From Segetibacter koreensis DSM 18137 (GTDB lineage Bacteria; Bacteroidota; Bacteroidia; Chitinophagales; Chitinophagaceae): DNA of 64,000 bases. The notes under the pieces were generated by a model. It made no database searches and was not told the DNA's origin. It saw only the letters and a program-made list of their open reading frames with translations. The DNA lies in NCBI RefSeq assembly GCF_000374045.1, contig NZ_KB893327.1, forward strand, positions 1-64,000. Direction: 5' to 3'. The position numbers and the translations under genes were made by a program. Within the stretch, counting starts at the first letter, position 1. Every line of letters begins with the position of its first letter. Below are positions 1-64,000 of the stretch, piece by piece.

Positions 1-537
1 AATAAAATTATGGCACCAATTAGCATTATCATATTGCTCAGGAATGTCTATGCCGCTAAAAGCAAGCATACCTTTGATCCTGTTTTTGCAGCGGGTGAGA
101 TCTTTCCATATTCTTTTACGATGCCTGAAAAATACACGGTCAGCTTCCTGTTGTTCATCCGGAATGCGAATACTATGTAGCACTCCTGATTGCAGACGCA
201 GAGCTATGTTACGAGCGTCACGAGGATCTGTTTTCTGCAGCGTGTCTTTCTGAGACTTAGGAATATCAGCAGGATTAACTACCAAACACTCAATGCCTAA
301 CTGGGTCAACTGGCGTTGTATCCAAAATCCGAACTTGCCAGCTTCATAAGCAGCTTTATACTTTGCTCCAGGAAAGTGTTGGTTGAGGAAAGCAGCCATA
401 ACAGAAGGATTTGGTTTTTGATGAATATTTTTGATAAACATGTCATTTAAATAAATGCCCAGGTTCCAGCTGGCTTTATGAATATCCATGCCGACAAAAA
501 TGGTCTGACCTTGGAAATTTGTTTTAATTTTATTCAT
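1..537 (-). CDS. IS110-family transposase, partial at window edge
   Basis: The frame stays open for 179 codons from an ATG at 537 to the window edge. The predicted protein begins with a DEDD-type RuvC-like fold: a GMDIHKASWNLGIY segment carries the first acidic residue near residue 16, followed by YEAGKFGFW and TDPRDARNIA, all characteristic of IS110 transposases. The start is fixed by this motif lying close to the N-terminus. No stop or frameshift is visible, so this copy may be intact, unlike the copy at 49031-49530. The serine-containing C-terminal domain would lie outside the window. Confidence 0.85.
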   Translation of the reverse strand, partial: MNKIKTNFQGQTIFVGMDIHKASWNLGIYLNDMFIKNIHQKPNPSVMAAFLNQHFPGAKYKAAYEAGKFGFWIQRQLTQLGIECLVVNPADIPKSQKDTLQKTDPRDARNIALRLQSGVLHSIRIPDEQQEADRVFFRHRKRIWKDLTRCKNRIKGMLAFSGIDIPEQYDNANWCHNFI

Positions 538-635
538 ACTGTTGAGGTTTTTATAATGAAATTAAAAGTTAGTGTAGCGTTTTTAAAATGACTACTTTTT
601 TAACTGCCTCAACAGTTCTTTAAAGGTTACATGGA
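1..635 (-). mobile_element. IS110-family element, terminal part (runs off the left edge)
   Basis: This segment holds the N-terminal part of an IS110-type transposase plus about 100 bases of upstream flank. A diverged second copy lies at 49031-49530, and the similarity includes the non-coding flank (545-635 here, 49434-49525 there). That shows the repeat unit is the whole element end and not only the gene. IS110 elements usually lack terminal inverted repeats, and none were seen. Confidence 0.75.
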
Positions 636-867
636 GTCTTTGCAATTGTGGGGCGGACAGTTATAAACTCAACATTTGTAATTCTATGGGCATTTGTACA
701 TATGTTGGGCTAGTGTTTTTCATATGTCCCACCATCGCCAATACGTAAACCGTTTGCAACCCTAACAAGCACTTCATGACAAACAAGGGTGTAGCCTGAA
801 AAATAAATTTGGCATTTCATGGTGATATTTCTGAAATAAAAGCCACATACCTATAAATGCAAAGCTT
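541..867. other. Non-coding flank of the IS110 element and upstream region of the sigma factor gene
   Basis: The first hundred bases match the flank of the second IS110 copy. The rest has no convincing ORF and presumably carries the promoter of the sigma factor operon, but no clear TTTG/TAnnTTTG pair was recognised. Confidence 0.5.
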
Positions 868-1431
868 ATGACCATTGCGGAAATCGCATTCGATCTCAAA
901 GACCCGCAGCAGCGTGAGAAAAACTTTGAACACTTATACAAGGAAGTATTTCCTATGGTCGCTGATATAGTAAGTATACAAGGAGGTTCGTTTCATGATG
1001 CGAAAGACATTTTTCAGGATGCATTAATAATTTTTTATGAAAAAACTGTAAATGGAGAGTTAGATGTAAAACTTTCAGATGAAGCCTATATCGTAGGGAT
1101 TGCCAAACATTTGTGGATTAAAAAGTTCAAATCCCATTATAGATTATTATCACTTGACCTTTGGGAAAAAGAAATTAGACTTCCTGAAGATTACTCTGAA
1201 ATAGAAATAACGAAAACAAACCGGTTACTTCATTTACTGGAAGTTGCAGGAAAGAAATGCATAGAACTGCTTCGCTCTATTTATTACGACAAACTATCTA
1301 TGAACGAAGTATCGCAGGTACATGGATTTTCAAACCCTCACTCTGCATCGGTACAGAAATACAAGTGTATTGAGAAAATAAAAGTTATTGTAGAACAAAA
1401 ATCATTAAACTATGAAGATTTCATGGAATGA
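868..1431 (+). CDS. ECF-type RNA polymerase sigma factor
   Basis: A 187-residue protein with the layout of group IV sigma factors. Region 2 is recognisable from the acidic/aromatic helix around residues 40-65 (SFHDAKDIFQDALIIFYEK), and a region 4-like helix-turn-helix lies near residues 125-165 (LRSIYYDKLSMNEVSQVHG). ECF factors redirect RNA polymerase to a small set of promoters. The gene overlaps the next ORF by 20 bases, and the ClpP gene follows three bases after that, so the three are probably one transcript. No typical zinc-finger anti-sigma gene is visible. The regulon cannot be read from the sequence. Confidence 0.85.
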   Translation: MTIAEIAFDLKDPQQREKNFEHLYKEVFPMVADIVSIQGGSFHDAKDIFQDALIIFYEKTVNGELDVKLSDEAYIVGIAKHLWIKKFKSHYRLLSLDLWEKEIRLPEDYSEIEITKTNRLLHLLEVAGKKCIELLRSIYYDKLSMNEVSQVHGFSNPHSASVQKYKCIEKIKVIVEQKSLNYEDFME

Positions 1432-1684
1432 TACTCGTCATATCGAGCGGTATCTGAATAATGAGCTTTCAAAAGAAGAAAAAATACTATTTGAAGCACG
1501 ACTTGTCCTCGAACCCCATTTTAAATTAAATGTTGGGTTACTAAAACAAATTCGTTCTCTCATCAAACTTTACGGACGCAAGAATATGAAGGTAGAGATT
1601 GGAAAAATACATCACAAACTCTTTCAAAATCCGGAGCATGTGATATTTCAGAAACGAATACAACAGCTTTTTAAAGACAATTAA
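1412..1684 (+). CDS. Small protein of unknown function between a sigma factor and ClpP
   Basis: A 90-residue, highly charged soluble protein. The N-terminal segment (DTRHIERYLNNELSKEEKILFEARL) resembles the short helical start of cytoplasmic anti-sigma domains, in which a few helices clasp the sigma factor, but there is no CxxC zinc motif and no membrane segment. It starts inside the sigma factor gene (20-base overlap) and stops three bases before clpP, so translational coupling is likely. An anti-sigma role, possibly with turnover by the adjacent ClpP, is inference from context. I do not recognise the family. Confidence 0.6.
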   Translation: MKISWNDTRHIERYLNNELSKEEKILFEARLVLEPHFKLNVGLLKQIRSLIKLYGRKNMKVEIGKIHHKLFQNPEHVIFQKRIQQLFKDN

Positions 1685-1687
1685 ATT

Positions 1688-2344
1688 ATGATTAATTCCA
1701 GTATCATTCCGATGGTCATTGATGACAATGGCGGACGGGGAGAGCGTGCTTATGATATTTATAGTCTGCTGTTAAAAGAACGAATTGTTTTCTTAGGCAC
1801 TCAGATTGAAGCCCAAATGGCCAATGTGATTGTTGCTCAATTACTTTACTTGAATAGTGTGGATAAGAAACAGCCAATTCATCTTTATATTAATAGCCCT
1901 GGTGGTCATGTGTATGCAGGTCTTGCCATTCATGACACCATGCAAATGATTGAGGCACCTGTTTATACCTATGCGATCGGTTTTACTGCCAGCATGGGCA
2001 CGGCTTTACTGTGCATGGGTGAAAAAGGATATCGTTATGCATTGCCACATGCTACTATTCACATGCACCCCACAGGCGGCGGAACACAAGGATATACAGA
2101 AGATGTGCGTATTGCAACCCGTGAACAGGAACGATTGCAAACCCAGCTATTTCATTTGATGGGCAGGGGCACCGGACATTCATGGAAAGAGCTAGAAGAC
2201 TATTTCTTACGGGATCGCTATCTTAATGCGGAAGAAGCAAAATCGTACGGATTAGTGGATGAAATTTTAGGAGATTCAAGTGATGTGGTTCATCTTGATT
2301 ATTCTGAATTAATTATAAATACTCGTCAACAATTAGAAATTTGA
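1688..2344 (+). CDS. clpP: ATP-dependent Clp protease proteolytic subunit (extra copy)
   Basis: A 218-residue ClpP-family serine protease. The triad is visible: Ser102 in FTASMGTALL, His127 in TIHMHP and Asp176 in the segment RDRYLNAEEA. The oxyanion region INSPGG (residues 68-73) is also present. The spacing from Ser to His is 25 residues, as in Escherichia coli ClpP. The sequence is divergent: CMGQAASMG-type wording is replaced by IGFTASMG, and the usual HQP is HP. ClpP needs a Clp/Hsp100 unfoldase, and none is encoded here. Its place behind a sigma factor rather than beside clpX or tig suggests a specialised second ClpP. Confidence 0.88.
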   Translation: MINSSIIPMVIDDNGGRGERAYDIYSLLLKERIVFLGTQIEAQMANVIVAQLLYLNSVDKKQPIHLYINSPGGHVYAGLAIHDTMQMIEAPVYTYAIGFTASMGTALLCMGEKGYRYALPHATIHMHPTGGGTQGYTEDVRIATREQERLQTQLFHLMGRGTGHSWKELEDYFLRDRYLNAEEAKSYGLVDEILGDSSDVVHLDYSELIINTRQQLEI

Positions 2345-2657
2345 CATACTTTGTTGGCATGATTATTTTAATAATAAAACTAATGTTCTACTAGTCTAGT
2401 TTTGTTCCTGACCCAACAGATATATAGTTCCGCTAATTGAGAAAAATTGGTTGTCGAAGCTACTTCATGGAAAGAACACAAATGTGATCCCTAAAAAATA
2501 AGAGGCGATAATGAATTCTCGACATGGCGGGCCTTGTTAGTTGTGGAGGCCTTTGTTTTAGTTATCGTTTTTAAAGTAATCTAATCAACGAACGCTTTTT
2601 TAATTTTTTCTTCTGTTCTTTTCGGTCTTTTTATCTTTGTTCTTTAAACAAAATTGC
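2345..2657. other. Intergenic, no gene seen
   Basis: No convincing ORF, repeat or terminator was recognised between clpP and the small membrane protein gene. Confidence 0.4.
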
Positions 2658-2894
2658 ATGGTTAACCTGCCTATCTTATTTGTTATTATTTATGCGCTCT
2701 GCATTGTAGTTTTTTTTCTTATACCAAAACAGGCATTTATCTCTTTAATACAAAGAGACATCGACAAAGATTTTGATGTTGACAATTTGAAAAAGGTTAA
2801 TCCTTACGCTTTAAACTATTACCGACTTGTGTTACTAGTAGCAGCAATAGTTGCGGCTTTAATCCCATTTATATTAAAGGTAATTTTTTATTAG
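2658..2894 (+). CDS. Small two-span membrane protein, unknown function
   Basis: With the ATG at 2658 the product has 78 residues. It has one hydrophobic helix near residues 3-22 and another near residues 57-77, separated by a charged loop (QRDIDKDFDVDNLKKVN). A TTG seven codons upstream would extend it, but the ATG places the first helix at the N-terminus and is preferred. Many Bacteroidota carry such short integral membrane proteins; I do not recognise a named family. It stands alone between long non-coding stretches. Confidence 0.5.
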   Translation: MVNLPILFVIIYALCIVVFFLIPKQAFISLIQRDIDKDFDVDNLKKVNPYALNYYRLVLLVAAIVAALIPFILKVIFY

Positions 2895-3640
2895 CCGCCA
2901 TTTTTGGCTATCAGACACTATAAAAAGGATGGACACAAAGAAAGCCTTAATACTGCTACTAAGGCCTATTGTACCAGAGGGTTAATAAGCAATTTCTATG
3001 GATGTACTAAAGTAGGTATTATTTAAACACCACATCGTTATTAAGAGTAATTTATTTCTATAAGAATTGGCAGTCCTTCATGTGTTTGATGGTTATTAAA
3101 GAGGACATGAACAACTGCCGGTTATGAAGATTGAACGTGTTCCACTTTTCGCGTTGCAATTGTATTTATTATTCTTAGGGGTATTGCAACCTTCAAAGTC
3201 CAACACGAAGAAAAAGTAAGGTTAAGTAGCAGAATACATAAGTCTGTTTTGTAAATCAACGGGCAAAAGCGAAATCGAAGTTAGCGGCTGTTATTGTGGT
3301 TGACTTATCAAGGTGCCAAAAAGCCTACGGCATAAACACAGATCCCTCCTCACAAAACCCCTCATTTATTCCGTTTCCTTTTTGGCTCTTTTAGCCGCTC
3401 TTCTACTGCTTTCTTTTTTTCCGTTTTTTCTTTTGCAGAGCATTTTTTTACCAACAGATTAAACATAAAAGCAGTATGAAACACACGACACGCCTTTCTT
3501 ATCTCTTGGTTCTTATCTGGGAAACGGAGTTCGAGCAGGCAATGAAAAACTATTTCACTTTCCCCTAATTCAATCAGTAATTAATATTTATTTATAACCA
3601 CTTCAACTCCCCTTCAGGAGTTGGGGCAAAATTTACAGCT
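2895..3640. other. Long non-coding leader before ssb, with a possible 30-residue ORF
   Basis: Mostly without genes. A short ORF at 3476-3568 encodes 30 residues (MKHTTRLSYLL at the N-terminus, NYFTFP at the C-terminus) and may be a small conserved peptide of mobile elements, but this is from memory only. A perfect 7-bp stem (CAACTCC at 3604-3610, GGAGTTG at 3617-3623) lies directly upstream of ssb and could affect its translation. Confidence 0.4.
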
Positions 3641-4021
3641 ATGGTACTCGTAGGAAGAACTACAAAAGATGCAGCTGTTAATCAACTAAAAGATGACAAA
3701 CAGGTAATCAATTTCACTTTGGCTATTAACGATTATTACAAGCCAAGAAACGGCGAAGGAAAAAACAGCGCAAACTATATCAATTGCTCCTATTGGATGA
3801 ATGCAAAGTTAGCGGAGCGAATTACAAAAGGCACATTGGTTGAAGCAACAGGACGCATTTATGTTAATACTTACATGGGCATTAATGGGGAGCCTAAAGC
3901 CTCTTTAAACTGCCATGTAAACAGTATCAAATTGCATAGCACTGCAAAAACTAATAAAACAACAGAATGTGCATTAAACGCTGCCACCATCACTGAACCA
4001 TTAGAAGACCTACCATTTTAA
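3641..4021 (+). CDS. ssb: Single-stranded DNA-binding protein of a mobile element
   Basis: A 126-residue OB-fold protein. The order of segments fits bacterial SSB: an N-terminal strand MVLVGRTTKDA, an internal FTLAINDYY, a central INCSYWMNAKLAERITKG with the aromatic residues used for base stacking, then VEATGRI. It ends in DLPF, the acidic tip that recruits partner proteins. The natural start of chromosomal SSBs is similar, so the ATG at 3641 is trusted. It heads a mobilisation region with DUF932 and mob genes, where SSB homologues protect transferred single-stranded DNA. It appears intact although most neighbours are broken. Confidence 0.85.
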   Translation: MVLVGRTTKDAAVNQLKDDKQVINFTLAINDYYKPRNGEGKNSANYINCSYWMNAKLAERITKGTLVEATGRIYVNTYMGINGEPKASLNCHVNSIKLHSTAKTNKTTECALNAATITEPLEDLPF

Positions 4022-4090
4022 ATTAATCAATTCAAAACAAACCGCAGTTGTATCGCCTGTGGGATATAAATTAAAGCTGGGTAATTAACT

Positions 4091-4475
4091 ATGGTAGATA
4101 ACATCAATTTCAATGAGCAAACAGGCAAACACAGTTTCTTTTCCGTAAAAGAGAAGTCATGGCATGGATTGGGACAAATAGTTGAAGAATATCCGGATTA
4201 TACCGTTGAAAAAAGAAAGTTGTTTACTTATGATAACGAAAACAATAATGGCAATCTAGATATAGATATTATTATTCCTGAAATAGAAGTACGGAATTAC
4301 TTCGTCACAGTAAGAACAGATACCGAGCAGGTATTAGGGTGTGGTAGGCAAAGACCATGAAATAGTACAAAATACAGACGCTTTTGCCTTCTTTGATGCT
4401 ATTGTGGGGTGGAGAAGGTATTATGTATGAAACCGGCGGAGCTTTGGGAAAAGGAGAACGGATTTTTATTATAAT
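4091..4475 (+). pseudogene. DUF932 (phage/plasmid-like) protein, frameshifted and truncated
   Basis: The first 85 codons match the start of the DUF932 family: HSFFSVKEKSWHGLGQIV, VEKRKLFTYDN and VRNYFVTVRTDTEQVLG. After about 4335 the family sequence (VGKDHEIVQNTDAFAFFDAIV) continues in another frame, and shifts again at about 4410 to GEGIMYETGGALGKGERIF. It then stops abruptly where the full protein should run on for roughly two hundred more residues. Two frame changes and a truncation mark it as dead. DUF932 genes often sit beside ssb on plasmids and integrative elements of Bacteroidota; their role is unknown. Confidence 0.75.
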
Positions 4476-4755
4476 ACGGTTCACAAGTAAAGCAAGACCC
4501 TATTTTTTGCCTACGTCCGAGGATGATAAAACGGCTGATATACAAAAGGTAAAGTTGGCTGATGAGGATTTAGTTGAAATAACAGGGATTAAACCGGGAA
4601 TAGACGAAAGAAGTGTTACCGCAGAACTTACAACCGAATACAAAAATGTCACCCCCTTTTCGGTTTTGACACCCATAAATTTCAAGGCGCGTCCCGTCCA
4701 TAAAGCCTATTTTACTTTATATGACGATGGCTGGAGATTGGAAAAGAAGCGCTAA
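4476..4755 (+). pseudogene. C-terminal fragment of an unknown protein fused to the DUF932 remnant
   Basis: After the DUF932 remnant the same frame runs into about 90 residues unlike that family (FTSKARPYFLPTS, then DIQKVKLADEDLVEITGIKPG). It ends with a plausible natural C-terminus (YDDGWRLEKKR). This looks like a deletion junction joining the 5-prime part of one gene to the 3-prime part of another. The second parent is not recognised; its beta-rich polar sequence carries no motif I can name. Confidence 0.45.
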
Positions 4756-5159
4756 TGTCGGAAGTATGACTGTCTGATTCAAAAGCGTACTCCTGTAAGC
4801 TTCCTTCCATTTTCCAAATCATTTAGAAGGACTAATATCCTAAAAAAACCGTCTCCCCTCGAGGGGACGGAAGGGGTGATTTAAAAACATTTACTCGAAG
4901 TGGTTAGTCATCATTAGTAAGAGCATTTGACTGGCTAAAATTTTGCCACGTATTGTTCGTAAATCTCATGAATTCTACCTTTATACAGACCGGGATTTTT
5001 TGCTGTATGAAGATGAAAATGAGGGGTATGAAAAGCAAAAACACAAATAGTGAGTGGTTCAAAAATTTGATTTTATTAGAAGGTTTTTTAGATTAAAATG
5101 TACTCTTTTTAATAGCTATTCCAACTCACGCCTTTCTTCAATTCATTTACTTATCGATA
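4756..5159. other. Intergenic with a GC-rich palindrome
   Basis: A near-perfect hairpin lies at 4849-4870 (CCGTCTCCCCTC facing GAGGGGACGG), followed by AAGGGGTG. Similar short GC-rich palindromes are widespread in Bacteroidota intergenic DNA. No gene was seen. Confidence 0.45.
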
Positions 5160-5300
5160 AAAAGGTTGCGGAAATCTCGGCAAGGCATTAATGTGCCTTG
5201 TACCGCACATGGGCACATGGCAAGATGTACAAACGTTATACGTTTGAAATCTTGCCCCTTCACTCGGAGCTCGTACGGGGTCACTATAGGACAGAAAAAT
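5160..5300 (+). other. Candidate origin of transfer (oriT)
   Basis: Two inverted repeats lie close together, directly upstream of the mobilisation genes. One is a 7-bp perfect stem at 5181-5200 (CAAGGCA/TGCCTTG). The other is a two-part stem at 5221-5254 (CAAGAT with ATCTTG, AAACGT with ACGTTT). Origins of transfer usually lie next to the relaxase operon and contain inverted repeats beside the nick site. Position and structure fit; the nick site is not identified. Confidence 0.45.
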
Positions 5301-5325
5301 AATTGTTAACAACATAGTTCACATT

Positions 5326-5721
5326 ATGAAGAAGCCGGAGAATGAGGTGAAAAAGAAAATGGTGGTTATGAGGATGAATCATTCTGAATTGGAACGTTTG
5401 GAAAAACTTCAGAAACAAAGTACCGAAAAGTACCTGAGCAATTATTTAAGAAAAGTGGCTTTGCAAAAACCGGTAATAATTAAATATCGTAACCAATCAG
5501 CGGACGATTTTCTAAAAGACATGTTAGAACTTAAAAAAGAGCTACATGCAATAGGAAACAATTTTAACCAGGTGGTAAAAAAATTACACTTGCTCGACAA
5601 GATACCGGAGTTCCGGGGATGGATACTAGACAACAGGGCTTTGTTTCATGTTATGGTAAAGAAGGTTGACGAAATCAAATTGCGAATGAATCAACTCTAT
5701 GAACAATGGTTGCAAAAATAA
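5326..5721 (+). CDS. Mobilisation accessory protein (relaxosome, MobA/MobC-like)
   Basis: A 131-residue basic protein with an N-terminal ribbon-helix-helix-like start (KKMVVMRMNHSELERLEKLQ) and a central segment LKKELHAIGNNFNQVVKKL, which is the hallmark of bacterial mobilisation accessory proteins. These bind oriT and help the relaxase to nick. Its 3-prime end overlaps the relaxase gene by 16 bases, the normal arrangement of a translationally coupled mob pair. This gene itself is intact, while the relaxase and coupling protein downstream are broken. Names differ between systems, so no symbol is given. Confidence 0.75.
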   Translation: MKKPENEVKKKMVVMRMNHSELERLEKLQKQSTEKYLSNYLRKVALQKPVIIKYRNQSADDFLKDMLELKKELHAIGNNFNQVVKKLHLLDKIPEFRGWILDNRALFHVMVKKVDEIKLRMNQLYEQWLQK

Positions 5722-6991
5722 CAACACCACACCGCATAAAAGATGCATTGAACTACAACGAGAGTAAGGTTCAAAAAGGACAGGCGGAATGCCTTCTGGC
5801 TGCAAACTATTTACAAGAGCCAAAATCTATGAGTTTTTATCAGAAATTGGCCGGTTTTGAGAACCTAAATATGCTAAATGACCGGGCAATAACAAAGACT
5901 ATTCATGTATCATTAAATTTCGATCCACGTGAAAAGTTGAGTAAAGAGGTGCTTGCTACAATAGCTGCTGATTATATGAGGAGCATCGGTTTTGCCAAGC
6001 AGCCTTACCTGGTTTATCAACACCTTGACGCTGGTCACCCTCATATTCACATTGTCAGCACTACCATTCAGGATGACGGCAGACGCATCAGCACCCACAA
6101 TATTGGAAGAGACCGATCTGAGAAAGCACGTAAAGAAATTGAAAGCTGCTACAATCTGATGAAAGCTTAAAACCAAAAACAAGATTTTGCGCAAATAAAA
6201 GCTGTTGATGTATCGAAAGCGCTATATGGAAAATCTGAAACGAAGCACAGCATATCTAATGTTGTCAATACGGTTGTAAATCAATACAAATTCACGTCGC
6301 TTCCTGAACTAAATGCTGCGTTGAAACAATTCAATGTAACCGCAGACCGGGCGCAGAAGGAGGGAGGATCCACAAAAATCGTGGTTTGGTTTATCGGATA
6401 CTTGATGAAAATGGCAATAAAATAGGCGTTCCAATAAAGGCTAGTTCATTAAGTAGCAAGCCGACCCTTAATACCGTTGAAAAAAAATTCACAGCAAATG
6501 AAATGATGCGGGAGGTACTCAAACGACAAACAAAAGATATTGTTGAGGCGGTTTTAAAAGGGAATCCTCAACACTTTAAAGATTTTATGGATGAACTTCA
6601 AAAGAAGCAGGTGTATACAGTGTTGCGTCAAAATAAGGAGGGACTTATATATGGGATAACATTTGTGGACAACAGGAGCAGATGTGTTTTCAATGGAAGT
6701 GATCTAGGTAAGACGTATAGTGCGGCGTCTTTGCAAAGTCGCATGGCAAATAATGGAGGAGGAAGTAATAAAAATATTGCCGGGCAAAAATTATCAGACA
6801 GCATGAATTTCAATAGCAGTAGCAGAAACAGTTTAAATGTCGTGCAGAATGAGCAAAAATCCAAAGAAAAAGATTTGCATAATGAGACATTGCTGGAGAA
6901 ACTCATAACTCCGAAAGAGGACAAAATGTTCGTGCCTTTCCAGCTGCTGCAAAAGAAGAGACATAAGAAGAATAGGAATTTAAGATTATAA
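5706..6991 (+). pseudogene. Relaxase / mobilisation nuclease (MobB-like), inactivated
   Basis: The N-terminal half carries the relaxase fold: start MVAKITTPHRIKDALNYNESK, and the metal-binding histidine triad in HLDAGHPHIHIVSTT near residues 105-120. An in-frame TAA at 6168-6170 interrupts it after 154 codons. The same frame then continues with recognisable family sequence to about 6370. A frameshift at about 6352-6385 moves the rest (LVYRILDENGNKIGVPIKAS onward) into the frame ending at 6991. One nonsense mutation plus one frameshift mean the element cannot mobilise itself with this protein. Confidence 0.85.
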
Positions 6992-7012
6992 ACGTTAAAA
7001 AAATTAATCGCG

Positions 7013-8666
7013 ATGTCAGCAAATACAGGTGAGAATGAACGGGGGCTTCGAAATGTAATTGAAATGACAAGAATGATCAGCATCGTTATCTTGTTACTAC
7101 ATTTTTATTATTACTGCTATCAAGCGTTCGCAGAAAGGCAGTGGACAACAATTCTAACGGACAGATTGTTATTAAACATAAAAACAGCGGGACTGTTTAA
7201 TAATTTTCATATTTCAAAAATCATTGCTCTCGGATTTTTGTTTATTTCATTAATTGGAGCGACAGGAAGAAAGGATGAGAAATTAGTTTTTCAACCTATT
7301 ATTATTCGTTTGTGTGCAGGTCTGCTGCTATATTTTTTTAGCTGCTTCATTTTTAAAATCAGCCTTTCAAATCAAACAATTGCTTTTGCGTACATTGTTA
7401 CTACGGCCACAGGGTTTGTAATGGTCCTCTCAAATGGTACCATGTTAAGTCGGCTTCTTAGTGTTCGTTTATCCAGGGACATTTTTAATTATGCAAATGA
7501 AACATTTCCACAGGAGGAGAGATACCTGAGAAACGACTATTCAATTAACCTTCCGGCAAGATTCGTCTTCCAAAAAAAAGCAGAGGAAAAGTTGGATAAA
7601 TATTATCAATCCCTTTGATTGTTAGTAATCGGGTGCCCTGGTTCAGGTAAGTCATGGTTTGCAATTCAACATGTAATCAAACAGCATATAGAAAAGGGAT
7701 TCGCCATGTTTATTTATGATTTCAAATTTGATGACCTGACAAAGATTGCCTATAACGCTCTTGTAAATACTGAGCCCTGAATTGGAAGTGTTGATTAATC
7801 CATTTATTACCGCATACCAAAACGATGTGATGGAACAACTTGAAGGGCAGATAGGTACGACAAAAATTGGAATGGCAAGACTTGCCTCACCTCAGTTGTA
7901 CTGGGTGTTGTCGGGAAGTGATTTTACTCTTGACATAAATGATCCCAAACATCCCAAAATTGTTTGTATGGCTAACAATCCGGAGAAGCAACTGATTTAT
8001 GGAGCGGTACTATCCCTATACGTCACTCGTCTCACCCGCCAGGTTAATAAGAAAGGCAGGTTAAAATGGAGTCTTGTTTTTGATGAATTTCCGACTATAT
8101 TCTTCAATCATATTGATTCGCTAATTGCAAATGCAAGAAGTAACAAGGTAGCAACTACTCTAGCCATGCAGGATTTTAGTCAACTCAAGAAAGAGTACGG
8201 TAAAGATCAGGCGGATTTAATTATGAATGTGACCGGAAACATTATCAGTGGGCAGGTGATGGGTGAAACGGCAAAGCAACTTTCCGAAAGGTTTGGCAAA
8301 ATTCTGCAGGAGAGGGAAGGGGTTTCAATCAATCGAATAGATACTTCGGTTAGCCGTTCTACGCAACTTGACTTTGCCATTCCTGCTTCGAAGATTGCTT
8401 CACTATCCTCCGGTGAATTTGTAGGAATGGTAGCAGATGATCCGGATAAAAAAATAAGACTAAAAATGTTTCATGCAGAGATTATAAATGACCCAACAAA
8501 GCTTGATGAAGAGGCAAGAAAGTACAAGGACTTGCCGGTGGTTTCCAACGTGAGTGAACAACAGGTGATGGATAATTATTTTCAGATTAAGCTGGACGTC
8601 ACAAAAATTATATCGAAGGGAGTAAGCCAATTAAAGAAGGAGAGGCAAGACGAGGAAAATTTATAG
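7013..8666 (+). pseudogene. Conjugative coupling protein (TraG/MobC type, YWFCY domain), broken
   Basis: The N-terminal part (7013-7618) has the membrane-embedded YWFCY-type domain, with hydrophobic helices near residues 21-40, 60-80 and 95-130. Walker A (GCPGSGKS) follows at about 7630-7655. A linker (WINIINPF) is read in another frame, so there are frame changes near 7590 and 7615, and the frame carrying Walker A closes at 7780. The ATPase body resumes at 7782 with Walker B-like WSLVFDEFPTI and ends at 8666. The region between KIAYNAL and LEVLINPF appears to lack a large stretch present in full-length relatives. This ATPase normally links the relaxosome to the secretion channel. Confidence 0.8.
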
Positions 8667-8759
8667 GTCAGGAAATTTTAATAATACTCTTTTTACCGTT
8701 GGGATTGTTGACTACTAAGCCATGCAAAATATGGAAGTCATGGTTGGATTAGCAGCTCC

Positions 8760-9074
8760 TCCAGGAGAAATTTTAATAGCATGATAGCGTTTCAAATACC
8801 AGGAAATTCTAAGCTAACCGAGGTAATAATTTGTCCTCAGATGTATAATTAATTCTTCTACATGTTTTGACACCCTGATTTTCGGATTCTCGGGACAAGG
8901 CTTACTATTAATAAGAGCTCTTTCCCCTTCTCGTTCATAATCCCGTTTCCATTTGTAATACGTCTCTCTGGAAACACCGAAATACCTGCAAGCTTTTGAA
9001 ACATTTCCTATCTCTTTTCAATAATTAAGGACTTTTAACTTATAACGAATGTCTGCAATTCCTTTTGTATTCAT
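8760..9074 (-). pseudogene. Remnant of an IS481/IS3-type transposase (helix-turn-helix N-terminus)
   Basis: From an ATG at 9074 the reading frame encodes a transposase N-terminus with a helix-turn-helix: EIGNVSKACRYFGVSRETYY followed by KWKRDYEREGERALINSKP. In-frame stops occur at 9018-9020 (TGA) and 8814-8816 (TAG), both at positions where relatives have ordinary codons. The sequence degrades after RYHAIKIS at about 8770 and the DDE catalytic part is missing. It lies between the dead mobilisation module and the efflux operon. Confidence 0.7.
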
Positions 9075-9209
9075 ATAACAAACTTTGATTAACAAGGTAA
9101 AAACTAAAAACTGTCAACCAAAGTCTGAATTTTCATAATTTACAAAGGACCGCGCCGCACCTCCGACTCCAAGCCACACAGCCAGCTTTTTCCTGTAGAG
9201 TGGTGAAAC

Positions 9210-9380
9210 TCACAGGCTTTCAATTTCTCGGTTCTCCTTTCTTGCTTTCCACCGGCTTCCATCTAAAAAACTTTTTACTAAAACCTGCAGCAGCAGAATG
9301 GCGGTGCCTAGTGCTAATATTATTTGTAGCCCATTAAACCCTAATAGATTTAATGCTATAATTTGTGATAATTGTTTCAT
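9210..9380 (-). CDS. Small membrane protein downstream of the RND efflux operon
   Basis: A 56-residue ORF from an ATG at 9380 to a TGA at 9210-9212. It has one strongly hydrophobic stretch (residues 6-36, ending ILLLQVLVKSF) followed by a basic tail (SRWKARKENREIESL). It lies 68 bases downstream of the outer-membrane channel gene on the same strand, so it could be the last gene of the efflux operon. Tiny membrane proteins are known to modulate RND pumps (AcrZ in Escherichia coli), but no homology to AcrZ is claimed. The function is unknown. Confidence 0.45.
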   Translation of the reverse strand: MKQLSQIIALNLLGFNGLQIILALGTAILLLQVLVKSFLDGSRWKARKENREIESL

Positions 9381-9448
9381 AACGAGCTTCTATTTGTATC
9401 GATGAATACTTGATTTGTCTAATAATTTTCCTTAATCGCATTTACTTC

Positions 9449-10861
9449 TCACTTCCATCCTCCGCCCAACGACCGGTATAGCTCTACCTTTGCACTTAAT
9501 TGTTCACGCGTTATTGCAGCTAACTCCAGCTCGCTTTGCAATACATTGCTTTGCGCTGTAATTACTTCGAGGTAGTTTGCCATACCGGTTTGAAATAACA
9601 TGTTGGCGTTTGATATCGCCTTTTGCAACGTGTTTACACGGCTTGTTGCGATGCTTTTTTCAGTTTGCAGTTTTTCGATTCTTACCAATGCATCTGATAC
9701 TTCACCAACTGCATTCAGTACTGATTGCCTGAACTCTATAACCGTTTTCTCCCTGTTAACTTTTGCTAATTCGTATGCAGTTGTAAGCTGCTTTTTCTGA
9801 AATAGCGGTTGAACTACACCACCTGCAACAACACCAAACAACGAGGCAGGAATGTTGAACCAGTTACTTGCCCTGAATGAATTAAGACCGCCGCCTGCTG
9901 TAATAATTAATGATGGATACATATTAGCCTTTGCAATACCAACCTGGGCATTTGCTATGTTTAAAGCGAGTTCATTACTCTTCACATCAGGTCTACGGCT
10001 AACCATTTCTGAAGGAACACCGGAGCTCAAACTATCGGCAATATTTACCTGAGCTAGCAAAACATTTCTTTGTATTCTGCCAGGTAATTCGCCTGCTAAA
10101 ATGCTTAAAGCATTTTCCTGTATGGCAATGTTTTGTTCGAGCTGTGGTACGAGCGATGCTGCCGTTTGTTGTTGTGCTTCGGCTTGCTGAATGGCTAAAG
10201 CAGTTACTTGTCCGGCATTGTATTGTAATTTTATAATTCTTAATGTACTGTCATTTAAACCAATGTTTTTCTTTGCAATTGCCAGTTGCGCATCAAGCAT
10301 CAATAAGCTATAAAAGCCTTGTGATACACTTGCTACAATGTTGGTTTGTATTGCTTTTTTAGCTTCTTCGGTTTGAAGATACCCGGCTAATGCACTTGCT
10401 TTCTGGTTTTTTATTTTGCCCCAGATATCTGCTTCCCACGATAAGTTTATGTTAGCAGAATAATCTTCGACATGAGTGGTGCCTAAAAAAGATTTAGCAC
10501 TTAAACCGTTTAAACTATTATCTGAAGGACGGTTAGAATTTGCTGTCACATGAAGCCTTGCATCAGGCAAATATGCCCATTTGGTTTGTTTCAATAACAA
10601 CTGGGCAGCTTCAATATTTTTTACAGCCAATTGCATGTCGTAATTTTTAGCAATGGCCTTGTCAATCAGCTTTTGCAATAAAGCATCTGTGAAGAAACGT
10701 TTCCATTGTATGTCTGCAATGCTTGTCTTATCTTCTGTAGCTGCGTTTCTAAAGTTTGCCGGCAATTGTGCTGCGGGCTTTTCAACATTTTTTGAAACAT
10801 TACATGCAGCCAACACTACAAGTATCAGGATAAAAGCTGCACTATTTTTAATTCTGGTCAT
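9449..10861 (-). CDS. RND efflux outer-membrane channel lipoprotein (OprM/NodT family)
   Basis: A 470-residue TolC-like channel. The start at 10861 gives MTRIKNSAAF and a lipoprotein signal ending LVVLAAC (lipobox); an upstream TTG adding seven residues is less likely. Two outer-membrane efflux repeats are present. The typical SWEADIWGKIKNQKASALAGY segment lies near residue 135, and a similar helical pattern in the second half includes VSRRPDVKSNELAL. It is the last large gene of the TetR-MFP-RND-OMF set, read leftwards, 268 bases after the pump gene. Repeat copies in that gap may affect operon mRNA. It exports drugs or toxic compounds together with the pump and adaptor. Confidence 0.9.
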   Translation of the reverse strand: MTRIKNSAAFILILVVLAACNVSKNVEKPAAQLPANFRNAATEDKTSIADIQWKRFFTDALLQKLIDKAIAKNYDMQLAVKNIEAAQLLLKQTKWAYLPDARLHVTANSNRPSDNSLNGLSAKSFLGTTHVEDYSANINLSWEADIWGKIKNQKASALAGYLQTEEAKKAIQTNIVASVSQGFYSLLMLDAQLAIAKKNIGLNDSTLRIIKLQYNAGQVTALAIQQAEAQQQTAASLVPQLEQNIAIQENALSILAGELPGRIQRNVLLAQVNIADSLSSGVPSEMVSRRPDVKSNELALNIANAQVGIAKANMYPSLIITAGGGLNSFRASNWFNIPASLFGVVAGGVVQPLFQKKQLTTAYELAKVNREKTVIEFRQSVLNAVGEVSDALVRIEKLQTEKSIATSRVNTLQKAISNANMLFQTGMANYLEVITAQSNVLQSELELAAITREQLSAKVELYRSLGGGWK

Positions 10862-10923
10862 TTTGTTTTGTTTTAGCCCCAAACTCCTAAAGCGGCTTTT
10901 GAGCTGATGATTATTTTGTTACA

Positions 10924-11080
10924 GTACAACTGTGCGACGCAACGATGATGCTATGAAAACCTGAAGCTGGTACCATAATTCCTTCCCTTTTTTCTTCGGT
11001 TTCGTTCAGCTCATTGAGGAATTTTTGGTAGCCAACATTTGTTCATTTTTCACCTCCCGTTGTGTCACTCACTTGTACGG
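10924..11080. repeat. Two copies of a dispersed intergenic repeat between pump and channel genes
   Basis: One copy is at 10924-10950 (core GTGCGACGCAACGATG) and a reverse-oriented copy at 11058-11080 (core GTGTCACTCACTTGTAC). Related copies occur at 14496-14517, 14720-14743, 25275-25300 and 25365-25410. All lie outside genes. The element pairs a GTACAA box with a GACGCAACG or GACACAACG box. Confidence 0.65.
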
Positions 11081-11150
11081 TTTCTTTTTATGGCAGCGTT
11101 GGCTTCGATACCATAACTGCTTTTTTTATTCATGTTTCTTACATCTCACA

Positions 11151-14100
11151 TTAAGCCAAAACGGCGTTTTGCTGATGCAATGGTTCTATATGATGTGGCC
11201 TGATAATCACCTTTGGCCTTCCGGTTATTTTTTCTTGTAACGATTGAAAAATGATAAAGAGAACCGGGATGATAAAGAGACCTAAGATTACACCTGTTAC
11301 CATTCCGCCGGCAGCACCAATGCTTATAGAATGGTTACCCTGCGCTGATGGACCAGTTGCTATACTCATCGGGAATAGTCCGAAAACGAAAGCCAGCGAA
11401 GTCATGATGATAGGACGTAACCTCAACTTTGCTGCTTCTATCGCCGATTGTACCAGTCCAAGACCTGCTTTGCGTCTTTGAACAGCAAATTCAATAATCA
11501 GGATGGCGTTTTTAGCGAGCAAGCCTATTAGCATAATTAAGGCTACCTGTACATAAATGTTGTTTTCGATACCTGTTAAACCTAAGACCACAAACACACC
11601 GAAAATACCTGTAGGGATAGAAAAGATAACTGCAAGTGGCAAAAGGTAACTTTCGTATTGGGCAGCCAACAGGAAGTAAACAAACACCAGGCAAAGTATA
11701 AACACAATAACTGCCTGTCCACCTGATGAGATTTCCTCCCGTGTCTGACCCGAAAACTCGTATGCATAACCGGATGGTAACTGTTCTTTCGCTGTCTCCT
11801 GAATTGCCTTAATAGCATCGCCCGAACTGTAGCCAGGTTTTGGGATGGCATTTACCTGAATAGAGTTGAAAAGGTTATAACGTGACGCTGTTTCTGAGCC
11901 ATAGACACGGGTTAATTTTACCAGCGTATTTATCGGCACCATGTCACCGGATTTGTTCTTTACAAACACACGGTCAATAGATGCAGGGTCCGTTCTATCA
12001 GCAACATCGGCCTGAACAACCACACGGTAATATTTACCAAAACGGTTAAAGTCCGATGCTTGTGCGCTACCAAAATAAGCTTGCATGGTCGCTAAAACAT
12101 CTTTTACATTTACGCCCAATTGGTTGGCTTTATCATCATTGACCTCTAACTGCAACTGAGGATAATCTGCTTTAAAAGTGGTAAAAGCAAAGGCGATTTC
12201 TTTTTTCTGCATCAGCTTGCCGATGAAGTTGTTGGCCACACCGCTGAACTTATCGAGCTTGCCACCGGTTTTATCCTGCAGTACAAGGTCTAGCGCCTCC
12301 ACGTTACTAAAACCAGGTACAGTTGGAAAGCTGAAGACGAAAAATGTCCCGCCATTTACTGCTGCTAACTGTCCACGTATGATGTTTTGTATGGCATTGA
12401 TGTCCTTTACTTCACCCCTGTCTTTATTTGGTTTTAACAGTACAAAAACTACCGCTGCTGAAGGACTGTTTGAAGACGTCAATAAGTTAAAACCTGATAT
12501 CGCTGTAACAAATCTTGCTGATGGCAAAGCCCTTAGTTTTTCTTCGGCCTGGTTAAGGATTTTTGTAGTTCCGTCAAGTGATGTTCCTGACGGTGTTGAA
12601 ACAGAGATAGCAACAAATCCCTGGTCTTCTGTTGGAATGAAACCTGACTTGGTAGTGTTTACAAGGTAAACGGTAATCAAAGTAACCAGCGCAAGTCCAC
12701 CCATGCTAATCCATTTGTGACGGATAAGAAATTTTACTCCGCCTACATAACGGTTGGTAACGGTATTAAAGCTGCTATTAAAACCATCGAAGAATTTTTG
12801 TTTGAAGCTTCTCTTTTTGATGATAGCACCATCTTCGCCAGCTACATGTTTATCTTTCAAAAACAAGGCAGCCAAAGCCGGACTTAGCGTTAAAGCGTTC
12901 ACCGCTGATATTACAATAGCTATTGCCATCGTAAAGGCAAACTGCCTGTAAAATATACCAGTTGAACCACTCATAAAACCGACAGGCAGAAACACTGCCG
13001 CCATCACCAAGGTGATAGAAATAATAGCACCTGTAATTTCATGCATTGCTTCGGTGGTAGCTGCTTTTGCAGGAAGATGCTTCGTTTCCATTTTGGCATG
13101 GACGGCCTCTACCACCACAATAGCGTCATCTACTACAATACCAATTGCCAATACCAATGCAAACATGGTAAGCAGGTTGATGGAAAAACCAAAAAGGCTC
13201 ATGAAAAAGAACGTTCCTAAAATCGCAACAGGAACTGCTATTGCCGGAATTAGTGTTGACCTAAAATCCTGTAAGAAGATAAACACTACAATAAATACCA
13301 GGGCAAAGGCCTCAAGCAATGTGTGCTGAACCTGGGAGATGGATTCATCAAGGGCAGTTTTGGTTCGATAAAAATTGTCGTACTTAATTCCTGCAGGAAA
13401 ATCTTTTGATGCTTTTTCCATCAGCTTATCAATAGCTACCTGAATCTCGTTTGCGTTTGAACCCGCTAATTGAATGACACCAATACCAATACCGTCTTTG
13501 CCATTTAAATGTGTTGCACTCGTATATGAATACGCTCCCAATTCAACACGGGCCACATCTTTTAAGTGTAAAACAGAACCATCTGCATTTGCACGGATAG
13601 CAATGTTTTCATACTCCTCCGGTTTCGTCAGCTTGCCTTTGTATTTAATCACGTATTCAAACACCTCACTGCTATGTTCGCCTAATTTGCCGGGAGCTGC
13701 TTCAAGGTTTTTGTCCTGTATTGCTGCCATCACTTCAGCCGGAGTAATTTTGTAAATCGCCATCTGACTTGTGTTAAGCCAAACACGCATGGAATAATCT
13801 TTCACTCCACCAAATATGGTTGCAGAGCCTACGCCGGGAATACGTTTTATCTCTGGAATAATATTAATCTGTGCATAGTTGGCAACAAACGTCTGGTCAT
13901 ATTTTTTGGAATCCTCTGTGTAAATACCAATCGCTTCTATGAAACTGTTTTGTTGTTTGGTAGTGGTTATACCTTGTTGCACCACTTCTGCCGGTAATTG
14001 GCTAGTAGCCTGTGTTACACGGTTTTGCACGTTTACTGCCGCCTGGTCAGGACTAGTGCCTTGCTTAAAGAAAACGGTGATAGCCAATGAACCATCGTTG

Positions 14101-14348
14101 CTGGCGGTAGAGCTGATGTAACTCATATCTTCCACACCGTTGATGCTTTCCTCAAGCGAAGGAGCAACGGAACGCAAAACGGTCTCAGCGTTTGCGCCCG
14201 GGTAAACAGCCCTGACTAAAACTGCAGGCGGAGCAATATCAGGAAACTGCTGCAGGGGTAAGCGGACTAATCCCAGCACGCCTAATATGACTAATAAAAT
14301 CGAAATGACTGTAGCCAATACAGGCCTTTCTATAAATCTTTTAAACAT
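11151..14348 (-). CDS. acrB: RND multidrug efflux pump, HAE1/AcrB family
   Basis: A 1065-residue inner-membrane proton antiporter. The N-terminus MFKRFIERPVLATVISILL is the first transmembrane helix. The porter domain follows, with VYPGANAETV, SSTASNDGS and VNVQNRV segments. The proton-relay motif GIVVDDAIVVVEAV (two adjacent aspartates in helix 4) is intact, and the second half repeats the topology (GIFGVFVVLGL, then IGLLAKNAILIIEF). The length matches the family. It works with the adaptor at 14794-15948 and the channel at 9449-10861. An unusual 445-base gap containing palindromic repeats separates it from the adaptor gene. Substrates cannot be told from sequence. Confidence 0.93.
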   Translation of the reverse strand: MFKRFIERPVLATVISILLVILGVLGLVRLPLQQFPDIAPPAVLVRAVYPGANAETVLRSVAPSLEESINGVEDMSYISSTASNDGSLAITVFFKQGTSPDQAAVNVQNRVTQATSQLPAEVVQQGITTTKQQNSFIEAIGIYTEDSKKYDQTFVANYAQINIIPEIKRIPGVGSATIFGGVKDYSMRVWLNTSQMAIYKITPAEVMAAIQDKNLEAAPGKLGEHSSEVFEYVIKYKGKLTKPEEYENIAIRANADGSVLHLKDVARVELGAYSYTSATHLNGKDGIGIGVIQLAGSNANEIQVAIDKLMEKASKDFPAGIKYDNFYRTKTALDESISQVQHTLLEAFALVFIVVFIFLQDFRSTLIPAIAVPVAILGTFFFMSLFGFSINLLTMFALVLAIGIVVDDAIVVVEAVHAKMETKHLPAKAATTEAMHEITGAIISITLVMAAVFLPVGFMSGSTGIFYRQFAFTMAIAIVISAVNALTLSPALAALFLKDKHVAGEDGAIIKKRSFKQKFFDGFNSSFNTVTNRYVGGVKFLIRHKWISMGGLALVTLITVYLVNTTKSGFIPTEDQGFVAISVSTPSGTSLDGTTKILNQAEEKLRALPSARFVTAISGFNLLTSSNSPSAAVVFVLLKPNKDRGEVKDINAIQNIIRGQLAAVNGGTFFVFSFPTVPGFSNVEALDLVLQDKTGGKLDKFSGVANNFIGKLMQKKEIAFAFTTFKADYPQLQLEVNDDKANQLGVNVKDVLATMQAYFGSAQASDFNRFGKYYRVVVQADVADRTDPASIDRVFVKNKSGDMVPINTLVKLTRVYGSETASRYNLFNSIQVNAIPKPGYSSGDAIKAIQETAKEQLPSGYAYEFSGQTREEISSGGQAVIVFILCLVFVYFLLAAQYESYLLPLAVIFSIPTGIFGVFVVLGLTGIENNIYVQVALIMLIGLLAKNAILIIEFAVQRRKAGLGLVQSAIEAAKLRLRPIIMTSLAFVFGLFPMSIATGPSAQGNHSISIGAAGGMVTGVILGLFIIPVLFIIFQSLQEKITGRPKVIIRPHHIEPLHQQNAVLA

Positions 14349-14495
14349 AGTAATGAATTGAAGTTGAAATTGTCTGAACCTGGCTTTATAGGATTGAAGG
14401 ATTTTTTGGAAATGGAGATTATTGAATATTTCTTTTCTTTCGTTCTAGTAAACCTGTTTTTTCGAAGTCAGCAGAAGTTTTCTAATTAAGCTCCG

Positions 14496-14517
14496 GTTGT
14501 GTCACTCACTTGTACTG
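14496..14517. repeat. Dispersed repeat copy (GTGTCACTCACTTGTAC core)
   Basis: Same sequence as 11058-11080 over its core. It lies in the gap between adaptor and pump genes and is oriented opposite to the copy at 14720-14743, with the large palindrome at 14601-14705 between the two. The whole block 14496-14743 is therefore nested and inverted. Confidence 0.65.
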
Positions 14518-14600
14518 TATCTTTTCATGGCTGCTTTTCTCGCCTTCTCTTTTGTCTGAACTGGGATTTATGGGATTATTGGGAAATGAGCTCCCCTACC

Positions 14601-14705
14601 CGTCATTGCGAGGAGGAGGAACGACAACGAAGCAATCTGCTCTAAAATAACAGCAGGTTCTGATACAATCATCAGATTGCTTCGTCGTACCTCCTCGCAA
14701 TGACG
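14601..14705. repeat. Palindromic MITE-like repeat
   Basis: Two arms of about 35 bases face each other. The left begins CGTCATTGCGAGGAGG at 14601 and the right ends CCTCCTCGCAATGACG at 14705; both include the AGCAATCTG/CAGATTGCT segment, with a short spacer (about 14641-14669). It can fold into one long hairpin. Elements starting CGTCATTGCGAGGAG are frequent in Bacteroidota intergenic DNA. It splits the efflux operon and could act as an mRNA processing or stability element. Confidence 0.7.
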
Positions 14706-14719
14706 ATACAAGTGCAACC

Positions 14720-14743
14720 GTACAAGTGAGTGACACAACGATG
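14720..14743. repeat. Dispersed repeat copy (GTACAAGTGAGTGACACAAC core)
   Basis: Inverse of the copy at 14496-14517; together they bracket the palindromic repeat at 14601-14705. This symmetrical arrangement suggests that one inserted into or was built around the other. Confidence 0.6.
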
Positions 14744-14793
14744 TTGAACAGTGTTGTTTAGCTCACTACCAAATCAAAGTTTTTGAGGTGTTT

Positions 14794-15948
14794 TTACGAT
14801 TTAGCCGGCTTTCCCGCCATCGTGACTTCTGCCGTATTTTTTGCTTTTTCCGGTTTTACAATAAGGCCTTCAGTCAGGTGGTCGAGGCCACTGAAGACAA
14901 TTCGGTCTCCTGGTTTTACGCCATCTTTTACGATGTAGTCGGTTCCACTTTTTCCAACGATATTGAGGGCCTGTTTGCTTACCTTATTGCTGTCGCCGAC
15001 AGCGTAAACAAATACTTTATCCTGCACCTCAATAGTAGCAGTTTGCGGTATCAATAAGGCATCGGTATGTTGCTGCTGCAACCTGATTTTACCGGTATTG
15101 CCAGAGCGTAAAAGGCTTTGAGCATTGGGGAACACAGCACGAAGGGTGATAGCTCCGGTGTTCTTGTCGAACCTACCGTCAACCATATCAATTCTTCCCT
15201 TTTGAGGGTAGAGGGTGTTGTCAGCCAAAAGGAGTGAAACCGGCGGTAGTTTCTTCAATTTATCGTTCAGCGTATTTCCCTGGTATTGAGATTTAAAACG
15301 AATAAAATCACTTTCGCCGAGAGAGAAATAGGCATAGACTTCATGGACGTCAGAAAGCTGGGTAAGCGGTTCTGGGTCAGTCGGTGAAACGAGGCTCCCA
15401 CGTTTTTTAGGAAGCCGTCCGATAAAACCACTAACTGGCGCTTTTACAAGCGTATAACCCAGATTAATTTTTGCGGAAGAAACAACTGCTTTTGCCTGTA
15501 CAGCATTGGCTACGGCAATTTTGCGTGCTGCCTGGGCAACCTTTAACTGGTAGTCAGAAACCACTTTGTTTTGTACCAAAGGAGTCAACTTATCAATTTC
15601 TAACTGCGCATTTGTAATCGCTGCTTCAGCAGCCTGAAGACTTGCAGATGCATTGTTTAATTGCGCATTATAAGTTTGCGCATTGATTTTAAAAAGGGGT
15701 TGTCCGGCGATTACATACTGTCCTTCATCCACCAAAACTTTTTCGAGAAATCCTTCTGCCTGCGGCCTAATTTCTACGTCAACTTTTCCTTGTAGTGATG
15801 CGGTATAATCTTGCTCGGTCACAGCAGATGCGGTGGCGACGGTAATAACTTCTGCTGAAGGAGCTTCAGCAACCGGAGTAGCAGGTTGTGGTTGTGAACA
15901 TCCGACGATAAGGATGATTGCACTTAATAGAATACTAATACTTTTCAT
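14794..15948 (-). CDS. acrA: RND efflux periplasmic adaptor (membrane fusion lipoprotein, AcrA family)
   Basis: A 384-residue adaptor. The signal peptide MKSISILLSAIILIVGC ends in a lipobox cysteine (Cys17). The lipoyl-like halves are KVDVEIRPQAEGFLEKVLVDEGQYV and INLGYTLVKAPVSGFIG, flanking an alpha-helical hairpin (residues 75-150). The beta-barrel domain follows, and the C-terminal part includes LIPQTATIEVQDKVFVYAV. It bridges pump and outer-membrane channel. A TTAAC-N3-GTTAA operator lies only 12 bases upstream of its start codon, which implicates the adjacent TetR protein in repression. Confidence 0.92.
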   Translation of the reverse strand: MKSISILLSAIILIVGCSQPQPATPVAEAPSAEVITVATASAVTEQDYTASLQGKVDVEIRPQAEGFLEKVLVDEGQYVIAGQPLFKINAQTYNAQLNNASASLQAAEAAITNAQLEIDKLTPLVQNKVVSDYQLKVAQAARKIAVANAVQAKAVVSSAKINLGYTLVKAPVSGFIGRLPKKRGSLVSPTDPEPLTQLSDVHEVYAYFSLGESDFIRFKSQYQGNTLNDKLKKLPPVSLLLADNTLYPQKGRIDMVDGRFDKNTGAITLRAVFPNAQSLLRSGNTGKIRLQQQHTDALLIPQTATIEVQDKVFVYAVGDSNKVSKQALNIVGKSGTDYIVKDGVKPGDRIVFSGLDHLTEGLIVKPEKAKNTAEVTMAGKPAKS

Positions 15949-15959
15949 AATTAAATCAT

Positions 15960-16072
15960 TTAACAGCGTTAAGCTAGTTGGTCAAAAAAAACGGTTTTTC
16001 AAACCGGCAAAAGCAACCGTACAAAAAACAGCGGTACAACATTAACAGCACTAAGTAATTTAACGGCGTTAA
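15960..16072. promoter_or_regulatory. Three TetR-type operators between the regulator and adaptor genes
   Basis: Palindromes TTAACAGCGTTAA (15960-15972) and TTAACGGCGTTAA (16060-16072), plus a weaker TTAACAGCACTAA (16042-16054), lie in the 145-base gap before the adaptor gene. The same TTAAC-N3-GTTAA pattern precedes the tetR-like gene (16720-16732). Recurrence at both promoters of a divergent-function unit is strong evidence for the repressor-binding site. Confidence 0.75.
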
Positions 16073-16093
16073 CCTTTCGAAAAAAAAAAAGGG

Positions 16094-16690
16094 TTATGCA
16101 GTAATAGCCCTTATAATACCATCAATAGCGTCTTTTAGAACTTGTTTATTCATCTCGTCTGACGTACCACGGTTAACCAGGTTGATAGAAACAAGACCAT
16201 GTACTACAGACCAAAATGTATAATATCTCCTGCATACTTCGTCTTCAGATAGCTCTTTTCCAGGCATTAGTTTTCTGATAGCGTCCGTAATTAATTTTCC
16301 TGGCGCCTCAGCTTCAGGTGTTTTTTGCATTGAACAACAGTTCATCTGAACGCCGAACATCAACTGGTACAATTCCTTTTTCTTAAAAGCGAAATTCCAA
16401 TAAGCCATCCACATCGCCTCCAGCTGTTGGGCCGGATGCTCGTGTTTGTTTTTCGCTTCTTCCATTTCCTTTGCTAAATAGAGATATCCTTTCTTATTAA
16501 GTTCTGCTAATATTGCTTCTTTGTTAGAAAAATATTCATAAATAATCGGCGCAGTATATTCAATCTCGTCGGCAATCTTCCGCATGCTCAACGCCTGCCA
16601 TCCTTCTTCTTTCACGATCTTATAAGCTGCCTCCAAAATTTTCATTTTGGTATCTTCTTTTAATCGTTGAATTCTTTCTTTACTTGCCAT
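16094..16690 (-). CDS. TetR-family repressor of the efflux operon
   Basis: A 198-residue regulator. The N-terminal helix-turn-helix is clear: ILEAAYKIVKEEGWQALSMR, then KIADEIEYTAPIIYEYFSNK (residues 17-58). The C-terminal ligand domain carries WMAYWNFAFKKKELYQLMFG and a WSVVHGLVSINL helix typical of TetR_C_13-like domains. It is the first gene of the efflux operon, read leftwards. Operators at its own promoter and at the adaptor promoter predict autorepression and release by a pump substrate. Three cysteine residues in MNCCSM and CRRYY are present, but no metal or redox role is evident. Confidence 0.9.
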   Translation of the reverse strand: MASKERIQRLKEDTKMKILEAAYKIVKEEGWQALSMRKIADEIEYTAPIIYEYFSNKEAILAELNKKGYLYLAKEMEEAKNKHEHPAQQLEAMWMAYWNFAFKKKELYQLMFGVQMNCCSMQKTPEAEAPGKLITDAIRKLMPGKELSEDEVCRRYYTFWSVVHGLVSINLVNRGTSDEMNKQVLKDAIDGIIRAITA

Positions 16691-16719
16691 TGCGTTTTTC
16701 CTTTACACACATAAATCGT

Positions 16720-16732
16720 TTAACACTGTTAA
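16720..16732. promoter_or_regulatory. TetR-type operator upstream of the repressor gene
   Basis: A perfect palindrome TTAACACTGTTAA, 30 bases upstream of the regulator start codon. It matches the operators at 15960-16072. Confidence 0.72.
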
Positions 16733-16783
16733 GTAAAGGTAAGAACGTTTAAAATTAATATCCAAATTTTTTTTGAAAAAAAT

Positions 16784-17045
16784 TTAAAATAATCCTTCCT
16801 GCTCAATATTGCGATTAGCATGATAGTAGAGGTCTTCTATAGGAGCTTTATATCGGAAGCGGGCATTAAGTAATCCTCTTTCTATTCGTCTGTTTTGCCT
16901 GTCATCCCATTCTGCTTCTACCATGTTTGCTATCAGTTCATCAGGTATAGTTTTGTATCTGATTAGTTTCCAGGCTGGCCTTAAAGGCTCTGAACATGCC
17001 GAAGAACTTCATCTTTCGCATTTTGTCGAGCGTGTTTGTGTTCAT
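16784..17045 (-). pseudogene. IS21 helper ATPase (IstB) N-terminal remnant
   Basis: From an ATG at 17045 the sequence reads MNTNTLDKMRKMKFFGMFRA and, after a frameshift at about 16940, DELIANMVEAEWDDRQNRRI and ARFRYKAPIEDLYYHANRNI, a typical IstB N-terminal domain. It stops at 16784-16786 before the P-loop ATPase that a complete IstB would have. The IstA remnant lies immediately upstream, in the correct istA-istB order. Confidence 0.8.
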
Positions 17046-17064
17046 GTTGTTTATTGTTTGATTA

Positions 17065-17485
17065 TTGATAATATTGTTGACCTCGTATGTTATCATAGGT
17101 AGGCATCAGCATGTTGTCTTCACTGTTTTCTTCATCGTAGAGGTCCATACCTTTTTATAAAATAGTTTGTATGTTTTGTAGTTGTAGATGCGATCAGCCC
17201 AATGCTCTTTTGCATGCAGGAATCAAGCGGTAGTTACTTGCTTTTCGTCCACAGCTTAATATACCTGTGCACGATTTATAAGCTTGTTCGGGTTGCTGTT
17301 TTCGGTCAAGTATTTTGACTATGTAAAGGTTTACGTCATCATTAATGGATTCTGCTCATTCAATAAAAACGTTCAGGTGTCCATTCGGTAACAAAGCGAT
17401 GGGTAGAGGCAAGACGTTCCTTATCCGTAGTATAGGTGTATGGACTTTTGGTGCGTTTATGTAACGCAAATGGGCTCATAATGAA
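17065..17485 (-). pseudogene. IS21 transposase (IstA) C-terminal remnant
   Basis: Scattered frames on the minus strand recover an IstA C-terminus: HKRTKSPYTYTTDKERLAST, HRFVTEWTPERFY, then INDDVNLYIVKILDRKQQPEQ, AYKSCTGILSCGRKASNYRL and a tail NMLMPTYDNIRGQQYY. Several stops and frame changes are needed, and the DDE core is absent. With 16784-17045 it forms one decayed IS21 insertion between the efflux and sulfatase operons. Confidence 0.7.
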
Positions 17486-17839
17486 GAAGACTTGAACATT
17501 ACACTGCCTGATGAATGAGTTGTTAAATTGGATTTATTTAATGTCCCACCTTTAGCAACACTGAAGAAAACCATTGCCCCTGCCAATCCGTTTTCTTCCG
17601 CATGCAAAACTTTCCACTGCAAGCAGCTTCTAAAGTTGTTTCCCTGGCTTACCCTTTTTGGTTATTACCTAGAAGTAAAACGCCAATTATAAGTGTAGCA
17701 AAAAGCCAGTCGTTTCAAACAATGAGCTGTTTTCTCATTACTGTATACATTTTTACAACCGCTAGTTTATCTCGGCTACAGGTTGTTTTTAACCAAACGG
17801 ACATATATTAGTTACGAGAAAAAAAAGATTCTAAATATA
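17486..17839. other. Intergenic, no gene seen
   Basis: A 69-codon ORF at 17602 on the plus strand has no recognisable features and is treated as chance. No terminator was recognised. Confidence 0.35.
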
Positions 17840-17880
17840 AGTCTATAAATTTGGTGGACTAATATTTTAACTTACATTTG
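17840..17880 (+). promoter_or_regulatory. Strong Bacteroidota promoter of the SusCD-sulfatase operon, with shared operator-like segment
   Basis: The -33 box TTTG (17850-17853) is separated by exactly 19 bases from the -7 box TACATTTG (17873-17880), a perfect fit to the Bacteroidota consensus. The segment from 17840 matches 26408-26448 at 38 of 41 positions, including the spacer GTGGACTAATATTTTAA, far beyond what the promoter consensus needs. An imperfect dyad (AGTC...GACT, 17840-17860) overlaps the -33 box and may bind a regulator. Confidence 0.8.
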
Positions 17881-17950
17881 TAATGAAATCATTAACTAAT
17901 TCGATTGGATTGGCCATAGGAAACAATGTTAACGTTCTAACTTTAATATC

Positions 17951-18055
17951 ATGAACATTTTAACTACAAACGGTCTTTTAACGTCATTTAGTTACAACAC
18001 GAACGTACGTGTTTCACGCTCCGCTTGCTGCAACTCTATGGGTTGTTGTTGCTAA
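17951..18055 (+). CDS. Cysteine-rich leader peptide (candidate attenuator uORF) of the sulfatase operon
   Basis: A 34-residue ORF begins 70 bases after the -7 box and ends with five cysteines in the last nine residues (SACC, then SMGCCC before the stop). It is the first ORF of the transcript; the susC-type gene starts 435 bases later. A second leader with the same C-terminal Cys clustering occurs at 26513-26602 behind a nearly identical promoter. In mycobacteria, polycysteine uORFs are known to attenuate downstream genes according to cysteinyl-tRNA supply. A similar role here is inference; a real secreted or metal-binding peptide is the alternative. Confidence 0.65.
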   Translation: MNILTTNGLLTSFSYNTNVRVSRSACCNSMGCCC

Positions 18056-18325
18056 TCTTTTCCACTCAAATCCGTTTTGCCCCAACGGCATTTTCTATTT
18101 CTTAATTTATTTCTGATTACTTGCAGTAACTGTATAAACTTAAGTTTACCGGGAGGTAGCTAATGTACTGGTACGTTTAATTAAACAATTAACAGGATAG
18201 TTAGTGAAATACGTTCCTCTTAAAATTTATAAATGAAACAGCTATTTATAACCCCAACAGCTAATCGCCCCAGTTCAATTAATGTATGGTGTCAATTAAG
18301 ACTTTAAAAATCGCTAAAATAAAGG

Positions 18326-18406
18326 GGAGCTTTTTAGTTGCAGCTAAAAAGTATTCTCCAGCAATTCATACATAAAAGGTCAGAACTGTTTGCAGCAGTT
18401 CTGACC
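18326..18406 (+). promoter_or_regulatory. Two RNA hairpins in the leader before the SusC gene
   Basis: The first hairpin is 18326-18359: an 8-bp perfect stem CTTTTTAG/CTAAAAAG with loop TTGCAG, extended by GGAG/CTCC. The second is 18378-18406: an 11-bp perfect stem GGTCAGAACTG/CAGTTCTGACC with loop TTTGCAG. Both loops share TTGCAG. They lie between the cysteine leader ORF and the start codon at 18491. Neither is followed by a T-run, so they are not classical terminators. They could be attenuator, Rho-related or mRNA-stability elements. Confidence 0.6.
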
Positions 18407-18490
18407 AGGAAAAACAAGACCTGGCGTGGGAACCAGCATACAGTAAAACACTGTATAGGCATCTTATTTTTTAAACCTAAAACAAATATA

Positions 18491-21400
18491 ATGAAAAAGC
18501 ATTTACTCCTATGGGTATGGCTTATAGTACTATCTCCTGTTGTTATTTACGCTCAATCCGTTAAACCTACTATCAATTCAACTCTTTCAGGGAAAGTTAT
18601 AGATGATAAAACGAAGGCAGCCTTGCCTGGAGCAGTTGTTCATATCAAAGGCACTACACATGAAGTGGTAACCGATGAAAATGGTGAATTTGATTTCATT
18701 ACTGGGCAAAAATTACCTTATACACTTGCAATTAGCTATGTTGGTTATAAATCAGGCGAATTTATAGCACACAAAAATTACGTAGAAGTATCGCTACATG
18801 CAACAACTAACCAACTAGATGAAGTGGTAATTGTTGGTTATGGAACGCAAAGAAAAAGTGATATAACAGGTTCTGTAGGAACAGTTTCTAAAAATCTTTT
18901 AAATCAACCCGCAGCTTCTTTCGATAATTTATTACAAGGTGCAGTTCCCGGGGTGGCCGTAACACAAAGCTCTTCGCAACCCGGAAGCACGGCTACAATA
19001 AGGGTGAGAGGAGGAAACTCTATCAGTTTCGGTAATGACCCTTTATATGTTATAGACGGTTTTATCATTTATAATAACAATAGCTATGCAAATACTGGTG
19101 CTTCCAATGGGGTAGGAGTGAATGCATTATCAACTATTAGCCCCAGCGACATAGAGTCGATAGAAATTTTAAAAGATGCATCAGCAACTGCAATTTATGG
19201 TTCCCGCGGTGCAAATGGAGTGGTTATAATCACGACAAGAAGAGGCAAAAAAAGTGGTACTGAAATTAATTACAGCACTTATTTCGGAACGCAGAAAATC
19301 AAGAAGAAACTTGGACTGCTTAATGCCTCTCAATGGGCTTCTCTTGTAAATGATATCAATGTTAGTGATAACAAGCCTATCATCTTTTCAGACTCTGCCA
19401 TAGCAGCTCTCGGTGTTGGCTCAGATTGGCAAAGTGCCGCTGTTAAAGATGCGTCCATTCAAAACCATGAACTATCCTTCTCCGGTGGCGATGACAAGTC
19501 AAGATTTTTAATTTCAGGCAATTATTATAACCAGGGTGGAAATGTGGTAAATACTGGTTTTAAGAGATATTCCGCAAGAATAAACTATGAAAGAAATATC
19601 TCCGAAAGATTTAAAATTGCTACTAATGTTTTTGGCAGTCAATCAGTAGAAGACAAGCTTTTTGGTAATGCTTATAACAGTATCAATTTTCAAAGCACTT
19701 CATTTTCAAACCTGTTGCAGTTATCTCCTGTTCCTAAAATTTACAATGAAGATGGAACGTATAATACGTCAAGCCCTTATACTGCAACCCCTACAAATCT
19801 TTTGCAGGACATTACAAAAACTACAAATCGTAGTTATTTAACGAGAGTATTAGCAAATGCATCGCTCGAATACAAAATAATAAAAGATATAACACTTAAA
19901 GTAACGAGTGGTGCTGACTTGCTTAATACAAAGCAAAATTACTATTCACCTTCTTTTGCCGGTTCTCCTGCTGGTAGTTCTACAGGTTATTCTACACAAG
20001 GTTATGCTTCTGTCGGTACTGCAAACGTTACCACCTGGATTAACGAAAACACGCTAACCTATGACCATGTTTTTCAAAGCAAACATTTTGTAAATGTTTT
20101 GGCAGGGTACACGACGCAGCATCAAAAAGATGAGACTGCTGTTGCTTCGGCTCAGAAATTTCCTAATGACCTTACGACATTCAATAACCTGAATTTCGCA
20201 AGTACGCCTGTGCTTTCTACATCAGACGCCCGTGAGTCTTCTATTAATTCGTTTTTAGCAAGGGTAAATTATTCTTACCTGCATAGATATAACGTTACTT
20301 TATCTGCCCGTGCTGATGGCTCATCAAGACTAGGTGCTAACAATAAATGGGGATATTTTCCTTCTATCGGTTTATCGTGGAATGCAAGCCAGGAGGATTT
20401 CTTTAGTAATATAAAAGGAACGTTTAGTAATTTGAAAGTGAGGTTATCTGCAGGAAGAACAGGGAACTCTGAGGTTCCGCCTTATAGTTCATGGGCAGCG
20501 CTTACACCCACTAATTATTACTTCAGCAGCACGTTGGTTACTGGCATTGCACCCGTTCAGATCGCCAATCCTAATCTAAAATGGGAAACAACAACACAAT
20601 ATAATGCGGGCGCAGATGTAGGATTTTTTAATAATAGGGTAAACGTGTCTTTTGATGCTTACTATAAAAAAACAAGTGACCTTTTATTGAATGTGCCCTT
20701 CCCTTTATATTCAGGATATGCAAGTTCGCTTCAAAACGTTGGAAGTGTCGAAAACAAAGGCATTGAATTCAGCATTAGTTCAGACAATATAAGAAGTCGT
20801 GACCTTACCTGGAAATCGACCTTGGTTTTTGCCGCTAACCGGAACAAAATTCTGAGCCTTGGAAAAGGTACAGAATATTATTTTCCAATTGCGCCGACCG
20901 GGTATGTGTCGCCAGTAATCGTAAAGGTTGGACTACCTGTGGGAACTTTTTGGGGGTATAATACGGATGGCTTGTTAACTGCCGAAGATGTTTCAAAAGG
21001 TACACCTGTTTTAGCAGGAGTGCCACAGCAGCAGGGAGATAGGAAATATATTGATACAAACGGGGACGGAGTGGTGAATACAGCCGATAAGCACAACCTT
21101 GGAAGTGCACAGCCTAAGTTCACCTTTGGCTTCTCCAACTCAGTAAACTATAAAAACTTCGATTTATCCTTTTTCTTCCAGGGTTCTTATGGTAATAAGA
21201 TATTCAACTTTTTACAACAAAAACTTGAATTACCCACTTTATCCTTAAATGCGTCTTCAACCTTACTCGACAGGTGGAGCCTAAGCAATCCTAACGGCAA
21301 GGTTCCAAGAGCTACCAACGCGCCTGTGTCACAGGTTACAGACCGATATATTGAAGATGGTTCTTACCTAAAGTTGAAGAACATTTCTTTAGGCTATAGC

Positions 21401-21604
21401 TTTTCAAAAGGTCTTATTGAGAAAATTCATGCTAAACAACTCCGCCTATATGTATCAGCACAAAACTTGGTAACCCTAACCAAATACACAGGTTACGACC
21501 CAGAGGTCAACTTCTTCGATACCGATAATACTAAACAAGGAATTGACTATGGCGCTTATCCAAGTACAAAAACATTTCTCGCTGGTCTGAACATTACGTT
21601 TTAA
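18491..21604 (+). CDS. SusC/RagA-family TonB-dependent outer-membrane transporter
   Basis: With the ATG at 18491 the protein has 1037 residues and a clean signal peptide (MKKHLLLWVWLIVLSPVVIYAQ). An open frame extends 51 codons further upstream, but that part is the hairpin leader. Next come a carboxypeptidase-like regulatory domain (LSGKVIDDKTKAALPGAVVHI), the TonB-box region (LDEVVIVGYGTQRKSDITGS), the plug (GAVPGVAVTQ, then IRVRGGNSI and IEILKDASATAIYGSRGANG) and a 22-strand barrel ending in AGLNITF. It pairs with the SusD lipoprotein to import a large or bulky substrate. Because a sulfatase follows and no glycosidase is present, the substrate is probably a sulfate ester (inference). Confidence 0.92.
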   Translation: MKKHLLLWVWLIVLSPVVIYAQSVKPTINSTLSGKVIDDKTKAALPGAVVHIKGTTHEVVTDENGEFDFITGQKLPYTLAISYVGYKSGEFIAHKNYVEVSLHATTNQLDEVVIVGYGTQRKSDITGSVGTVSKNLLNQPAASFDNLLQGAVPGVAVTQSSSQPGSTATIRVRGGNSISFGNDPLYVIDGFIIYNNNSYANTGASNGVGVNALSTISPSDIESIEILKDASATAIYGSRGANGVVIITTRRGKKSGTEINYSTYFGTQKIKKKLGLLNASQWASLVNDINVSDNKPIIFSDSAIAALGVGSDWQSAAVKDASIQNHELSFSGGDDKSRFLISGNYYNQGGNVVNTGFKRYSARINYERNISERFKIATNVFGSQSVEDKLFGNAYNSINFQSTSFSNLLQLSPVPKIYNEDGTYNTSSPYTATPTNLLQDITKTTNRSYLTRVLANASLEYKIIKDITLKVTSGADLLNTKQNYYSPSFAGSPAGSSTGYSTQGYASVGTANVTTWINENTLTYDHVFQSKHFVNVLAGYTTQHQKDETAVASAQKFPNDLTTFNNLNFASTPVLSTSDARESSINSFLARVNYSYLHRYNVTLSARADGSSRLGANNKWGYFPSIGLSWNASQEDFFSNIKGTFSNLKVRLSAGRTGNSEVPPYSSWAALTPTNYYFSSTLVTGIAPVQIANPNLKWETTTQYNAGADVGFFNNRVNVSFDAYYKKTSDLLLNVPFPLYSGYASSLQNVGSVENKGIEFSISSDNIRSRDLTWKSTLVFAANRNKILSLGKGTEYYFPIAPTGYVSPVIVKVGLPVGTFWGYNTDGLLTAEDVSKGTPVLAGVPQQQGDRKYIDTNGDGVVNTADKHNLGSAQPKFTFGFSNSVNYKNFDLSFFFQGSYGNKIFNFLQQKLELPTLSLNASSTLLDRWSLSNPNGKVPRATNAPVSQVTDRYIEDGSYLKLKNISLGYSFSKGLIEKIHAKQLRLYVSAQNLVTLTKYTGYDPEVNFFDTDNTKQGIDYGAYPSTKTFLAGLNITF

Positions 21605-21606
21605 TC

Positions 21607-21702
21607 GTGAAAAGTCAAAAGTCGAAATTAAAAAGTAAAAAACAGCTATTATTCACGGTTCACCATTCACCATTTACTACTCACACAACTCACTTTAAAA
21701 CA
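21607..21702. repeat. Low-complexity repeat between SusC and SusD genes
   Basis: Short direct repeats (AAAAGTCAAAAGTC-like and TTCACCATTCACC-like) fill the gap. This kind of filler is common between Bacteroidota genes. The open reading frame of the SusD gene runs back through it, which makes its start look earlier than it is. Confidence 0.6.
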
Positions 21703-23163
21703 ATGAAAAAGTTATCAATATTATTTGCATTAGGAGCGGCGGCATCTTTGTCGTGCAATAAACTGGTTGAACAACCGAATTCAATCATTACCAATTCTCA
21801 ATTTTATAAAACACAGTCTGATGCAATTGCAGCAGTCAACGCGGTATATAGCACGCTAAATTCAGACCCTGCCGGAGACTTTCCTATGTATGGCAGAAAT
21901 CTAAATTTGCTTACCGGTAACGGCAGTGATGACCAAATATTTAGTCAATCAAACACCAACCCTGACGTAAGGGCGCTTGGAACCGCAACTTATGTACCTG
22001 CAAACGACCGTATAAAGAAAAACTGGCAACAGCATTATTTTGGGATTAGCCGCGCAAACGTAGCTATAGACAATATCCCCAATATTGCTTTCGATACCAC
22101 TTCGCGCTCGCGTCTTGTTAGAGAAGCAAAGTTTATAAGAGCATTATTGTATTTTAACGTAGTTCGTTTTTGGGGTGATGCTCCACTTATTTTACACGAC
22201 CCGGCAAGCATTGATGTTGATGCATTGAAAGTGAAACGATCACTTAAGGATAGCGTATACGCACAAATTATTGCTGACCTTACTGATGCTACAAACCTTC
22301 CTAAAACTTATGGCGCTTGGGATAAAGGAAGAGCAACAAGCGGGGCAGCCCATGCTTTATTAGCTAAGGTATATGTTAACCGCAAAGAGTGGGATAAGGC
22401 TTTGGCAGAATTAAATACAGTAATTAACGGAGGCTATGGATATGACCTTTTTCCAAACTATAAAGATGCCTTTCAAAAAGCGACAAAAAATGGAATTGAA
22501 CATATTTTTTCCGTGCAATTTGAAACTGCCCTTGGTGCAAAGAACAGTACACAAAATTTGAGCACTGGAAATTTCGGTTCTTTTAATCCTTCTGTATATC
22601 CTGGTGACCTACCTGCAGACAGCACCCTTTACCTGATGTACTCAACTGATGATACAAGGAGAGATGTTACATTTTTTACCAGCCAATACAACGCTGCTAC
22701 AGGTCAAACCGTAGATTTTGGTGCACCTCGTCTAGCAAAATTTATCGATTATTCTTTATCACTGCTTACCAATCAATCTCAAAGCGGGATAAACTTTCCC
22801 GTCATTCGTTATGCAGATATTTTGTTGCTACAGGCAGAAGTCTTAAATGAATTAAATGGTGGCCCAACAGCCGAAGCGTATACAGCAATAAACCGGGTAC
22901 GAGCAAGAGCCCATGTTCCTGACCTTACCACAGGACTTAGTCAAGCTGATTTTCGCGACTCTGTTTTTGTGGAAAGAAGGAAAGAATTCATCCAGGAAGG
23001 AATGCGTTGGTTCGACCTGTCAAGGCGTGGCGGTACTTATCTCTATGATGCACTTAAAAAGTTTCCTGCAAAAACAGGCGCTGCAGTCAAGGATACTTTG
23101 TTTCCTATTCCTCAGGCTGAAATTGATTTGAATCCTTTGCTTAGCCAAAATCCGGGATGGTAG
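21703..23163 (+). CDS. SusD/RagB-family surface lipoprotein
   Basis: With the ATG at 21703 the product has 486 residues and a lipoprotein signal MKKLSILFALGAAASLSC. Upstream in-frame codons are repeat filler. The tetratricopeptide-like SusD fold is supported by FYKTQSDAIAAVNAVYSTL near the N-terminus, VREAKFIRALLYFNVVRFWG in the middle, and the C-terminal signature RADILLLQAEVLNEL (here RYADILLL), VERRKEFIQEGMRWFDLSRR and LFPIPQAEIDLNPLLSQNPGW. It forms the lid of the SusC transporter and captures the ligand at the cell surface. Confidence 0.93.
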   Translation: MKKLSILFALGAAASLSCNKLVEQPNSIITNSQFYKTQSDAIAAVNAVYSTLNSDPAGDFPMYGRNLNLLTGNGSDDQIFSQSNTNPDVRALGTATYVPANDRIKKNWQQHYFGISRANVAIDNIPNIAFDTTSRSRLVREAKFIRALLYFNVVRFWGDAPLILHDPASIDVDALKVKRSLKDSVYAQIIADLTDATNLPKTYGAWDKGRATSGAAHALLAKVYVNRKEWDKALAELNTVINGGYGYDLFPNYKDAFQKATKNGIEHIFSVQFETALGAKNSTQNLSTGNFGSFNPSVYPGDLPADSTLYLMYSTDDTRRDVTFFTSQYNAATGQTVDFGAPRLAKFIDYSLSLLTNQSQSGINFPVIRYADILLLQAEVLNELNGGPTAEAYTAINRVRARAHVPDLTTGLSQADFRDSVFVERRKEFIQEGMRWFDLSRRGGTYLYDALKKFPAKTGAAVKDTLFPIPQAEIDLNPLLSQNPGW

Positions 23164-23295
23164 TCTGAACTGGGATAATTGTCTAAACTGGGATAATTGG
23201 GATACCGGGAAATTATGGGATAAGATTGATGATAAGATATCCATATCCCACCTATCCCAAAAATCGCACACATTCCAGTTCGGACAATATCAGAC
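23163..23295. repeat. Inverted repeat of the GTCTGAACTGGGAT family
   Basis: The left arm has GTCTGAACTGGGATAATTG and a second, slightly different copy. The right arm carries the inverse (ATCCCACCTATCCC, then TTCCAGTTCGGAC, then ATCAGAC). Single copies of the core occur at 14554-14567 and, more weakly, at about 14374. The fold would make a long hairpin between the SusD and sulfatase genes, which may tune sulfatase expression. Confidence 0.6.
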
Positions 23296-23327
23296 AAACC
23301 AATAGCAATAATTAAAACCAAATAAAA

Positions 23328-25208
23328 GTGAAAACAAAACAAATACTAACAACAGCACTTCTGATTGCAGCAATGCAAGCGAAGGCACAAACCAACGGAC
23401 AGGAGTTCAAAGGAACCGTTGGAAAAACATTTGCGGAATCAAAAGAATGGTGGCCGGAACCGGTTAAGGCGCCGGCAGGTGCGCCAAACGTTGTGTGGAT
23501 AATGATTGATGATGTTGGCTTTGGCGCCAGCAGTACATTCGGTGGCATTATTCCTACGCCAACTTTCGACAGTCTTGCAAACAATGGACTGCGATACACT
23601 AACTTCCATACTGCTGCCATTTGTGCCCCTACGCGGGCAGCATTGCTTACTGGTCGCAACCAGCATTATGTACACATGGGCGGTTTTGCGCACTACTCAA
23701 CTTCTGCCGGCTTTCCAGGTTATGACGGGTATATACCAGAGAAAGATGGTACAGTTGCCGAAATATTAAAAAGCCAAGGTTACTCAACATTTGCTGTTGG
23801 TAAATACGGAGTGACTCCCGATGCTGAAGCTACCGATGCCGGGCCCTTTGACCACTGGCCTCTTGGTAAAGGCTTCGAACATTTCTTTGGATTCTTAGCT
23901 TCCGAAACAGACCAATATCGTCCTGCTTTGGTTGAAGATAATGCCTTTGTTACTCCTGACGGTCGTCACCTGAGCGAGCAGATAACTGATAAAGCGATTA
24001 GCTACATTACTAAACAAAAAAAGGCAAATCCTGATAAACCATTTTTCCTTTATTATACTCCCGGAGCTACACATGCTCCCCACCAGGTTCCTGACAAATG
24101 GAGAGATATTTATAAAGGAAAGTTTGATGAAGGCTGGGATGTTTTTAGGCAAAAAGTTTTTGACAATCAAAAGAAGTTAGGCATCATACCTTCTTATGCG
24201 AAATTGCCCGAGCGCAATCCTTTGGTCAAAGCCTGGGATTCTTTACCTGCCGCCGAGCAAAAATTGTATGCACGTTTTATGGAAGTCTATGCTGCTTACC
24301 TGACTTATACAGATTACGAAGTAAGCCGGGTTGTAAACACGCTCAAAGAAATCAACCAGCTCGATAACACACTGCTATTTGTAATAATTGGCGACAATGG
24401 CGCAAGCAAAGAAGGTTCAGACAATGGGGTGGTTGAAAAAGCTTGGGGACCGCGATACGACAAAGGGGTAACACAGGAGCAGTACATAAAAAAGAATGAA
24501 GAAGCTATTGACAAAATTGGCACTCCTGAAACAGAACCAAACTATCCTCTAGGCTGGGCGCAGGCATGCAATACGCCTTTTAAAGACTGGAAGCAGGATG
24601 CGAATTCAGAAGGCGGCACTCATAATCCATTAATTGTTTTTTATCCTAAAAAAATTACTGATAAAGGTGCCATTCGTACACAATACGGATATGTGAGTGA
24701 CATTCTTCCAACTACGTTAGAGATAACAGGCATCAAAGCACCCGCAGAAATAAGGAACATTAAACAAGATACATTGCAAGGGGTTTCGCTTGCATATTCC
24801 TTCGATAATGCAAAGGCTGCGTCACATCGGATACGCCAGTATTATTACATTTTTGGTGCACGCGCTCTTTACAAAGACGGTTGGAAAGCTGGCGCAGCAC
24901 ACCATCCTAACGTTATTGATTTGGCTTCTTTTGGCAATAAGCCATTACCTGAGAGAAATTACGATAAGGACGTATGGACGCTATATAACCTGAACGAAGA
25001 TTTCAATGAACGTATCGATTTATCAAAAAAATATCCTGAAAAGTTAGCCGAGCTAAAAGCCGAGTTTGCCAAAGATGCCGAGCGGTATCATATCTATCCC
25101 TTTATAGATTGGCAGGATGTGTTCGAGAAGAAATTTATCAACTCGAAGAAAGCGCCTAACTACTCAACTCCGCCGCCACCTCCAGGTAAGAAGTTGGCCG
25201 CGAAATGA
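23328..25208 (+). CDS. Cysteine-type arylsulfatase, exported
   Basis: A 626-residue type I sulfatase that hydrolyses sulfate esters. The start is a GTG, chosen because it gives the signal peptide MKTKQILTTALLIAAMQAKA. The signature CAPTRAALLTGR places the formylglycine cysteine at Cys99, with Pro101 and Arg103 as required. Metal ligands Asp61-Asp62 (IMIDDVGFG) and the later IIGDNGASKEG are present, and TPGATHAPHQVP supplies the active-site histidine. A proline-rich tail (STPPPPPGKK) ends the protein. The cysteine must be converted to formylglycine, which the enzyme at 28158-29237 can do. It sits directly behind the SusC/SusD genes. Confidence 0.93.
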   Translation: MKTKQILTTALLIAAMQAKAQTNGQEFKGTVGKTFAESKEWWPEPVKAPAGAPNVVWIMIDDVGFGASSTFGGIIPTPTFDSLANNGLRYTNFHTAAICAPTRAALLTGRNQHYVHMGGFAHYSTSAGFPGYDGYIPEKDGTVAEILKSQGYSTFAVGKYGVTPDAEATDAGPFDHWPLGKGFEHFFGFLASETDQYRPALVEDNAFVTPDGRHLSEQITDKAISYITKQKKANPDKPFFLYYTPGATHAPHQVPDKWRDIYKGKFDEGWDVFRQKVFDNQKKLGIIPSYAKLPERNPLVKAWDSLPAAEQKLYARFMEVYAAYLTYTDYEVSRVVNTLKEINQLDNTLLFVIIGDNGASKEGSDNGVVEKAWGPRYDKGVTQEQYIKKNEEAIDKIGTPETEPNYPLGWAQACNTPFKDWKQDANSEGGTHNPLIVFYPKKITDKGAIRTQYGYVSDILPTTLEITGIKAPAEIRNIKQDTLQGVSLAYSFDNAKAASHRIRQYYYIFGARALYKDGWKAGAAHHPNVIDLASFGNKPLPERNYDKDVWTLYNLNEDFNERIDLSKKYPEKLAELKAEFAKDAERYHIYPFIDWQDVFEKKFINSKKAPNYSTPPPPPGKKLAAK

Positions 25209-25274
25209 TAAGTGTAGTTAGAGCCAAACGCACATATTTTTTATGAACCAGTCATTTGATTAACATGAATCGTC

Positions 25275-25410
25275 CGTTGCGTCGCACTCTTGTACTGCAG
25301 GAACAACACGCAGCAAGACCGAACATAAGGCTGAAGCTGACCTATGATTTGCCGATGAACGGAATGCGACGCAACGATGATTCATTAAAGAACAAATGTT
25401 GGTACCAAAA
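25275..25410. repeat. Dispersed repeat pair (GCGTCGCACTCTTGTAC / TGCGACGCAACGATGATT)
   Basis: A reverse copy at 25275-25300 and a forward half-copy at 25365-25382, the latter followed by AACAAATGTTGGTACCAAA. They are relatives of the repeats in the efflux operon; even the trailing AACAAATGTTGG sequence recurs there in inverse form at about 11027-11047. Confidence 0.6.
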
Positions 25411-25448
25411 AAATAAAAATGAAAAAGTTCTATTAAACGAAAATACTT

Positions 25449-26365
25449 ATGAAACGTTTCTTTTTGTTAACTGCATGTAGCGCTATGCTGCTTACTTCCC
25501 GAGCACAAACAAAAGATGTGATAAGAATTACAGGGACAAGATTTCCATTTGAAATCGTGCAAAAATGGATTGAGGTATATAGGCAAACGCATCCGAATGT
25601 GCAATTTCAACTAAGCAAATCGGTACCGGCAGATAGTGCAGATTTAATAATTGCGGCACATGCTTCAGACCGGGAGAACTGAAGGATGGTCAGGCAATTG
25701 TAGCTGTAAACAGGTACGCTCAATTGCCAATTGTAAACAATAAAAGAACAGATTTGCAGCTTTTGCAGAAAAAAGGATTTACGCAAAACGATTTGAAAAA
25801 GGCTTATTTCAACCGTGACGAGAAAAAGGAAAAAAGCCTTTTTAGCTATCCTGTCGTTGTCTACAAACGTGATAAAAATGTTTGTGCCTCGAGGTCGTTT
25901 GCAGAAAACGTTACCGGAAGTCAGACAGATGTTTCTGGCATATTCGTAAGTGGCGATGACAGGGCTTTATCGGCTGCGTTAAGACAAGATGTAAACGGAA
26001 TTTCTTACAATAACCTTGGGCTTGTTTACAACCTTCAAACACGTAAAGTTGCAGACGGTATTGCTATCGTGCCGATAGACTTGAATGAAAACGGAACAAT
26101 AGACGCTGACGAGAATATTTATGCAACGCTTGATGATGTTCTTAATTATTTTAGTACTACGGACAACACGGTCATTCCTCATGATAACGTAAATGTTGTT
26201 TTCAATAAAAACACAATTAGCAAAAACAGTCTTGATTTCATTAATTGGATTATTACTACCGGTCAAGAATACAACCGTCGCTATGGGTTTTTAAATCTCG
26301 ATAAATCTGTTGCTGCTAATGAGTCGCAAGTTGTGAATGGGTTGAAAAAAGACAAGACGAAATAA
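25449..26365 (+). pseudogene. PstS-like periplasmic substrate-binding protein, frameshifted
   Basis: The first frame (25449-25682) gives a signal peptide MKRFFLLTACSAMLLTSRAQ and IRITGTRFPFEIVQKWIEVY, the start of a phosphate/sulfate-type binding protein. It ends after ADLIIAAHASD. The sequence continues in another frame from about 25670 (PGELKDGQAIVAVNRYAQLP) to 26365, including FTQNDLKKAYF and NEYGR-like NGTIDADENIYATLDDVL. One missing base at about 25665-25675 explains it, so a sequencing error cannot be excluded. As the last gene of the sulfatase operon, it could have bound the released anion. Confidence 0.65.
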
Positions 26366-26407
26366 AAAACTAAAAAGAAAAAAGGAAGAAAAAGATTTAA
26401 TTTTATC

Positions 26408-26448
26408 AGTCTATAAATTTGGTGGACTAATATTTTAAAATATATTTG
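26408..26448 (+). promoter_or_regulatory. Strong promoter of the hydroxylase-FGE operon, twin of the sulfatase promoter
   Basis: TTTG (26418-26421), a 19-base spacer, then TATATTTG (26441-26448). It matches 17840-17880 at 38 of 41 positions, including bases outside both promoter boxes. The shared extra sequence predicts a common regulator for the two operons. Confidence 0.8.
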
Positions 26449-26512
26449 TAAAACAATCTCAAAGCGTAAATCGTGTTGAAGAAAGAGCCACTCCTTTTCA
26501 AAATATCATTCA

Positions 26513-26602
26513 ATGAAGGCTGCAATTATCAACAATACCAGAAGCGAAAATATTTATAACAATCGATTTGTTATGAACTGTTGTTGTAAAGGTTGCTGTT
26601 AA
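26513..26602 (+). CDS. Second cysteine-rich leader peptide (candidate attenuator uORF)
   Basis: A 29-residue ORF, 64 bases after the -7 box, ending MNCCCKGCC before the stop: five cysteines in the last seven residues. Apart from the terminal Cys cluster it shares little with the leader at 17951-18055, which is what is expected when only the cysteine codons matter. The downstream genes include the formylglycine-generating enzyme needed by the sulfatase. A regulatory role is inference. No ribosome-binding signal is expected in this phylum. Confidence 0.65.
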   Translation: MKAAIINNTRSENIYNNRFVMNCCCKGCC

Positions 26603-26649
26603 TTGAAGCACTTTCCGCTCCTCATTACTGTAAAAAAATTTATTTCCTC

Positions 26650-26680
26650 CTCATCGTTTTAGTACTATCGTTTTGATGAG
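26650..26680 (+). promoter_or_regulatory. Possible hairpin downstream of the second cysteine leader
   Basis: CTCATC (26650-26655) can pair with GATGAG (26675-26680). An alternative partner for the 3-prime arm is CTCATT at about 26615-26625, close to the leader stop codon. Two competing pairings beside a Cys-codon cluster would suit attenuation, but the stems are short. Confidence 0.3.
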
Positions 26681-26731
26681 AATAATTGTTTAAACAAAAA
26701 ACATCCTTAAAAGATTTAAATCATATTATCA

Positions 26732-26896
26732 ATGACTTTATCAGATATTACTCTACTTACTAAAAAGATTTTATTAGGAATTCTGCTTGTTATTATTCCT
26801 TTCCTGATACTAATGGGAGGAATAAAGCTCAGTTTAAAATTGATAAATGCTAACCAGGTAGATACCACTTCAGTAACTAACACCGTAAAAAGATAA
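26732..26896 (+). CDS. Small single-span membrane protein, unknown function
   Basis: 54 residues from an ATG at 26732. One long hydrophobic helix (ILLGILLVIIPFLILMGGI, residues 13-31) is followed by a polar tail. It lies three bases before the next small gene and is preceded by the second cysteine leader, so it is the first real gene of this operon. I do not recognise the family. Confidence 0.55.
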   Translation: MTLSDITLLTKKILLGILLVIIPFLILMGGIKLSLKLINANQVDTTSVTNTVKR

Positions 26897-26899
26897 TTT

Positions 26900-27070
26900 A
26901 TGAAAATGGACCCTGCTACCAAGCAACAGATTTTAAAAAATGCATTACTAAGCCTTTTGATTTATGCATTGCCCGTACTGCTCATGTTTGCCACTTTTTA
27001 TTTCACCGGGCAAAAACCATGGCTTAACAAAACGAAACCATCAACAGTTGGATATAAAATCAGGAATTAA
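26900..27070 (+). CDS. Small single-span membrane protein, unknown function
   Basis: 56 residues, starting three bases after the previous gene, so coupled translation is likely. A helix at residues 13-33 (ALLSLLIYALPVLLMFATFYF) is flanked by a basic tail (KPWLNKTKPSTVGYKIRN). Two tiny membrane proteins in tandem before a membrane-bound hydroxylase suggest accessory subunits of that enzyme or of the FGE (inference). Confidence 0.55.
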   Translation: MKMDPATKQQILKNALLSLLIYALPVLLMFATFYFTGQKPWLNKTKPSTVGYKIRN

Positions 27071-27091
27071 TCTTTTAAAATAACTATTACT

Positions 27092-28075
27092 ATGATTAAG
27101 TTTATCGAAAGTATTTTTGTCAATTTAAATGGCTGGGGTTTTGTTGCCATTACTTTTATCTTAGGCATTTTTGAGTTCTCGTTTGGACTTTACGAGAAGA
27201 AGTGGAATAGAAATGAAATGTTTACTGACATTGCTTGTTATGCTTCTTCAAAACTTTTAGTTCCTCCCGTAGTTGGGTATTTCGGGCTAAAGATGCTGCC
27301 TGTTATTTTACCGGCCTACAAAGATGCTTTATTGTGGATTCCATTTGCATGGGGCGCTTTTATCATTGCTATCTATGACGACCTTACCCAATATTGGTAT
27401 CATCGCCTTCACCATCAACTTCCTTGGTTGTGGCGCTTTCATCGTACGCATCACTCAGCTAACTACATGGGTATGGCGATGGCAAGTAGGCAGAATATTA
27501 TTTACACCATTTTCTTTTCTCAAACATACCTTACTACCATATTGGTTTTTGTAGGGCTTGGTTATCCTGCGTTGTTTGTAAAGGGTATTAAATCTTTGAT
27601 TACTTTATCGGCACATTCTAGCATTCCCTGGGATAAATCTTTTTATAAGTATAAATTTCTTCATCCTATCGCCTGGGTTTTAGAAAGAACTATCTCTACA
27701 CCCGCCACCCATCATGCACACCACGCTGATACAACTGATGATGGCATTGGTTATTATAAAGGGAATTTTGGCAACATGTTTTTTATTTGGGATGTTATTT
27801 TTGGCACTGCGTTAATTACCCGTCAATATCCAAAATCTTACGGTATATCTCACTACGAAGGCGACCAGTGGTATGCCCAGTTATTGTGGCCAATTCTTAA
27901 ATCAAAAGTTCCCGGAAGCGAACTTGCAGCAGGTGGTCCCATAGTTAGGGAAGATGTGTACCCCGTTCCTGCTTTTGAGACAGAACAATTAAATGGAGAT
28001 TCTGTTCAAGCAGACGAAGAAGATTTTGTTTTCGAGGTCGTTCCGTTAGCGGTAAATGAGGAAATAAAAAAATAA
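27092..28075 (+). CDS. Fatty acid hydroxylase / sterol desaturase family membrane di-iron enzyme
   Basis: A 327-residue integral membrane protein. The eight-histidine signature of the family is visible: HRLHH (residues about 107-111), HRTHH (about 118-122) and HHAHH (about 211-215), which together bind the di-iron centre. Hydrophobic helices lie near residues 12-32, 50-70, 80-98 and 145-165. The 60-residue C-terminal tail is acidic and unlike the core. The family hydroxylates or desaturates lipids and sterols. Its position between two tiny membrane proteins and the FGE gene is unusual; the substrate is unknown. Sulfur-containing sphingolipid analogues are known in this phylum, but a link is speculation. 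Confidence 0.88.
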   Translation: MIKFIESIFVNLNGWGFVAITFILGIFEFSFGLYEKKWNRNEMFTDIACYASSKLLVPPVVGYFGLKMLPVILPAYKDALLWIPFAWGAFIIAIYDDLTQYWYHRLHHQLPWLWRFHRTHHSANYMGMAMASRQNIIYTIFFSQTYLTTILVFVGLGYPALFVKGIKSLITLSAHSSIPWDKSFYKYKFLHPIAWVLERTISTPATHHAHHADTTDDGIGYYKGNFGNMFFIWDVIFGTALITRQYPKSYGISHYEGDQWYAQLLWPILKSKVPGSELAAGGPIVREDVYPVPAFETEQLNGDSVQADEEDFVFEVVPLAVNEEIKK

Positions 28076-28157
28076 CCATGTATTGGAACCTCGAAGACGC
28101 AAGAAGACTTGTGATATTTTATGTCCTTAATGCCATTGTGGTTTAGAACTATATAAA

Positions 28158-29237
28158 ATGATTAGATTGACTATTTATTTGATTTTCATTTCTTTTTTAG
28201 CTGGGTGTAATCAAAAAGGTGACAATACTTTGCTTGCATCTTCTAAAAAAGATTGTATTTCCTGCAGGGCTACTTCACGCTTAGCAGCATTTGCATCTGT
28301 TGCTAATAGGGAAAACAAATCAGCACAAACCAAAGATGAGATGGTTTGGATTGCAGGAGGAACATTTCAAATGGGTGCCGATGATTTCCCTGATGCCAAA
28401 CCTATACATGCTGTTACTGTTGACGGTTTTTATATGGACGAACACGAAGTAACCAATGCACAATTTGAAAAATTTGTAATGGCTACAGGTTATCTTACGG
28501 TTTCAGAGCGTCCTTTAAATCCTGCAGATTATCCCGGTGTTCCTGCCGAAAAACTTGCTCCCGGTTCTGCGGTCTTTACACCTCCTGATCACAAAGTTTC
28601 TTTAGATGACCCTTTGCAATGGTGGCAATATATTTCCGGCGCTGATTGGAAACATCCTCAGGGACCTGGAAGTACAATAAAAGGACATGAGAACGAGCCG
28701 GTAACACAAGTCAGTTATGTAGATGCAGCCGCTTACGCAAAATGGGCAGGCAAAAGATTGCCAACAGAAGCAGAGTGGGAGTTTGCCGCAAGGGCAGGAA
28801 AAAACAATTCAAAATATTACTGGGGTAATGAATTAAAGCCCAAAGGAAAGTGGGTAGCAAACATTTTCCAGGGAAGTTTCCCGGAGGCTAATACTATTGA
28901 AGATGGGTACAAAACAGTAGCTCCTGTCAAATCATTCGCCCCAAATGGCTTTGGATTATACGACATGGATGGCAACGTATGGGAATGGTGCGAAGATTAT
29001 TACAGACCGGATTACTACAAAAACAGTGTTAGCAAAAATCCTAAAGGTCCCTCTGACAGCTTCGATCCAGACGAACCCGGAACAGTAAAACGTGTGCAAC
29101 GAGGTGGTTCATTCCTTTGCAGTGACCAATACTGCATACGATATAGGGCGGGTAGTAGGGGCAAAGGCGAAATCAGCAGTGCAAGTAATAATCTTGGTTT
29201 CAGGTGTGTAAAAGTAAGTGCTATTAAAAACTTATAA
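28158..29237 (+). CDS. Formylglycine-generating enzyme (sulfatase-activating, SUMF1 family), lipoprotein
   Basis: A 359-residue protein with a lipoprotein signal MIRLTIYLIFISFLAGC (Cys17). The FGE-sulfatase domain begins at MVWIAGGTFQMGADDFPDA and contains VTNAQFEKFV, KRLPTEAEWEFAARAG and GNVWEWCEDYY. The redox/copper cysteines are both present: Cys321 and Cys326 in GGSFLCSDQYCIRYRAGSRG, matching the active-site pair of true FGEs rather than catalytically dead paralogues. It converts the sulfatase cysteine to formylglycine using oxygen. Because both this protein and the sulfatase have export signals, maturation may occur in the periplasm. A 22-codon ORF (28078-28146) in the gap is of doubtful reality. 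Confidence 0.92.
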   Translation: MIRLTIYLIFISFLAGCNQKGDNTLLASSKKDCISCRATSRLAAFASVANRENKSAQTKDEMVWIAGGTFQMGADDFPDAKPIHAVTVDGFYMDEHEVTNAQFEKFVMATGYLTVSERPLNPADYPGVPAEKLAPGSAVFTPPDHKVSLDDPLQWWQYISGADWKHPQGPGSTIKGHENEPVTQVSYVDAAAYAKWAGKRLPTEAEWEFAARAGKNNSKYYWGNELKPKGKWVANIFQGSFPEANTIEDGYKTVAPVKSFAPNGFGLYDMDGNVWEWCEDYYRPDYYKNSVSKNPKGPSDSFDPDEPGTVKRVQRGGSFLCSDQYCIRYRAGSRGKGEISSASNNLGFRCVKVSAIKNL

Positions 29238-29805
29238 GCTCTTTGAATTGAATTTGAAAAAACTCATACTTTTAACTGGATTTAACCGTAAAACGGATGG
29301 GGTAATAATGGATGGTAAGTTTCAGAAGAGATGAAGCGCAACATATTCAACTATAGGCACCTTTATTCCTTCCCACAAACAGTTCTGAGGTAGTGGCACT
29401 AATAATGTGTTTTAAAAAGCTGCTACTCTTTTTGTTACCGATAGCAAAAAAAATAAGCAATCGGTTACCAATATGGTTATACTTTTCACTGTGGATTGTA
29501 GTACTCCATACACCTTTGCTTTTGTGGATTATTTCCCATGCAAACTATTTTCGGTTCTTTCGGGTTGTTGATGTCAAGTGTGAAATCATTTCGGAAGAGG
29601 GTGTAATACATCTGTCGTGATGATAATCTTGGGAGGCTAATCTTGGCACTTGCTATTTATAATGATGTATTCCACCTCAACTAATAAAAAGGATATTGAG
29701 TCATGTTCTTCATTAGGAGCTGATTGTTATGTAATAATGACCATAAAAATATACATTCTTCCATGACCGAATACTGCAACAAAAAGCTTACATTCATATT
29801 GTATT
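29238..29805. other. Intergenic; one doubtful single-span ORF
   Basis: An ORF with ATG at 29405 (to 29620) encodes about 71 residues with one hydrophobic helix (LPIWLYFSLWIVVLHTPLLL). It has no recognised family and no clear promoter. Otherwise nothing was seen. Confidence 0.35.
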
Positions 29806-30873
29806 ATGGCAAAGAAAGACATTATAGTTGTAGGCGCTTCAGCAGGAGGTGTAAATGCCTTAAGGTCATTTGTAAAGTATTTGCCAGTTGATTTTACGGG
29901 GTCAGTTTTTGTCGTTCTCCATATACCTCCTTTCTCGGAAACAAGATTGGCATTGATACTTACAAAATCAGGCCCCCTTCAAGCAGTGCAACCGAGGGAT
30001 GGTGAAGAAATTAAACCAGGGATAATTTATGTAGCGGCTAATGACCATCATTTGCTGCTTGAAAATGGAAAAGTGGTCGTTAAAAAAGGTCCGAAGGAAA
30101 ATCGATTCCGCCCTTCTATTGATGCACTGTTTCGGTCAGCAGCTTATGTTTATGGTCCACGTGTGGTTGGAATAGTTTTATCTGGTTTATTGGATGATGG
30201 CACATCGGGACTTTGGTCAATTAAGAGGCTGGGAGGAACAACAATTATTCAGCAACCGGAAGATGCAGAGTACCCACAAATGCCTAAAAATGTTCTGGAA
30301 TATGTTGAGGTTGATTACACTGTTGCAGCTGCCGAAAGGGGAAGGTTGCTGGAAAACCTGATTACCGAAAAAGCACAGAAAAAAATAAAGCTGAGCAGTG
30401 ATGAAATGAAACTGCTGAAGATGGAAGTAATTATCGCTACAAATGATAATGCTTTTGAAATGGGAATTATAAATATGGGCGAACTTACCCCCTTTACCTG
30501 CCCTGAATGTCATGGCTGCCTTGTCCGATTGGTGGATGGAAGTATTATCCGATTCAGGTGCCATACCGGACATGCTTTTACCGCCAGTGCACTTTTGGCT
30601 GATGTAACAGAGTCTGTAGAAGAAATGCTTTGGATGGGCATGTGCGGCATGGAAGAAATCAACATGCTTTTGAAAAATATAGAAAAACATCTTAAACAGT
30701 TAGGATACAAAGAGCAAGCGGAAATATTTGCTGAAAAGGCAGAAGATGCATCCCGCCGAGCGCGCATTATTCATGATTCTGTTTTTAAGCAAGAATTATA
30801 CAGTGAAGACATTCGTTACCAGGAAAAGGCTTTTAAACAAGCAAATAAAAAAAATAAAATTAAAAATAAATAG
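29806..30873 (+). CDS. CheB-type methylesterase domain protein with C-terminal zinc-ribbon-like domain
   Basis: A 355-residue protein. The methylesterase domain (residues 4-190) has the catalytic triad of CheB: Ser12 in VGASAGG, His39 in VVLHIPP and Asp131 in SGLLDDGTSG. There is no N-terminal receiver domain. The C-terminal half has CPECHGCL and RCHTGHAF, a probable metal-binding ribbon, followed by a helical tail. No CheR, receptor or kinase gene is nearby, so it may act in a non-chemotaxis signalling route, as stand-alone CheB proteins do in many Bacteroidota. Confidence 0.87.
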   Translation: MAKKDIIVVGASAGGVNALRSFVKYLPVDFTGSVFVVLHIPPFSETRLALILTKSGPLQAVQPRDGEEIKPGIIYVAANDHHLLLENGKVVVKKGPKENRFRPSIDALFRSAAYVYGPRVVGIVLSGLLDDGTSGLWSIKRLGGTTIIQQPEDAEYPQMPKNVLEYVEVDYTVAAAERGRLLENLITEKAQKKIKLSSDEMKLLKMEVIIATNDNAFEMGIINMGELTPFTCPECHGCLVRLVDGSIIRFRCHTGHAFTASALLADVTESVEEMLWMGMCGMEEINMLLKNIEKHLKQLGYKEQAEIFAEKAEDASRRARIIHDSVFKQELYSEDIRYQEKAFKQANKKNKIKNK

Positions 30874-30906
30874 TCCGGCAAAGGTTTACATGAAAAGCGT
30901 AGGTTC

Positions 30907-30957
30907 AAGCCGGTAATTCACTATCTCTTGTAATCATTAATGCTGGCCGGCTTTTTT
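30907..30957 (+). terminator. Candidate intrinsic terminator after the CheB-like gene
   Basis: AAGCCGG (30907-30913) can pair with CCGGCTT (30947-30953), which is followed by a run of T. The loop is long (33 bases), so confidence is moderate. Confidence 0.5.
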
Positions 30958-31430
30958 AACAATTACTCTATTTGTGCTCTCCTTAGCAATTTACAGAATA
31001 AACTAAGTGCACAACACAAAGCTAGTGCTTGCTTTTTTTCTATCTCTTTTGTTACTAACGGCATAAAATCTAAATTTATTTTTTCCGCCTATGTATCTTA
31101 GTCAAGGATAGATCGTCATCGAACAAATGCAGAAGAAATGGAACAAACTTTGGCTAGCATCAAAGAAAGCCGTTGGCGAAATTGGATGATCCTTGTTTTC
31201 AATTCCAAAAGGTAGCTTAGATTCGATTAGGCCAAACACCTCGGTACCTATGCATTAGTATAGTGAGTGGACTCCTCATCTGGAAAGTTTTCATCACTTT
31301 CTGATTTCTTTTCGCAGGGAGGGCAATTCAGGGCGACATTACTGTTGGCAGTAGTAAAGTAGTATTGATACAAACTAATAAAATCTTGGAGTAGAAGTAT
31401 TCAACATTCGCACAAAACCGGGAGGTTTAG
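30958..31430. other. Intergenic, no gene seen
   Basis: No convincing ORF on either strand; the right boundary is the decayed transglutaminase-like gene. Confidence 0.35.
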
Positions 31431-31834
31431 TTATTGGTATGAAATACCCTTTAGTTTAGAAGGTTCATAAAAAAATGGAATCAAATCAGTATCGATTGCG
31501 TTGCATGAAACACTCATCTCCTTGAACAAGACGTTCCCAAAAAGATTTGCGACAGCAGTATCAGCAGCATCTCGTCCCGTAGCTATCTTAACAATGCCAT
31601 TTAGAGGAACCAACTTTGTAGCATCGAACAGAATCCATTCATTACCAAGAAAAGCTTCAAAGCATGCGTGAAAATCAGGGGATTTAACTTATATGCAAAC
31701 CCGGTAAAGTAACGGGCAGGAATTGTCAAGGCGCGACACAATGCTATGCCCAAGTGCGCAAAATCCCTGCAAACACCAGTTAATTCTGCTATAGTATCAT
31801 AAGCGGAAGTTTGAGAATTTGTTGAGCCGCCCAC
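31431..31834 (-). pseudogene. Transglutaminase-like protein, C-terminal remnant
   Basis: Minus-strand frames recover the catalytic core: GGSTNSQTSAYDTIAELTGV, then CRDFAHLGIALCRALTIPAR with the nucleophilic Cys. After a frameshift at about 31675 come HACFEAF with the His and LFDATKL with the Asp. The C-terminal part (VPLNGIVKIATGRDAADTAV) then runs to 31431. The N-terminal half found in complete bacterial transglutaminase-like proteins is missing upstream of 31834. Truncation plus frameshift mark it as dead. Confidence 0.75.
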
Positions 31835-31900
31835 GGTTTTTATAGCTCTTAATTCTTATAACAGGGCGTGCAATAGAATCCGAAAAACATATTATATTAC

Positions 31901-32713
31901 TTACTTCTTAATAAATTTGCCAGCTAGAAAAGTTTTATTAGGCAGTAATATCTTCAACTGGTAAAGACCACTAGCAAACTTGCTTATATCAATGCTTTCT
32001 ACAGCCAGCGCTCTTTCCGTACAAGCGGTAGATTCGGTCAGCACTAATTTGCCTGCAACGTCGTAGACCATTATTACAGCATTACCGCTTTGCTTTGGAG
32101 CCACCTCTATCCGTATCCGCTGTGTCGCAGGAATGGGATATATTTTAATAGGAATGGGATACACTTTGATAGGAACAGGCTCGTATCCTTTTATGGAAAC
32201 AATATTTGAATAAGTAAAACTTGTGTCGCTATTGCGTTGTTTAATCCGGTAAAACGATAGGGAGCGGTATTCATTAATGTCGGGCAAATGATAATTAATT
32301 TTAAAACTGGCTGCTTTAGAAGCTGCCGCAAAATTTACGGGTACAAAATGAAGTGAATCCCCTAACGACCTTTCAATATCAAAACCTGTTGTATAAAACG
32401 CGTATTTTGTTTCCCACTGCAGACTTGCAGTTAACTGGTCTGTCCGTTCTGCTTTTAGTATCAATGTTGCTTCAAATTTTTTTAAGTGGTCGCATGCGAC
32501 CTGTTGCAAATTCGCGGGGACTTTATGATCGAGTGAAACAACAATGGGTTTAAGAAGGTCAATATGTACAGGCACAAAGATGGTTGAAACGCGTGTTATA
32601 TGTACCGTTGGGATCTGCAACAAGCGGTTTTTTTGTACACCGAGCAGTTGTGCAAAAGAGGTTTTTGCAAAACTGGCAATCAGCAGAACATACAGGAGCA
32701 AACATTTTCTCAT
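31901..32713 (-). CDS. Secreted protein with type IX secretion (T9SS) sorting domain
   Basis: A 270-residue protein with signal peptide MRKCLLLYVLLIASFAKTSFA and a C-terminal type A sorting domain. That domain runs from YPIPATQRIRIEV through VIMVYDVAGKLVL and ISKFASGLYQLKI and ends in FIKK. This domain directs export and surface attachment by the type IX system, which is restricted to the Bacteroidota. The central part (ASLQWETKYAFYTTGFDIER and SFYRIKQRNSD) resembles the small domain that often precedes the sorting signal. A short internal repeat (PIKVYPIPIKIYPIP) lies just before the domain. The Hcp-like gene lies directly upstream, 47 bases away. Confidence 0.85.
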   Translation of the reverse strand: MRKCLLLYVLLIASFAKTSFAQLLGVQKNRLLQIPTVHITRVSTIFVPVHIDLLKPIVVSLDHKVPANLQQVACDHLKKFEATLILKAERTDQLTASLQWETKYAFYTTGFDIERSLGDSLHFVPVNFAAASKAASFKINYHLPDINEYRSLSFYRIKQRNSDTSFTYSNIVSIKGYEPVPIKVYPIPIKIYPIPATQRIRIEVAPKQSGNAVIMVYDVAGKLVLTESTACTERALAVESIDISKFASGLYQLKILLPNKTFLAGKFIKK

Positions 32714-32759
32714 CTTCCTGATTTTTTTATCACGAATGAATCGACTGGGGTCTCGGTTA

Positions 32760-33281
32760 TTAATAATAACGCCATTCTACGTTATTAATAATATCCCAGC
32801 CAAATGATGTCTTATGGGTGGCATCGGTAATCTGTTGCCAGGCCATTCGCTGAGGAACCAAAGAAACTGAAAAGGTTGGGATTTCACTTGAGGCAGACTC
32901 CTGAATACTTTCCACAGTAACACTATCCATGTGTATCTTATAGTACTCGAGTGGAGTTGTTCCTCCTTTTATAGAAACAACATCTACCGATTTTAGCTTT
33001 GTTCCGGTAAGCAGTAATTTCCTAAAAGATATAGTAGCAGAACTAAGGGATATCATAAAAGCGAAACTCTGGAAATTTGGTTTAGAACATTCGGCGCATA
33101 GAACTTGCCCCGAGGAATTAGCAAAGACATCAATCTCATTAAAATGCCCAGGCACAGTAGAGCCGCCATTTAATTTCGTAGTTCCAATAAATGCTTTCAT
33201 TACAACTGATGTTTGTGTAAATACTTCACCGCAGCTAAACAATAATGCCACAGGAAAGAGTGAATAGATAAATTTCCTCAT
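32760..33281 (-). CDS. Hcp-like (type VI tube protein family) protein with signal peptide
   Basis: A 173-residue protein. The C-terminal three quarters resemble the Hcp/hemolysin-coregulated family: YYKIHMDSVTVESIQESASS, then PTFSVSLVPQRMAWQQI, and FGWDIINNVEW at the end. The N-terminus MRKFIYSLFPVALLFSCGEV is a secretion or lipoprotein signal (LLFSC), not expected in a true type VI tube subunit, which is cytoplasmic. No type VI sheath or baseplate genes are in the window. It is probably a secreted Hcp-fold protein co-transcribed with the T9SS protein downstream. Confidence 0.75.
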   Translation of the reverse strand: MRKFIYSLFPVALLFSCGEVFTQTSVVMKAFIGTTKLNGGSTVPGHFNEIDVFANSSGQVLCAECSKPNFQSFAFMISLSSATISFRKLLLTGTKLKSVDVVSIKGGTTPLEYYKIHMDSVTVESIQESASSEIPTFSVSLVPQRMAWQQITDATHKTSFGWDIINNVEWRYY

Positions 33282-34032
33282 AGCGTTTATTTTTAAAATA
33301 ATAAATGACGTTTTATGTAAAAAAGCAGGACTTCAATATCAAATTTTACCCCTAATTACAACAGTGTTTTTGCTAAAATTGTCCAATCTTGGTTAGCTGC
33401 GACAATTCTTTGGTTCAAAAAGCAGCCACATAGTAAAGAAAAAAAGTACTATTGAAATAAATAGCATGGCAAAAGGTTTTTTTGTAATTGGACCTTTTGC
33501 CTAAAAATATAATCCCTAATCGTGAAACTAGGTTTGAAAAGTAGGTTTTTCAGGTATAGAGAAAATCGTTTCTATGGAAGCAAAGCCGCGTATTAATTCC
33601 ATCACCCATTGTAGAAAAGATTAATCGTTAATCCCTGGTGTTAGGCTGAATAGGTGGTATGTTCTTTTAAGCTTCAACGAAGTTACGTCTTGTTATCAAG
33701 AAATGCAATAGAATTGTTAAAGATCATTAGGGACACATGCTATTAAGTCCAGAACGATCGGGTTTAAATCAAAAATGCCCTCTAAACTTGCTTCCTTGTT
33801 AGCTTTTTGTGTAGCGGTTAGTATGCGAGTTCTGTCGCGTGTACAATTGATTGATTTGTTAAAGGACTAAGTGTGCTGGATGTTTAAGGGTGATTGTCTC
33901 TGTAGGTAGATTATTTTACAAGCTGTATATTTTAAATTAAGGTCTAGCCTTAGTTACCGTGATTTGGAAGAGTTATTGTCTATCAGAGGAGTAGCGGTTA
34001 ATCACATACAATACAAAGATGCGTATATGAGT
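33282..34032. other. Long intergenic region, no gene seen
   Basis: About 750 bases without a supported ORF, repeat or RNA gene. It includes the upstream region of the Hcp-like gene. Confidence 0.35.
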
Positions 34033-34368
34033 TTACACCATTAATTGAAGCTGAATGCCCGGTTTTAAATACAGCAACAATTTTGCTTTTTTACGTATTC
34101 CCATCGTCTTTAAGATACCTGTACAATACTTTGGTATTGTATACTTCTTCTGGGCACCAAATTGTTGCAAATCATTTCTCCCCCACAAATCGATAGAAAA
34201 TTTAAGTGAATCGTTGTCAAATGTCTGAAGATAATTTTTGTCAACACTATTGTAATCACTATACTCAGAAACATAAATTTTGTTGTTACAGCTAATTACA
34301 ATGGATGTAGTTAATGCAAAAAGAATAATGCGATAATTTGAATTCCTTTTTAACCAATATCTAATCAT
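34033..34368 (-). CDS. Small putative lipoprotein, unknown function
   Basis: A 111-residue protein with an N-terminal basic-hydrophobic segment (RIILFALTTSIVISC) that fits a lipoprotein signal. The rest is polar with several tyrosines and no recognised domain. It may be truncated, because the C-terminus (LYLKPGIQLQLMV) ends abruptly on a hydrophobic strand. It is isolated between two long gaps. Confidence 0.45.
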   Translation of the reverse strand: MIRYWLKRNSNYRIILFALTTSIVISCNNKIYVSEYSDYNSVDKNYLQTFDNDSLKFSIDLWGRNDLQQFGAQKKYTIPKYCTGILKTMGIRKKAKLLLYLKPGIQLQLMV

Positions 34369-34675
34369 ATTTTTCGATTCTTTTTTCTGCTCTTCGGTGT
34401 ATTTAATCTTTCCTCATTTTTCAAATATTTGATGCCAAACAACGGTGGTTTACTAAAGGTAAAAAGCTCAAACCAGATTCTTCCGTCAACATAATAAAAG
34501 TGTGATCCTCTTATTTAAAAACCTTCTTTAGATTATCATTAACCTGGTTGTAACCATCACCATCTTGACAATACTCGTTATTATAAATTATTTTCCCTCT
34601 TTTATTTGCGCTAATTACAAAAATTTTTATTTAAATTGTATAATACTTATTTTACTTATAACTTAATCGTACAGC
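34369..34675. other. Upstream region of the MG2/TonB-plug gene
   Basis: No ORF seen. The segment presumably contains the promoter of the gene at 34676; TATAATACTTATTTTA near 34640 is AT-rich but is not a clear match to the phylum consensus. Confidence 0.35.
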
Positions 34676-37123
34676 TTGCCTATTAAATTTGGTTCCAGCC
34701 TTTTATTTTATCTATTGCTTACATCTGCAGTAACATTTGCACAAACCCCTGCAACTAATTCTGTAAGTGAACTTTTTACAAAATTTAGACAAATAAGTAA
34801 CGATAAAAACATTGTGCTCTTAAATACCAGGAACATTTACATAGCTGGGGAAAAAATATGGTTTACGACTTACATAGTAGACGCGAACAGCGGAAAACTT
34901 GATTTAACAACAAAAAATTTGTTTGCAGATCTTGTTAATGAACGGGATAGCACAATAGAGCAAGTTGTGTTGGATAATAAAAGTTTGCATACAAAGGGTG
35001 CTTTTAAGTTGCCTGCATCCATCCCAACAGGTTTTTATTGGATAAGATGTTATACGGCGAGGAATTTGGAACGTAACGGCGACGGCATTCTTCTTCATCC
35101 GGTATTTATTTTAAATAAACAACTCCACGATGAAAGCTCGTACGAAAAACAGTTTAAAAAACGATTGGAAAAGAACACTACTTCGGGTCCAAACATTCAC
35201 TTTTTCGCTGAAAGACTGACGGCTCTTCAGGGGATTATTTCAACGGGTGTAATTGAGATTAAAGATTCTTATCAAAATCCCTTGTCAGTAAAAGGTGAAC
35301 TTGTAAACAGTAAAGATTCTATAATCACCACCTTCAACACCAATAGCCTGGGACTTGCGCGCCTGACTTTTGTAAATGCTCCTGGAGAACCATACACCGC
35401 TGTTTTCCATTTAAATGGTCAAAACATTAAATATCAACTGCTAGATGTTGATAAAAAGGCTATTCAACTTTCTGTTGTTAATCAAACTGAAAAAACAGTA
35501 AAAGCTATTGTAACACTTGAAGACTCGGTACCGCCTAATACTCAAACTACTCTTTTAGCGGTACAGCGCGACAGCTTGTATTATGCAGCCGTTGGTACGG
35601 GCAACTTTGGGCTTACCATACCAATTGATCGTTTGCCTGGTGGCATTGCCCGGTTATTATTGTTTGATGAGAATAAAAACCTGGTGAGTGAACGAAAAAT
35701 ATACATACCTAAAGAAAATGTTTCAGTGGAAATTAAGCCCGACAAAGAGCAATATTCAAAAAGAGCACCTGTAAATCTTCATATTAAGGTTAGCGGACCA
35801 AACGGGAAGCCTGTTGCATCTGTAATAAACGTTGCAGTAGAGGATGCAGGGATTGCCCAAATTTCAGACAGCATCGACGCAAATACACCACCTCCTTTCG
35901 ATACATTTCTTCTCAATAACTGGCTGCACCGATACCATACAAAATATTCTGCTGATGATATCGATCTTTTGTTGGCAACAAGAAAAGCAAGTTTCCAGCA
36001 GCCGTCGGGCAAAAGTATAAATAGAGAAAGCCAGGATTACGACGATAACAAAAAGCTTAAAAACTTAATAGGGAAAATAGCAAATAGGAACAACAATGGT
36101 ATTAGTGATCGCATTGTTACGGCAATAGCAAGAAACTCCCGGGATTTTTTTATAGATGTTGATACAACAAAAAAAGATGGTTTATTTAATTTATCAATGC
36201 CGCAGGGGTTTGACAGTTTGCAACTTTCTTTACAGGTAGCTGATAAACACCAGGTGCCAACGGGAGACAGCATAAAAATAGAAACTTTTCAGTATCCAAA
36301 TTTTTCAACGCCATCCTCTCTAAAACAACAATTTATTGGTTATAGCAGGAACGCTCTCGCTTTATTACAAAAGTATCGTGTTGATACAGCAATGACTTTC
36401 CAGTGCAAAGGCTGGCTTGCACCGGTAACGGTAAAAACAATAAAAAAAGAAGAATTAAATTACGATGCATCAAAGCGTATAAACCCGGTTTCTCAAATTC
36501 TCACAAGCGACAAATTCAGGTATGGTGGTTATAATGCCCTTGGTAATGCGATCCTTTTGGTTCCGGGAGTATCGTTGTCATTTGGAGATATTTCCATCTT
36601 TGGACCAAGTAATGACCTTCGCGGAAACATTGGGCGTCCATTGATTATCGTGGATGGATCTGAAGTTTCGCTAACACACTCAGATAATCGAAGTGTGTTA
36701 GACTATTTAAACGCTTTAAATCCTGCCGATATAGATTTTATAGAAGTGCTGAGAGGCGCCGAAGCAAGCATTTATGGTATGCGGGGTGGAAGCGGTGTTA
36801 TCTCGATCAATACAAGGCATGGTGGTAAAACGGACTTCAGCAGAAGTAAATTACGGCTATTTAACCCGGTAACCTATCATGTTAGTCCAGATTTTGAAAT
36901 GCCCGACTATTCAAACAAGGAAGTGAAGAATACTTTAATTGCAGATCCACGTACAACCCTTTACTGGAAGGGAAATGTGCCAACAGATGCAAATGGAGCA
37001 GCGGATGTAAATTTTTATACAGGCGATAATGTTACAAATTATACAATTACAATAACTGGGTTAACAACAAAAGGAGACCTGATTTATAAACGTGTTATTA
37101 TTAGTAACACAGGAAAAAACTAA
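34676..37123 (+). CDS. Large exported protein with macroglobulin-like and TonB-plug domains
   Basis: An 815-residue protein starting at a TTG, chosen because it gives the signal peptide MPIKFGSSLLFYLLLTSAVTFAQ. The N-terminal two thirds have the extended beta pattern of MG2-type domains (YIAGEKIWFTTYIVDA, then IPTGFYWIRCYTARN). A TonB-dependent receptor plug follows near residues 620-715 (LLVPGVSLSFGD, RPLIIVDGSEV, IDFIEVLRGAEASIYGMRG, GVISINTRHGG). There is no barrel, so it cannot be a transporter itself. Such plug-carrying periplasmic proteins are common but poorly understood in Bacteroidota. A short C-terminal beta domain ends the protein. Confidence 0.8.
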   Translation: MPIKFGSSLLFYLLLTSAVTFAQTPATNSVSELFTKFRQISNDKNIVLLNTRNIYIAGEKIWFTTYIVDANSGKLDLTTKNLFADLVNERDSTIEQVVLDNKSLHTKGAFKLPASIPTGFYWIRCYTARNLERNGDGILLHPVFILNKQLHDESSYEKQFKKRLEKNTTSGPNIHFFAERLTALQGIISTGVIEIKDSYQNPLSVKGELVNSKDSIITTFNTNSLGLARLTFVNAPGEPYTAVFHLNGQNIKYQLLDVDKKAIQLSVVNQTEKTVKAIVTLEDSVPPNTQTTLLAVQRDSLYYAAVGTGNFGLTIPIDRLPGGIARLLLFDENKNLVSERKIYIPKENVSVEIKPDKEQYSKRAPVNLHIKVSGPNGKPVASVINVAVEDAGIAQISDSIDANTPPPFDTFLLNNWLHRYHTKYSADDIDLLLATRKASFQQPSGKSINRESQDYDDNKKLKNLIGKIANRNNNGISDRIVTAIARNSRDFFIDVDTTKKDGLFNLSMPQGFDSLQLSLQVADKHQVPTGDSIKIETFQYPNFSTPSSLKQQFIGYSRNALALLQKYRVDTAMTFQCKGWLAPVTVKTIKKEELNYDASKRINPVSQILTSDKFRYGGYNALGNAILLVPGVSLSFGDISIFGPSNDLRGNIGRPLIIVDGSEVSLTHSDNRSVLDYLNALNPADIDFIEVLRGAEASIYGMRGGSGVISINTRHGGKTDFSRSKLRLFNPVTYHVSPDFEMPDYSNKEVKNTLIADPRTTLYWKGNVPTDANGAADVNFYTGDNVTNYTITITGLTTKGDLIYKRVIISNTGKN

Positions 37124-37180
37124 AAAAATTTCTGCATATCTTTTTAGCAGTAAGATTTCGTAAATACTTCAAAATTGCTG

Positions 37181-37407
37181 CTAACTTCGAAGTATTATGA
37201 AAGTTGGCCATTCTAAGATATCATCACGGCTTACCCAAGTGCATGTATCAATTTTCTCAATAAATCCCCATGCGGAATGATCTCGCCAATTTTCTATCCT
37301 TTGAATGGTTCGCAAACTTAAACCGGAATTACCTGCTATTTCTTCTTGAGAAAACCTTTTCTTTTTCTCGATGTTTTAATGTTTGGAGCTAAATTCTCTT
37401 TGCCCAT
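37181..37407 (-). pseudogene. XRE-type helix-turn-helix regulator, frameshifted remnant
   Basis: From an ATG at 37407 the first 12 codons (MGKENLAPNIKT) lead into a frame with an early stop. The DNA-binding helix (FSQEEIAGNSGLSLRTIQRI) is in another frame, followed by ENWRDHSAWGFIEKI and a stop at 37181. One frameshift near 37380 accounts for this. The ending does not look like a normal XRE family tail. Confidence 0.6.
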
Positions 37408-37624
37408 AATAAAATGTTTTTAATACGAGACTAAACTATAAAACACACTTTTACAGTGCTACGTTACCTTTACGACATCTTTACGTCATAAGCGGCAATA
37501 TCAATTTAATGGAACAGACTTAGAGTGACATCATTATGTCAACTTTGCAAAGTCGGTATGGCATACAACGTCAAAGCATTGCTATCAGGTGTGGCGTTGG
37601 CAATATTCAATGTTGGCTGTAGTT

Positions 37625-37852
37625 GTTTGGCCAAATGCAAATGAAAATATAACCAGGGAACAGGCAGTAATTGCGTATACAAAAACAAACGCATTTGCCG
37701 AATTTAAAAAAAAGGACAAAGGGATGCTAAGAAAAGGAATGCTGGCAAACCTAGCCGTATTGTCACAGGATATATTTACTATACCGATTCAACAATTGCC
37801 TGCAACTACAAGTGTGCTAACGATGATTGATGGCAAGATTGTATACCGGTAA
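37625..37852 (+). pseudogene. Amidohydrolase, C-terminal fragment
   Basis: The last 70 residues of a metal-dependent amidohydrolase of the YtcJ type remain: ITREQAVIAYTKTNAFAEF, then KGMLRKGMLANLAVLSQDIF and a tail SVLTMIDGKIVYR. The catalytic barrel with its histidines is entirely missing upstream, and no start of the gene is visible. Confidence 0.7.
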
Positions 37853-38388
37853 GTTACTAGGGCAGAGAGATCATCAGCATTACTATTCACGACTTTGCTG
37901 CTGCTATGCGCAGGTTCTCTTTTTTAAGAAGGCAAGGTTCAATACAAGATTTTTTGTCATCCTTGAGCTTGCTCATTACGAAAACAAATGTTTACGAGAC
38001 CAGAAAAACTAGTTTCTTTCGCTGGTACTAAGACAATATAAATGATAGGTTTATCAAAAGTATTACTATAAGAGCTACGAGTGATATTGGTAACGACTCA
38101 GAACGGCGCACTTTATAGAACAATTCCGATATTCAACTTAAGTGCTGTTGCATTTCCGGTAGCCACTTCCATTCCTGTCGTCTCAATCCATACACTAGCC
38201 GCTTATCCTACCTGATGCGGCTTCGGGGAGATACAAAGAAAGTCGAAATGCGGCGTTCATAATGACCATAGGTGCAGTAAAACGTAAGTCTATCATCAAG
38301 ATAGAAATCTCTTGTATCCCAACAACACGACCTACAAGATAGACTTAAATAGAAATTGGTGCAAGAGTTCTTAAACGGAAGATGTAAC
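37853..38388. other. Intergenic, no gene seen
   Basis: Short ORFs here lack any recognisable feature. The region separates the amidohydrolase fragment from the copper-type promoter block at 38389. Confidence 0.35.
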
Positions 38389-38454
38389 CTCAAAATCTTG
38401 CAAATCTTATCAATAATTGTGTAACAGAAAAGGGTGGCTATGAATCTACTTTTG
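38389..38454 (+). promoter_or_regulatory. Copper-type operator block and promoter (copy A)
   Basis: A 38-nt block (38389-38426; core CAAATCTTATCAATAATTG and final GTAACA) is followed, exactly 21 nt later, by the -7 box TACTTTTG (38447-38454). The same block at the same distance occurs before the HMA protein (41727-41792) and the multicopper oxidase (43950-44015). It precedes a cysteine-rich metallothionein-like gene. Confidence 0.75.
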
Positions 38455-38478
38455 AGTTATAAATCAAAATAAAAAATT

Positions 38479-38592
38479 ATGATAAAGTTTATGGGCTTAA
38501 CAAGCCACATCCAGACAAGTAAGACCTGTGGTAATCCGAACTGTACATGTGAAGTATGTACATGTGGAAGCTGCTCGTGCGGTAAAGGTTAA
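38479..38592 (+). CDS. Metallothionein-like cysteine-rich mini-protein
   Basis: 37 residues with seven cysteines, six of them in three CxC pairs (CTCEVCTCGSCSCG, residues 22-35). The dense CxC pattern is the mark of a soft-metal ligand such as copper, zinc or cadmium. It starts 24 bases after the -7 box of operator copy A and ends before an intrinsic terminator, so it is a monocistronic gene. Unlike the two cysteine leader ORFs at 17951 and 26513, it is not followed by an operon and its cysteines are spaced, not contiguous. Metal binding is inferred from composition and from the shared operator with copper genes. Confidence 0.65.
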   Translation: MIKFMGLTSHIQTSKTCGNPNCTCEVCTCGSCSCGKG

Positions 38593-38656
38593 TGATAACC
38601 CGGCAGTATTGACGTAACTATTGGAAGGGTAACGCAAATGAACCCAAAACGTTCTA

Positions 38657-38690
38657 AAATAAGGTGCACTAACAATGCGCCTTATTTTTT
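38657..38690 (+). terminator. Intrinsic terminator of the metallothionein-like gene
   Basis: An 11-bp stem (AAATAAGGTGC facing GCGCCTTATTT, one G-T pair) with a 9-base loop, followed by a T-run to 38690. It closes the short transcript. Confidence 0.8.
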
Positions 38691-38740
38691 AACGTGATAA
38701 AGCTGCTTCAATCAGTTCTAAAAACCCCACCAAACGTATT

Positions 38741-38798
38741 TGTCCGTTTCTGACACACTATCGTCCTAAAAAACATTTTAATCAGTAACAACTTTACA
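38741..38798 (+). promoter_or_regulatory. DJ-1/AraC-type operator and promoter (copy D)
   Basis: TGTCCGTTTCTGACA at 38741 is followed 22 nt after its start by a second GTCC (38763), and 51 nt after its start by CTTTACA (38792). Identical geometry occurs at 40117 and 43259. The 22-nt spacing of GTCC half-sites fits an AraC-type dimer site. It precedes the membrane-anchored DJ-1 gene. Confidence 0.7.
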
Positions 38799-38822
38799 TC
38801 ACCAAAACAAACAATTAAGATT

Positions 38823-40004
38823 ATGAAAAAGATTAAAAAAGTACTTTTGACCCTATTTACAGTATTCGTAGTTATTAGTGTAGTTCTCTACTTTGCTCTT
38901 CCGCAAGTCTTTTCGCAAAAATTAAAAGTCTATAAAGGCAGTGACTTATCAGGGTCAAAGCCTGCCTTTGACAGCGCAAAAAAGACAGTTATCATCATTG
39001 CAGATAATGATGGTACAGAAATGTTTGACCTCATGGCTCCCTTTTATTTGTTTAATGCTACTAAAAAAGCCAACGTGTATGTAGTGTCGGAGAAAAAAGC
39101 GCCCATCCTCTTGGTAAACAGCCTTTTCATTCTTCCTCATTACTCTTTTTCAGAAATAGATTCACTGCACATCACTCCCGACGTCATTGTTATTCCAAAT
39201 GTGACTGTGCATCTAATGACCCCTCCAAAATCATCTACTGTAAATTGGATTAAGCGGCATTATACCGGCAGTAATATAATCCTCTCTATCTGCGATGGAT
39301 CAGCAACAGCGGCGGCCACAGGATTATACGATGGCAAACCAATAACTACCCATGCTACTGACTATAAAACACTGCAAAAACTATTTCCCAAAGCCGGTTG
39401 GGTGCGAAATATAAGTGTTACCCAAAGCGGAAATTTATTTAGTACCGCCGGAGTTTCCAATGCTACTGAAGGAAGCCTTACGGTAATCAAGAGGGTGTTT
39501 GGAGAACAAACAATGCAGTCTGTGCTTTATGAAGTAGCATATCCTCATGCCGATATTAAGGTTGAGCACCAAAGCTTGGCTGTTAACAAAGGTGCGGTTA
39601 TAAAAATAGTATCAAAGATGTTATTTAGAAAAAACTACAGACTTGGTGTGTTACTTTCGGATAGCTTGAATGAGTTTCAATTAGCGAGTGTCCTGGATAC
39701 CTACATGCGAACTTTCCCAAAATCTATAAACTCCTATTCCGTAGGTGGAAAAAACATAACATCAAAGTATGGATTAACCCTTTATCCAACAGGAGATTTA
39801 GACAAAGACCAAGTAAATGAAGTTCATGTGCTAGATCCAAAATCATTTAATACGTCAGAACAAAATCTTTTTATAAACGCAAGCATAGTAAAATACGGTG
39901 CAGAGCGAAAGCTATATCCAATAGAAACTTGTCTTGAACGTATTGCAACTATGTATGGAACTAATTTCAAGAACTGTGTCAAGTTGACCCTGGACTATAA
40001 TTAA
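38823..40004 (+). CDS. DJ-1/PfpI-family protein with N-terminal membrane anchor
   Basis: A 393-residue protein. Residues 6-27 form a transmembrane anchor (VLLTLFTVFVVISVVLYFAL). A DJ-1-like domain follows: VIIIADNDGTEMFDLMAPFYLF, then the nucleophile elbow in LSICDGSATAAATGLYDG (Cys near residue 158) and TTHATDYKTL. It is the domain arrangement of the sensory half of GlxA regulators without the DNA-binding part. The C-terminal 150 residues are less familiar and may be a second, degenerate DJ-1-like domain. It shares operator code D/E/F with the operon encoding the GlxA-type regulator at 40593. Enzymatic activity is unknown. Confidence 0.82.
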   Translation: MKKIKKVLLTLFTVFVVISVVLYFALPQVFSQKLKVYKGSDLSGSKPAFDSAKKTVIIIADNDGTEMFDLMAPFYLFNATKKANVYVVSEKKAPILLVNSLFILPHYSFSEIDSLHITPDVIVIPNVTVHLMTPPKSSTVNWIKRHYTGSNIILSICDGSATAAATGLYDGKPITTHATDYKTLQKLFPKAGWVRNISVTQSGNLFSTAGVSNATEGSLTVIKRVFGEQTMQSVLYEVAYPHADIKVEHQSLAVNKGAVIKIVSKMLFRKNYRLGVLLSDSLNEFQLASVLDTYMRTFPKSINSYSVGGKNITSKYGLTLYPTGDLDKDQVNEVHVLDPKSFNTSEQNLFINASIVKYGAERKLYPIETCLERIATMYGTNFKNCVKLTLDYN

Positions 40005-40116
40005 TTTATTTGTATCTCTTCAGGCTCTCAGTTGATTTGCTTTTGAGCGTTTACTTTTTCTTGTTTTTAGAAGTCCAAACAATTCCCAAGCGCAATTAAT
40101 AAACGCTCTTAGCCGA

Positions 40117-40174
40117 TGTCCGTTTTTGACATCTAACTGTCCTTTAAAACCTTCTTTTACACTTTAACTTTACA
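40117..40174 (+). promoter_or_regulatory. DJ-1/AraC-type operator and promoter (copy E)
   Basis: TGTCCGTTTTTGACA at 40117, second GTCC at 40139, CTTTACA at 40168. The distances are 22 and 51, as in copies D and F. It precedes the operon encoding the AraC-type regulator itself, which predicts autoregulation. Confidence 0.7.
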
Positions 40175-40202
40175 CTATTATAAATCTATTAAAATAATAA
40201 AA

Positions 40203-40562
40203 ATGAAAAAATCAATTTACATAGGGCTGTTTTTATTCTTGTCCTACTCCTCATTCGGCCAGGCCGACACCTCAAAAATTGAACAGTATTGTCAGGTTAT
40301 CGCAACTCCCAGGCTTTTAAGCAACAAGGTCACTATCGACATCGACTTTGGCGAAGAGAAAAGTTTTTGGAGAGACACCAGGCTTAAAACCTATGATGGC
40401 AGATTAAAGAAATTCAATACGATTATTGACGCTTTGAACTTTATGGGCAAGGAGGGATGGCTTTTTATTAACGCATACCCTGTTAGAGATAATCAAACTG
40501 AAATATATCATTTCGCGTTTAGAAAGTTATTTTCAAAATCAGAAATTGAAGGACTTAGATAA
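40203..40562 (+). CDS. Small secreted protein, unknown function
   Basis: 119 residues with a signal peptide MKKSIYIGLFLFLSYSSFGQ. The mature part has the pattern YCQVIATPRLLSNKVTIDID, then FNTIIDALNFMGKEGWLFIN and a C-terminal YHFAFRKLF. It looks like a small alpha/beta domain; proteins of this type are common in Bacteroidota but have no assigned role. It is the first gene after operator E, and the GlxA-type regulator follows 30 bases later in the same operon. Confidence 0.7.
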   Translation: MKKSIYIGLFLFLSYSSFGQADTSKIEQYCQVIATPRLLSNKVTIDIDFGEEKSFWRDTRLKTYDGRLKKFNTIIDALNFMGKEGWLFINAYPVRDNQTEIYHFAFRKLFSKSEIEGLR

Positions 40563-40592
40563 ACTACTATTTACCCATACCAACCTTCAGCG

Positions 40593-41507
40593 ATGATAAC
40601 ATTAGCATTCATAATACCGCCAAACGTTGAACTTCTTGATCTTGCAGGACCAGTGCAGGTATTTACAGAAGCTAAGTCGTATGGACTTGATGCCGAAATA
40701 AAGTTTTACACCTACAGCGACGAACCAACATCTACATCAGGACTGGGATTTGATAAAACCCGGGATTATAAACATGCGCAGCTAAAGGAGGGAGACTATG
40801 TTTTTATACCAGGGATGAATTGGGAGTACGTTAATAGTATTTCTTTCAGAGCAGAACGGCTATTCTTTAAATGGCTAAGGGAGTGTTCGGAAAAGGGAAT
40901 AACAGTTTGTTCCATTTGCAACGGTGCTTTTGCTCTGGGTGAAGCCGGCTTGTTGAAGAACACAGAATGTACCACTCATTGGAAAAGAGTGAAAGCCTTA
41001 CAACAACAATTCCCTGACGCCAAGGTAGTTGCTGATATTTTATATATAAAAAGCAATAACGTTTATACAAGTGCGGGCATTAGTGCCGGAATTGATTTGG
41101 CGTTAGGTATCCTTGAAAATATTAAAGGACCTCTTTTTACCCATAAGGTTGCAAGGGAACTGGTTGTTTATCATAGGCGCAGTGGAAGGCATAAGCAGCA
41201 GAGCATCTATTTAGATTATAGAAATCACATTAATCCGCAAATACACCAGGTGCAGGATTATCTTATTGACAACCTATCCAAAGAAAACACCATAGAAGAT
41301 CTTGCTGCAATGGTTGGTATGAGCGCCAGAAATCTTAGCAGGGTTTTCAAAGAAACGACTGGCTCTACGGTGTTAGAATACCATACACAATTACGCAAGG
41401 AGTTCGCCAATACAATGCTAAATAATCCCGAATATACCATTGAATACATTGCTTCAAAGTGCGGATTTAAAACAGAAAGGCAATTACATAGAATTTTGAA
41501 AAAATAA
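40593..41507 (+). CDS. GlxA-type AraC-family regulator with DJ-1/PfpI domain
   Basis: 304 residues. The N-terminal DJ-1 domain (residues 1-190) begins MITLAFIIPPNVELLDLAGP and has the nucleophile elbow SICNGAFALGEAGLL (Cys near residue 109) and THWKRVKALQQ. The C-terminal AraC pair of helix-turn-helix motifs begins VQDYLIDNLSKENTIEDLAA, with MSARNLSRVFKETTGSTV and IEYIASKCGFKTERQLHRI. The DJ-1 domain senses small molecules in this family. Operator copies D, E and F have the half-site spacing expected for such a regulator, and E lies upstream of its own operon. Confidence 0.9.
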   Translation: MITLAFIIPPNVELLDLAGPVQVFTEAKSYGLDAEIKFYTYSDEPTSTSGLGFDKTRDYKHAQLKEGDYVFIPGMNWEYVNSISFRAERLFFKWLRECSEKGITVCSICNGAFALGEAGLLKNTECTTHWKRVKALQQQFPDAKVVADILYIKSNNVYTSAGISAGIDLALGILENIKGPLFTHKVARELVVYHRRSGRHKQQSIYLDYRNHINPQIHQVQDYLIDNLSKENTIEDLAAMVGMSARNLSRVFKETTGSTVLEYHTQLRKEFANTMLNNPEYTIEYIASKCGFKTERQLHRILKK

Positions 41508-41726
41508 CAAGTACAAATCGAGAGCTTCAACTAAAAATCGTCCTCGCATTCCTTTACCGTCAACAGCTTAACTCATAATGAGAATAGGAATATTTTGTTC
41601 TCATTTCGCTTAACCTATGTGTTCTTACAGTATTAGCCCTGATTGTTCGAATTGTGGCTGCAATAACCTTTGACCAACTCTGCAGCTTTCTCTTACCATT
41701 TGTTATTGGAGATGAAGAAATACAAT

Positions 41727-41792
41727 CTCAAAATTTTGTAAATCATATCTGTAATTCTGTAACAGGGAGCGCAGGTCGTAAAAGTAGCTTTA
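41727..41792 (+). promoter_or_regulatory. Copper-type operator block and promoter (copy B)
   Basis: The 38-nt block at 41727-41764 matches copy A at 32 of 38 positions, and the -7-like box TAGCTTTA starts 21 nt after it (41785). It precedes the HMA-domain gene. Confidence 0.75.
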
Positions 41793-41829
41793 CATCACAT
41801 TAATTATAAACGATAAATCAAAACGAAAA

Positions 41830-42312
41830 ATGAAAACGATTTTTTTATTTATTGCCATTGTGCTTTCAGTAGCAACAAAAGCACAGGTTAGCAAAGTCTC
41901 TTTACAGGCAAGTGGATTAACCTGTAGCATGTGCAGTAATTCTATAAACAAGGCTTTAAAGACACTTGATTTTGTTGACAAGGTTGATGCCGACATTAGG
42001 ACCTATACTTTTGAGATATCATTTAAACCAAACAGCAATGTCGATTTTGATAAGATAAAATCGAAGGTGGAGAAGGCCGGCTTTAGTGTCTCAAGTTTTG
42101 TTGCTACTATTCTTTTCAACAACGTGCAGGTGAGGAATAATAATCCAGTAACAATTGGAGACAAAACTTTCCTTTTTGTAAAAGTGAAAGATCAGTTATT
42201 GAATGGCCTAAAACAAGTCAAGGTATTAGACAAAGGTTTTGTATCTCAAAAAGAAAATAAAGTTTATTCTTTTTCTGCCTTATCTCCACAAACTTTTCAC
42301 GCAACCATTTAA
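41830..42312 (+). CDS. Exported heavy-metal-associated (HMA) domain protein
   Basis: A 160-residue protein with signal peptide MKTIFLFIAIVLSVATKAQ and an HMA fold. The copper site is the CxxC of SGLTCSMCSNSINKAL (residues about 37-40), and KIKSKVEKAGFSVSSF forms the second half of the domain. A C-terminal extension of about 70 residues is beta-rich and unfamiliar. It starts after operator copy B and is followed closely by an outer-membrane-type protein, a pairing often seen in copper handling of Bacteroidota. It presumably captures copper(I) in the periplasm. Confidence 0.83.
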   Translation: MKTIFLFIAIVLSVATKAQVSKVSLQASGLTCSMCSNSINKALKTLDFVDKVDADIRTYTFEISFKPNSNVDFDKIKSKVEKAGFSVSSFVATILFNNVQVRNNNPVTIGDKTFLFVKVKDQLLNGLKQVKVLDKGFVSQKENKVYSFSALSPQTFHATI

Positions 42313-42337
42313 TCCCCCACCTTTGAAATTAGTTAAT

Positions 42338-43147
42338 ATGAAATTACAATTCTTATTAGTTGCGGTGATACTTTCATTATCAGGTTACGACCAGGAACTA
42401 TATTCAGCAACTGAACCCGCCAGTAACATGTCTGCACGAAGTATCGGCTTCAGAGTAGATAATTCTATCATGGATGAAATAACTTCCTCCAAAGTGAACT
42501 ATCACCTTATACCTCAAATAAGGTTAGGTGTGTCAAAAAAACTAATGATAGAGGCAGGTGCTTTTTTTAGCAATCGTACTGAAAAGCTGAGGGCAGAAGG
42601 TGGAAGTTTTTACGCCAAGTATAGGTTTTTAAGTAACGATGCTATGCAAAGACATTTTCGTATGGCTGCCTTTGCCAGAATAAGTTATAACAACAGCGAC
42701 ATTCACCAGGAAGAGATTAATATGTATGGACATAACAGTGGCTTTGAAACTGGTGTGGTTGCAACTCAATTGCTTCGCAAGGTAGCTATGTCGTCTTCAG
42801 TGTCCTTTCTAAAGGCAAGGGATAATGGGAATAACAATAAGTTTATTTACGGTTCTACAAACAGCAAGGCGGTCAACTATACATTTTCAATTGGAAAATT
42901 AATGCTGCCGAAAGAGTATAAAGATTACAGGCAAACCAATGTTAACCTGATGGTAGAGTTTTTAAACCAGGTGAATATAGGTTCAGGAAATTACTATATG
43001 GATGTAGCTCCTTCCGTACAAATGATATTTAATAGTCAAAGCAGGGTAGATATAGGCTACAGAAAAGAACTAAGCAGTACTTTATTAAGAACTGCACCAA
43101 ACGGTTTCTTTATCAGATTGGAACACAACTTCTTCAACGCCTTTTAA
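42338..43147 (+). CDS. Putative outer-membrane beta-barrel protein linked to metal handling
   Basis: With the ATG at 42338 the product has 269 residues and a signal-like start MKLQFLLVAVILSLSG. The frame stays open for 33 codons further upstream, overlapping the HMA gene, but the later start is preferred. The rest is a series of amphipathic strands (VNYHLIPQIRLGVSKKLMIE, FYAKYRFL and similar), ending GFFIRLEHNFFNAF with a C-terminal aromatic residue as in barrel proteins. It follows the HMA gene by 25 bases. A decayed second copy of its 3-prime end lies at 43680-43803. Confidence 0.65.
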   Translation: MKLQFLLVAVILSLSGYDQELYSATEPASNMSARSIGFRVDNSIMDEITSSKVNYHLIPQIRLGVSKKLMIEAGAFFSNRTEKLRAEGGSFYAKYRFLSNDAMQRHFRMAAFARISYNNSDIHQEEINMYGHNSGFETGVVATQLLRKVAMSSSVSFLKARDNGNNNKFIYGSTNSKAVNYTFSIGKLMLPKEYKDYRQTNVNLMVEFLNQVNIGSGNYYMDVAPSVQMIFNSQSRVDIGYRKELSSTLLRTAPNGFFIRLEHNFFNAF

Positions 43148-43258
43148 GTAATAGCGTGTAAAAGACGCAGAAAAGCCATGCACAAATTTAAAGGTGTAAG
43201 CTTCTGTTCATGTTGCCGCACTTGAATGCAATGACGGCAAAATTACAGTAATTCATTT

Positions 43259-43316
43259 TGTCCTTATTTGACACAGTATCGTCCTAAAAACCATTTCCAT
43301 TTATCGCATCTTTACA
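43259..43316 (+). promoter_or_regulatory. Orphan DJ-1/AraC-type operator (copy F)
   Basis: TGTCCTTATTTGACA at 43259, second GTCC at 43281, CTTTACA at 43310. The spacing is the same (22 and 51) as in copies D and E. The ORF that follows (ATG at 43336) ends after eight codons, so this operator has lost its gene. Confidence 0.7.
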
Positions 43317-43542
43317 TCCTAATAAAAACATAAATATGTTAGAAACCAAAGAAAAGAGTTAACGACCTTTCCATGTTTCTATTGGGTTATGATTTTTATT
43401 GACCGCCTTTGATCAACCTATCGCAAAACACCAACCATCACTTTTTTTCATTTACTTATAATTATTGGTTATGCTTAATGCATTTATCAGGCTATGCCTA
43501 AAGTGTCCTTTATTGCCTTTAATATTGTCGTCTTTAAGTGCA

Positions 43543-43644
43543 ATGAGAAAGGTTTTTGCAATTATTTTTCTCTTGATATTTTCTTCTTGTTCAAGGAAAA
43601 TAATTAACCCCAGCGAATATGCCCTCTCAGCACGCCGTATATAA
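43543..43644 (+). CDS. Possible tiny lipoprotein, 33 residues
   Basis: ATG at 43543 gives MRKVFAIIFLLIFSSCSRK, a textbook lipoprotein signal with lipobox cysteine at residue 16, but only 17 residues follow before the stop. It may be a real small lipoprotein or the surviving start of a deleted gene; it lies between orphan operator F and the barrel-protein remnant. Confidence 0.35.
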   Translation: MRKVFAIIFLLIFSSCSRKIINPSEYALSARRI

Positions 43645-43679
43645 TTTTGAAAGACTATATTCTGTTCTCGATCTCAGAA

Positions 43680-43803
43680 ATGATCTGTAATAGTCAAAGA
43701 AGGGCACATTGGTTATAGAAAAGAGCTAAATAGCACGTTATTTAGAGCACTACTTAATGTTTTTTTTATTAGATTTGAGTATAATTTCTTCAATGCTTTT
43801 TAG
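43680..43803 (+). pseudogene. 3-prime remnant of a second copy of the barrel protein at 42338
   Basis: Across one frameshift the sequence reads MICNSQRRAH, then IGYRKELNSTLFRALLNVFF and IRFEYNFFNAF. This matches the C-terminus of the protein at 42338-43147 (NSQSRVDIGYRKELSSTLLR and IRLEHNFFNAF). It documents a former duplication of the copper-linked gene pair, now deleted except for the end. Confidence 0.8.
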
Positions 43804-43949
43804 TTGTTTTTTTTCTGGAAAAACACTCCATAAGTATCAGCATACTTTTCTGAAAGCTAATTTATGATACATTAATGCTGGCCTACAAAGACACGGAAAA
43901 GTGACTTCTTTTTTTAAGTTCGAATCGTTTGTTGATTAATCTGTGACGG

Positions 43950-44015
43950 TATAAAATACTGTAAATCATAACCATAATTGTATAACACTAACCCTCATTA
44001 CTCATATTAGTTTTG
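43950..44015 (+). promoter_or_regulatory. Copper-type operator block and promoter (copy C)
   Basis: The 38-nt block at 43950-43987 matches copy B at 29 of 38 positions, with the strong -7 box TAGTTTTG starting 21 nt later (44008-44015). It precedes the multicopper oxidase gene by about 50 bases. Confidence 0.75.
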
Positions 44016-44062
44016 CGTTATCAATATAAAAACATTTACTAAAACAAACTAAAACTAACGTT

Positions 44063-45391
44063 ATGCAAAGTCAATCAAAAGTAGTGGATTATCTACTCGA
44101 AGCTAATGAATTCAATTGGGAAATTGCACCCGGCAAAATAGTAAAGGCTTGGGGGTTTAACCAGCAGTTACCCGGACCTACCATCAAGGCACGAAAAGGC
44201 GAAACAGTATCAATTAAAGTGAAAAACAACTTACAAGAGCCCACCATCATTCACTGGCATGGCATAAGGCTACCGGCAGCAATGGATGGAACAGACAGCG
44301 TACAAAAGCCTATTGAACCGGGAGAAGAGTTTGAATATAGATTTGTTGTACCAGACGCAGGAACATTCTGGTATCATTCACATTACAATGAAACAGTACA
44401 GGTAGAAAAAGGAATGTATGGTGCTATAGTAGTGGAAGATGAAACAGACCCGGTATTAGATGATGAGAAAGTTATTATGATAGATGATATGAAACTTTCT
44501 GCTGCCAACGAGTTTACTAAACCTTCCTGGTTTATACCTCGCATAGTTGAAAGGCATGATGGACGTGAAGGGGACACATTACTTATCAATGGTAAAGAAA
44601 ATCCTACTTTAGAAATTCATGGAGGTCAGATGGAGAGATGGCGGTTCATTAATTCGTCAAGCGCCCGCTATTTCCTTTTGCATTTCGAGGGTAGACAATT
44701 TAAAATAATCGGGACAGATGGCGGGTTACTTGAAGCTCCAATAATAGCAAGCGAAGCATTAATTACGCCGGGAGAAAGATTAGACATTGTTGTAGGCCCT
44801 TTTGAAGAAGGGGAAACTTTTGCGCTGGAAAGTTTAGGATATAACCGGATGACCTTTCTTAAAGCAAAACGTCAAACATTTGCAACAGTAAAAGTAAAAG
44901 AGCCAAAACCTTCAGTGGCATTCGTACCCGATAACTTAAGAAGAATTGAGCAGTTAGCGCCACAGGATACTCCTGTCTCAAGAAAGGTTGTTCTATCAGT
45001 AGGCCCAAGTTTAAAGGACGGAATGAACTTTCTTGTAAACGGCAAGATGCATGTAAATGACAAGTCAGTCGTAGTAGGTGAAACACAAGTGTGGGAAGTT
45101 TCAAATTCAAGTATGATGGATCACCCGTTCCACTTACATGGTTTCTTCTTCCAGGTTATTGAAGAAAATGGTAAAGCACCAGCTTACTTGGCGTGGAAAG
45201 ACACTTATAACCTGAAACCAAGAACAAAGATCAAGATTGCATGGATGCCTGATAATAGGCCCGGAACCTGGATGTATCATTGCCATATTTTGGAGCACCA
45301 TGCAGCAGGTATGATGGCAAACTTTGATGTAATTGATGGAAGTAAACCATACGAAGAAAAGCCAGCTACCCACATGCATCACCATCATTAA
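44063..45391 (+). CDS. Multicopper oxidase without a signal peptide
   Basis: A 442-residue laccase-like oxidase. All copper motifs are present: HWHG near residue 67, WYHSHY near 109, HPFHLHG near 354 and HCHILEHHAAGM near 410, which together form the type 1 and trinuclear sites. It ends in a histidine-rich tail (THMHHHH). Family members are normally exported, often by the Tat route, but this one starts MQSQSKVVDYLLEAN with no signal, and the promoter at 43950-44015 leaves no room for an upstream extension. It may therefore oxidise copper(I) or phenols in the cytoplasm. It shares its operator with the HMA and metallothionein-like genes. Confidence 0.9.
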   Translation: MQSQSKVVDYLLEANEFNWEIAPGKIVKAWGFNQQLPGPTIKARKGETVSIKVKNNLQEPTIIHWHGIRLPAAMDGTDSVQKPIEPGEEFEYRFVVPDAGTFWYHSHYNETVQVEKGMYGAIVVEDETDPVLDDEKVIMIDDMKLSAANEFTKPSWFIPRIVERHDGREGDTLLINGKENPTLEIHGGQMERWRFINSSSARYFLLHFEGRQFKIIGTDGGLLEAPIIASEALITPGERLDIVVGPFEEGETFALESLGYNRMTFLKAKRQTFATVKVKEPKPSVAFVPDNLRRIEQLAPQDTPVSRKVVLSVGPSLKDGMNFLVNGKMHVNDKSVVVGETQVWEVSNSSMMDHPFHLHGFFFQVIEENGKAPAYLAWKDTYNLKPRTKIKIAWMPDNRPGTWMYHCHILEHHAAGMMANFDVIDGSKPYEEKPATHMHHHH

Positions 45392-45515
45392 TGTTGCTAA
45401 CTTCAGCTAGAAAAGCACTCATCACGACAATGTTATTCAAGCATTTAGAAGGTCAGTTTAAGGTTTTGTATTACTAATATGAAATAAATTAGTAGGCGAC
45501 ATAACTTTGAAAATA

Positions 45516-45619
45516 ATATATATTAAAAACATGGAAGGCATCCTTGCATCCTCGTTGTACAACAGGAACTGCAAAAGCTGGACATCGACCATTGTAAAGT
45601 TACTTTGATGAAGTAGACA
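45516..45619 (+). pseudogene. Remnant of an HMA-AraC type metal regulator
   Basis: The fragments IYIKNM and, in another frame, VQQELQKLDIDHCKVTLMK resemble the N-terminal metal-sensing part of AraC regulators found next to copper genes in Bacteroidota, recalled as beginning with IYIKNMVC-type sequence. The cysteine motif region is scrambled, and the helix-turn-helix domain is absent. It lies directly downstream of the multicopper oxidase. The identification is tentative because only short segments remain. Confidence 0.4.
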
Positions 45620-45789
45620 GCGGAGTGGAAATACTAAAAAGCGATGTTGTCCACTAACCGTTATGCCTTGGAGGAAATGTGGCATCTTGGCTTAAATGCT
45701 CATCATGGTTTGAAAGCGAAACGATGTTTGGAAGGTACTTAGGCGTTAATCAAGTGTTATTTCCTTATGTAGGCTTTGTCTACCAGTAT

Positions 45790-46001
45790 AAAAAGATAGA
45801 TGGCGACCGTGGAGCTGGCCTACGCAGCGGCCCAGTTAATGAGTTTGGGCAGTAGCAAGGCAAAAGAGATTTGCAGATTATATGCAGAACTTTGCGAAGC
45901 CTGCGGCAACGAATGTGGAAAGCATACACACAGTAGCCATTGCCAAGAATGCAGAGGCATGCAAGGCTTGTGCAGAAGAATGCAGAAAGACGACAACATA
46001 A
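45790..46001 (+). pseudogene. Remnant of a four-helix Cys-rich copper-storage-type protein
   Basis: The frame from about 45800 reads AAAQLMSLGSSKAKEICRLY, AELCEACGNECGKHTH, and after a frameshift near 45945 it resumes with AEACKACAEECRKTTT to a stop at 45999-46001. This is the cysteine-lined helix pattern of the DUF326/Csp copper-storage family. The N-terminal helix is lost and at least one frameshift remains. It extends the picture of a decaying copper-resistance cluster. Confidence 0.65.
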
Positions 46002-46511
46002 ACATTATTTAGTTTCAACTTAGCAATTGGAATTTCATTCAGCCTTTTGCCCTTACAAAGGCAACACCGTTTGTTAAAACTAAAAATCAACGAATTATGA
46101 AAAAGCCAGTATTTGTTTTAGGCAGGGGTTTAAGAATATAAATCACATTAGTAGGCATACTGTTACTGTTTTAGGAGTATAGAAAAAGTTGAGTACAGGC
46201 GTTGAGGAAGTGTAAATGGTAAAGATTCAGTTCATGACTTTCGTAAACATCACCTACTTTTTAGTGCGTGCAATACAAGAAGGGGAGGTAGCCACAAATC
46301 ACTGATAACGCGGATGATGTGCATACGAGTAATTTTTAACTTTCCCATTGGTATGTTTTCAGAAAAAGAAGTATCTTAAAATAAAGTTGACGGTCGCTGT
46401 CGTTTACTTCAGAAACCCCATATGGTACAAAGAGAAACTTTATAAACAAACAAGCGAGTATTGGCGATTGAAGGATTTCCTGATAATACTAAGCCACTTA
46501 CAAATCACAAA
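46002..46511. other. Intergenic, no gene seen
   Basis: Only a 14-codon ORF beginning MKKPVFVLGRGLRI (46097) stands out; it is probably the start of a deleted gene. Nothing else was recognised. Confidence 0.35.
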
Positions 46512-47420
46512 ATGATACAGGACAAACAATACGATGTAGTAATAGTTGGAGGCAGCTATTCAGGTCTTGCGGCTGGTATGGCATTGGGCAGAGCGCTAAG
46601 ACCAGTTTTGATTATTGACAGTGGAAATCCCTGTAATAAACAAACTCCGCATTCACATAACTTCCTTACCAATGATGGAAAGACTCCAAAAGAAATCCTC
46701 ACTCTTGCAAAAGATCAGGTGCGGATGTATGAGACAATTGAGTTTCTAGATGCATTGGTATTGCACGGCATTAAAACTGAAAGTGGTTTTGAAGTCCGAA
46801 TACAGACAGGCGAAACATTCTCAACAAAAAAACTGGTGTTCGCAACAGGCATTAGGGACATTATGCCGGAGATTCCCGGTTTTGCAGAATGTTGGGGGAT
46901 AAGTGTCCTTCATTGCCCATACTGTCACGGTTATGAAGTACGACATCAAAAGACAGGTATTCTTGCCAATGACGAGACGGCTTTTGAATTATCATCTCTA
47001 ATTTCTAATTGGACAAATGATTTAACCCTTTACACCAATGGTCCATCGACGCTGACGATGCAACAGGTAGAGAAGCTTCAAAAACACAAGATCAACATAG
47101 TAGAAACGGTTATCGAGCAGCTTGAACAGGAAGACCGTTATATCAAAAACATTATTTTCAAAGATGGAACGAAAGCACCGGTAAAAGCTTTGTATGCCCG
47201 ACCTTCATTTGTACAGCACTCATCTTTTCCGGAAGTGTTGGGGTGTGAAATAACTAACGAAGGTTATATCAAAATTGACGCATCACAAAGAACCACCATC
47301 ACAGGCGTATATGCTTGCGGAGATAATAATACACGAATGCGAACAGTTGCTAATGCGGTATCAATGGGTACAACAACAGGATTAATGGTAAATAAGGAAT
47401 TGATAGAAGATCAATTTTAA
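46512..47420 (+). CDS. NAD(P)/FAD-dependent oxidoreductase of the thioredoxin reductase type
   Basis: 302 residues from the ATG at 46512, which places the FAD-binding dinucleotide motif (VVIVGGSYSGLAAGMALGRA) at the N-terminus; an open frame 17 codons longer is discarded. The redox pair is CPYC in HCPYCHGYE (residues about 139-142), in the same position as CATC of thioredoxin reductase. A second Rossmann segment has lost the classic GxGxxA (KTGILANDETAFELSSLI), so NADPH binding may be altered. The C-terminal FAD motif TGVYACGDNNTRM is intact. Its physiological partner is unknown. Confidence 0.83.
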   Translation: MIQDKQYDVVIVGGSYSGLAAGMALGRALRPVLIIDSGNPCNKQTPHSHNFLTNDGKTPKEILTLAKDQVRMYETIEFLDALVLHGIKTESGFEVRIQTGETFSTKKLVFATGIRDIMPEIPGFAECWGISVLHCPYCHGYEVRHQKTGILANDETAFELSSLISNWTNDLTLYTNGPSTLTMQQVEKLQKHKINIVETVIEQLEQEDRYIKNIIFKDGTKAPVKALYARPSFVQHSSFPEVLGCEITNEGYIKIDASQRTTITGVYACGDNNTRMRTVANAVSMGTTTGLMVNKELIEDQF

Positions 47421-47634
47421 TATTCTCGCTACTTTCCCTAAACTGTTATTCCTTCTGGCAATAGTACGAACACATTATTGGGTGGCATAAAGGGTAAAGC
47501 CACCTTGAAAAAAATTTATGATATGAAAACAAACAGGCGAAGAGCAACGGGCACAGGTGTATTTTTCATAATAGCACCATTTGAAGCTATCGTAAAAACT
47601 GCGATGGTCGATTGTTTTGCTAAATAAAAGTATG

Positions 47635-48594
47635 ATGAAAGCCTTTATAAAAAACAAATACGGCGGTCCTGAAGTACTACGGCTGGAAGAAGTAGAAAAG
47701 CCTGCGGTTAAAAAGGATCACATTCTGGTCAAAGTATACGCCAATTCAGCTAATCCGGTAGATTGGCATATACTAAGGGGGAAACCTTTTTTTGCACGGT
47801 TTACATTTGGTCTCTTAAAACCAAAAGATAAAATTTTAGGCGCTGATTTTGCCGGTATAATAGTGGAAGTCGGTAAAGATGTAAAGCTGTTCAAAGCAGG
47901 TGATCGGGTATTTGGCGAAACACTAAAAGGCGGTGCCTTTGCAGAATATGTTAGTGTACCGGAAACTGAATGTGCAAAAATGCCGTTAGGCAGTAATTTT
48001 GCTGAGATGGCGAGTGTACCTACTGCTGGTCTGACAGCTTTTCAGGCTCTTATAACACATGGAAAATTAATAAAAGGAGAAAGTGTTCTTATCAACGGTG
48101 CTTCAGGTGGTGTCGGTCATTTTGCTGTGCAGATTGCAAAAGCTTACGGAGCAACTGTAACGGGCGTTTCTTCAAGTAGAAATGTTGATTTTGTCAAGTC
48201 TTTAGGTGCTGACAAAGTAATAGCATACGATAAGGAAAACATTCATCAACATAATGAGAAGTACGATCTGGTTATTGATGCAAATGGCAATCTTTTCCAC
48301 GATGATTACAAACGAATGGCAAAGAGAGGAGCAACGATAGGCTTCACTACAATGATTCATATGATAACCCTTCTGCTGCAAAAAGCCATTAGTAAGCTAC
48401 CATTAGTACAGTTTACAGCTGAAGCGAATACTAAGGACTTGAACACGTTGGCAACACTTATTGAGGAGGGAAAAATTAAACCTCAAATTGAAAGGTCATA
48501 TTCCTATAAACAAATACCGCAGGCAATCAGTTATATTGAAGCCATGCGTACAAGAGGTAAAGTGGTAATGATCTGGAGCCACAAAAAAAGTTGA
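47635..48594 (+). CDS. Quinone-reductase-like MDR family oxidoreductase
   Basis: 319 residues from the second of two adjacent ATGs (47632 and 47635); MKAFIKNKYGGPEVLRLEEV is the typical start of the family. The medium-chain dehydrogenase fold is shown by HILVKVYANSANPVDWHILR, ADFAGIIVEVGKDVK and the NADPH-binding GASGGVGHFAVQIAKAYGA (near residue 150). The zinc-binding cysteines of alcohol dehydrogenases are absent, so it belongs to the zinc-less quinone/enone reductase group. It probably reduces quinones or reactive enones. It follows the flavin oxidoreductase by about 210 bases. Confidence 0.88.
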   Translation: MKAFIKNKYGGPEVLRLEEVEKPAVKKDHILVKVYANSANPVDWHILRGKPFFARFTFGLLKPKDKILGADFAGIIVEVGKDVKLFKAGDRVFGETLKGGAFAEYVSVPETECAKMPLGSNFAEMASVPTAGLTAFQALITHGKLIKGESVLINGASGGVGHFAVQIAKAYGATVTGVSSSRNVDFVKSLGADKVIAYDKENIHQHNEKYDLVIDANGNLFHDDYKRMAKRGATIGFTTMIHMITLLLQKAISKLPLVQFTAEANTKDLNTLATLIEEGKIKPQIERSYSYKQIPQAISYIEAMRTRGKVVMIWSHKKS

Positions 48595-48920
48595 TTAGCG
48601 GATTTCTGAAACGCCTCGAAATACGTGGTATACATCTCAACGTTTCATCCGATCTCAAGCGTTAGATAAGAAACTAAAGGTCTCCAGCACCGGTTTCAGA
48701 AATCCATTTCCCACCCCGGAACACCCTTCCTTGCAAGAGCAAGTTTTATGGTATTCTTCTAAAGCATCGTAATGTCCTAAACAGAAAAAGCTGTTTCGGT
48801 AGCTTTTGTCTGTTTTATTTAACCAGCAGTAGGATTTCTATTCAGCGATTTAGGTTCAGCGGTTACTCCCAGCTGCAGCTATGCTTTTTTTAGCCGCAGG
48901 CGCTATTACCTTTTTTCATA
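48595..48920. other. Intergenic before the insertion-sequence graveyard
   Basis: No supported gene or repeat was seen. The plus-strand ORF that begins at 48881 is a chance fusion through the IS6 and IS110 remnants. Confidence 0.35.
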
Positions 48921-49030
48921 GATATATAAAGTGGAGAATTCCGAATATGCTAGGTTTTAAGAGTTTTGAATCAGCATCAAGGGCGTTATTAGGGATAGAA
49001 ATAGTAAGGATGATTAAAAAGGATCAAGGT
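48921..49030 (+). pseudogene. IS6-family transposase, C-terminal remnant
   Basis: The reading IKWRIPNMLGFKSFESASRA and LLGIEIVRMIKKDQ matches the end of IS6-type DDE transposases, just after the catalytic Glu region. It stops abruptly at about 49030, where the IS110 remnant begins in the opposite orientation. Confidence 0.7.
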
Positions 49031-49530
49031 GGTCAGCCTCCTGTTGTTCATCTGGAATATGAATACCATGCAGCGCTCCTGATTGTAAGCGCAGAGCTAT
49101 ATTACGTGCGTCCCCGGGATCTGTTTTCTGCAGCGTGTCTTACTGAGATTTTGGAATATCAGCAGGATTAAGTACCAAATATTCAATGTGTAACTGGGTC
49201 AACTCGCGTTGTACCCAAAATACGAACTTTCCGGCTTCATAAGCAGCTTTATAGTGAGCTTCAGGAAAGTGTTGGTTGAGGAAAGCCGACATAACAGAAG
49301 GATTTGGTTTGATGAATATTCTTGATAACATGTCATTTAAATAAATGCCGAGGTTCCAACTGGCTTTATGAATGTCCCTGCCGACAAAAATGGTCTGACC
49401 TTGGAAATTTGTTAAATTTTATTCATACTGTTGACGTTTTTATAATGAAATTAAAAGTTAGTGTAGCGTTTTTAAAATGACTACTTTTTTAACTGCCTGA
49501 TCGGTTCTTTAAAGGTTACATGGCTTTGCT
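49031..49530 (-). pseudogene. IS110 copy 2, decayed N-terminal part plus flank
   Basis: This is a diverged copy of 138-635. The transposase segment KPNPSVMSAFLNQHFPEAHY, then KAAYEAGKFVFWVQRELTQL and NPADIPKSQ is still readable, but single-base deletions break the start region (about 49325 and 49412). The non-coding flank is conserved to about 49525. Comparison with the left-edge copy shows many substitutions, so the two are not recent duplicates. Confidence 0.8.
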
Positions 49531-49639
49531 GCAAGCTGGGCTGACACAGCACCGCATCAGCGTTAGTTTCGCTGTTCAGTTTCAGCGCGACGGAACGTAG
49601 GTAAAGCATTTGTAGTAAACATCAGCAATAAAACATTAA

Positions 49640-50069
49640 TATAGCTTCGGTATCCGCTGACATGGCGCTATTGCCCCGCCTGCAGCAATACCGATGGCAA
49701 GCCCTGTTTCACCGGTGATGTCCAGCACCACTACATCCAGTCTGAGATTGAGCAGTCTTTCACATCGGTTTTCTTGCCGTCGATGTTTTTAGCAAACTTG
49801 CCATTGACAAGAGTCACTTTCAATCCTGCTTCTTGTAATGCAATATACAAGTTCTGCCAATAAGTACCTGTGCTTTCCATCGCCACCGTATCAACTTTGT
49901 TTTCCAGCAGCCAACCGGCCAATGCTTTCAAATCTTCTGAATAAACGCCAAACTCGCAGATATCTTCTTTTGCTTGTCCAACGGCAGCAAAATGGAAACG
50001 GGTCCCCACTTCAATAGCGGCTGAATTTGGATTGTTCACTTCAAGAGAAACTTTTTTCTTTTTTGTCAT
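49640..50069 (-). pseudogene. Second IS110-type transposase, N-terminal half, minus strand
   Basis: From an ATG at 50069 the frame reads NPNSAAIEVGTRFHFAAVGQ, then VDTVAMESTGTYWQNLYIAL and NGKFAKNIDGKKTDVKDC, the N-terminal domain of a distinct IS110-type transposase. After DVKDC there is a deletion, and the next family block (LNLRLDVVVLDITGETGLAI) is in another frame at about 49735-49675. The family sequence that should follow (IIEAVCKGE) is found on the opposite strand at 50356. Confidence 0.78.
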
Positions 50070-50355
50070 AAACAGTTTTTTGGTTGATGAATAAAAAGGC
50101 TCTTACAGGAAATGTATTTTTAAGTTGTAATTATTCTGAACGGGGTAGTAAAACTCCACCACTGAAATTATCACAAAAGGCTTTGATTGGGAAGACCAGA
50201 GGCTTTTTTACATTCCAACCAGAATGTCCGTCGGGTTTATAAACGCCAGTTGCTATATGGGTTTTGCTATAGATACTACCATTATAAAACAACTCTTGTT
50301 AGCCGGAGAAATTAATTTCGACTGCGAAAAATGTGGGAATGACCGCTAACGGTCC

Positions 50356-51185
50356 ATCATTGAAGCAGTGTGCAAAGGAGAAACGAGTGTGGAAGCCCTG
50401 GCATCCCTTCGGCACTACAACCGCCGAAAATCAAAAGAAGAAATCCAAAAAGTCCTGCAGACAAATGGCAGGAAAGATTACCTGTTTGCCCTTACACAAG
50501 AACTGGAACTGTATAAGGCAGTACAGTAGAAAATCAGCCAGTATGATCAGGCAATTGAGCAGTTGGTTGCAGAGCAGCTTTCGGCAGAGGAAAACAAAAG
50601 CGAGTTAAAGGCAGAAGCCAAACCACACAAGCGGGTGAATAAGAATACGCCTAAGAACATTGACATCAATTAGGTGGCCTATCAGTACTTTGATAGTGTG
50701 GATTTGATGGCCATAGAAGGGGTGAGCCACAATCTGGTGATGCCGCTGCTGGGCGAAGTGGGAGCAAAAGGCAAAAATAAATTTGCTTCTGCAAAACAGT
50801 TGCATCCTGGCTCAGGCTTTCGCCCGATAACAAGGTCTCAGGTGGTAGGGTATTGAGTAATCACATTCCTAAGGGAAGCAACCGGCTAAAGATTGCCCTC
50901 AGAAACACAGCCAATGTTATTGGCAACCTCAAAGACACGCATCTTGCCAACTTCTTTCGGCGCATTTGCTTTCGAAGAGGAAGAGCGGCAGCCGTATCCG
51001 CCACAGCCCGAAAGCTGGCATTGATTATCTTGAACATGGTAGTACAAGGCATTGCTTACAATCCGCCCACCACCTATGAGTTCCTCGACCAGAAAAGAAA
51101 AAGAAAGTTGCAGGAAATAAAAAAACTACTCACTAAGTTTAATCTTACAACGCATGAACTGGGCCTAACTACCAGCTCGTTGTAA
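50356..51185 (+). pseudogene. Second IS110-type transposase, C-terminal half, plus strand (inverted)
   Basis: It reads IIEAVCKGETSVEALASLRH, then YNRRKSKEEIQKVLQTNGRK and LFALTQELELYKAVQ, and later LMAIEGVSHNLVMPLLGEVG with FASAKQLHPGSGFRP, the helix-hairpin-helix and catalytic region of IS110 transposases. In-frame stops at about 50527 and 50671 and a frame change near 50850 disable it. It is the direct continuation of the minus-strand half at 49640-50069, so the gene is split by an inversion. Confidence 0.8.
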
Positions 51186-51540
51186 AACGTTAGTCAGAAT
51201 TGTAAAGAACTTGAGTCGGCCCCAATTTTACAAATACAATTGTTATGTGCTGTGTTGAATAAACTGCCATTCCTGTACTTAGTCTCGCATTTTCCCCGAC
51301 CGAATGTTTTCTACAGGCAATGATACATATACTAATCATTGATAAAAATGCCAAACAGACAATTTCGAAACTTCATTTTATTGTTTTTACTGAATACTTC
51401 TAATTGTACATTTCGTACGACTCGCTAATTCAGGAAACCTAATATAATAACTAATACTTGTAATAATTTCGCCACTTTTTAAATTGCCGTTTAGCAAACA
51501 CTATTTTTATATTCCAACTTCTTACGGTGCCCTAGTAGAT

Positions 51541-51771
51541 ATGCAACCGTTGTTGGTAATTACTGAAATGTACATTCGAAAGTTGCTAAAAGAAGATTTT
51601 GGTGATATGTTAACACTGCAAAAAAACCTCACCATTGTACCACACTACAGCTCGATAATCTTTTTAATCAATCTTTTAGAAAATAAGTTGCTGTCTCAGT
51701 TGAAATTGAAAGCAAAACCACAACAATTGCAAAATTTATTTGCTTGCATTTATAAAGCAAATAGGATGTGA
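51541..51771 (+). CDS. Hypothetical 76-residue protein
   Basis: ATG at 51541; the frame is open from a TTG at 51484. It is leucine- and lysine-rich and helical (LLVITEMYIRKLLKEDFGDM, then IIFLINLLENKLLSQLKLKA). No family was recognised, and the composition is what random AT-rich sequence could give, so its reality is doubtful. Confidence 0.3.
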   Translation: MQPLLVITEMYIRKLLKEDFGDMLTLQKNLTIVPHYSSIIFLINLLENKLLSQLKLKAKPQQLQNLFACIYKANRM

Positions 51772-52084
51772 GTAAAAAAAGCGCTAACCTAAATATAATT
51801 AAATAGGGCAGGTCTAAACGGTGAGACGATTTTGGTGCGGCGAAAATAGCTCCATAACGAGATCACCAAAATAGGTAGCATGATGGCTAGAAAATATTTT
51901 ATTAATGCGCTGTTTCCTTTTTGAAATCCGATATTATTCTAAACATACTTGTTTAATTATTTCAAATGCTTCTAAATAAAAGCCTCCTCACAATTTTCTA
52001 CTTTTATTTGCAAGCTTAAACTCAGTTTTTTAAATTTACCTCGGTTAAAGCATAACGCTTTTTCACCTCATTCGTGATTGATAA
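51772..52084. other. Intergenic, no gene seen
   Basis: No ORF, repeat or RNA gene was recognised between the doubtful ORF and the TPR-type gene on the other strand. Confidence 0.35.
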
Positions 52085-52513
52085 CTACAATTTTGCTAGT
52101 CTTTCCAAGCCATTTTTAATTCCTAACTTAATCATTTTTCCGTATCCGTCAACAGGCAAACTATTTATGTAAGACAAAGCTGATTGATAGTTTTCATTAG
52201 CTTTATCTAGATCGTTTAAATCCTCGTGGCATTTGCCTATGTTTAAATAAAGTGAGGGATAACTGGTATTTAGAGTACCGTCATCAATTTTTAAAGCAAG
52301 CGATAAAGCTGTTTCATCCCACTTTAATTTTTCTTCAACGGAGTCTTGGTGCCTGGCAAGATAATGAGCTGCTGTAAATTTTTCAAAATCATTTGTCGCT
52401 TCATTCCATGCTTGCAAAAAAAGTCGTTTTGCTTCGTCGGCGTTTTGATTTACTTCGACTTCCATTCCTATTGTACAAAGTCTAACTACATTATTGTTAG
52501 GATCAAACTGCAT
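52085..52513 (-). CDS. Tetratricopeptide-repeat-type helical protein
   Basis: 142 residues, all helical. Two repeat-like units are visible: NADEAKRLFLQAWNEATNDF and LYLNIGKCHEDLNDLDKANE followed by NYQSALSYI. The residue pattern fits TPR helices. Proteins of this size and layout are widespread in Bacteroidota with no experimentally assigned function; some are misnamed as methyltransferases in databases (recalled, not checked). There is no signal peptide, so it is cytoplasmic. It stands 82 bases downstream of the LytTR regulator gene and may be in that transcript. Confidence 0.65.
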   Translation of the reverse strand: MQFDPNNNVVRLCTIGMEVEVNQNADEAKRLFLQAWNEATNDFEKFTAAHYLARHQDSVEEKLKWDETALSLALKIDDGTLNTSYPSLYLNIGKCHEDLNDLDKANENYQSALSYINSLPVDGYGKMIKLGIKNGLERLAKL

Positions 52514-52594
52514 AAAATATCTTTATTTTTTCAATATCCGATTTAAATTGCCTGTAATATTGACAAAATCACTGGCAGTATCCAGCTAAAAAGT

Positions 52595-53302
52595 TTATTT
52601 TTCTAAATTAGCATATACCAGGTCTTTATAACTTCTGCCAATGGGAATAAATTTTCCTTGAATTTCTACATCAGTAGCAGAAAAAGCATCTACTTTATCT
52701 TTAGCAACGATAAAAGAACGATGAATGCGTAAGAAATTCTTGTTTTTAAGAAGGTCTTCAGTCTGACCCAACTGGAACTTTGTGAGAATATATTTATCCT
52801 TTGAGACGATTTTAATGTACTCTTTCAGGCTCTCGACGTAAAGAATTTCATCAAGAAACATCTTGACCTTCTTTTTACCAACGTTGAAAAACAAAAAGGC
52901 TCTATCAGTTGCTATCTGTGAGGTGTCCAATAAACGAGAAACTTCCATTTGTTGTTGTGCTTTATTTACTGCATTAACGAAACGGCTCAATTCAATTGGC
53001 TTGAGCAAATAGTCTACTACATTCAATTCGTATCCTTGTAATGCATAGTCCTGATAGGCGGAAGTGATGATTATTTTTGGGGGATTATTCAACGTTTTTA
53101 TAAAGTCCAATCCTTTTAATTTAGGCAAATGAATGTCTAAAAAGACGAGGTCAATTTTTTCTCTTTGCAATATTTCCAATGCAAAGATTGCATCCTCACA
53201 TGTTTGAACTAAGTGTAAAAACGGAACCTGGTTTATGTAGTCTTCTATTACTTCAGCAGCTAAGGGTTCGTCCTCAACTATAAGACAGGTTATTTTTTGC
53301 AT
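52595..53302 (-). CDS. LytTR-family response regulator
   Basis: 235 residues. The receiver domain begins MQKITCLIVEDEPLAAEVIE, with the phospho-acceptor Asp56 in LVFLDIHLPKLKG and the conserved Lys in LLKPIELSRF. The LytTR DNA-binding domain follows: FFNVGKKKVKMFLDEILYVE, then IKIVSKDKYILTKFQLGQTE and FLRIHRSFIVAKDKVDAFSA. Its start overlaps the end of the kinase gene by 29 bases, so the two are coupled. Targets are unknown; the TonB-type receptor further upstream is a candidate. Confidence 0.92.
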   Translation of the reverse strand: MQKITCLIVEDEPLAAEVIEDYINQVPFLHLVQTCEDAIFALEILQREKIDLVFLDIHLPKLKGLDFIKTLNNPPKIIITSAYQDYALQGYELNVVDYLLKPIELSRFVNAVNKAQQQMEVSRLLDTSQIATDRAFLFFNVGKKKVKMFLDEILYVESLKEYIKIVSKDKYILTKFQLGQTEDLLKNKNFLRIHRSFIVAKDKVDAFSATDVEIQGKFIPIGRSYKDLVYANLEK

Positions 53303-54368
53303 AAGTGGTAAGGTTAATGGTCAGTAATACAATAAAAACAGAAGTTTCATTTAGCACCTTCAAATCATAATCTGTGTACAACAACTCCAATTGCCTTTTC
53401 ACATTATTTAGCCCAATAGCCTCAACCAAACATGTGCTGCTGCCGGTGTTTTCTTTTGAATTTTTTACGCTAAATATGAGAATACTGTCATGCAATTTCA
53501 TTTCAATTTGAATGAAGCTTGCAAAGCGACATTCGCTGGCGCCATGTTTAAACGCATTTTCGACAAATGGCAATAAAAGTAAAGGAGAAATCGAGCTTTG
53601 TTTATCAGTAATGTCTTTTTGAAAACTCACCGTTAGCTTATCATTGTATCGCATTTTTTCCAAATCAATATAATCTTGCAGCATTCTAATTTCTTCATCA
53701 ATGCTGATTAAAGGTTTTGCCGCTTCGTACAACATAAAGCGCAGTAGTTTTGACAACTTCATTACAGCATCAGCAGTTTGCTCAGACTTTTTCCTTGCTA
53801 AAGCATATATATTATTAAGTGTATTAAATAGAAAGTGAGGATTCGTTTGATTTCGGAGATATTTTAATTCCGTCTCCAATTTCTCTCTTATTAAAACCTG
53901 TTCCACTTTCGCTCTCCGTAATTGTTGCCTGATCTGTTTTATAGCAATCGCTGCGCCCGATACAAAGCCTATGTCCATAAGTGCAACGGGAAATGCTAAA
54001 GGGAAGAAAAATGAAGAAGTGGGACTATACAATGGCGAAGTAGGGCCATCCCAGCGATAAATTATCGGATCAATAAAAAAAACAGCCAAGGCCCGGTAAA
54101 GTAATAGTGTCGCCAGAAGGGCAAAAACCGAATAAAGGGCCCCTTTTTTTTTGAAGCCATCCCTAAGTATCTTATTTAACGTGACATACAAAATAAAGTA
54201 AGTAAACAGCAATTTCGGTAAAAGCAATACAAAACAGTTTTCGAAGGATAGCAAGAGGTTTTTAGCAGTATCCGTTTGTAATCGAGTGGTATTTAAAAGA
54301 AATATCAGTAAAACGTTTTGAAACAAATAAACCACCCAGAAGGCAGTATGCAGCAAAGCTCTTCTCAT
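53274..54368 (-). CDS. LytS-like sensor histidine kinase
   Basis: 364 residues. Four hydrophobic helices occupy residues 5-150, and there is no periplasmic sensor domain of note. The His_kinase box is LKYLRNQTNPHFLFNTLNNI (phospho-acceptor His near residue 179). The ATP-binding part has LLLLPFVENAFKHGAS (N-box) and GLNNVKRQLELLY. This compact four-helix type always pairs with LytTR regulators in Bacteroidota, as here. The stimulus is unknown. Confidence 0.9.
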   Translation of the reverse strand: MRRALLHTAFWVVYLFQNVLLIFLLNTTRLQTDTAKNLLLSFENCFVLLLPKLLFTYFILYVTLNKILRDGFKKKGALYSVFALLATLLLYRALAVFFIDPIIYRWDGPTSPLYSPTSSFFFPLAFPVALMDIGFVSGAAIAIKQIRQQLRRAKVEQVLIREKLETELKYLRNQTNPHFLFNTLNNIYALARKKSEQTADAVMKLSKLLRFMLYEAAKPLISIDEEIRMLQDYIDLEKMRYNDKLTVSFQKDITDKQSSISPLLLLPFVENAFKHGASECRFASFIQIEMKLHDSILIFSVKNSKENTGSSTCLVEAIGLNNVKRQLELLYTDYDLKVLNETSVFIVLLTINLTTYAKNNLSYS

Positions 54369-54853
54369 ACGATGTAAAATTCATTAAAAAACGTCAACTT
54401 TCTGGATGTTTCTACCAACTGCATCGAGGGACCTACAAAATGACGGTTTGATCGGCCGGAAAACAAATTTCAAAATAGATATTTTTTAATTGAGGAGAGT
54501 GAACGGCTAGAAAAAATTTATAAAAGCCCAAAATGGAGTGGTCACTTAATAGAAATGGCTATAAAAAATGGATTATACACGCATGCTTTTATTCATCATC
54601 ATAATAGAGTACTGCGATATTGTTGCAAATACGAAAGCCTTGCGATAATAACAACATTAGCATGGCACATTAGTTAGATCCATGTTAAATTGCACTGCCA
54701 GAGCGAATGAATAAAACTATAAAAAAAGAGTTTTGCCAATGATATATTGGCCAGCAAAAACAAACTATCCAGGCAGTAAAGGAATCCATTGGGCTTTACT
54801 CCAACTACCGTCCACACTAATGCTTATCTTTGAAAACCTCTTACCAATACATG
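54369..54853. other. Intergenic upstream of the kinase gene, no gene seen
   Basis: It presumably contains the kinase promoter on the minus strand. No ORF or repeat was recognised. Confidence 0.35.
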
Positions 54854-54887
54854 AAAACTCCGACTGCCAGTGACAGTTGGAGTTTTT
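54854..54887. terminator. Bidirectional intrinsic terminator after the TonB-type receptor gene
   Basis: AAAACTCC (54854-54861) pairs with GGAGTTTT (54879-54886), extended by ACTG/CAGT, and A- or T-runs lie on both sides. It lies 112 bases downstream of the receptor stop codon at 54999 (minus strand). Confidence 0.7.
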
Positions 54888-54998
54888 GAAAATCTTTCCA
54901 CTTATTTTAGGACTCAACAAACTAATAATTTTTGATATTAAAGATTGAAAAACTTTTTTTGTATTGAGCTTGGATTTAAGTCCATAAATGCAAAAACA

Positions 54999-57374
54999 TT
55001 AAAACGTTAGCTTAAAATAGGGAACCGGTAGAAAGCCTTGCTGGTATTGAGAAACAATCCTGTTCGTGCCTCTATTGTATTTATTAACAAATATGTTATC
55101 ATGCATGGTAAAATTTTTCAAATCAATTCCAAATTCCAAAGTTGATTTCTTATTGTTTTTTCGATACCCAAGTTTCATGTCTGCTCTGAAGTAAGGAGCC
55201 TGCTTTAAAGAAAAGGGCGAAATGTTTTCATCATAAGTTGTCGTGTTACTATTCTGAGATGCAGTTACATCAATCGGGGAAATGTATTTACCGCCTATGC
55301 TGCTGAGTTTTGCATTCACCGAAAAAGTATTATTCTTTTTTCCTACTTTGAAATCTCTTCCTGCAAGCACGTTAAAAGCATATTTTGTATTGAATGCTGT
55401 ATTACGTTCTATTCCATTACTGCCTTTATATTTCGAATCAAAAAAACTTGCTGTAATTAAAAAATAAGAGCCTTTTGTAAAATACTTTTCAAGCGTATAT
55501 TCAACTCCATAATTGCGGCCTTTTCCATTGTTTACCAGGCTATCTCTTAGTTCAGTTCCAAAACCAGCTCCTTCGTTTAAGAGTGAGAAACCATTCGGTT
55601 TTGTTTCAACCGGTGCATCTGTAATTAACTGATAATATAATTCTGTTTTCAAATGCATGTTGTTGCTGATATTAAAATCATAGCTGCCAACAAATTGTTG
55701 GCTTTTTGTAAATCCCAAATTTTTGTTTGTATTAACTACCGCACCATTAGCCAATGTTTGATAAAAGTAAACTAACGGACTTTGTATGAATGAATAAAAA
55801 CCATATCCAAAAGAGAGTATATTCTTATCAGGAGTAACATACTTTAATCCAATTCGTGGCTCTAATGCACTTTTATTATTTAATGTTACGGTTTGGAAAT
55901 GCACTCCAGCGTTTAAAGAAATATTTTCAGAAAAGCGGTGCTTCCATTGAGCATATGCTTGTAATAAAGTCATATGATTTTTCTGGTCAAGATTTATCTT
56001 TTCAGAAATGCCACCCCCATATATCCTTTTGTCAAATAAGTCGAAGAAAATAAGAGAGTTGTTCGTGCCAGCAACAATGCTGTTTTTGGGATTGAACTTA
56101 TGAGAAAGCATATAGCTCAACGAGAAGCGATTAGTTGTATACTCATGTTCTGCATCTCTAAATGCTTTTTTTGCACTTGCACTAATAGAATCATGTTGAA
56201 TATTTTCTGAAGTATTGCTAAAGCCGATACTAAGCTTTCCGTATGTTTTTTGACTAAAATTTGTTTCTACCGTTGAACCTATAATACCTGTAAAATATTT
56301 TGTAAATAAATTTTCATTTTGTGCGCTATACAGATTTTCATTTTTAGAATCTACATCTGCTCCTAAAAATGTTATTTTACTTGGCCCTCCAAGACCAAAA
56401 AATGAAATTTTTGTCTTTTCCGAAACAGGCAGTAAAACTTTGAAATTTAAGTCCTGGTATTGTGGAGCCGCTTTACCTGTCCCAACGTTTAATCCGAAAG
56501 TATTCAGAAGACCAACAGTAGAATACCTGTAATTAAAAATGTAGGATGACCCATGCTTCATAGAAATCGGTCCTTCTGCTCCCAGTTCAAACCCCGTAAA
56601 ACTAACCTCAGCTAGAAGCTCTTTTCTGTCGGTGTTTCCGTTTTTTAATTTAAGGTCGAAAACGCTTGCAATAGCATTGCCATACTGCGCCGGGAATGCA
56701 CCAGTTAAAAAGTCGGATTTCCCGAGATTGTTGGTATTTAAAATACTAACCGGACCACCCGTTGAGCTCAAAGAACCATAGTGATTAGGATTAGGTATGT
56801 CAATACCTTCAATCTGCCATAGTAAGCCTGTCGGAGAATTGCCCCTTACGATGATGTCATTTCTCGAATCATTAGAGCTGGACACCCCTGCGAAAGCTGC
56901 CACCATTCGGGAAGGGTCGCCTAATGCACCTGCATATTTTCTTGCATCATCAGAATTAAAAGAGCGACCGCTAACCGTTACCATCTCATTGTTTACCACT
57001 CTTTTGCTGCTTCCTTTAACGACGACTTCCTTTAACTTAGTAATTTTTTCTGTGAGAGAAGCATTGATAATCGCTTCTTTGCCCGATGTTACCAGTATTT
57101 CATTGATAACCTGATTTTCATATCCTACAAATGAAATAACAATCGATTGTCTGCCGACCGGGACTTTTGTAAGTGAAAAGAACCCGTTCTTTTCGCTGAT
57201 AGCGGTTACTGATGAATTGCTAATCAAAGTAATGGTAGCGCCTTGTATTGGGGACTTTGAAATTTCATCAACGATTTGACCTTTAAGGGTCTGCTCCAAT
57301 AATTTTTGTGAATTAACCAGGGTAATTGTAATAGTAAGCCAAAAGAGTAAGGTAAATCTGATACACGTTTGCAT
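54999..57374 (-). CDS. TonB-dependent receptor-type outer-membrane protein
   Basis: 791 residues with signal peptide MQTCIRFTLLFWLTITITLVNS. The N-terminal carboxypeptidase-like domain reads LKGQIVDEISKSPIQGATIT and ends in VGRQSIVISFVGYE. The plug reads YAGALGDPSRMVAAFAGVSS and IIVRGNSPTGLLWQIEGIDI. The barrel ends in YKLTF-like LPVPYFKLTF. It is shorter than SusC proteins and no SusD partner is adjacent, so it belongs to the stand-alone class. A Crp-type regulator gene lies upstream in the same direction. Confidence 0.85.
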   Translation of the reverse strand: MQTCIRFTLLFWLTITITLVNSQKLLEQTLKGQIVDEISKSPIQGATITLISNSSVTAISEKNGFFSLTKVPVGRQSIVISFVGYENQVINEILVTSGKEAIINASLTEKITKLKEVVVKGSSKRVVNNEMVTVSGRSFNSDDARKYAGALGDPSRMVAAFAGVSSSNDSRNDIIVRGNSPTGLLWQIEGIDIPNPNHYGSLSSTGGPVSILNTNNLGKSDFLTGAFPAQYGNAIASVFDLKLKNGNTDRKELLAEVSFTGFELGAEGPISMKHGSSYIFNYRYSTVGLLNTFGLNVGTGKAAPQYQDLNFKVLLPVSEKTKISFFGLGGPSKITFLGADVDSKNENLYSAQNENLFTKYFTGIIGSTVETNFSQKTYGKLSIGFSNTSENIQHDSISASAKKAFRDAEHEYTTNRFSLSYMLSHKFNPKNSIVAGTNNSLIFFDLFDKRIYGGGISEKINLDQKNHMTLLQAYAQWKHRFSENISLNAGVHFQTVTLNNKSALEPRIGLKYVTPDKNILSFGYGFYSFIQSPLVYFYQTLANGAVVNTNKNLGFTKSQQFVGSYDFNISNNMHLKTELYYQLITDAPVETKPNGFSLLNEGAGFGTELRDSLVNNGKGRNYGVEYTLEKYFTKGSYFLITASFFDSKYKGSNGIERNTAFNTKYAFNVLAGRDFKVGKKNNTFSVNAKLSSIGGKYISPIDVTASQNSNTTTYDENISPFSLKQAPYFRADMKLGYRKNNKKSTLEFGIDLKNFTMHDNIFVNKYNRGTNRIVSQYQQGFLPVPYFKLTF

Positions 57375-57491
57375 GTGAAAATAAATTTTGAAGAATAATT
57401 AATATCACAGCAAATGTTAGCAAATCAAAAAACTTTTTACTTGATGGAGGTTATGAAATAAAACAACTTTCTTAACCTAAGTCAATTACTT

Positions 57492-58076
57492 TTATTTTGG
57501 TTGAAGCTTGTTAATTCTTTTTCTGATTCTGCTCAAACTTTCCGGCTCGACTCCAACGTAGGAAGCTATATGTTTAAGAGGAATTAACTCTATCAACGAT
57601 GCGTTTTCTTTCAGAAAAGTCAGATACCGTTCTTCTGGTGAATCTAATATGAGGGACATATTTCGTTTAAAATAAGCATGAAATAAATTTTCAGCAATTA
57701 ATCGCCCAAGTCTTTCAAATGCTTTACCCTGGTGATATAGCTTTTGCATATTATCATAACTTAATAGAAATAATTCAGTTTCATCAAGAGCCTCTATATA
57801 AAACAGAGAGGGCTTTTTATGTAGAAAGCTGGCATATTCGCTAACCCAGCTTCCGGATCGAAAAAATCCTGAATTATGCTCTTTTCCTTCCTTTACGTAA
57901 TAGAGACGAATTAGACCTTTATTAAGAAATGCAACGTGCTTACCTGTCTCACCTTCGCGCAATAAAAAATGGTTTTTTTTAAGAAGTTTAGATTCTAATT
58001 TTGAGATTAAATTTACGATCTCCTCGTCAGTAAAATTTACGTGTGTAAGCAGGTTCTCCTTAACATTATCAAGCAT
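57492..58076 (-). CDS. Crp/Fnr-family transcriptional regulator
   Basis: 194 residues. The cyclic-nucleotide-binding fold occupies residues 20-120 (LLKKNHFLLREGETGKHVAF, FLNKGLIRLYYVKEGKEHNS). The C-terminal helix-turn-helix is IPLKHIASYVGVEPESLSRI with a basic end (RKRINKLQPK). The phosphate-binding residues for cAMP are not conserved and there are no Fnr-type cysteines, so the effector is unknown. It lies 117 bases upstream of the receptor gene on the same strand and may control it. Confidence 0.87.
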   Translation of the reverse strand: MLDNVKENLLTHVNFTDEEIVNLISKLESKLLKKNHFLLREGETGKHVAFLNKGLIRLYYVKEGKEHNSGFFRSGSWVSEYASFLHKKPSLFYIEALDETELFLLSYDNMQKLYHQGKAFERLGRLIAENLFHAYFKRNMSLILDSPEERYLTFLKENASLIELIPLKHIASYVGVEPESLSRIRKRINKLQPK

Positions 58077-58208
58077 AAAAAAAAGCTTTAAACGTCATTT
58101 TGAAATTCTTTTTGAAAGAGCAAAGTCAGAGCCAATAAATAGGGAGCTTAGGATTTGTTTTTTCTTGCTGAGATACGGATAAATAATCTATGAACCTATT
58201 TGGTACTA

Positions 58209-58625
58209 TCACCTGCACGGTATGTATTTGAAACGGATAATACCTTCAGTTCCAATTTGGTCAGTGATGAGAGTTTCATTTGTCAATTCACTAATCGTCA
58301 AACTCTCTATTGCTGGATCACACGTAGAGTTAATTTCAACTTTATTTTGAGCTGGCATTTTATAAGTTCCGGAACATTGCCGAGATGTAGCACCTATATT
58401 CTCGGTTTTTTTATACCCCCCATTCAAAGTAAACTCTATCTGCTGCAAGCCGTCTCTGGTAACATCATGCCACCCATTAGTTTCACCACTACCATATTTA
58501 TCATATATTTCAATTAGCTTCCATTTGCCATATAAGTTGTTGTCCTTAACGGCTTTTTGTTTTTTACACGCAAATAGAAACGGTGCAAAGCATGCAGCTA
58601 TAACAATTGCAAATTTCAGTTTCAT
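58209..58625 (-). CDS. Lipocalin-like small lipoprotein
   Basis: 138 residues from the ATG at 58625, which gives the lipoprotein signal MKLKFAIVIAACFAPFLFAC; an open frame 19 codons longer is less plausible. The mature domain reads LYGKWKLIEIYDKYGSGETN, then LQQIEFTLNGGYKKTENI and a C-terminal YIPC. This is the pattern of lipocalin-like proteins of Bacteroidota, in which GKWKL is the first strand. Ligand and role are unknown. Confidence 0.75.
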   Translation of the reverse strand: MKLKFAIVIAACFAPFLFACKKQKAVKDNNLYGKWKLIEIYDKYGSGETNGWHDVTRDGLQQIEFTLNGGYKKTENIGATSRQCSGTYKMPAQNKVEINSTCDPAIESLTISELTNETLITDQIGTEGIIRFKYIPCR

Positions 58626-58721
58626 CGATAGCATATTATTAAATGATTGATTTGACAATGGATTTGGTTTAGGCAGTTTCACTGTTTATATTTTTAATTA
58701 GTGTAATCATGGGACAAAAAG

Positions 58722-59507
58722 CTAATCCGCTAACTCACCGCAGGTAACATTTACAACTGCAGCAGTAATTGGGGCTGCCTTAGCAGATGCCATTATCACA
58801 GCTACGTTAGCTACCTCATTCAGGTTTGGCAAATGTTTCAGCATAGTCTGTTCGGCAAAGTGGCTTTCGAATTCTTGTCTACTTTGGTTTTTTAACCTGG
58901 CATGTTCATCAAATACTTGCGAAACGCCTGCCGCATCTGGCGAACCAGCTGAACGAAGGCAAACTACCCGAATACCATGCTTTCCTAATTCTACTGCTAA
59001 CTGCCGGCTTAGCGCTTCAATGGCTGCACATGCAATACCAAATCCACCCACGTTTTCATACGGTTTTTTACCTGCATTAGCCGATAACATTAGTATTACT
59101 CCACTGCCGCCCACCATCATCATCTTTGCTGCTGCCGTTGCGGTTATAAATTGGGTTTTCATTGCTATCTCGACGAGAGCCAGGAATTCATCTATTTTCA
59201 TATTCGTGAGCGGCAACCCCTGCACGTCATCAATGCCAATAAGATTGAAAGAAATATCAACACGCTGATGAGCCGCAATAATGCTACTTAGATGCATATA
59301 TACTTCTTCCTCATTAAGTGCATCAACTTTAGCGAGTTCGGCATAGCCACCATTTACAATAATTTCTTCTACTGTTTGCTTTAATTTTTCTGGTGTGCGT
59401 CCCGTTAAAAACACCTTTGCACCTTCCGCGGCAAAAGCCTTTGCAACCGCTTTACCTACTGATCCTCCTGCCCCATAGATGACAGCATTCTTGTCTTTTA
59501 AAAGCAT
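58722..59507 (-). CDS. SDR-family oxidoreductase lacking the canonical catalytic residues
   Basis: 261 residues with the Rossmann start NAVIYGAGGSVGKAVAKAFA and FLTGRTPEKL, typical of short-chain dehydrogenases. The usual NNAG is replaced by FNLIGID. Where YxxxK should stand, the sequence is FGIAC followed by AAIEALSRQLAVELGKHGI, so both the catalytic Tyr and Lys appear replaced. The fold is intact and the gene shows no frame damage. It is either an atypical SDR with a different function or an inactive paralogue. It is monocistronic by position. Confidence 0.82.
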   Translation of the reverse strand: MLLKDKNAVIYGAGGSVGKAVAKAFAAEGAKVFLTGRTPEKLKQTVEEIIVNGGYAELAKVDALNEEEVYMHLSSIIAAHQRVDISFNLIGIDDVQGLPLTNMKIDEFLALVEIAMKTQFITATAAAKMMMVGGSGVILMLSANAGKKPYENVGGFGIACAAIEALSRQLAVELGKHGIRVVCLRSAGSPDAAGVSQVFDEHARLKNQSRQEFESHFAEQTMLKHLPNLNEVANVAVIMASAKAAPITAAVVNVTCGELAD

Positions 59508-59713
59508 ATGCCACTGATTTTTTTTGTTTTTACTGCTTATCCCATAACGTCGCTTCTGAAACTTGTGCGCAGTTCTCTAGTCACTCATGTTTTATCACTT
59601 TCTCCATAGCATGGCACTAGTATTTTTGAATCTAATTTTTTTTCAGTGCTTTTAATCAGAACAGGCTTACTTGACTAAAGCTTTGCTAGATGCCGTAATT
59701 TTTCAACGCTTTA

Positions 59714-60550
59714 TTAGTTTTTTATAAAAAATTCTTTAACGGTCAATGAAATTTCATGAGGTGCCTTTTTATCCGGCCCAAAATGATCAAGGTTATAAAA
59801 CTCCTTTACCTCTGATGATGGTAATATGTCAGAAAGCGCAGCGATTGCTTTATTAACCCATTTGAGGCCAGTTTTACCGCCATACATAAGCAATACGCCT
59901 GCTGAAATTTGTTCATAGTTTTTGTAGGTGTTATCCTTTCGAGCAACTTCTTTGTGTTCTTTTAAATTCTCTTCAAGTAAACTGAACATTTGTTTTAGTT
60001 CTTGTTTCGGAATAAAAAAAGGTAACATTAATTTCATTACCCAATGGGGTGTTTTTTGAGCTTTTTCAGGACCGGCAGCAATTGAGAATGTAGCAAATGC
60101 ATCTAAATGTTTTTTTTTGTCAATGGCGTTTTTGTATGAAGGTATCCACGACATTGAAATAGAGCCATCAATCGACACCGCAGGCTCGTAGAGGGCAATT
60201 CGTAAAAAATGGTCATTATTTCTGGCAACTTCAAGAGCAATTAAACCGCCATAGCTATGTCCAAATAAATATTGGGCTCTAGCTTTTTCCCTTACGGCAA
60301 GAACGTCCTCACACTCTTTGTTAATACCGTAATCATCACCTTGTGGGCCACTCAAGCCTCGTCCCCGCCTTTCAATCGTGTAAACCGTAAAGTTCTTGCT
60401 TAGGTATTCGGCAAGTACATTATAGTTGTTTGCAATTGATAACACGCCTGGAATAATAATCAGTCCAGGCCCACTACCATTAACTTGATAACTTACTATC
60501 GTGCCATCCTTTGATTTTATCTGTCCTACAGACTGAGATTGATTTTCCAT
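59714..60550 (-). CDS. Alpha/beta hydrolase
   Basis: 278 residues from the ATG at 60550. The frame is open for 63 more codons upstream, but that part does not look like a signal or domain, and MENQSQSVGQIKSKDGTIVS is the normal family start. The nucleophile elbow is YLFGHSYGGLIAL, the oxyanion strand is GLIIIPGVLSIANNY, the acid residue is probably in LLMYGGKTGLKWV, and the final His is in NLDHFGPDKKAP. No signal peptide is present. The substrate cannot be inferred. Confidence 0.85.
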   Translation of the reverse strand: MENQSQSVGQIKSKDGTIVSYQVNGSGPGLIIIPGVLSIANNYNVLAEYLSKNFTVYTIERRGRGLSGPQGDDYGINKECEDVLAVREKARAQYLFGHSYGGLIALEVARNNDHFLRIALYEPAVSIDGSISMSWIPSYKNAIDKKKHLDAFATFSIAAGPEKAQKTPHWVMKLMLPFFIPKQELKQMFSLLEENLKEHKEVARKDNTYKNYEQISAGVLLMYGGKTGLKWVNKAIAALSDILPSSEVKEFYNLDHFGPDKKAPHEISLTVKEFFIKN

Positions 60551-60764
60551 TCTGACGCTCATTCTTTTTTTATTGATGCTTTGGAAGTGGGGTTTTAAGT
60601 AATACTGGTTGTCTTTTACCCGTTTATTAACGTTTTCCTCGCTCCAAACTCTTTGACATTGCCTCCGCACATTATTACGATTAAAAGCACCTCTATCATA
60701 ACACAATTCTATTGCCATTTTATTAAGAGAATTGTGCATCCTATCTCTGTCGTCGAGGGAAACA

Positions 60765-61163
60765 AAAGCTTATTGCATGTTTATCGTAAAAACTTAGAAC
60801 CGCTCTGTTGAAAGTGGAAGGTTGTTCCATATTTGGCATGTGTCCAGCTTCCGTTATTACTACAAATGTTGCGTCTTCAAACTGCTATGCAATATTTCTC
60901 ATCTCTTCCTCCGTCGTAAAAGCGTCGGCCACTCCAACGAGTACCATAACGTGTACGCTGATACTTTTTAGATAATCCAGGTTATTACGCCTTCTTGCTC
61001 TTCCAAGGTGCGAAGCCGCCGCATCGGCCTTTGCTGTGTTGACCATCATTTGATGCAAATGCTGATAAACGTCCTTTTTGCTACCTACTGTATTCGGGTG
61101 CAAGTATTTTGTAATGGTTTCATCAGTATGCCTTGTTATGATGATTACCTCTGCCATGTGCAT
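60765..61163 (-). pseudogene. Alpha/beta hydrolase, C-terminal remnant
   Basis: From an ATG at 61163 (MHMAEVIIITRHTDETITKY) the frame runs through VHVMVLVGVADAFTTEEEMR to an in-frame TAG at 60885-60887. Beyond the stop, the same frame continues with QFEDATFVVITEAGHMPNME, which contains the catalytic His, and then QPSTFN. The nucleophile elbow half is missing upstream. It is unrelated in detail to the intact hydrolase next to it. Confidence 0.7.
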
Positions 61164-61274
61164 TGTTTACTGTTCGTTGTTAAAACTATTTTTCGTTTCC
61201 GGATGATAAATACAGCATTGCTACTGAAAATAATACTAAGCAGTTTGTGACTTATGCCTGTTGTTCAAATCATA

Positions 61275-61589
61275 TTAGACTTCTATGGTGTCAAATAAGT
61301 AAATTTGGATATCATCATTATTTGGCGCTAAAATCTTTCTGTCTAAAGCACACTTTTGCCCTACTTCAGAGGAAAAAGCCTTCTTAATGTCTTCCATTGA
61401 GTCAAAATATAAATTTGCTACCAAATAAGTATCAGAGTGTCCTGTTGGCGATATAATTGGGGCCTTGCTGATTTCGTATTTTTTTAGTTCAGGCAATTGC
61501 TTGGCTAAAGGAATATGTACATTAAAATAATGTTGTTCAAATATTTCCTTGTCTTTCGGATTTCTATAAATCACAGTCATTTTTGCCAT
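61275..61589 (-). CDS. EthD-family small protein
   Basis: 104 residues. The pattern MTVIYRNPKDKEIFEQHYFN, VHIPLAKQLPELKKYEISKA, then YLVANLYFDSMEDIKKAFSS fits the ferredoxin-like dimeric EthD fold. EthD proteins accompany degradation or detoxification enzymes, but this one lies beside other small alpha-beta barrel proteins and broken hydrolases, so no pathway can be assigned. It appears intact; an internal ATG at the fourth codon is an alternative start. Confidence 0.8.
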   Translation of the reverse strand: MAKMTVIYRNPKDKEIFEQHYFNVHIPLAKQLPELKKYEISKAPIISPTGHSDTYLVANLYFDSMEDIKKAFSSEVGQKCALDRKILAPNNDDIQIYLFDTIEV

Positions 61590-61770
61590 TTTTCATTTTT
61601 TGGTGTTTGTATAAATTTGATTCTAACACAGTTTATCTCCAGACCGTTGAACGGATAAAAAATTATGCAGCACAACAGACGAGATGAATTGTTACTTTCC
61701 ATTTTCTAATGTTTTTCTTTCTACCAATCTTTTAATTTGAAGCCAATTATAAAAATTATTCCGTTTTATT

Positions 61771-62094
61771 TTATATGTGATAATACAATTCATGTATAAT
61801 CTCGCAGTGGATTGAATTTTCGTCAAACCGATGCAGTAACTCTTTGGCTTTTGCCGGCACATAGGCAAGTTCATAATTATCTCCTGCAAACTGCTTTACT
61901 GCCTCAAGTTTATCAAACAACATAATTGTTGTAAACTCCACCTCAGTTTCGAGTTGCCTTTTCAAAAGTTGAATGCCCACATATCCTTTCACTTGCTTTT
62001 CTTCTATGGAAGTAAATACTTCTTGCTTAAGCAGCCTTTCATAAGCGGGTGCATTAGAGAGAGTGGTGTAACCGTGCCAAATTCTTGCTATCAT
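61771..62094 (-). CDS. Antibiotic-biosynthesis-monooxygenase-type (ABM) small protein
   Basis: 107 residues beginning MIARIWHGYTTLSNAPAYER, the usual ABM-like start in Bacteroidota. It continues with YVGIQLLKRQLETEVEFTTI and MLFDKLEAVKQFAGDNYELA, and ends with a His-rich strand (HCEIIHELYYHI). The fold is a ferredoxin-like dimer; members act as quinol monooxygenases or heme-handling proteins, and many are unassigned. It lies upstream of the EthD gene on the same strand with a 180-base gap. Confidence 0.8.
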   Translation of the reverse strand: MIARIWHGYTTLSNAPAYERLLKQEVFTSIEEKQVKGYVGIQLLKRQLETEVEFTTIMLFDKLEAVKQFAGDNYELAYVPAKAKELLHRFDENSIHCEIIHELYYHI

Positions 62095-62725
62095 TATTTG
62101 TAGTTTAACTGGTTTAACAATTGCAATTTGATATGATCCAACTTGTGTGTTAAAAAACCTGAGCTCAAAACTTCATTTTTGTATCCGCTTAAGTTCCTTA
62201 GTCCGCCCGTACATGATTAAGATAGATGTCGTTCGTAATAATCACTTTCTTACTTTTCTCCCAAACGAATTCTTACATTCACATTAAAATTTTTAAAGAG
62301 GCAGGCATAGAAATACCCGCCGTTGCGCATTTATTAAATGCACATGAGAATTTTATAAGAAGCAACCGGAAACAATCTCAATTATTCTTAACGAAATTCA
62401 AGGATAATAATAAAAGTGTTCGGCATAAATCCACGAATAACTGTTTAAGCCTTATATAAAACAGGTATGTTGGCAGGAAGGCTGAATAAAGCGCTATTCA
62501 CCGACACCTATGAATCGTTTGAAGAATAGCAGTAATCCATTCCGTTAAGCTACTGCCACTGTATTTACTATTGTATTTCATATTTTAGGCATCAACGAAA
62601 TAGAGGCTGGGTTAACAGATGTTCTTACCTAGTTTAACAGCCAGCTGTTTTATTACCTTTAATCCCTAAGAAAGCGCAGTCACAAACACAATGACAAATC
62701 ACTTCGCAATCAAAAATTTTTCAAA
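62095..62725. other. Mostly non-coding; one doubtful ORF
   Basis: A plus-strand ORF at 62226-62459 (77 codons) has an N-terminal hydrophobic stretch (VIITFLLFSQ) but no recognisable domain, and is not accepted as a gene. Nothing else was seen. Confidence 0.3.
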
Positions 62726-63124
62726 ATGACTGCTATTAATCCCTACATTGGCTTTAACGGAAAATGCTGGGAGGCATAAGGAGTGCCTGGGTAGTGAGCT
62801 CGAGCTTAAGGAGGTGCCTGGTTCGCCTTCCGAACAATTTCAAGGTGACGGCAAAGACAAAATCCTGCACTCTTCGTTAACAATAGACGGCTTGCAAATT
62901 CTGACGGGTTCTGACATGACTGATATGGATGGCTATACGAAAGGTAATAAAATTTCTCTTGCTCTTAATTGTAATAGAGAGCCAGAAATCTTTAGCGTGT
63001 TTGAGAAATTAGGTAAAGGGGGCAGGGTATCCACGCCTTTAAAAGAAGTGTTTTGGGAGGCATATTCGGTACGCTGGTAGATAAATTTGGTATTAAATGG
63101 ATGTTGAATTTTAATAAGAATTAA
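62726..63124 (+). pseudogene. PhnB-like VOC-family protein, multiply broken
   Basis: The frame from ATG 62726 reads MTAINPYIGFNGKCWEA and stops. A second frame (from 62748) continues CLGSELELKEVPGSPSEQF, then GKDKILHSSLTIDGLQILTG and KISLALNCNREPEI. A third ends FGTLVDKFGIKWMLNF at 63124. These are successive blocks of a PhnB/3-demethylubiquinone-type VOC protein, with a small deletion near 62770. At least two frameshifts make it dead. Confidence 0.75.
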
Positions 63125-63149
63125 AAAGAATAAAGGAAGAAAAGTTCCT

Positions 63150-63363
63150 CACGCTCTCAGAGAGAGTAGTTGGTGGCCTCGCTCCTCGAATTAGAAAATG
63201 ACGGCTTGCTTGGAAGGATAGTATTTGCAGAGTTTTCATTCCACGTTGGATATAAAGTTACAGATTTGGAATTGTCACTAAAAACAGTGTTAATGGGTGA
63301 GTTAAACATGATTAAAAGACTGGAGGAGTATTTTGAGAACCGAGGTATTACATCAGGACCTTA
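63150..63363 (+). pseudogene. HxlR-type winged-helix regulator, C-terminal remnant
   Basis: The reading VASLLELENDGLLGRIVFAE, VGYKVTDLELSLKTVL and LEEYFENRG matches the wing and dimerisation part of HxlR-type regulators, with LRELE and PPKVEY-like positions altered. The recognition helix is lost or out of frame upstream of 63170. It lies 14 bases before the intact VOC gene, suggesting an old regulator-enzyme pair. Confidence 0.6.
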
Positions 63364-63376
63364 AACATGAATCGGA

Positions 63377-63772
63377 ATGAAACAACAAATTGTACATATT
63401 GCGTTAATCGTCGATGATTATGATGAGGCGATAAAGTTTTATACAGAGAAACTCAATTTTAATCTGTTGGAGGATACGCCACAAAGTGAAACAAAAAGAT
63501 GGGTACTTGTTGCGCCTAAGGGATCAGAAGAATGTTGGCTGTTGCTTGCAAAAGCAGTAGGGAATGAACAAAGAAGTAGGGTAGGCGATCAAACAGGAGG
63601 CAGAGTCTTTCTTTTTTTAAAAACGGATGATTTTTGGAGAGATTATTCCTCTATGCGGGATAAGGGAGTAAAGTTTATCAGGGAGCCAAAGACAGAAGGA
63701 TATGGAATAGTAGCTGTTTTTGCAGACTTATATGGCAACCTGTGGGATTTAGTAGAATTAACGAACCGGTGA
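63377..63772 (+). CDS. VOC-family (glyoxalase-like) protein
   Basis: 131 residues with two beta-alpha-beta-beta-beta modules. Module one begins QIVHIALIVDDYDEAIKFYT (metal-ligand His at residue 7), and module two has GRVFLFLKTDDFWRDYSSMR and AVFADLYGNLWDLVEL, with the Glu at the end of the last strand. This is the layout of glyoxalase/bleomycin-resistance proteins. The substrate is unknown. It is intact, unlike the related PhnB-type gene just upstream. Confidence 0.88.
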   Translation: MKQQIVHIALIVDDYDEAIKFYTEKLNFNLLEDTPQSETKRWVLVAPKGSEECWLLLAKAVGNEQRSRVGDQTGGRVFLFLKTDDFWRDYSSMRDKGVKFIREPKTEGYGIVAVFADLYGNLWDLVELTNR

Positions 63773-64000
63773 ATAAAAAAGATCAGAAAACTATAGCTTG
63801 ATCAATTACGACATCATTTGATAATATAAGGAATTACACATTTCCGCGGCTAAAATATTATAAGTCATTTTTTCTTGTAAAAGAATTTTGGAAGTTCTTT
63901 TTAGTATTGACAAATTAATTCCCAAACAAAATCGATCTTGGCAAGAGATATGTGTAGAAAGAGTACCAACAAGCAAAAATATAAACTTACTTACTTCTAT
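63773..64000. other. Intergenic to the window edge, no gene seen
   Basis: Neither strand shows a supported start of a gene before the edge. Confidence 0.3.

Follow-up and report, generated by a model that had tools for sequence, protein, structure and literature searches.

A conserved poly-cysteine leader ORF, probably a cysteine-responsive attenuator, precedes a SusCD operon in Segetibacter koreensis and its relatives

A short open reading frame ending in a cluster of cysteine codons stands before a SusCD operon of Segetibacter koreensis DSM 18137, and comparison of this locus with its relatives indicates that the frame is very probably a cysteine-responsive leader-peptide attenuator. The locus lies in a stretch of 64,000 nucleotides, which we analysed as a whole and refer to as the window. 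Translation of positions 17951-18055 (+) gives MNILTTNGLLTSFSYNTNVRVSRSACCNSMGCCC followed by a TAA stop, that is, 34 codons with five Cys within the last nine residues (Cys codons at 18026-18031 and 18044-18052, stop at 18053-18055), and the stop lies 435 nt before the susC ATG at 18491. The frame, its Cys content, and this distance agree with a preliminary description of the DNA. Bacteroidota promoters follow the consensus TTTG/TAnnTTTG, and a promoter of the form TTTG-N19-TACATTTG can be read directly at 17850-17880 (+), with TTTG at 17850-17853, a spacer of 19 nt, and TACATTTG at 17873-17880. The same description had placed the leader “directly downstream” of this promoter; the wording was slightly generous, as the ATG lies 70 nt past the −7 element (8 nt in locus L116). 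At that distance the leader of the window is not leaderless, unlike the mycobacterial cases. No Rfam family matched positions 17401-18900 up to an E value of 1. Upstream of the leader, the minus strand at 11151-16690 carries ordinary genes for a TetR regulator, an HlyD-type adaptor, and an RND efflux pump. Across the genome, the bare pattern TGYTGYTGYTRA occurs at 54 sites, compared to 14 for the reversed control, and among the 30 of these 54 that we inspected the window site was the sole ATG ORF outside long frames with a gene behind it.

The leader ORF is real and conserved. We scored a leader as an ATG-initiated ORF of 6 to 90 residues, of which the last six had to include three or more Cys, and applied this to 80 named loci from Segetibacter, Chitinophaga, Mucilaginibacter, Pedobacter, Niastella, Puia, Pinibacter, and other genera. 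Fifty-seven of these, mostly from Chitinophagaceae and Sphingobacteriaceae, had at least 50% SusC identity and 500 nt of upstream sequence and were treated as orthologs; 18 fell below 50% identity and 5 were too short. A leader was found in 53 of the 57 orthologs and in none of the 18 paralogues, with the reservation that the orthologs are related, so that these occurrences are not independent events. When any other residue was put in place of Cys, at most 6 of the 57 loci scored, and the reverse strand gave 1 of 57. Markov-shuffled 800-nt leaders produced a mean of 0.38 of 57 over 50 rounds, with a maximum of 2. The preliminary description had named loss of the ORF or of its Cys codons among relatives as the outcome that would speak against it, and the orthologs display the opposite, a Cys run retained at the stop.

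The four orthologs scored as lacking a leader were L082, L117, L118, and L130. In L082, the nearest named relative, the poly-Cys frame is present, with no ATG upstream of it. None of L117, L118, and L130 has a poly-Cys leader; L117 has kept SusC and the promoter box described below. In L117 the box lies within 700 nt before susC (match at 8001) and the gene starts near the promoter, an arrangement that amounts to a natural experiment. A second set of 30 loci was drawn from 147 genomes of the family, which partly overlap those of the 80-locus set. Here all 10 of the best matches (52-100% identity, the window included) had poly-Cys upstream frames, as did a match at 47% identity (L031); L029 has CCC away from the end of its frame, and L030 has no such frame. 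The loose filter used on these 30 loci also let through five paralogue frames that are unlike the leaders.

The constraint falls on cysteine at the stop codon and not on a peptide. We assembled 55 leaders, consisting of the window, the 53 scored orthologs, and L082 (included by its stop only). The last Cys abuts the stop in 48 of the 55, is one residue away in 5, and two away in 2; TGT is used 209 times and TGC 87 times. In 24 close, overlapping pairs aligned without gaps from the stop (26 were tried, and two were too distant), the residue had changed at 13 of 136 comparisons of Cys codons, compared to 142 of 510 for other codons. Little else is kept across genera: the rest of the peptide varies, and lengths differ widely. 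The peptide body is not conserved; a search for relatives with the 34-residue peptide alone returned no more than weak matches (best foreign E value, 0.05). A constrained cysteine at the stop within an unconstrained peptide is what codon-starvation sensing predicts.

Poly-Cys leaders were also found without reference to SusC. Across 395 genomes of the class we searched for five Cys codons followed by a stop and read 144 listed sites in 139 loci, one repeated cluster (G221:C70) being left out. Long frames contain 118 of these 144 listed sites; of the rest, which are intergenic, 15 have no ATG and 11 are ATG ORFs. The 11, as found among the sites listed, span seven families. Six of them precede established cysteine or sulfur genes, namely, cysS (cysteinyl-tRNA synthetase) twice, cysH (PAPS/APS reductase) twice, metX, and a gene for OAH sulfhydrylase. 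The leaders at the two cysS loci are very short, MIVFNTYCCCCCC (L257, 1477-1518) and MFFLSHTCCCCCCC (L259, minus strand), each followed by a stop, and lie 60 nt before the synthetase gene. Of the other five of these 11, four precede a PhyH gene (L299), a PhyH operon whose first gene encodes a small CarboxypepD-like protein (L253), a TonB receptor gene, and a gene for a RimK-like ATP-grasp protein, and behind the fifth we found no frame; the link of these five to sulfur is presumptive. That unrelated poly-Cys leaders stand before cysS, cysH, metX, and the OAH sulfhydrylase gene ties the Cys run to cysteine and sulfur supply. Together with the conservation in 53 of 57 orthologs, this favors the earlier proposal that stalling at the Cys run under sulfur starvation would let the operon be expressed.

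Two rival readings of the frame can be weighed at this point. The 118 of 144 listed sites inside long frames attest that poly-Cys frames do arise by chance, but a chance origin for the leader, set against 53 orthologs observed and 0.38 expected, is so improbable that we give it practically no weight. The frame might instead encode a functional Cys-rich small protein, a metal-binding or modified peptide with no role as a sensor. Conservation of the frame is the sole point in favor of such a protein; across genera, however, the Cys run is nearly all that is kept and lengths differ widely, no NCBIfam model was matched by the leader of the window or by any of 10 leader peptides, and a cysteine sink placed before cysS and cysH would make little sense, all of which makes this explanation very improbable.

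The window itself holds a second poly-Cys leader, which was missed by the preliminary description, correct as it was about the first. This ORF, MKAAIINNTRSENIYNNRFVMNCCCKGCC, at 26513-26602 (+), ends in NCCCKGCC before its stop, is unrelated to the first leader, and follows a second copy of the promoter box at 26412-26432 (+); it precedes small ORFs and the FA_hydroxylase and FGE genes. Elsewhere, leaders occur before PhyH-dioxygenase operons, a TonB receptor gene, and a SusC-like gene (L196, recognized by eye). For PhyH, a leader was present in 6 of 24 loci, compared to 2 of 24 on the reverse-strand control (30 loci were taken, and 6 were dropped since the gene motif was not found). Tiny frames before FA_hydroxylase genes, such as MCCP and MHCLYC, each followed by a stop, were considered as leaders and rejected, as those inspected (20 loci shown) overlap a small conserved ORF and are read in a different frame from it; such frames occurred in 16 of 46 FA_hydroxylase loci, the window's own leader included, and in 1 of 46 on the reverse-strand control. 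A plasmid search gave one match, which was irrelevant.

Five of the 11 intergenic leaders among the sites listed in the class scan stand behind a SAM riboswitch (RF00162), before cysH (L261 and L343), the RimK-like gene (L291), metX (L308), and the OAH sulfhydrylase gene (L341). All five aptamers score above the gathering threshold, that of L308 barely so (45.6 against 44.4). Between the end of the aptamer and the first ATG of the leader lie 2-19 nt, so that, were these leaders part of the wider regulon considered below, the leader itself would be the expression platform. Among near relatives, a Cys ORF was found behind the SAM riboswitch in 1 of 13 analysable loci (30 were taken, and 17 were dropped since the motif missed the aptamer core), and the tandem is thus not the rule there.

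We infer from sequence that the leader is translated, that ribosomes stall on it, and in which direction and through what output step this would act. Transcription from the promoter would yield an mRNA in which the first frame to be translated closes with a Cys run beside the stop. With ample cysteinyl-tRNA, the ribosome would finish the leader and leave, and susC would stay unexpressed from most transcripts. Under cysteine shortage, the ribosome would stall on the last codons and remain at the end of the leader, and in this state susCD and the enzyme genes that follow would be expressed, to import and open organic sulfur compounds.

For the output step, we tentatively favor Rho, a reading that we hold at somewhat below even confidence, in which the stalled ribosome would cover a C-rich patch as in the tna operon. 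The genome encodes Rho (TIGR00767, 629.6 bits), and just past the leader stop lies a C-rich, G-poor stretch at 18056-18095 (+), a candidate Rho-loading patch. Across leaders, C minus G peaks at +0.17 within 0..30 nt past the stop, the top window of the profile. It is positive in 54 of the 55 SusC leaders at 0..+40, compared to 44 of 55 at −100..−60 and 35 of 55 at +60..+100, with clade means of 0.13-0.18, 0.00-0.09, and −0.02-0.06, respectively. In 11 other leaders it is positive in 11 of 11 at 0..+40, with means of 0.14, 0.04, and 0.03 for the three windows, and in nine class-level leaders (one shared with these 11 others) it is positive in 7. Among the five leaders behind SAM riboswitches, the bias is slight or absent in four (−0.07 to 0.05) and 0.12 in the fifth. 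The C-rich patch and the fixed place of the Cys run fit a stalled ribosome that masks a Rho-loading site. Against the Rho reading, the patch is a composition bias, and the flanking regions also have more C than G in 44 and 35 of the 55 leaders. The leader-to-gene spacing before metX, PhyH, and cysS genes, at 42-60 nt, would also leave little room for termination.

The same cysteine sensor could instead have a translational output, the stalled ribosome freeing the start region from pairing or altering mRNA stability or coupling, which we regard as a possibility with roughly a one-in-three claim on belief. Gene starts 42-60 nt past the leader would suit such an output, and mycobacterial cys genes are described as translation-attenuated (PMC13236596). 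In 12 Chitinophaga leaders, RNAalifold predicted that the Cys codons pair with the 20 nt before susC; two of the nine pairs have both sides changed (T-A to C-G) in some sequences. However, when sequences were folded singly, such pairing was no stronger than after the downstream sequence had been shuffled (over 55 leaders, 1.96 against 2.44; Chitinophaga, 1.02 against 0.98; a Mucilaginibacter subset, 2.23 against 2.67; Pedobacter, 0.21 against 1.17), and gaps of 189-441 nt separate the leader from the start of the susC match. A classical trp-type attenuator, with antiterminator and intrinsic terminator hairpins alternating on the plus strand, we consider unlikely. The window does have a weak terminator-like hairpin past the leader stop (18072-18088, +; 5 pairs with a U-rich tail), and hairpins resembling a plus-strand terminator lie within the last 230 nt of 17 of 55 leaders, but these hairpins are scattered in place and sequence, 7 of 54 control regions have one as well, and the Cys run sits at the stop rather than in the middle of the peptide. 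No conserved plus-strand intrinsic terminator was found between leader and gene in the 55 leaders.

Two further elements at the locus may add to control by the leader. One is an imperfect palindrome, AGTCTATAAATTTGGTGGACTAATA, at 17840-17864 (+), which overlaps the −33 element and is a putative operator for a sulfur regulator. This box is related to AGTCTA-N9-TAGACT and, in our estimation, resembles CymR sites; three Rrf2 genes are present in the genome, and none is linked to the box. Because real and shuffled leaders could not be told apart by a palindrome score built on a guessed consensus, we used a half-site pattern, picked by eye after the leaders had been viewed, which occurs upstream of 35 of 55 leaders and of 1 of 55 in the reversed control. 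Within the genome, the 21-mer at up to three mismatches recovers the leader promoter, the copy at 26412, and a site on another contig (C15:546), with two sites for the reversed control. The C15 box (L051, 546-1743) lies ∼40 nt before an aminotransferase class V gene, which by its sequence we take to encode a cysteine desulfurase, and has no poly-Cys leader; neither a leader nor a gene follows a shorter match at C5:165057. By itself the box pattern has little specificity, occurring at 19 places in the 147 genomes compared to 10 for the reversed control, and a poly-Cys ORF follows closely at 8 of the 19. Outside the family the box is rare, and none of four such matches has a poly-Cys leader close behind.

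The second element is a minus-strand intrinsic terminator at 18378-18406 (−), an 11-pair stem followed by TTTTATG, which could end a DonS-like antisense RNA. A minus-strand terminator precedes susC in 45 of 55 leaders, compared to 6 of 54 control regions; it is found in 0 of 17 family paralogues and in 12 of 19 paralogues below 50% identity. The putative antisense RNA that faces susC, at 18362-18482 (−), is strongly structured (fold z of −5.4, the minus strand alone being folded), and a possible −7 element for it, TATATTTG, lies at 18490-18483 on the minus strand, a partial promoter match. Both the palindromic operator and the antisense RNA at the start of susC are predicted from sequence, and they may add two further controls.

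The genes behind the leader encode a SusC/RagA TonB-linked receptor (18491-21604, +; TIGR04056), a SusD-family protein (21607-23163, +; PF07980 and PF14322) whose true start is probably inside the frame, and a sulfatase (23328-25208, +; PF00884). Behind the second leader are genes for an FA_hydroxylase-family protein (27092-28075, +; PF04116) and an FGE-sulfatase domain protein of the sulfatase-maturation type (28158-29237, +; PF03781). Among the 57 ortholog loci, some of which are cut short, downstream homologues were found for SusD in 54, FA_hydroxylase in 45, a same-strand sulfatase in 35, and FGE in 14. In L104 and L111, two Sphingobacteriaceae loci read gene by gene, that run holds only SusCD and FA_hydroxylase. 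The term SusCD-sulfatase operon, introduced by the preliminary description, thus suits the window and is too narrow for the family, where 22 of 57 loci, again with some cut short, have no downstream sulfatase. Presumably, the operon serves sulfur scavenging.

Poly-Cys leaders have reportedly been tested in mycobacteria, by Canestrari in 2020. Leader ORFs of this kind had been described earlier, upstream of cys operons in Mycobacterium and Propionibacterium acnes and of cbs in Bifidobacterium, in a 2005 paper whose authors suggested Rho-dependent termination as in tna (PMC1262725). Such leaders were already known from Actinobacteria, and the Bacteroidota leader would be a variant of them. The two have in common a short ORF whose Cys run lies close to the stop, the sulfur genes behind it, and the lack of a conserved terminator; they differ in that ours are from Bacteroidota, count SusCD and TonB receptors of the outer membrane among their targets, are not leaderless in the window, and come with a promoter box and a predicted antisense terminator. 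The uORFC-8-2 motif of Rhodobacterales also places tandem Cys codons before cysS, a target shared by L257 and L259; these codons number two, as a rule at positions 14-15, and the motif comes with an intrinsic terminator (PMC8632094). In contrast, the Cys runs here are longer and lie at the stop, and a conserved terminator was not found. The DonS family consists of cis-antisense RNAs to susC homologs, 78-128 nt long (PMC7366714). Our minus-strand terminator and structured region before susC agree with that account in place and direction; unlike DonS, they are predicted from sequence, are paired with a cysteine leader, and occur in Chitinophagaceae and Sphingobacteriaceae.

In the tryptophanase operon of Escherichia coli, the tnaC leader arrests ribosomes on free Trp through conserved peptide residues. 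Our proposal resembles tnaC in that the ribosome, arrested at the leader end, would mask a Rho site, and it differs in invoking codon starvation and in lacking a conserved peptide body. In the titles, abstracts, and passages that we covered, no publication dealt with a cysteine leader, either in Bacteroidota or attached to SusCD. General mention is made of leader-peptide attenuation before amino-acid operons in Flavobacterium psychrophilum (PMC9723704) and of short ORFs in long 5′ untranslated regions in Bacteroides thetaiotaomicron (PMC7366714), and either could include such cases.

These observations could be parts of a Bacteroidia-wide cysteine-attenuation regulon that takes in sulfate reduction (cysH), the entry of sulfur into methionine (metX and OAH sulfhydrylase), cysS, dioxygenases, and scavenging by SusCD/TonB systems of the outer membrane, is partly gated by SAM, and controls its SusCD branch through Rho, an operator, and an antisense RNA, a reading to which we give not quite an even chance. 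In the tandems of SAM riboswitch and leader, the mRNA would then compute “low SAM and low cysteine,” and a single RNA would act as a gate for sulfur with two inputs. Cysteine-specific leader attenuation would be extended to Bacteroidota, which would offer a test case there for attenuation without an intrinsic terminator. SusCD systems have been studied mainly as importers of carbon in the form of glycans. A cysteine sensor on SusCD suggests that some of these systems are sulfur importers, and that they might be sorted by sequence.
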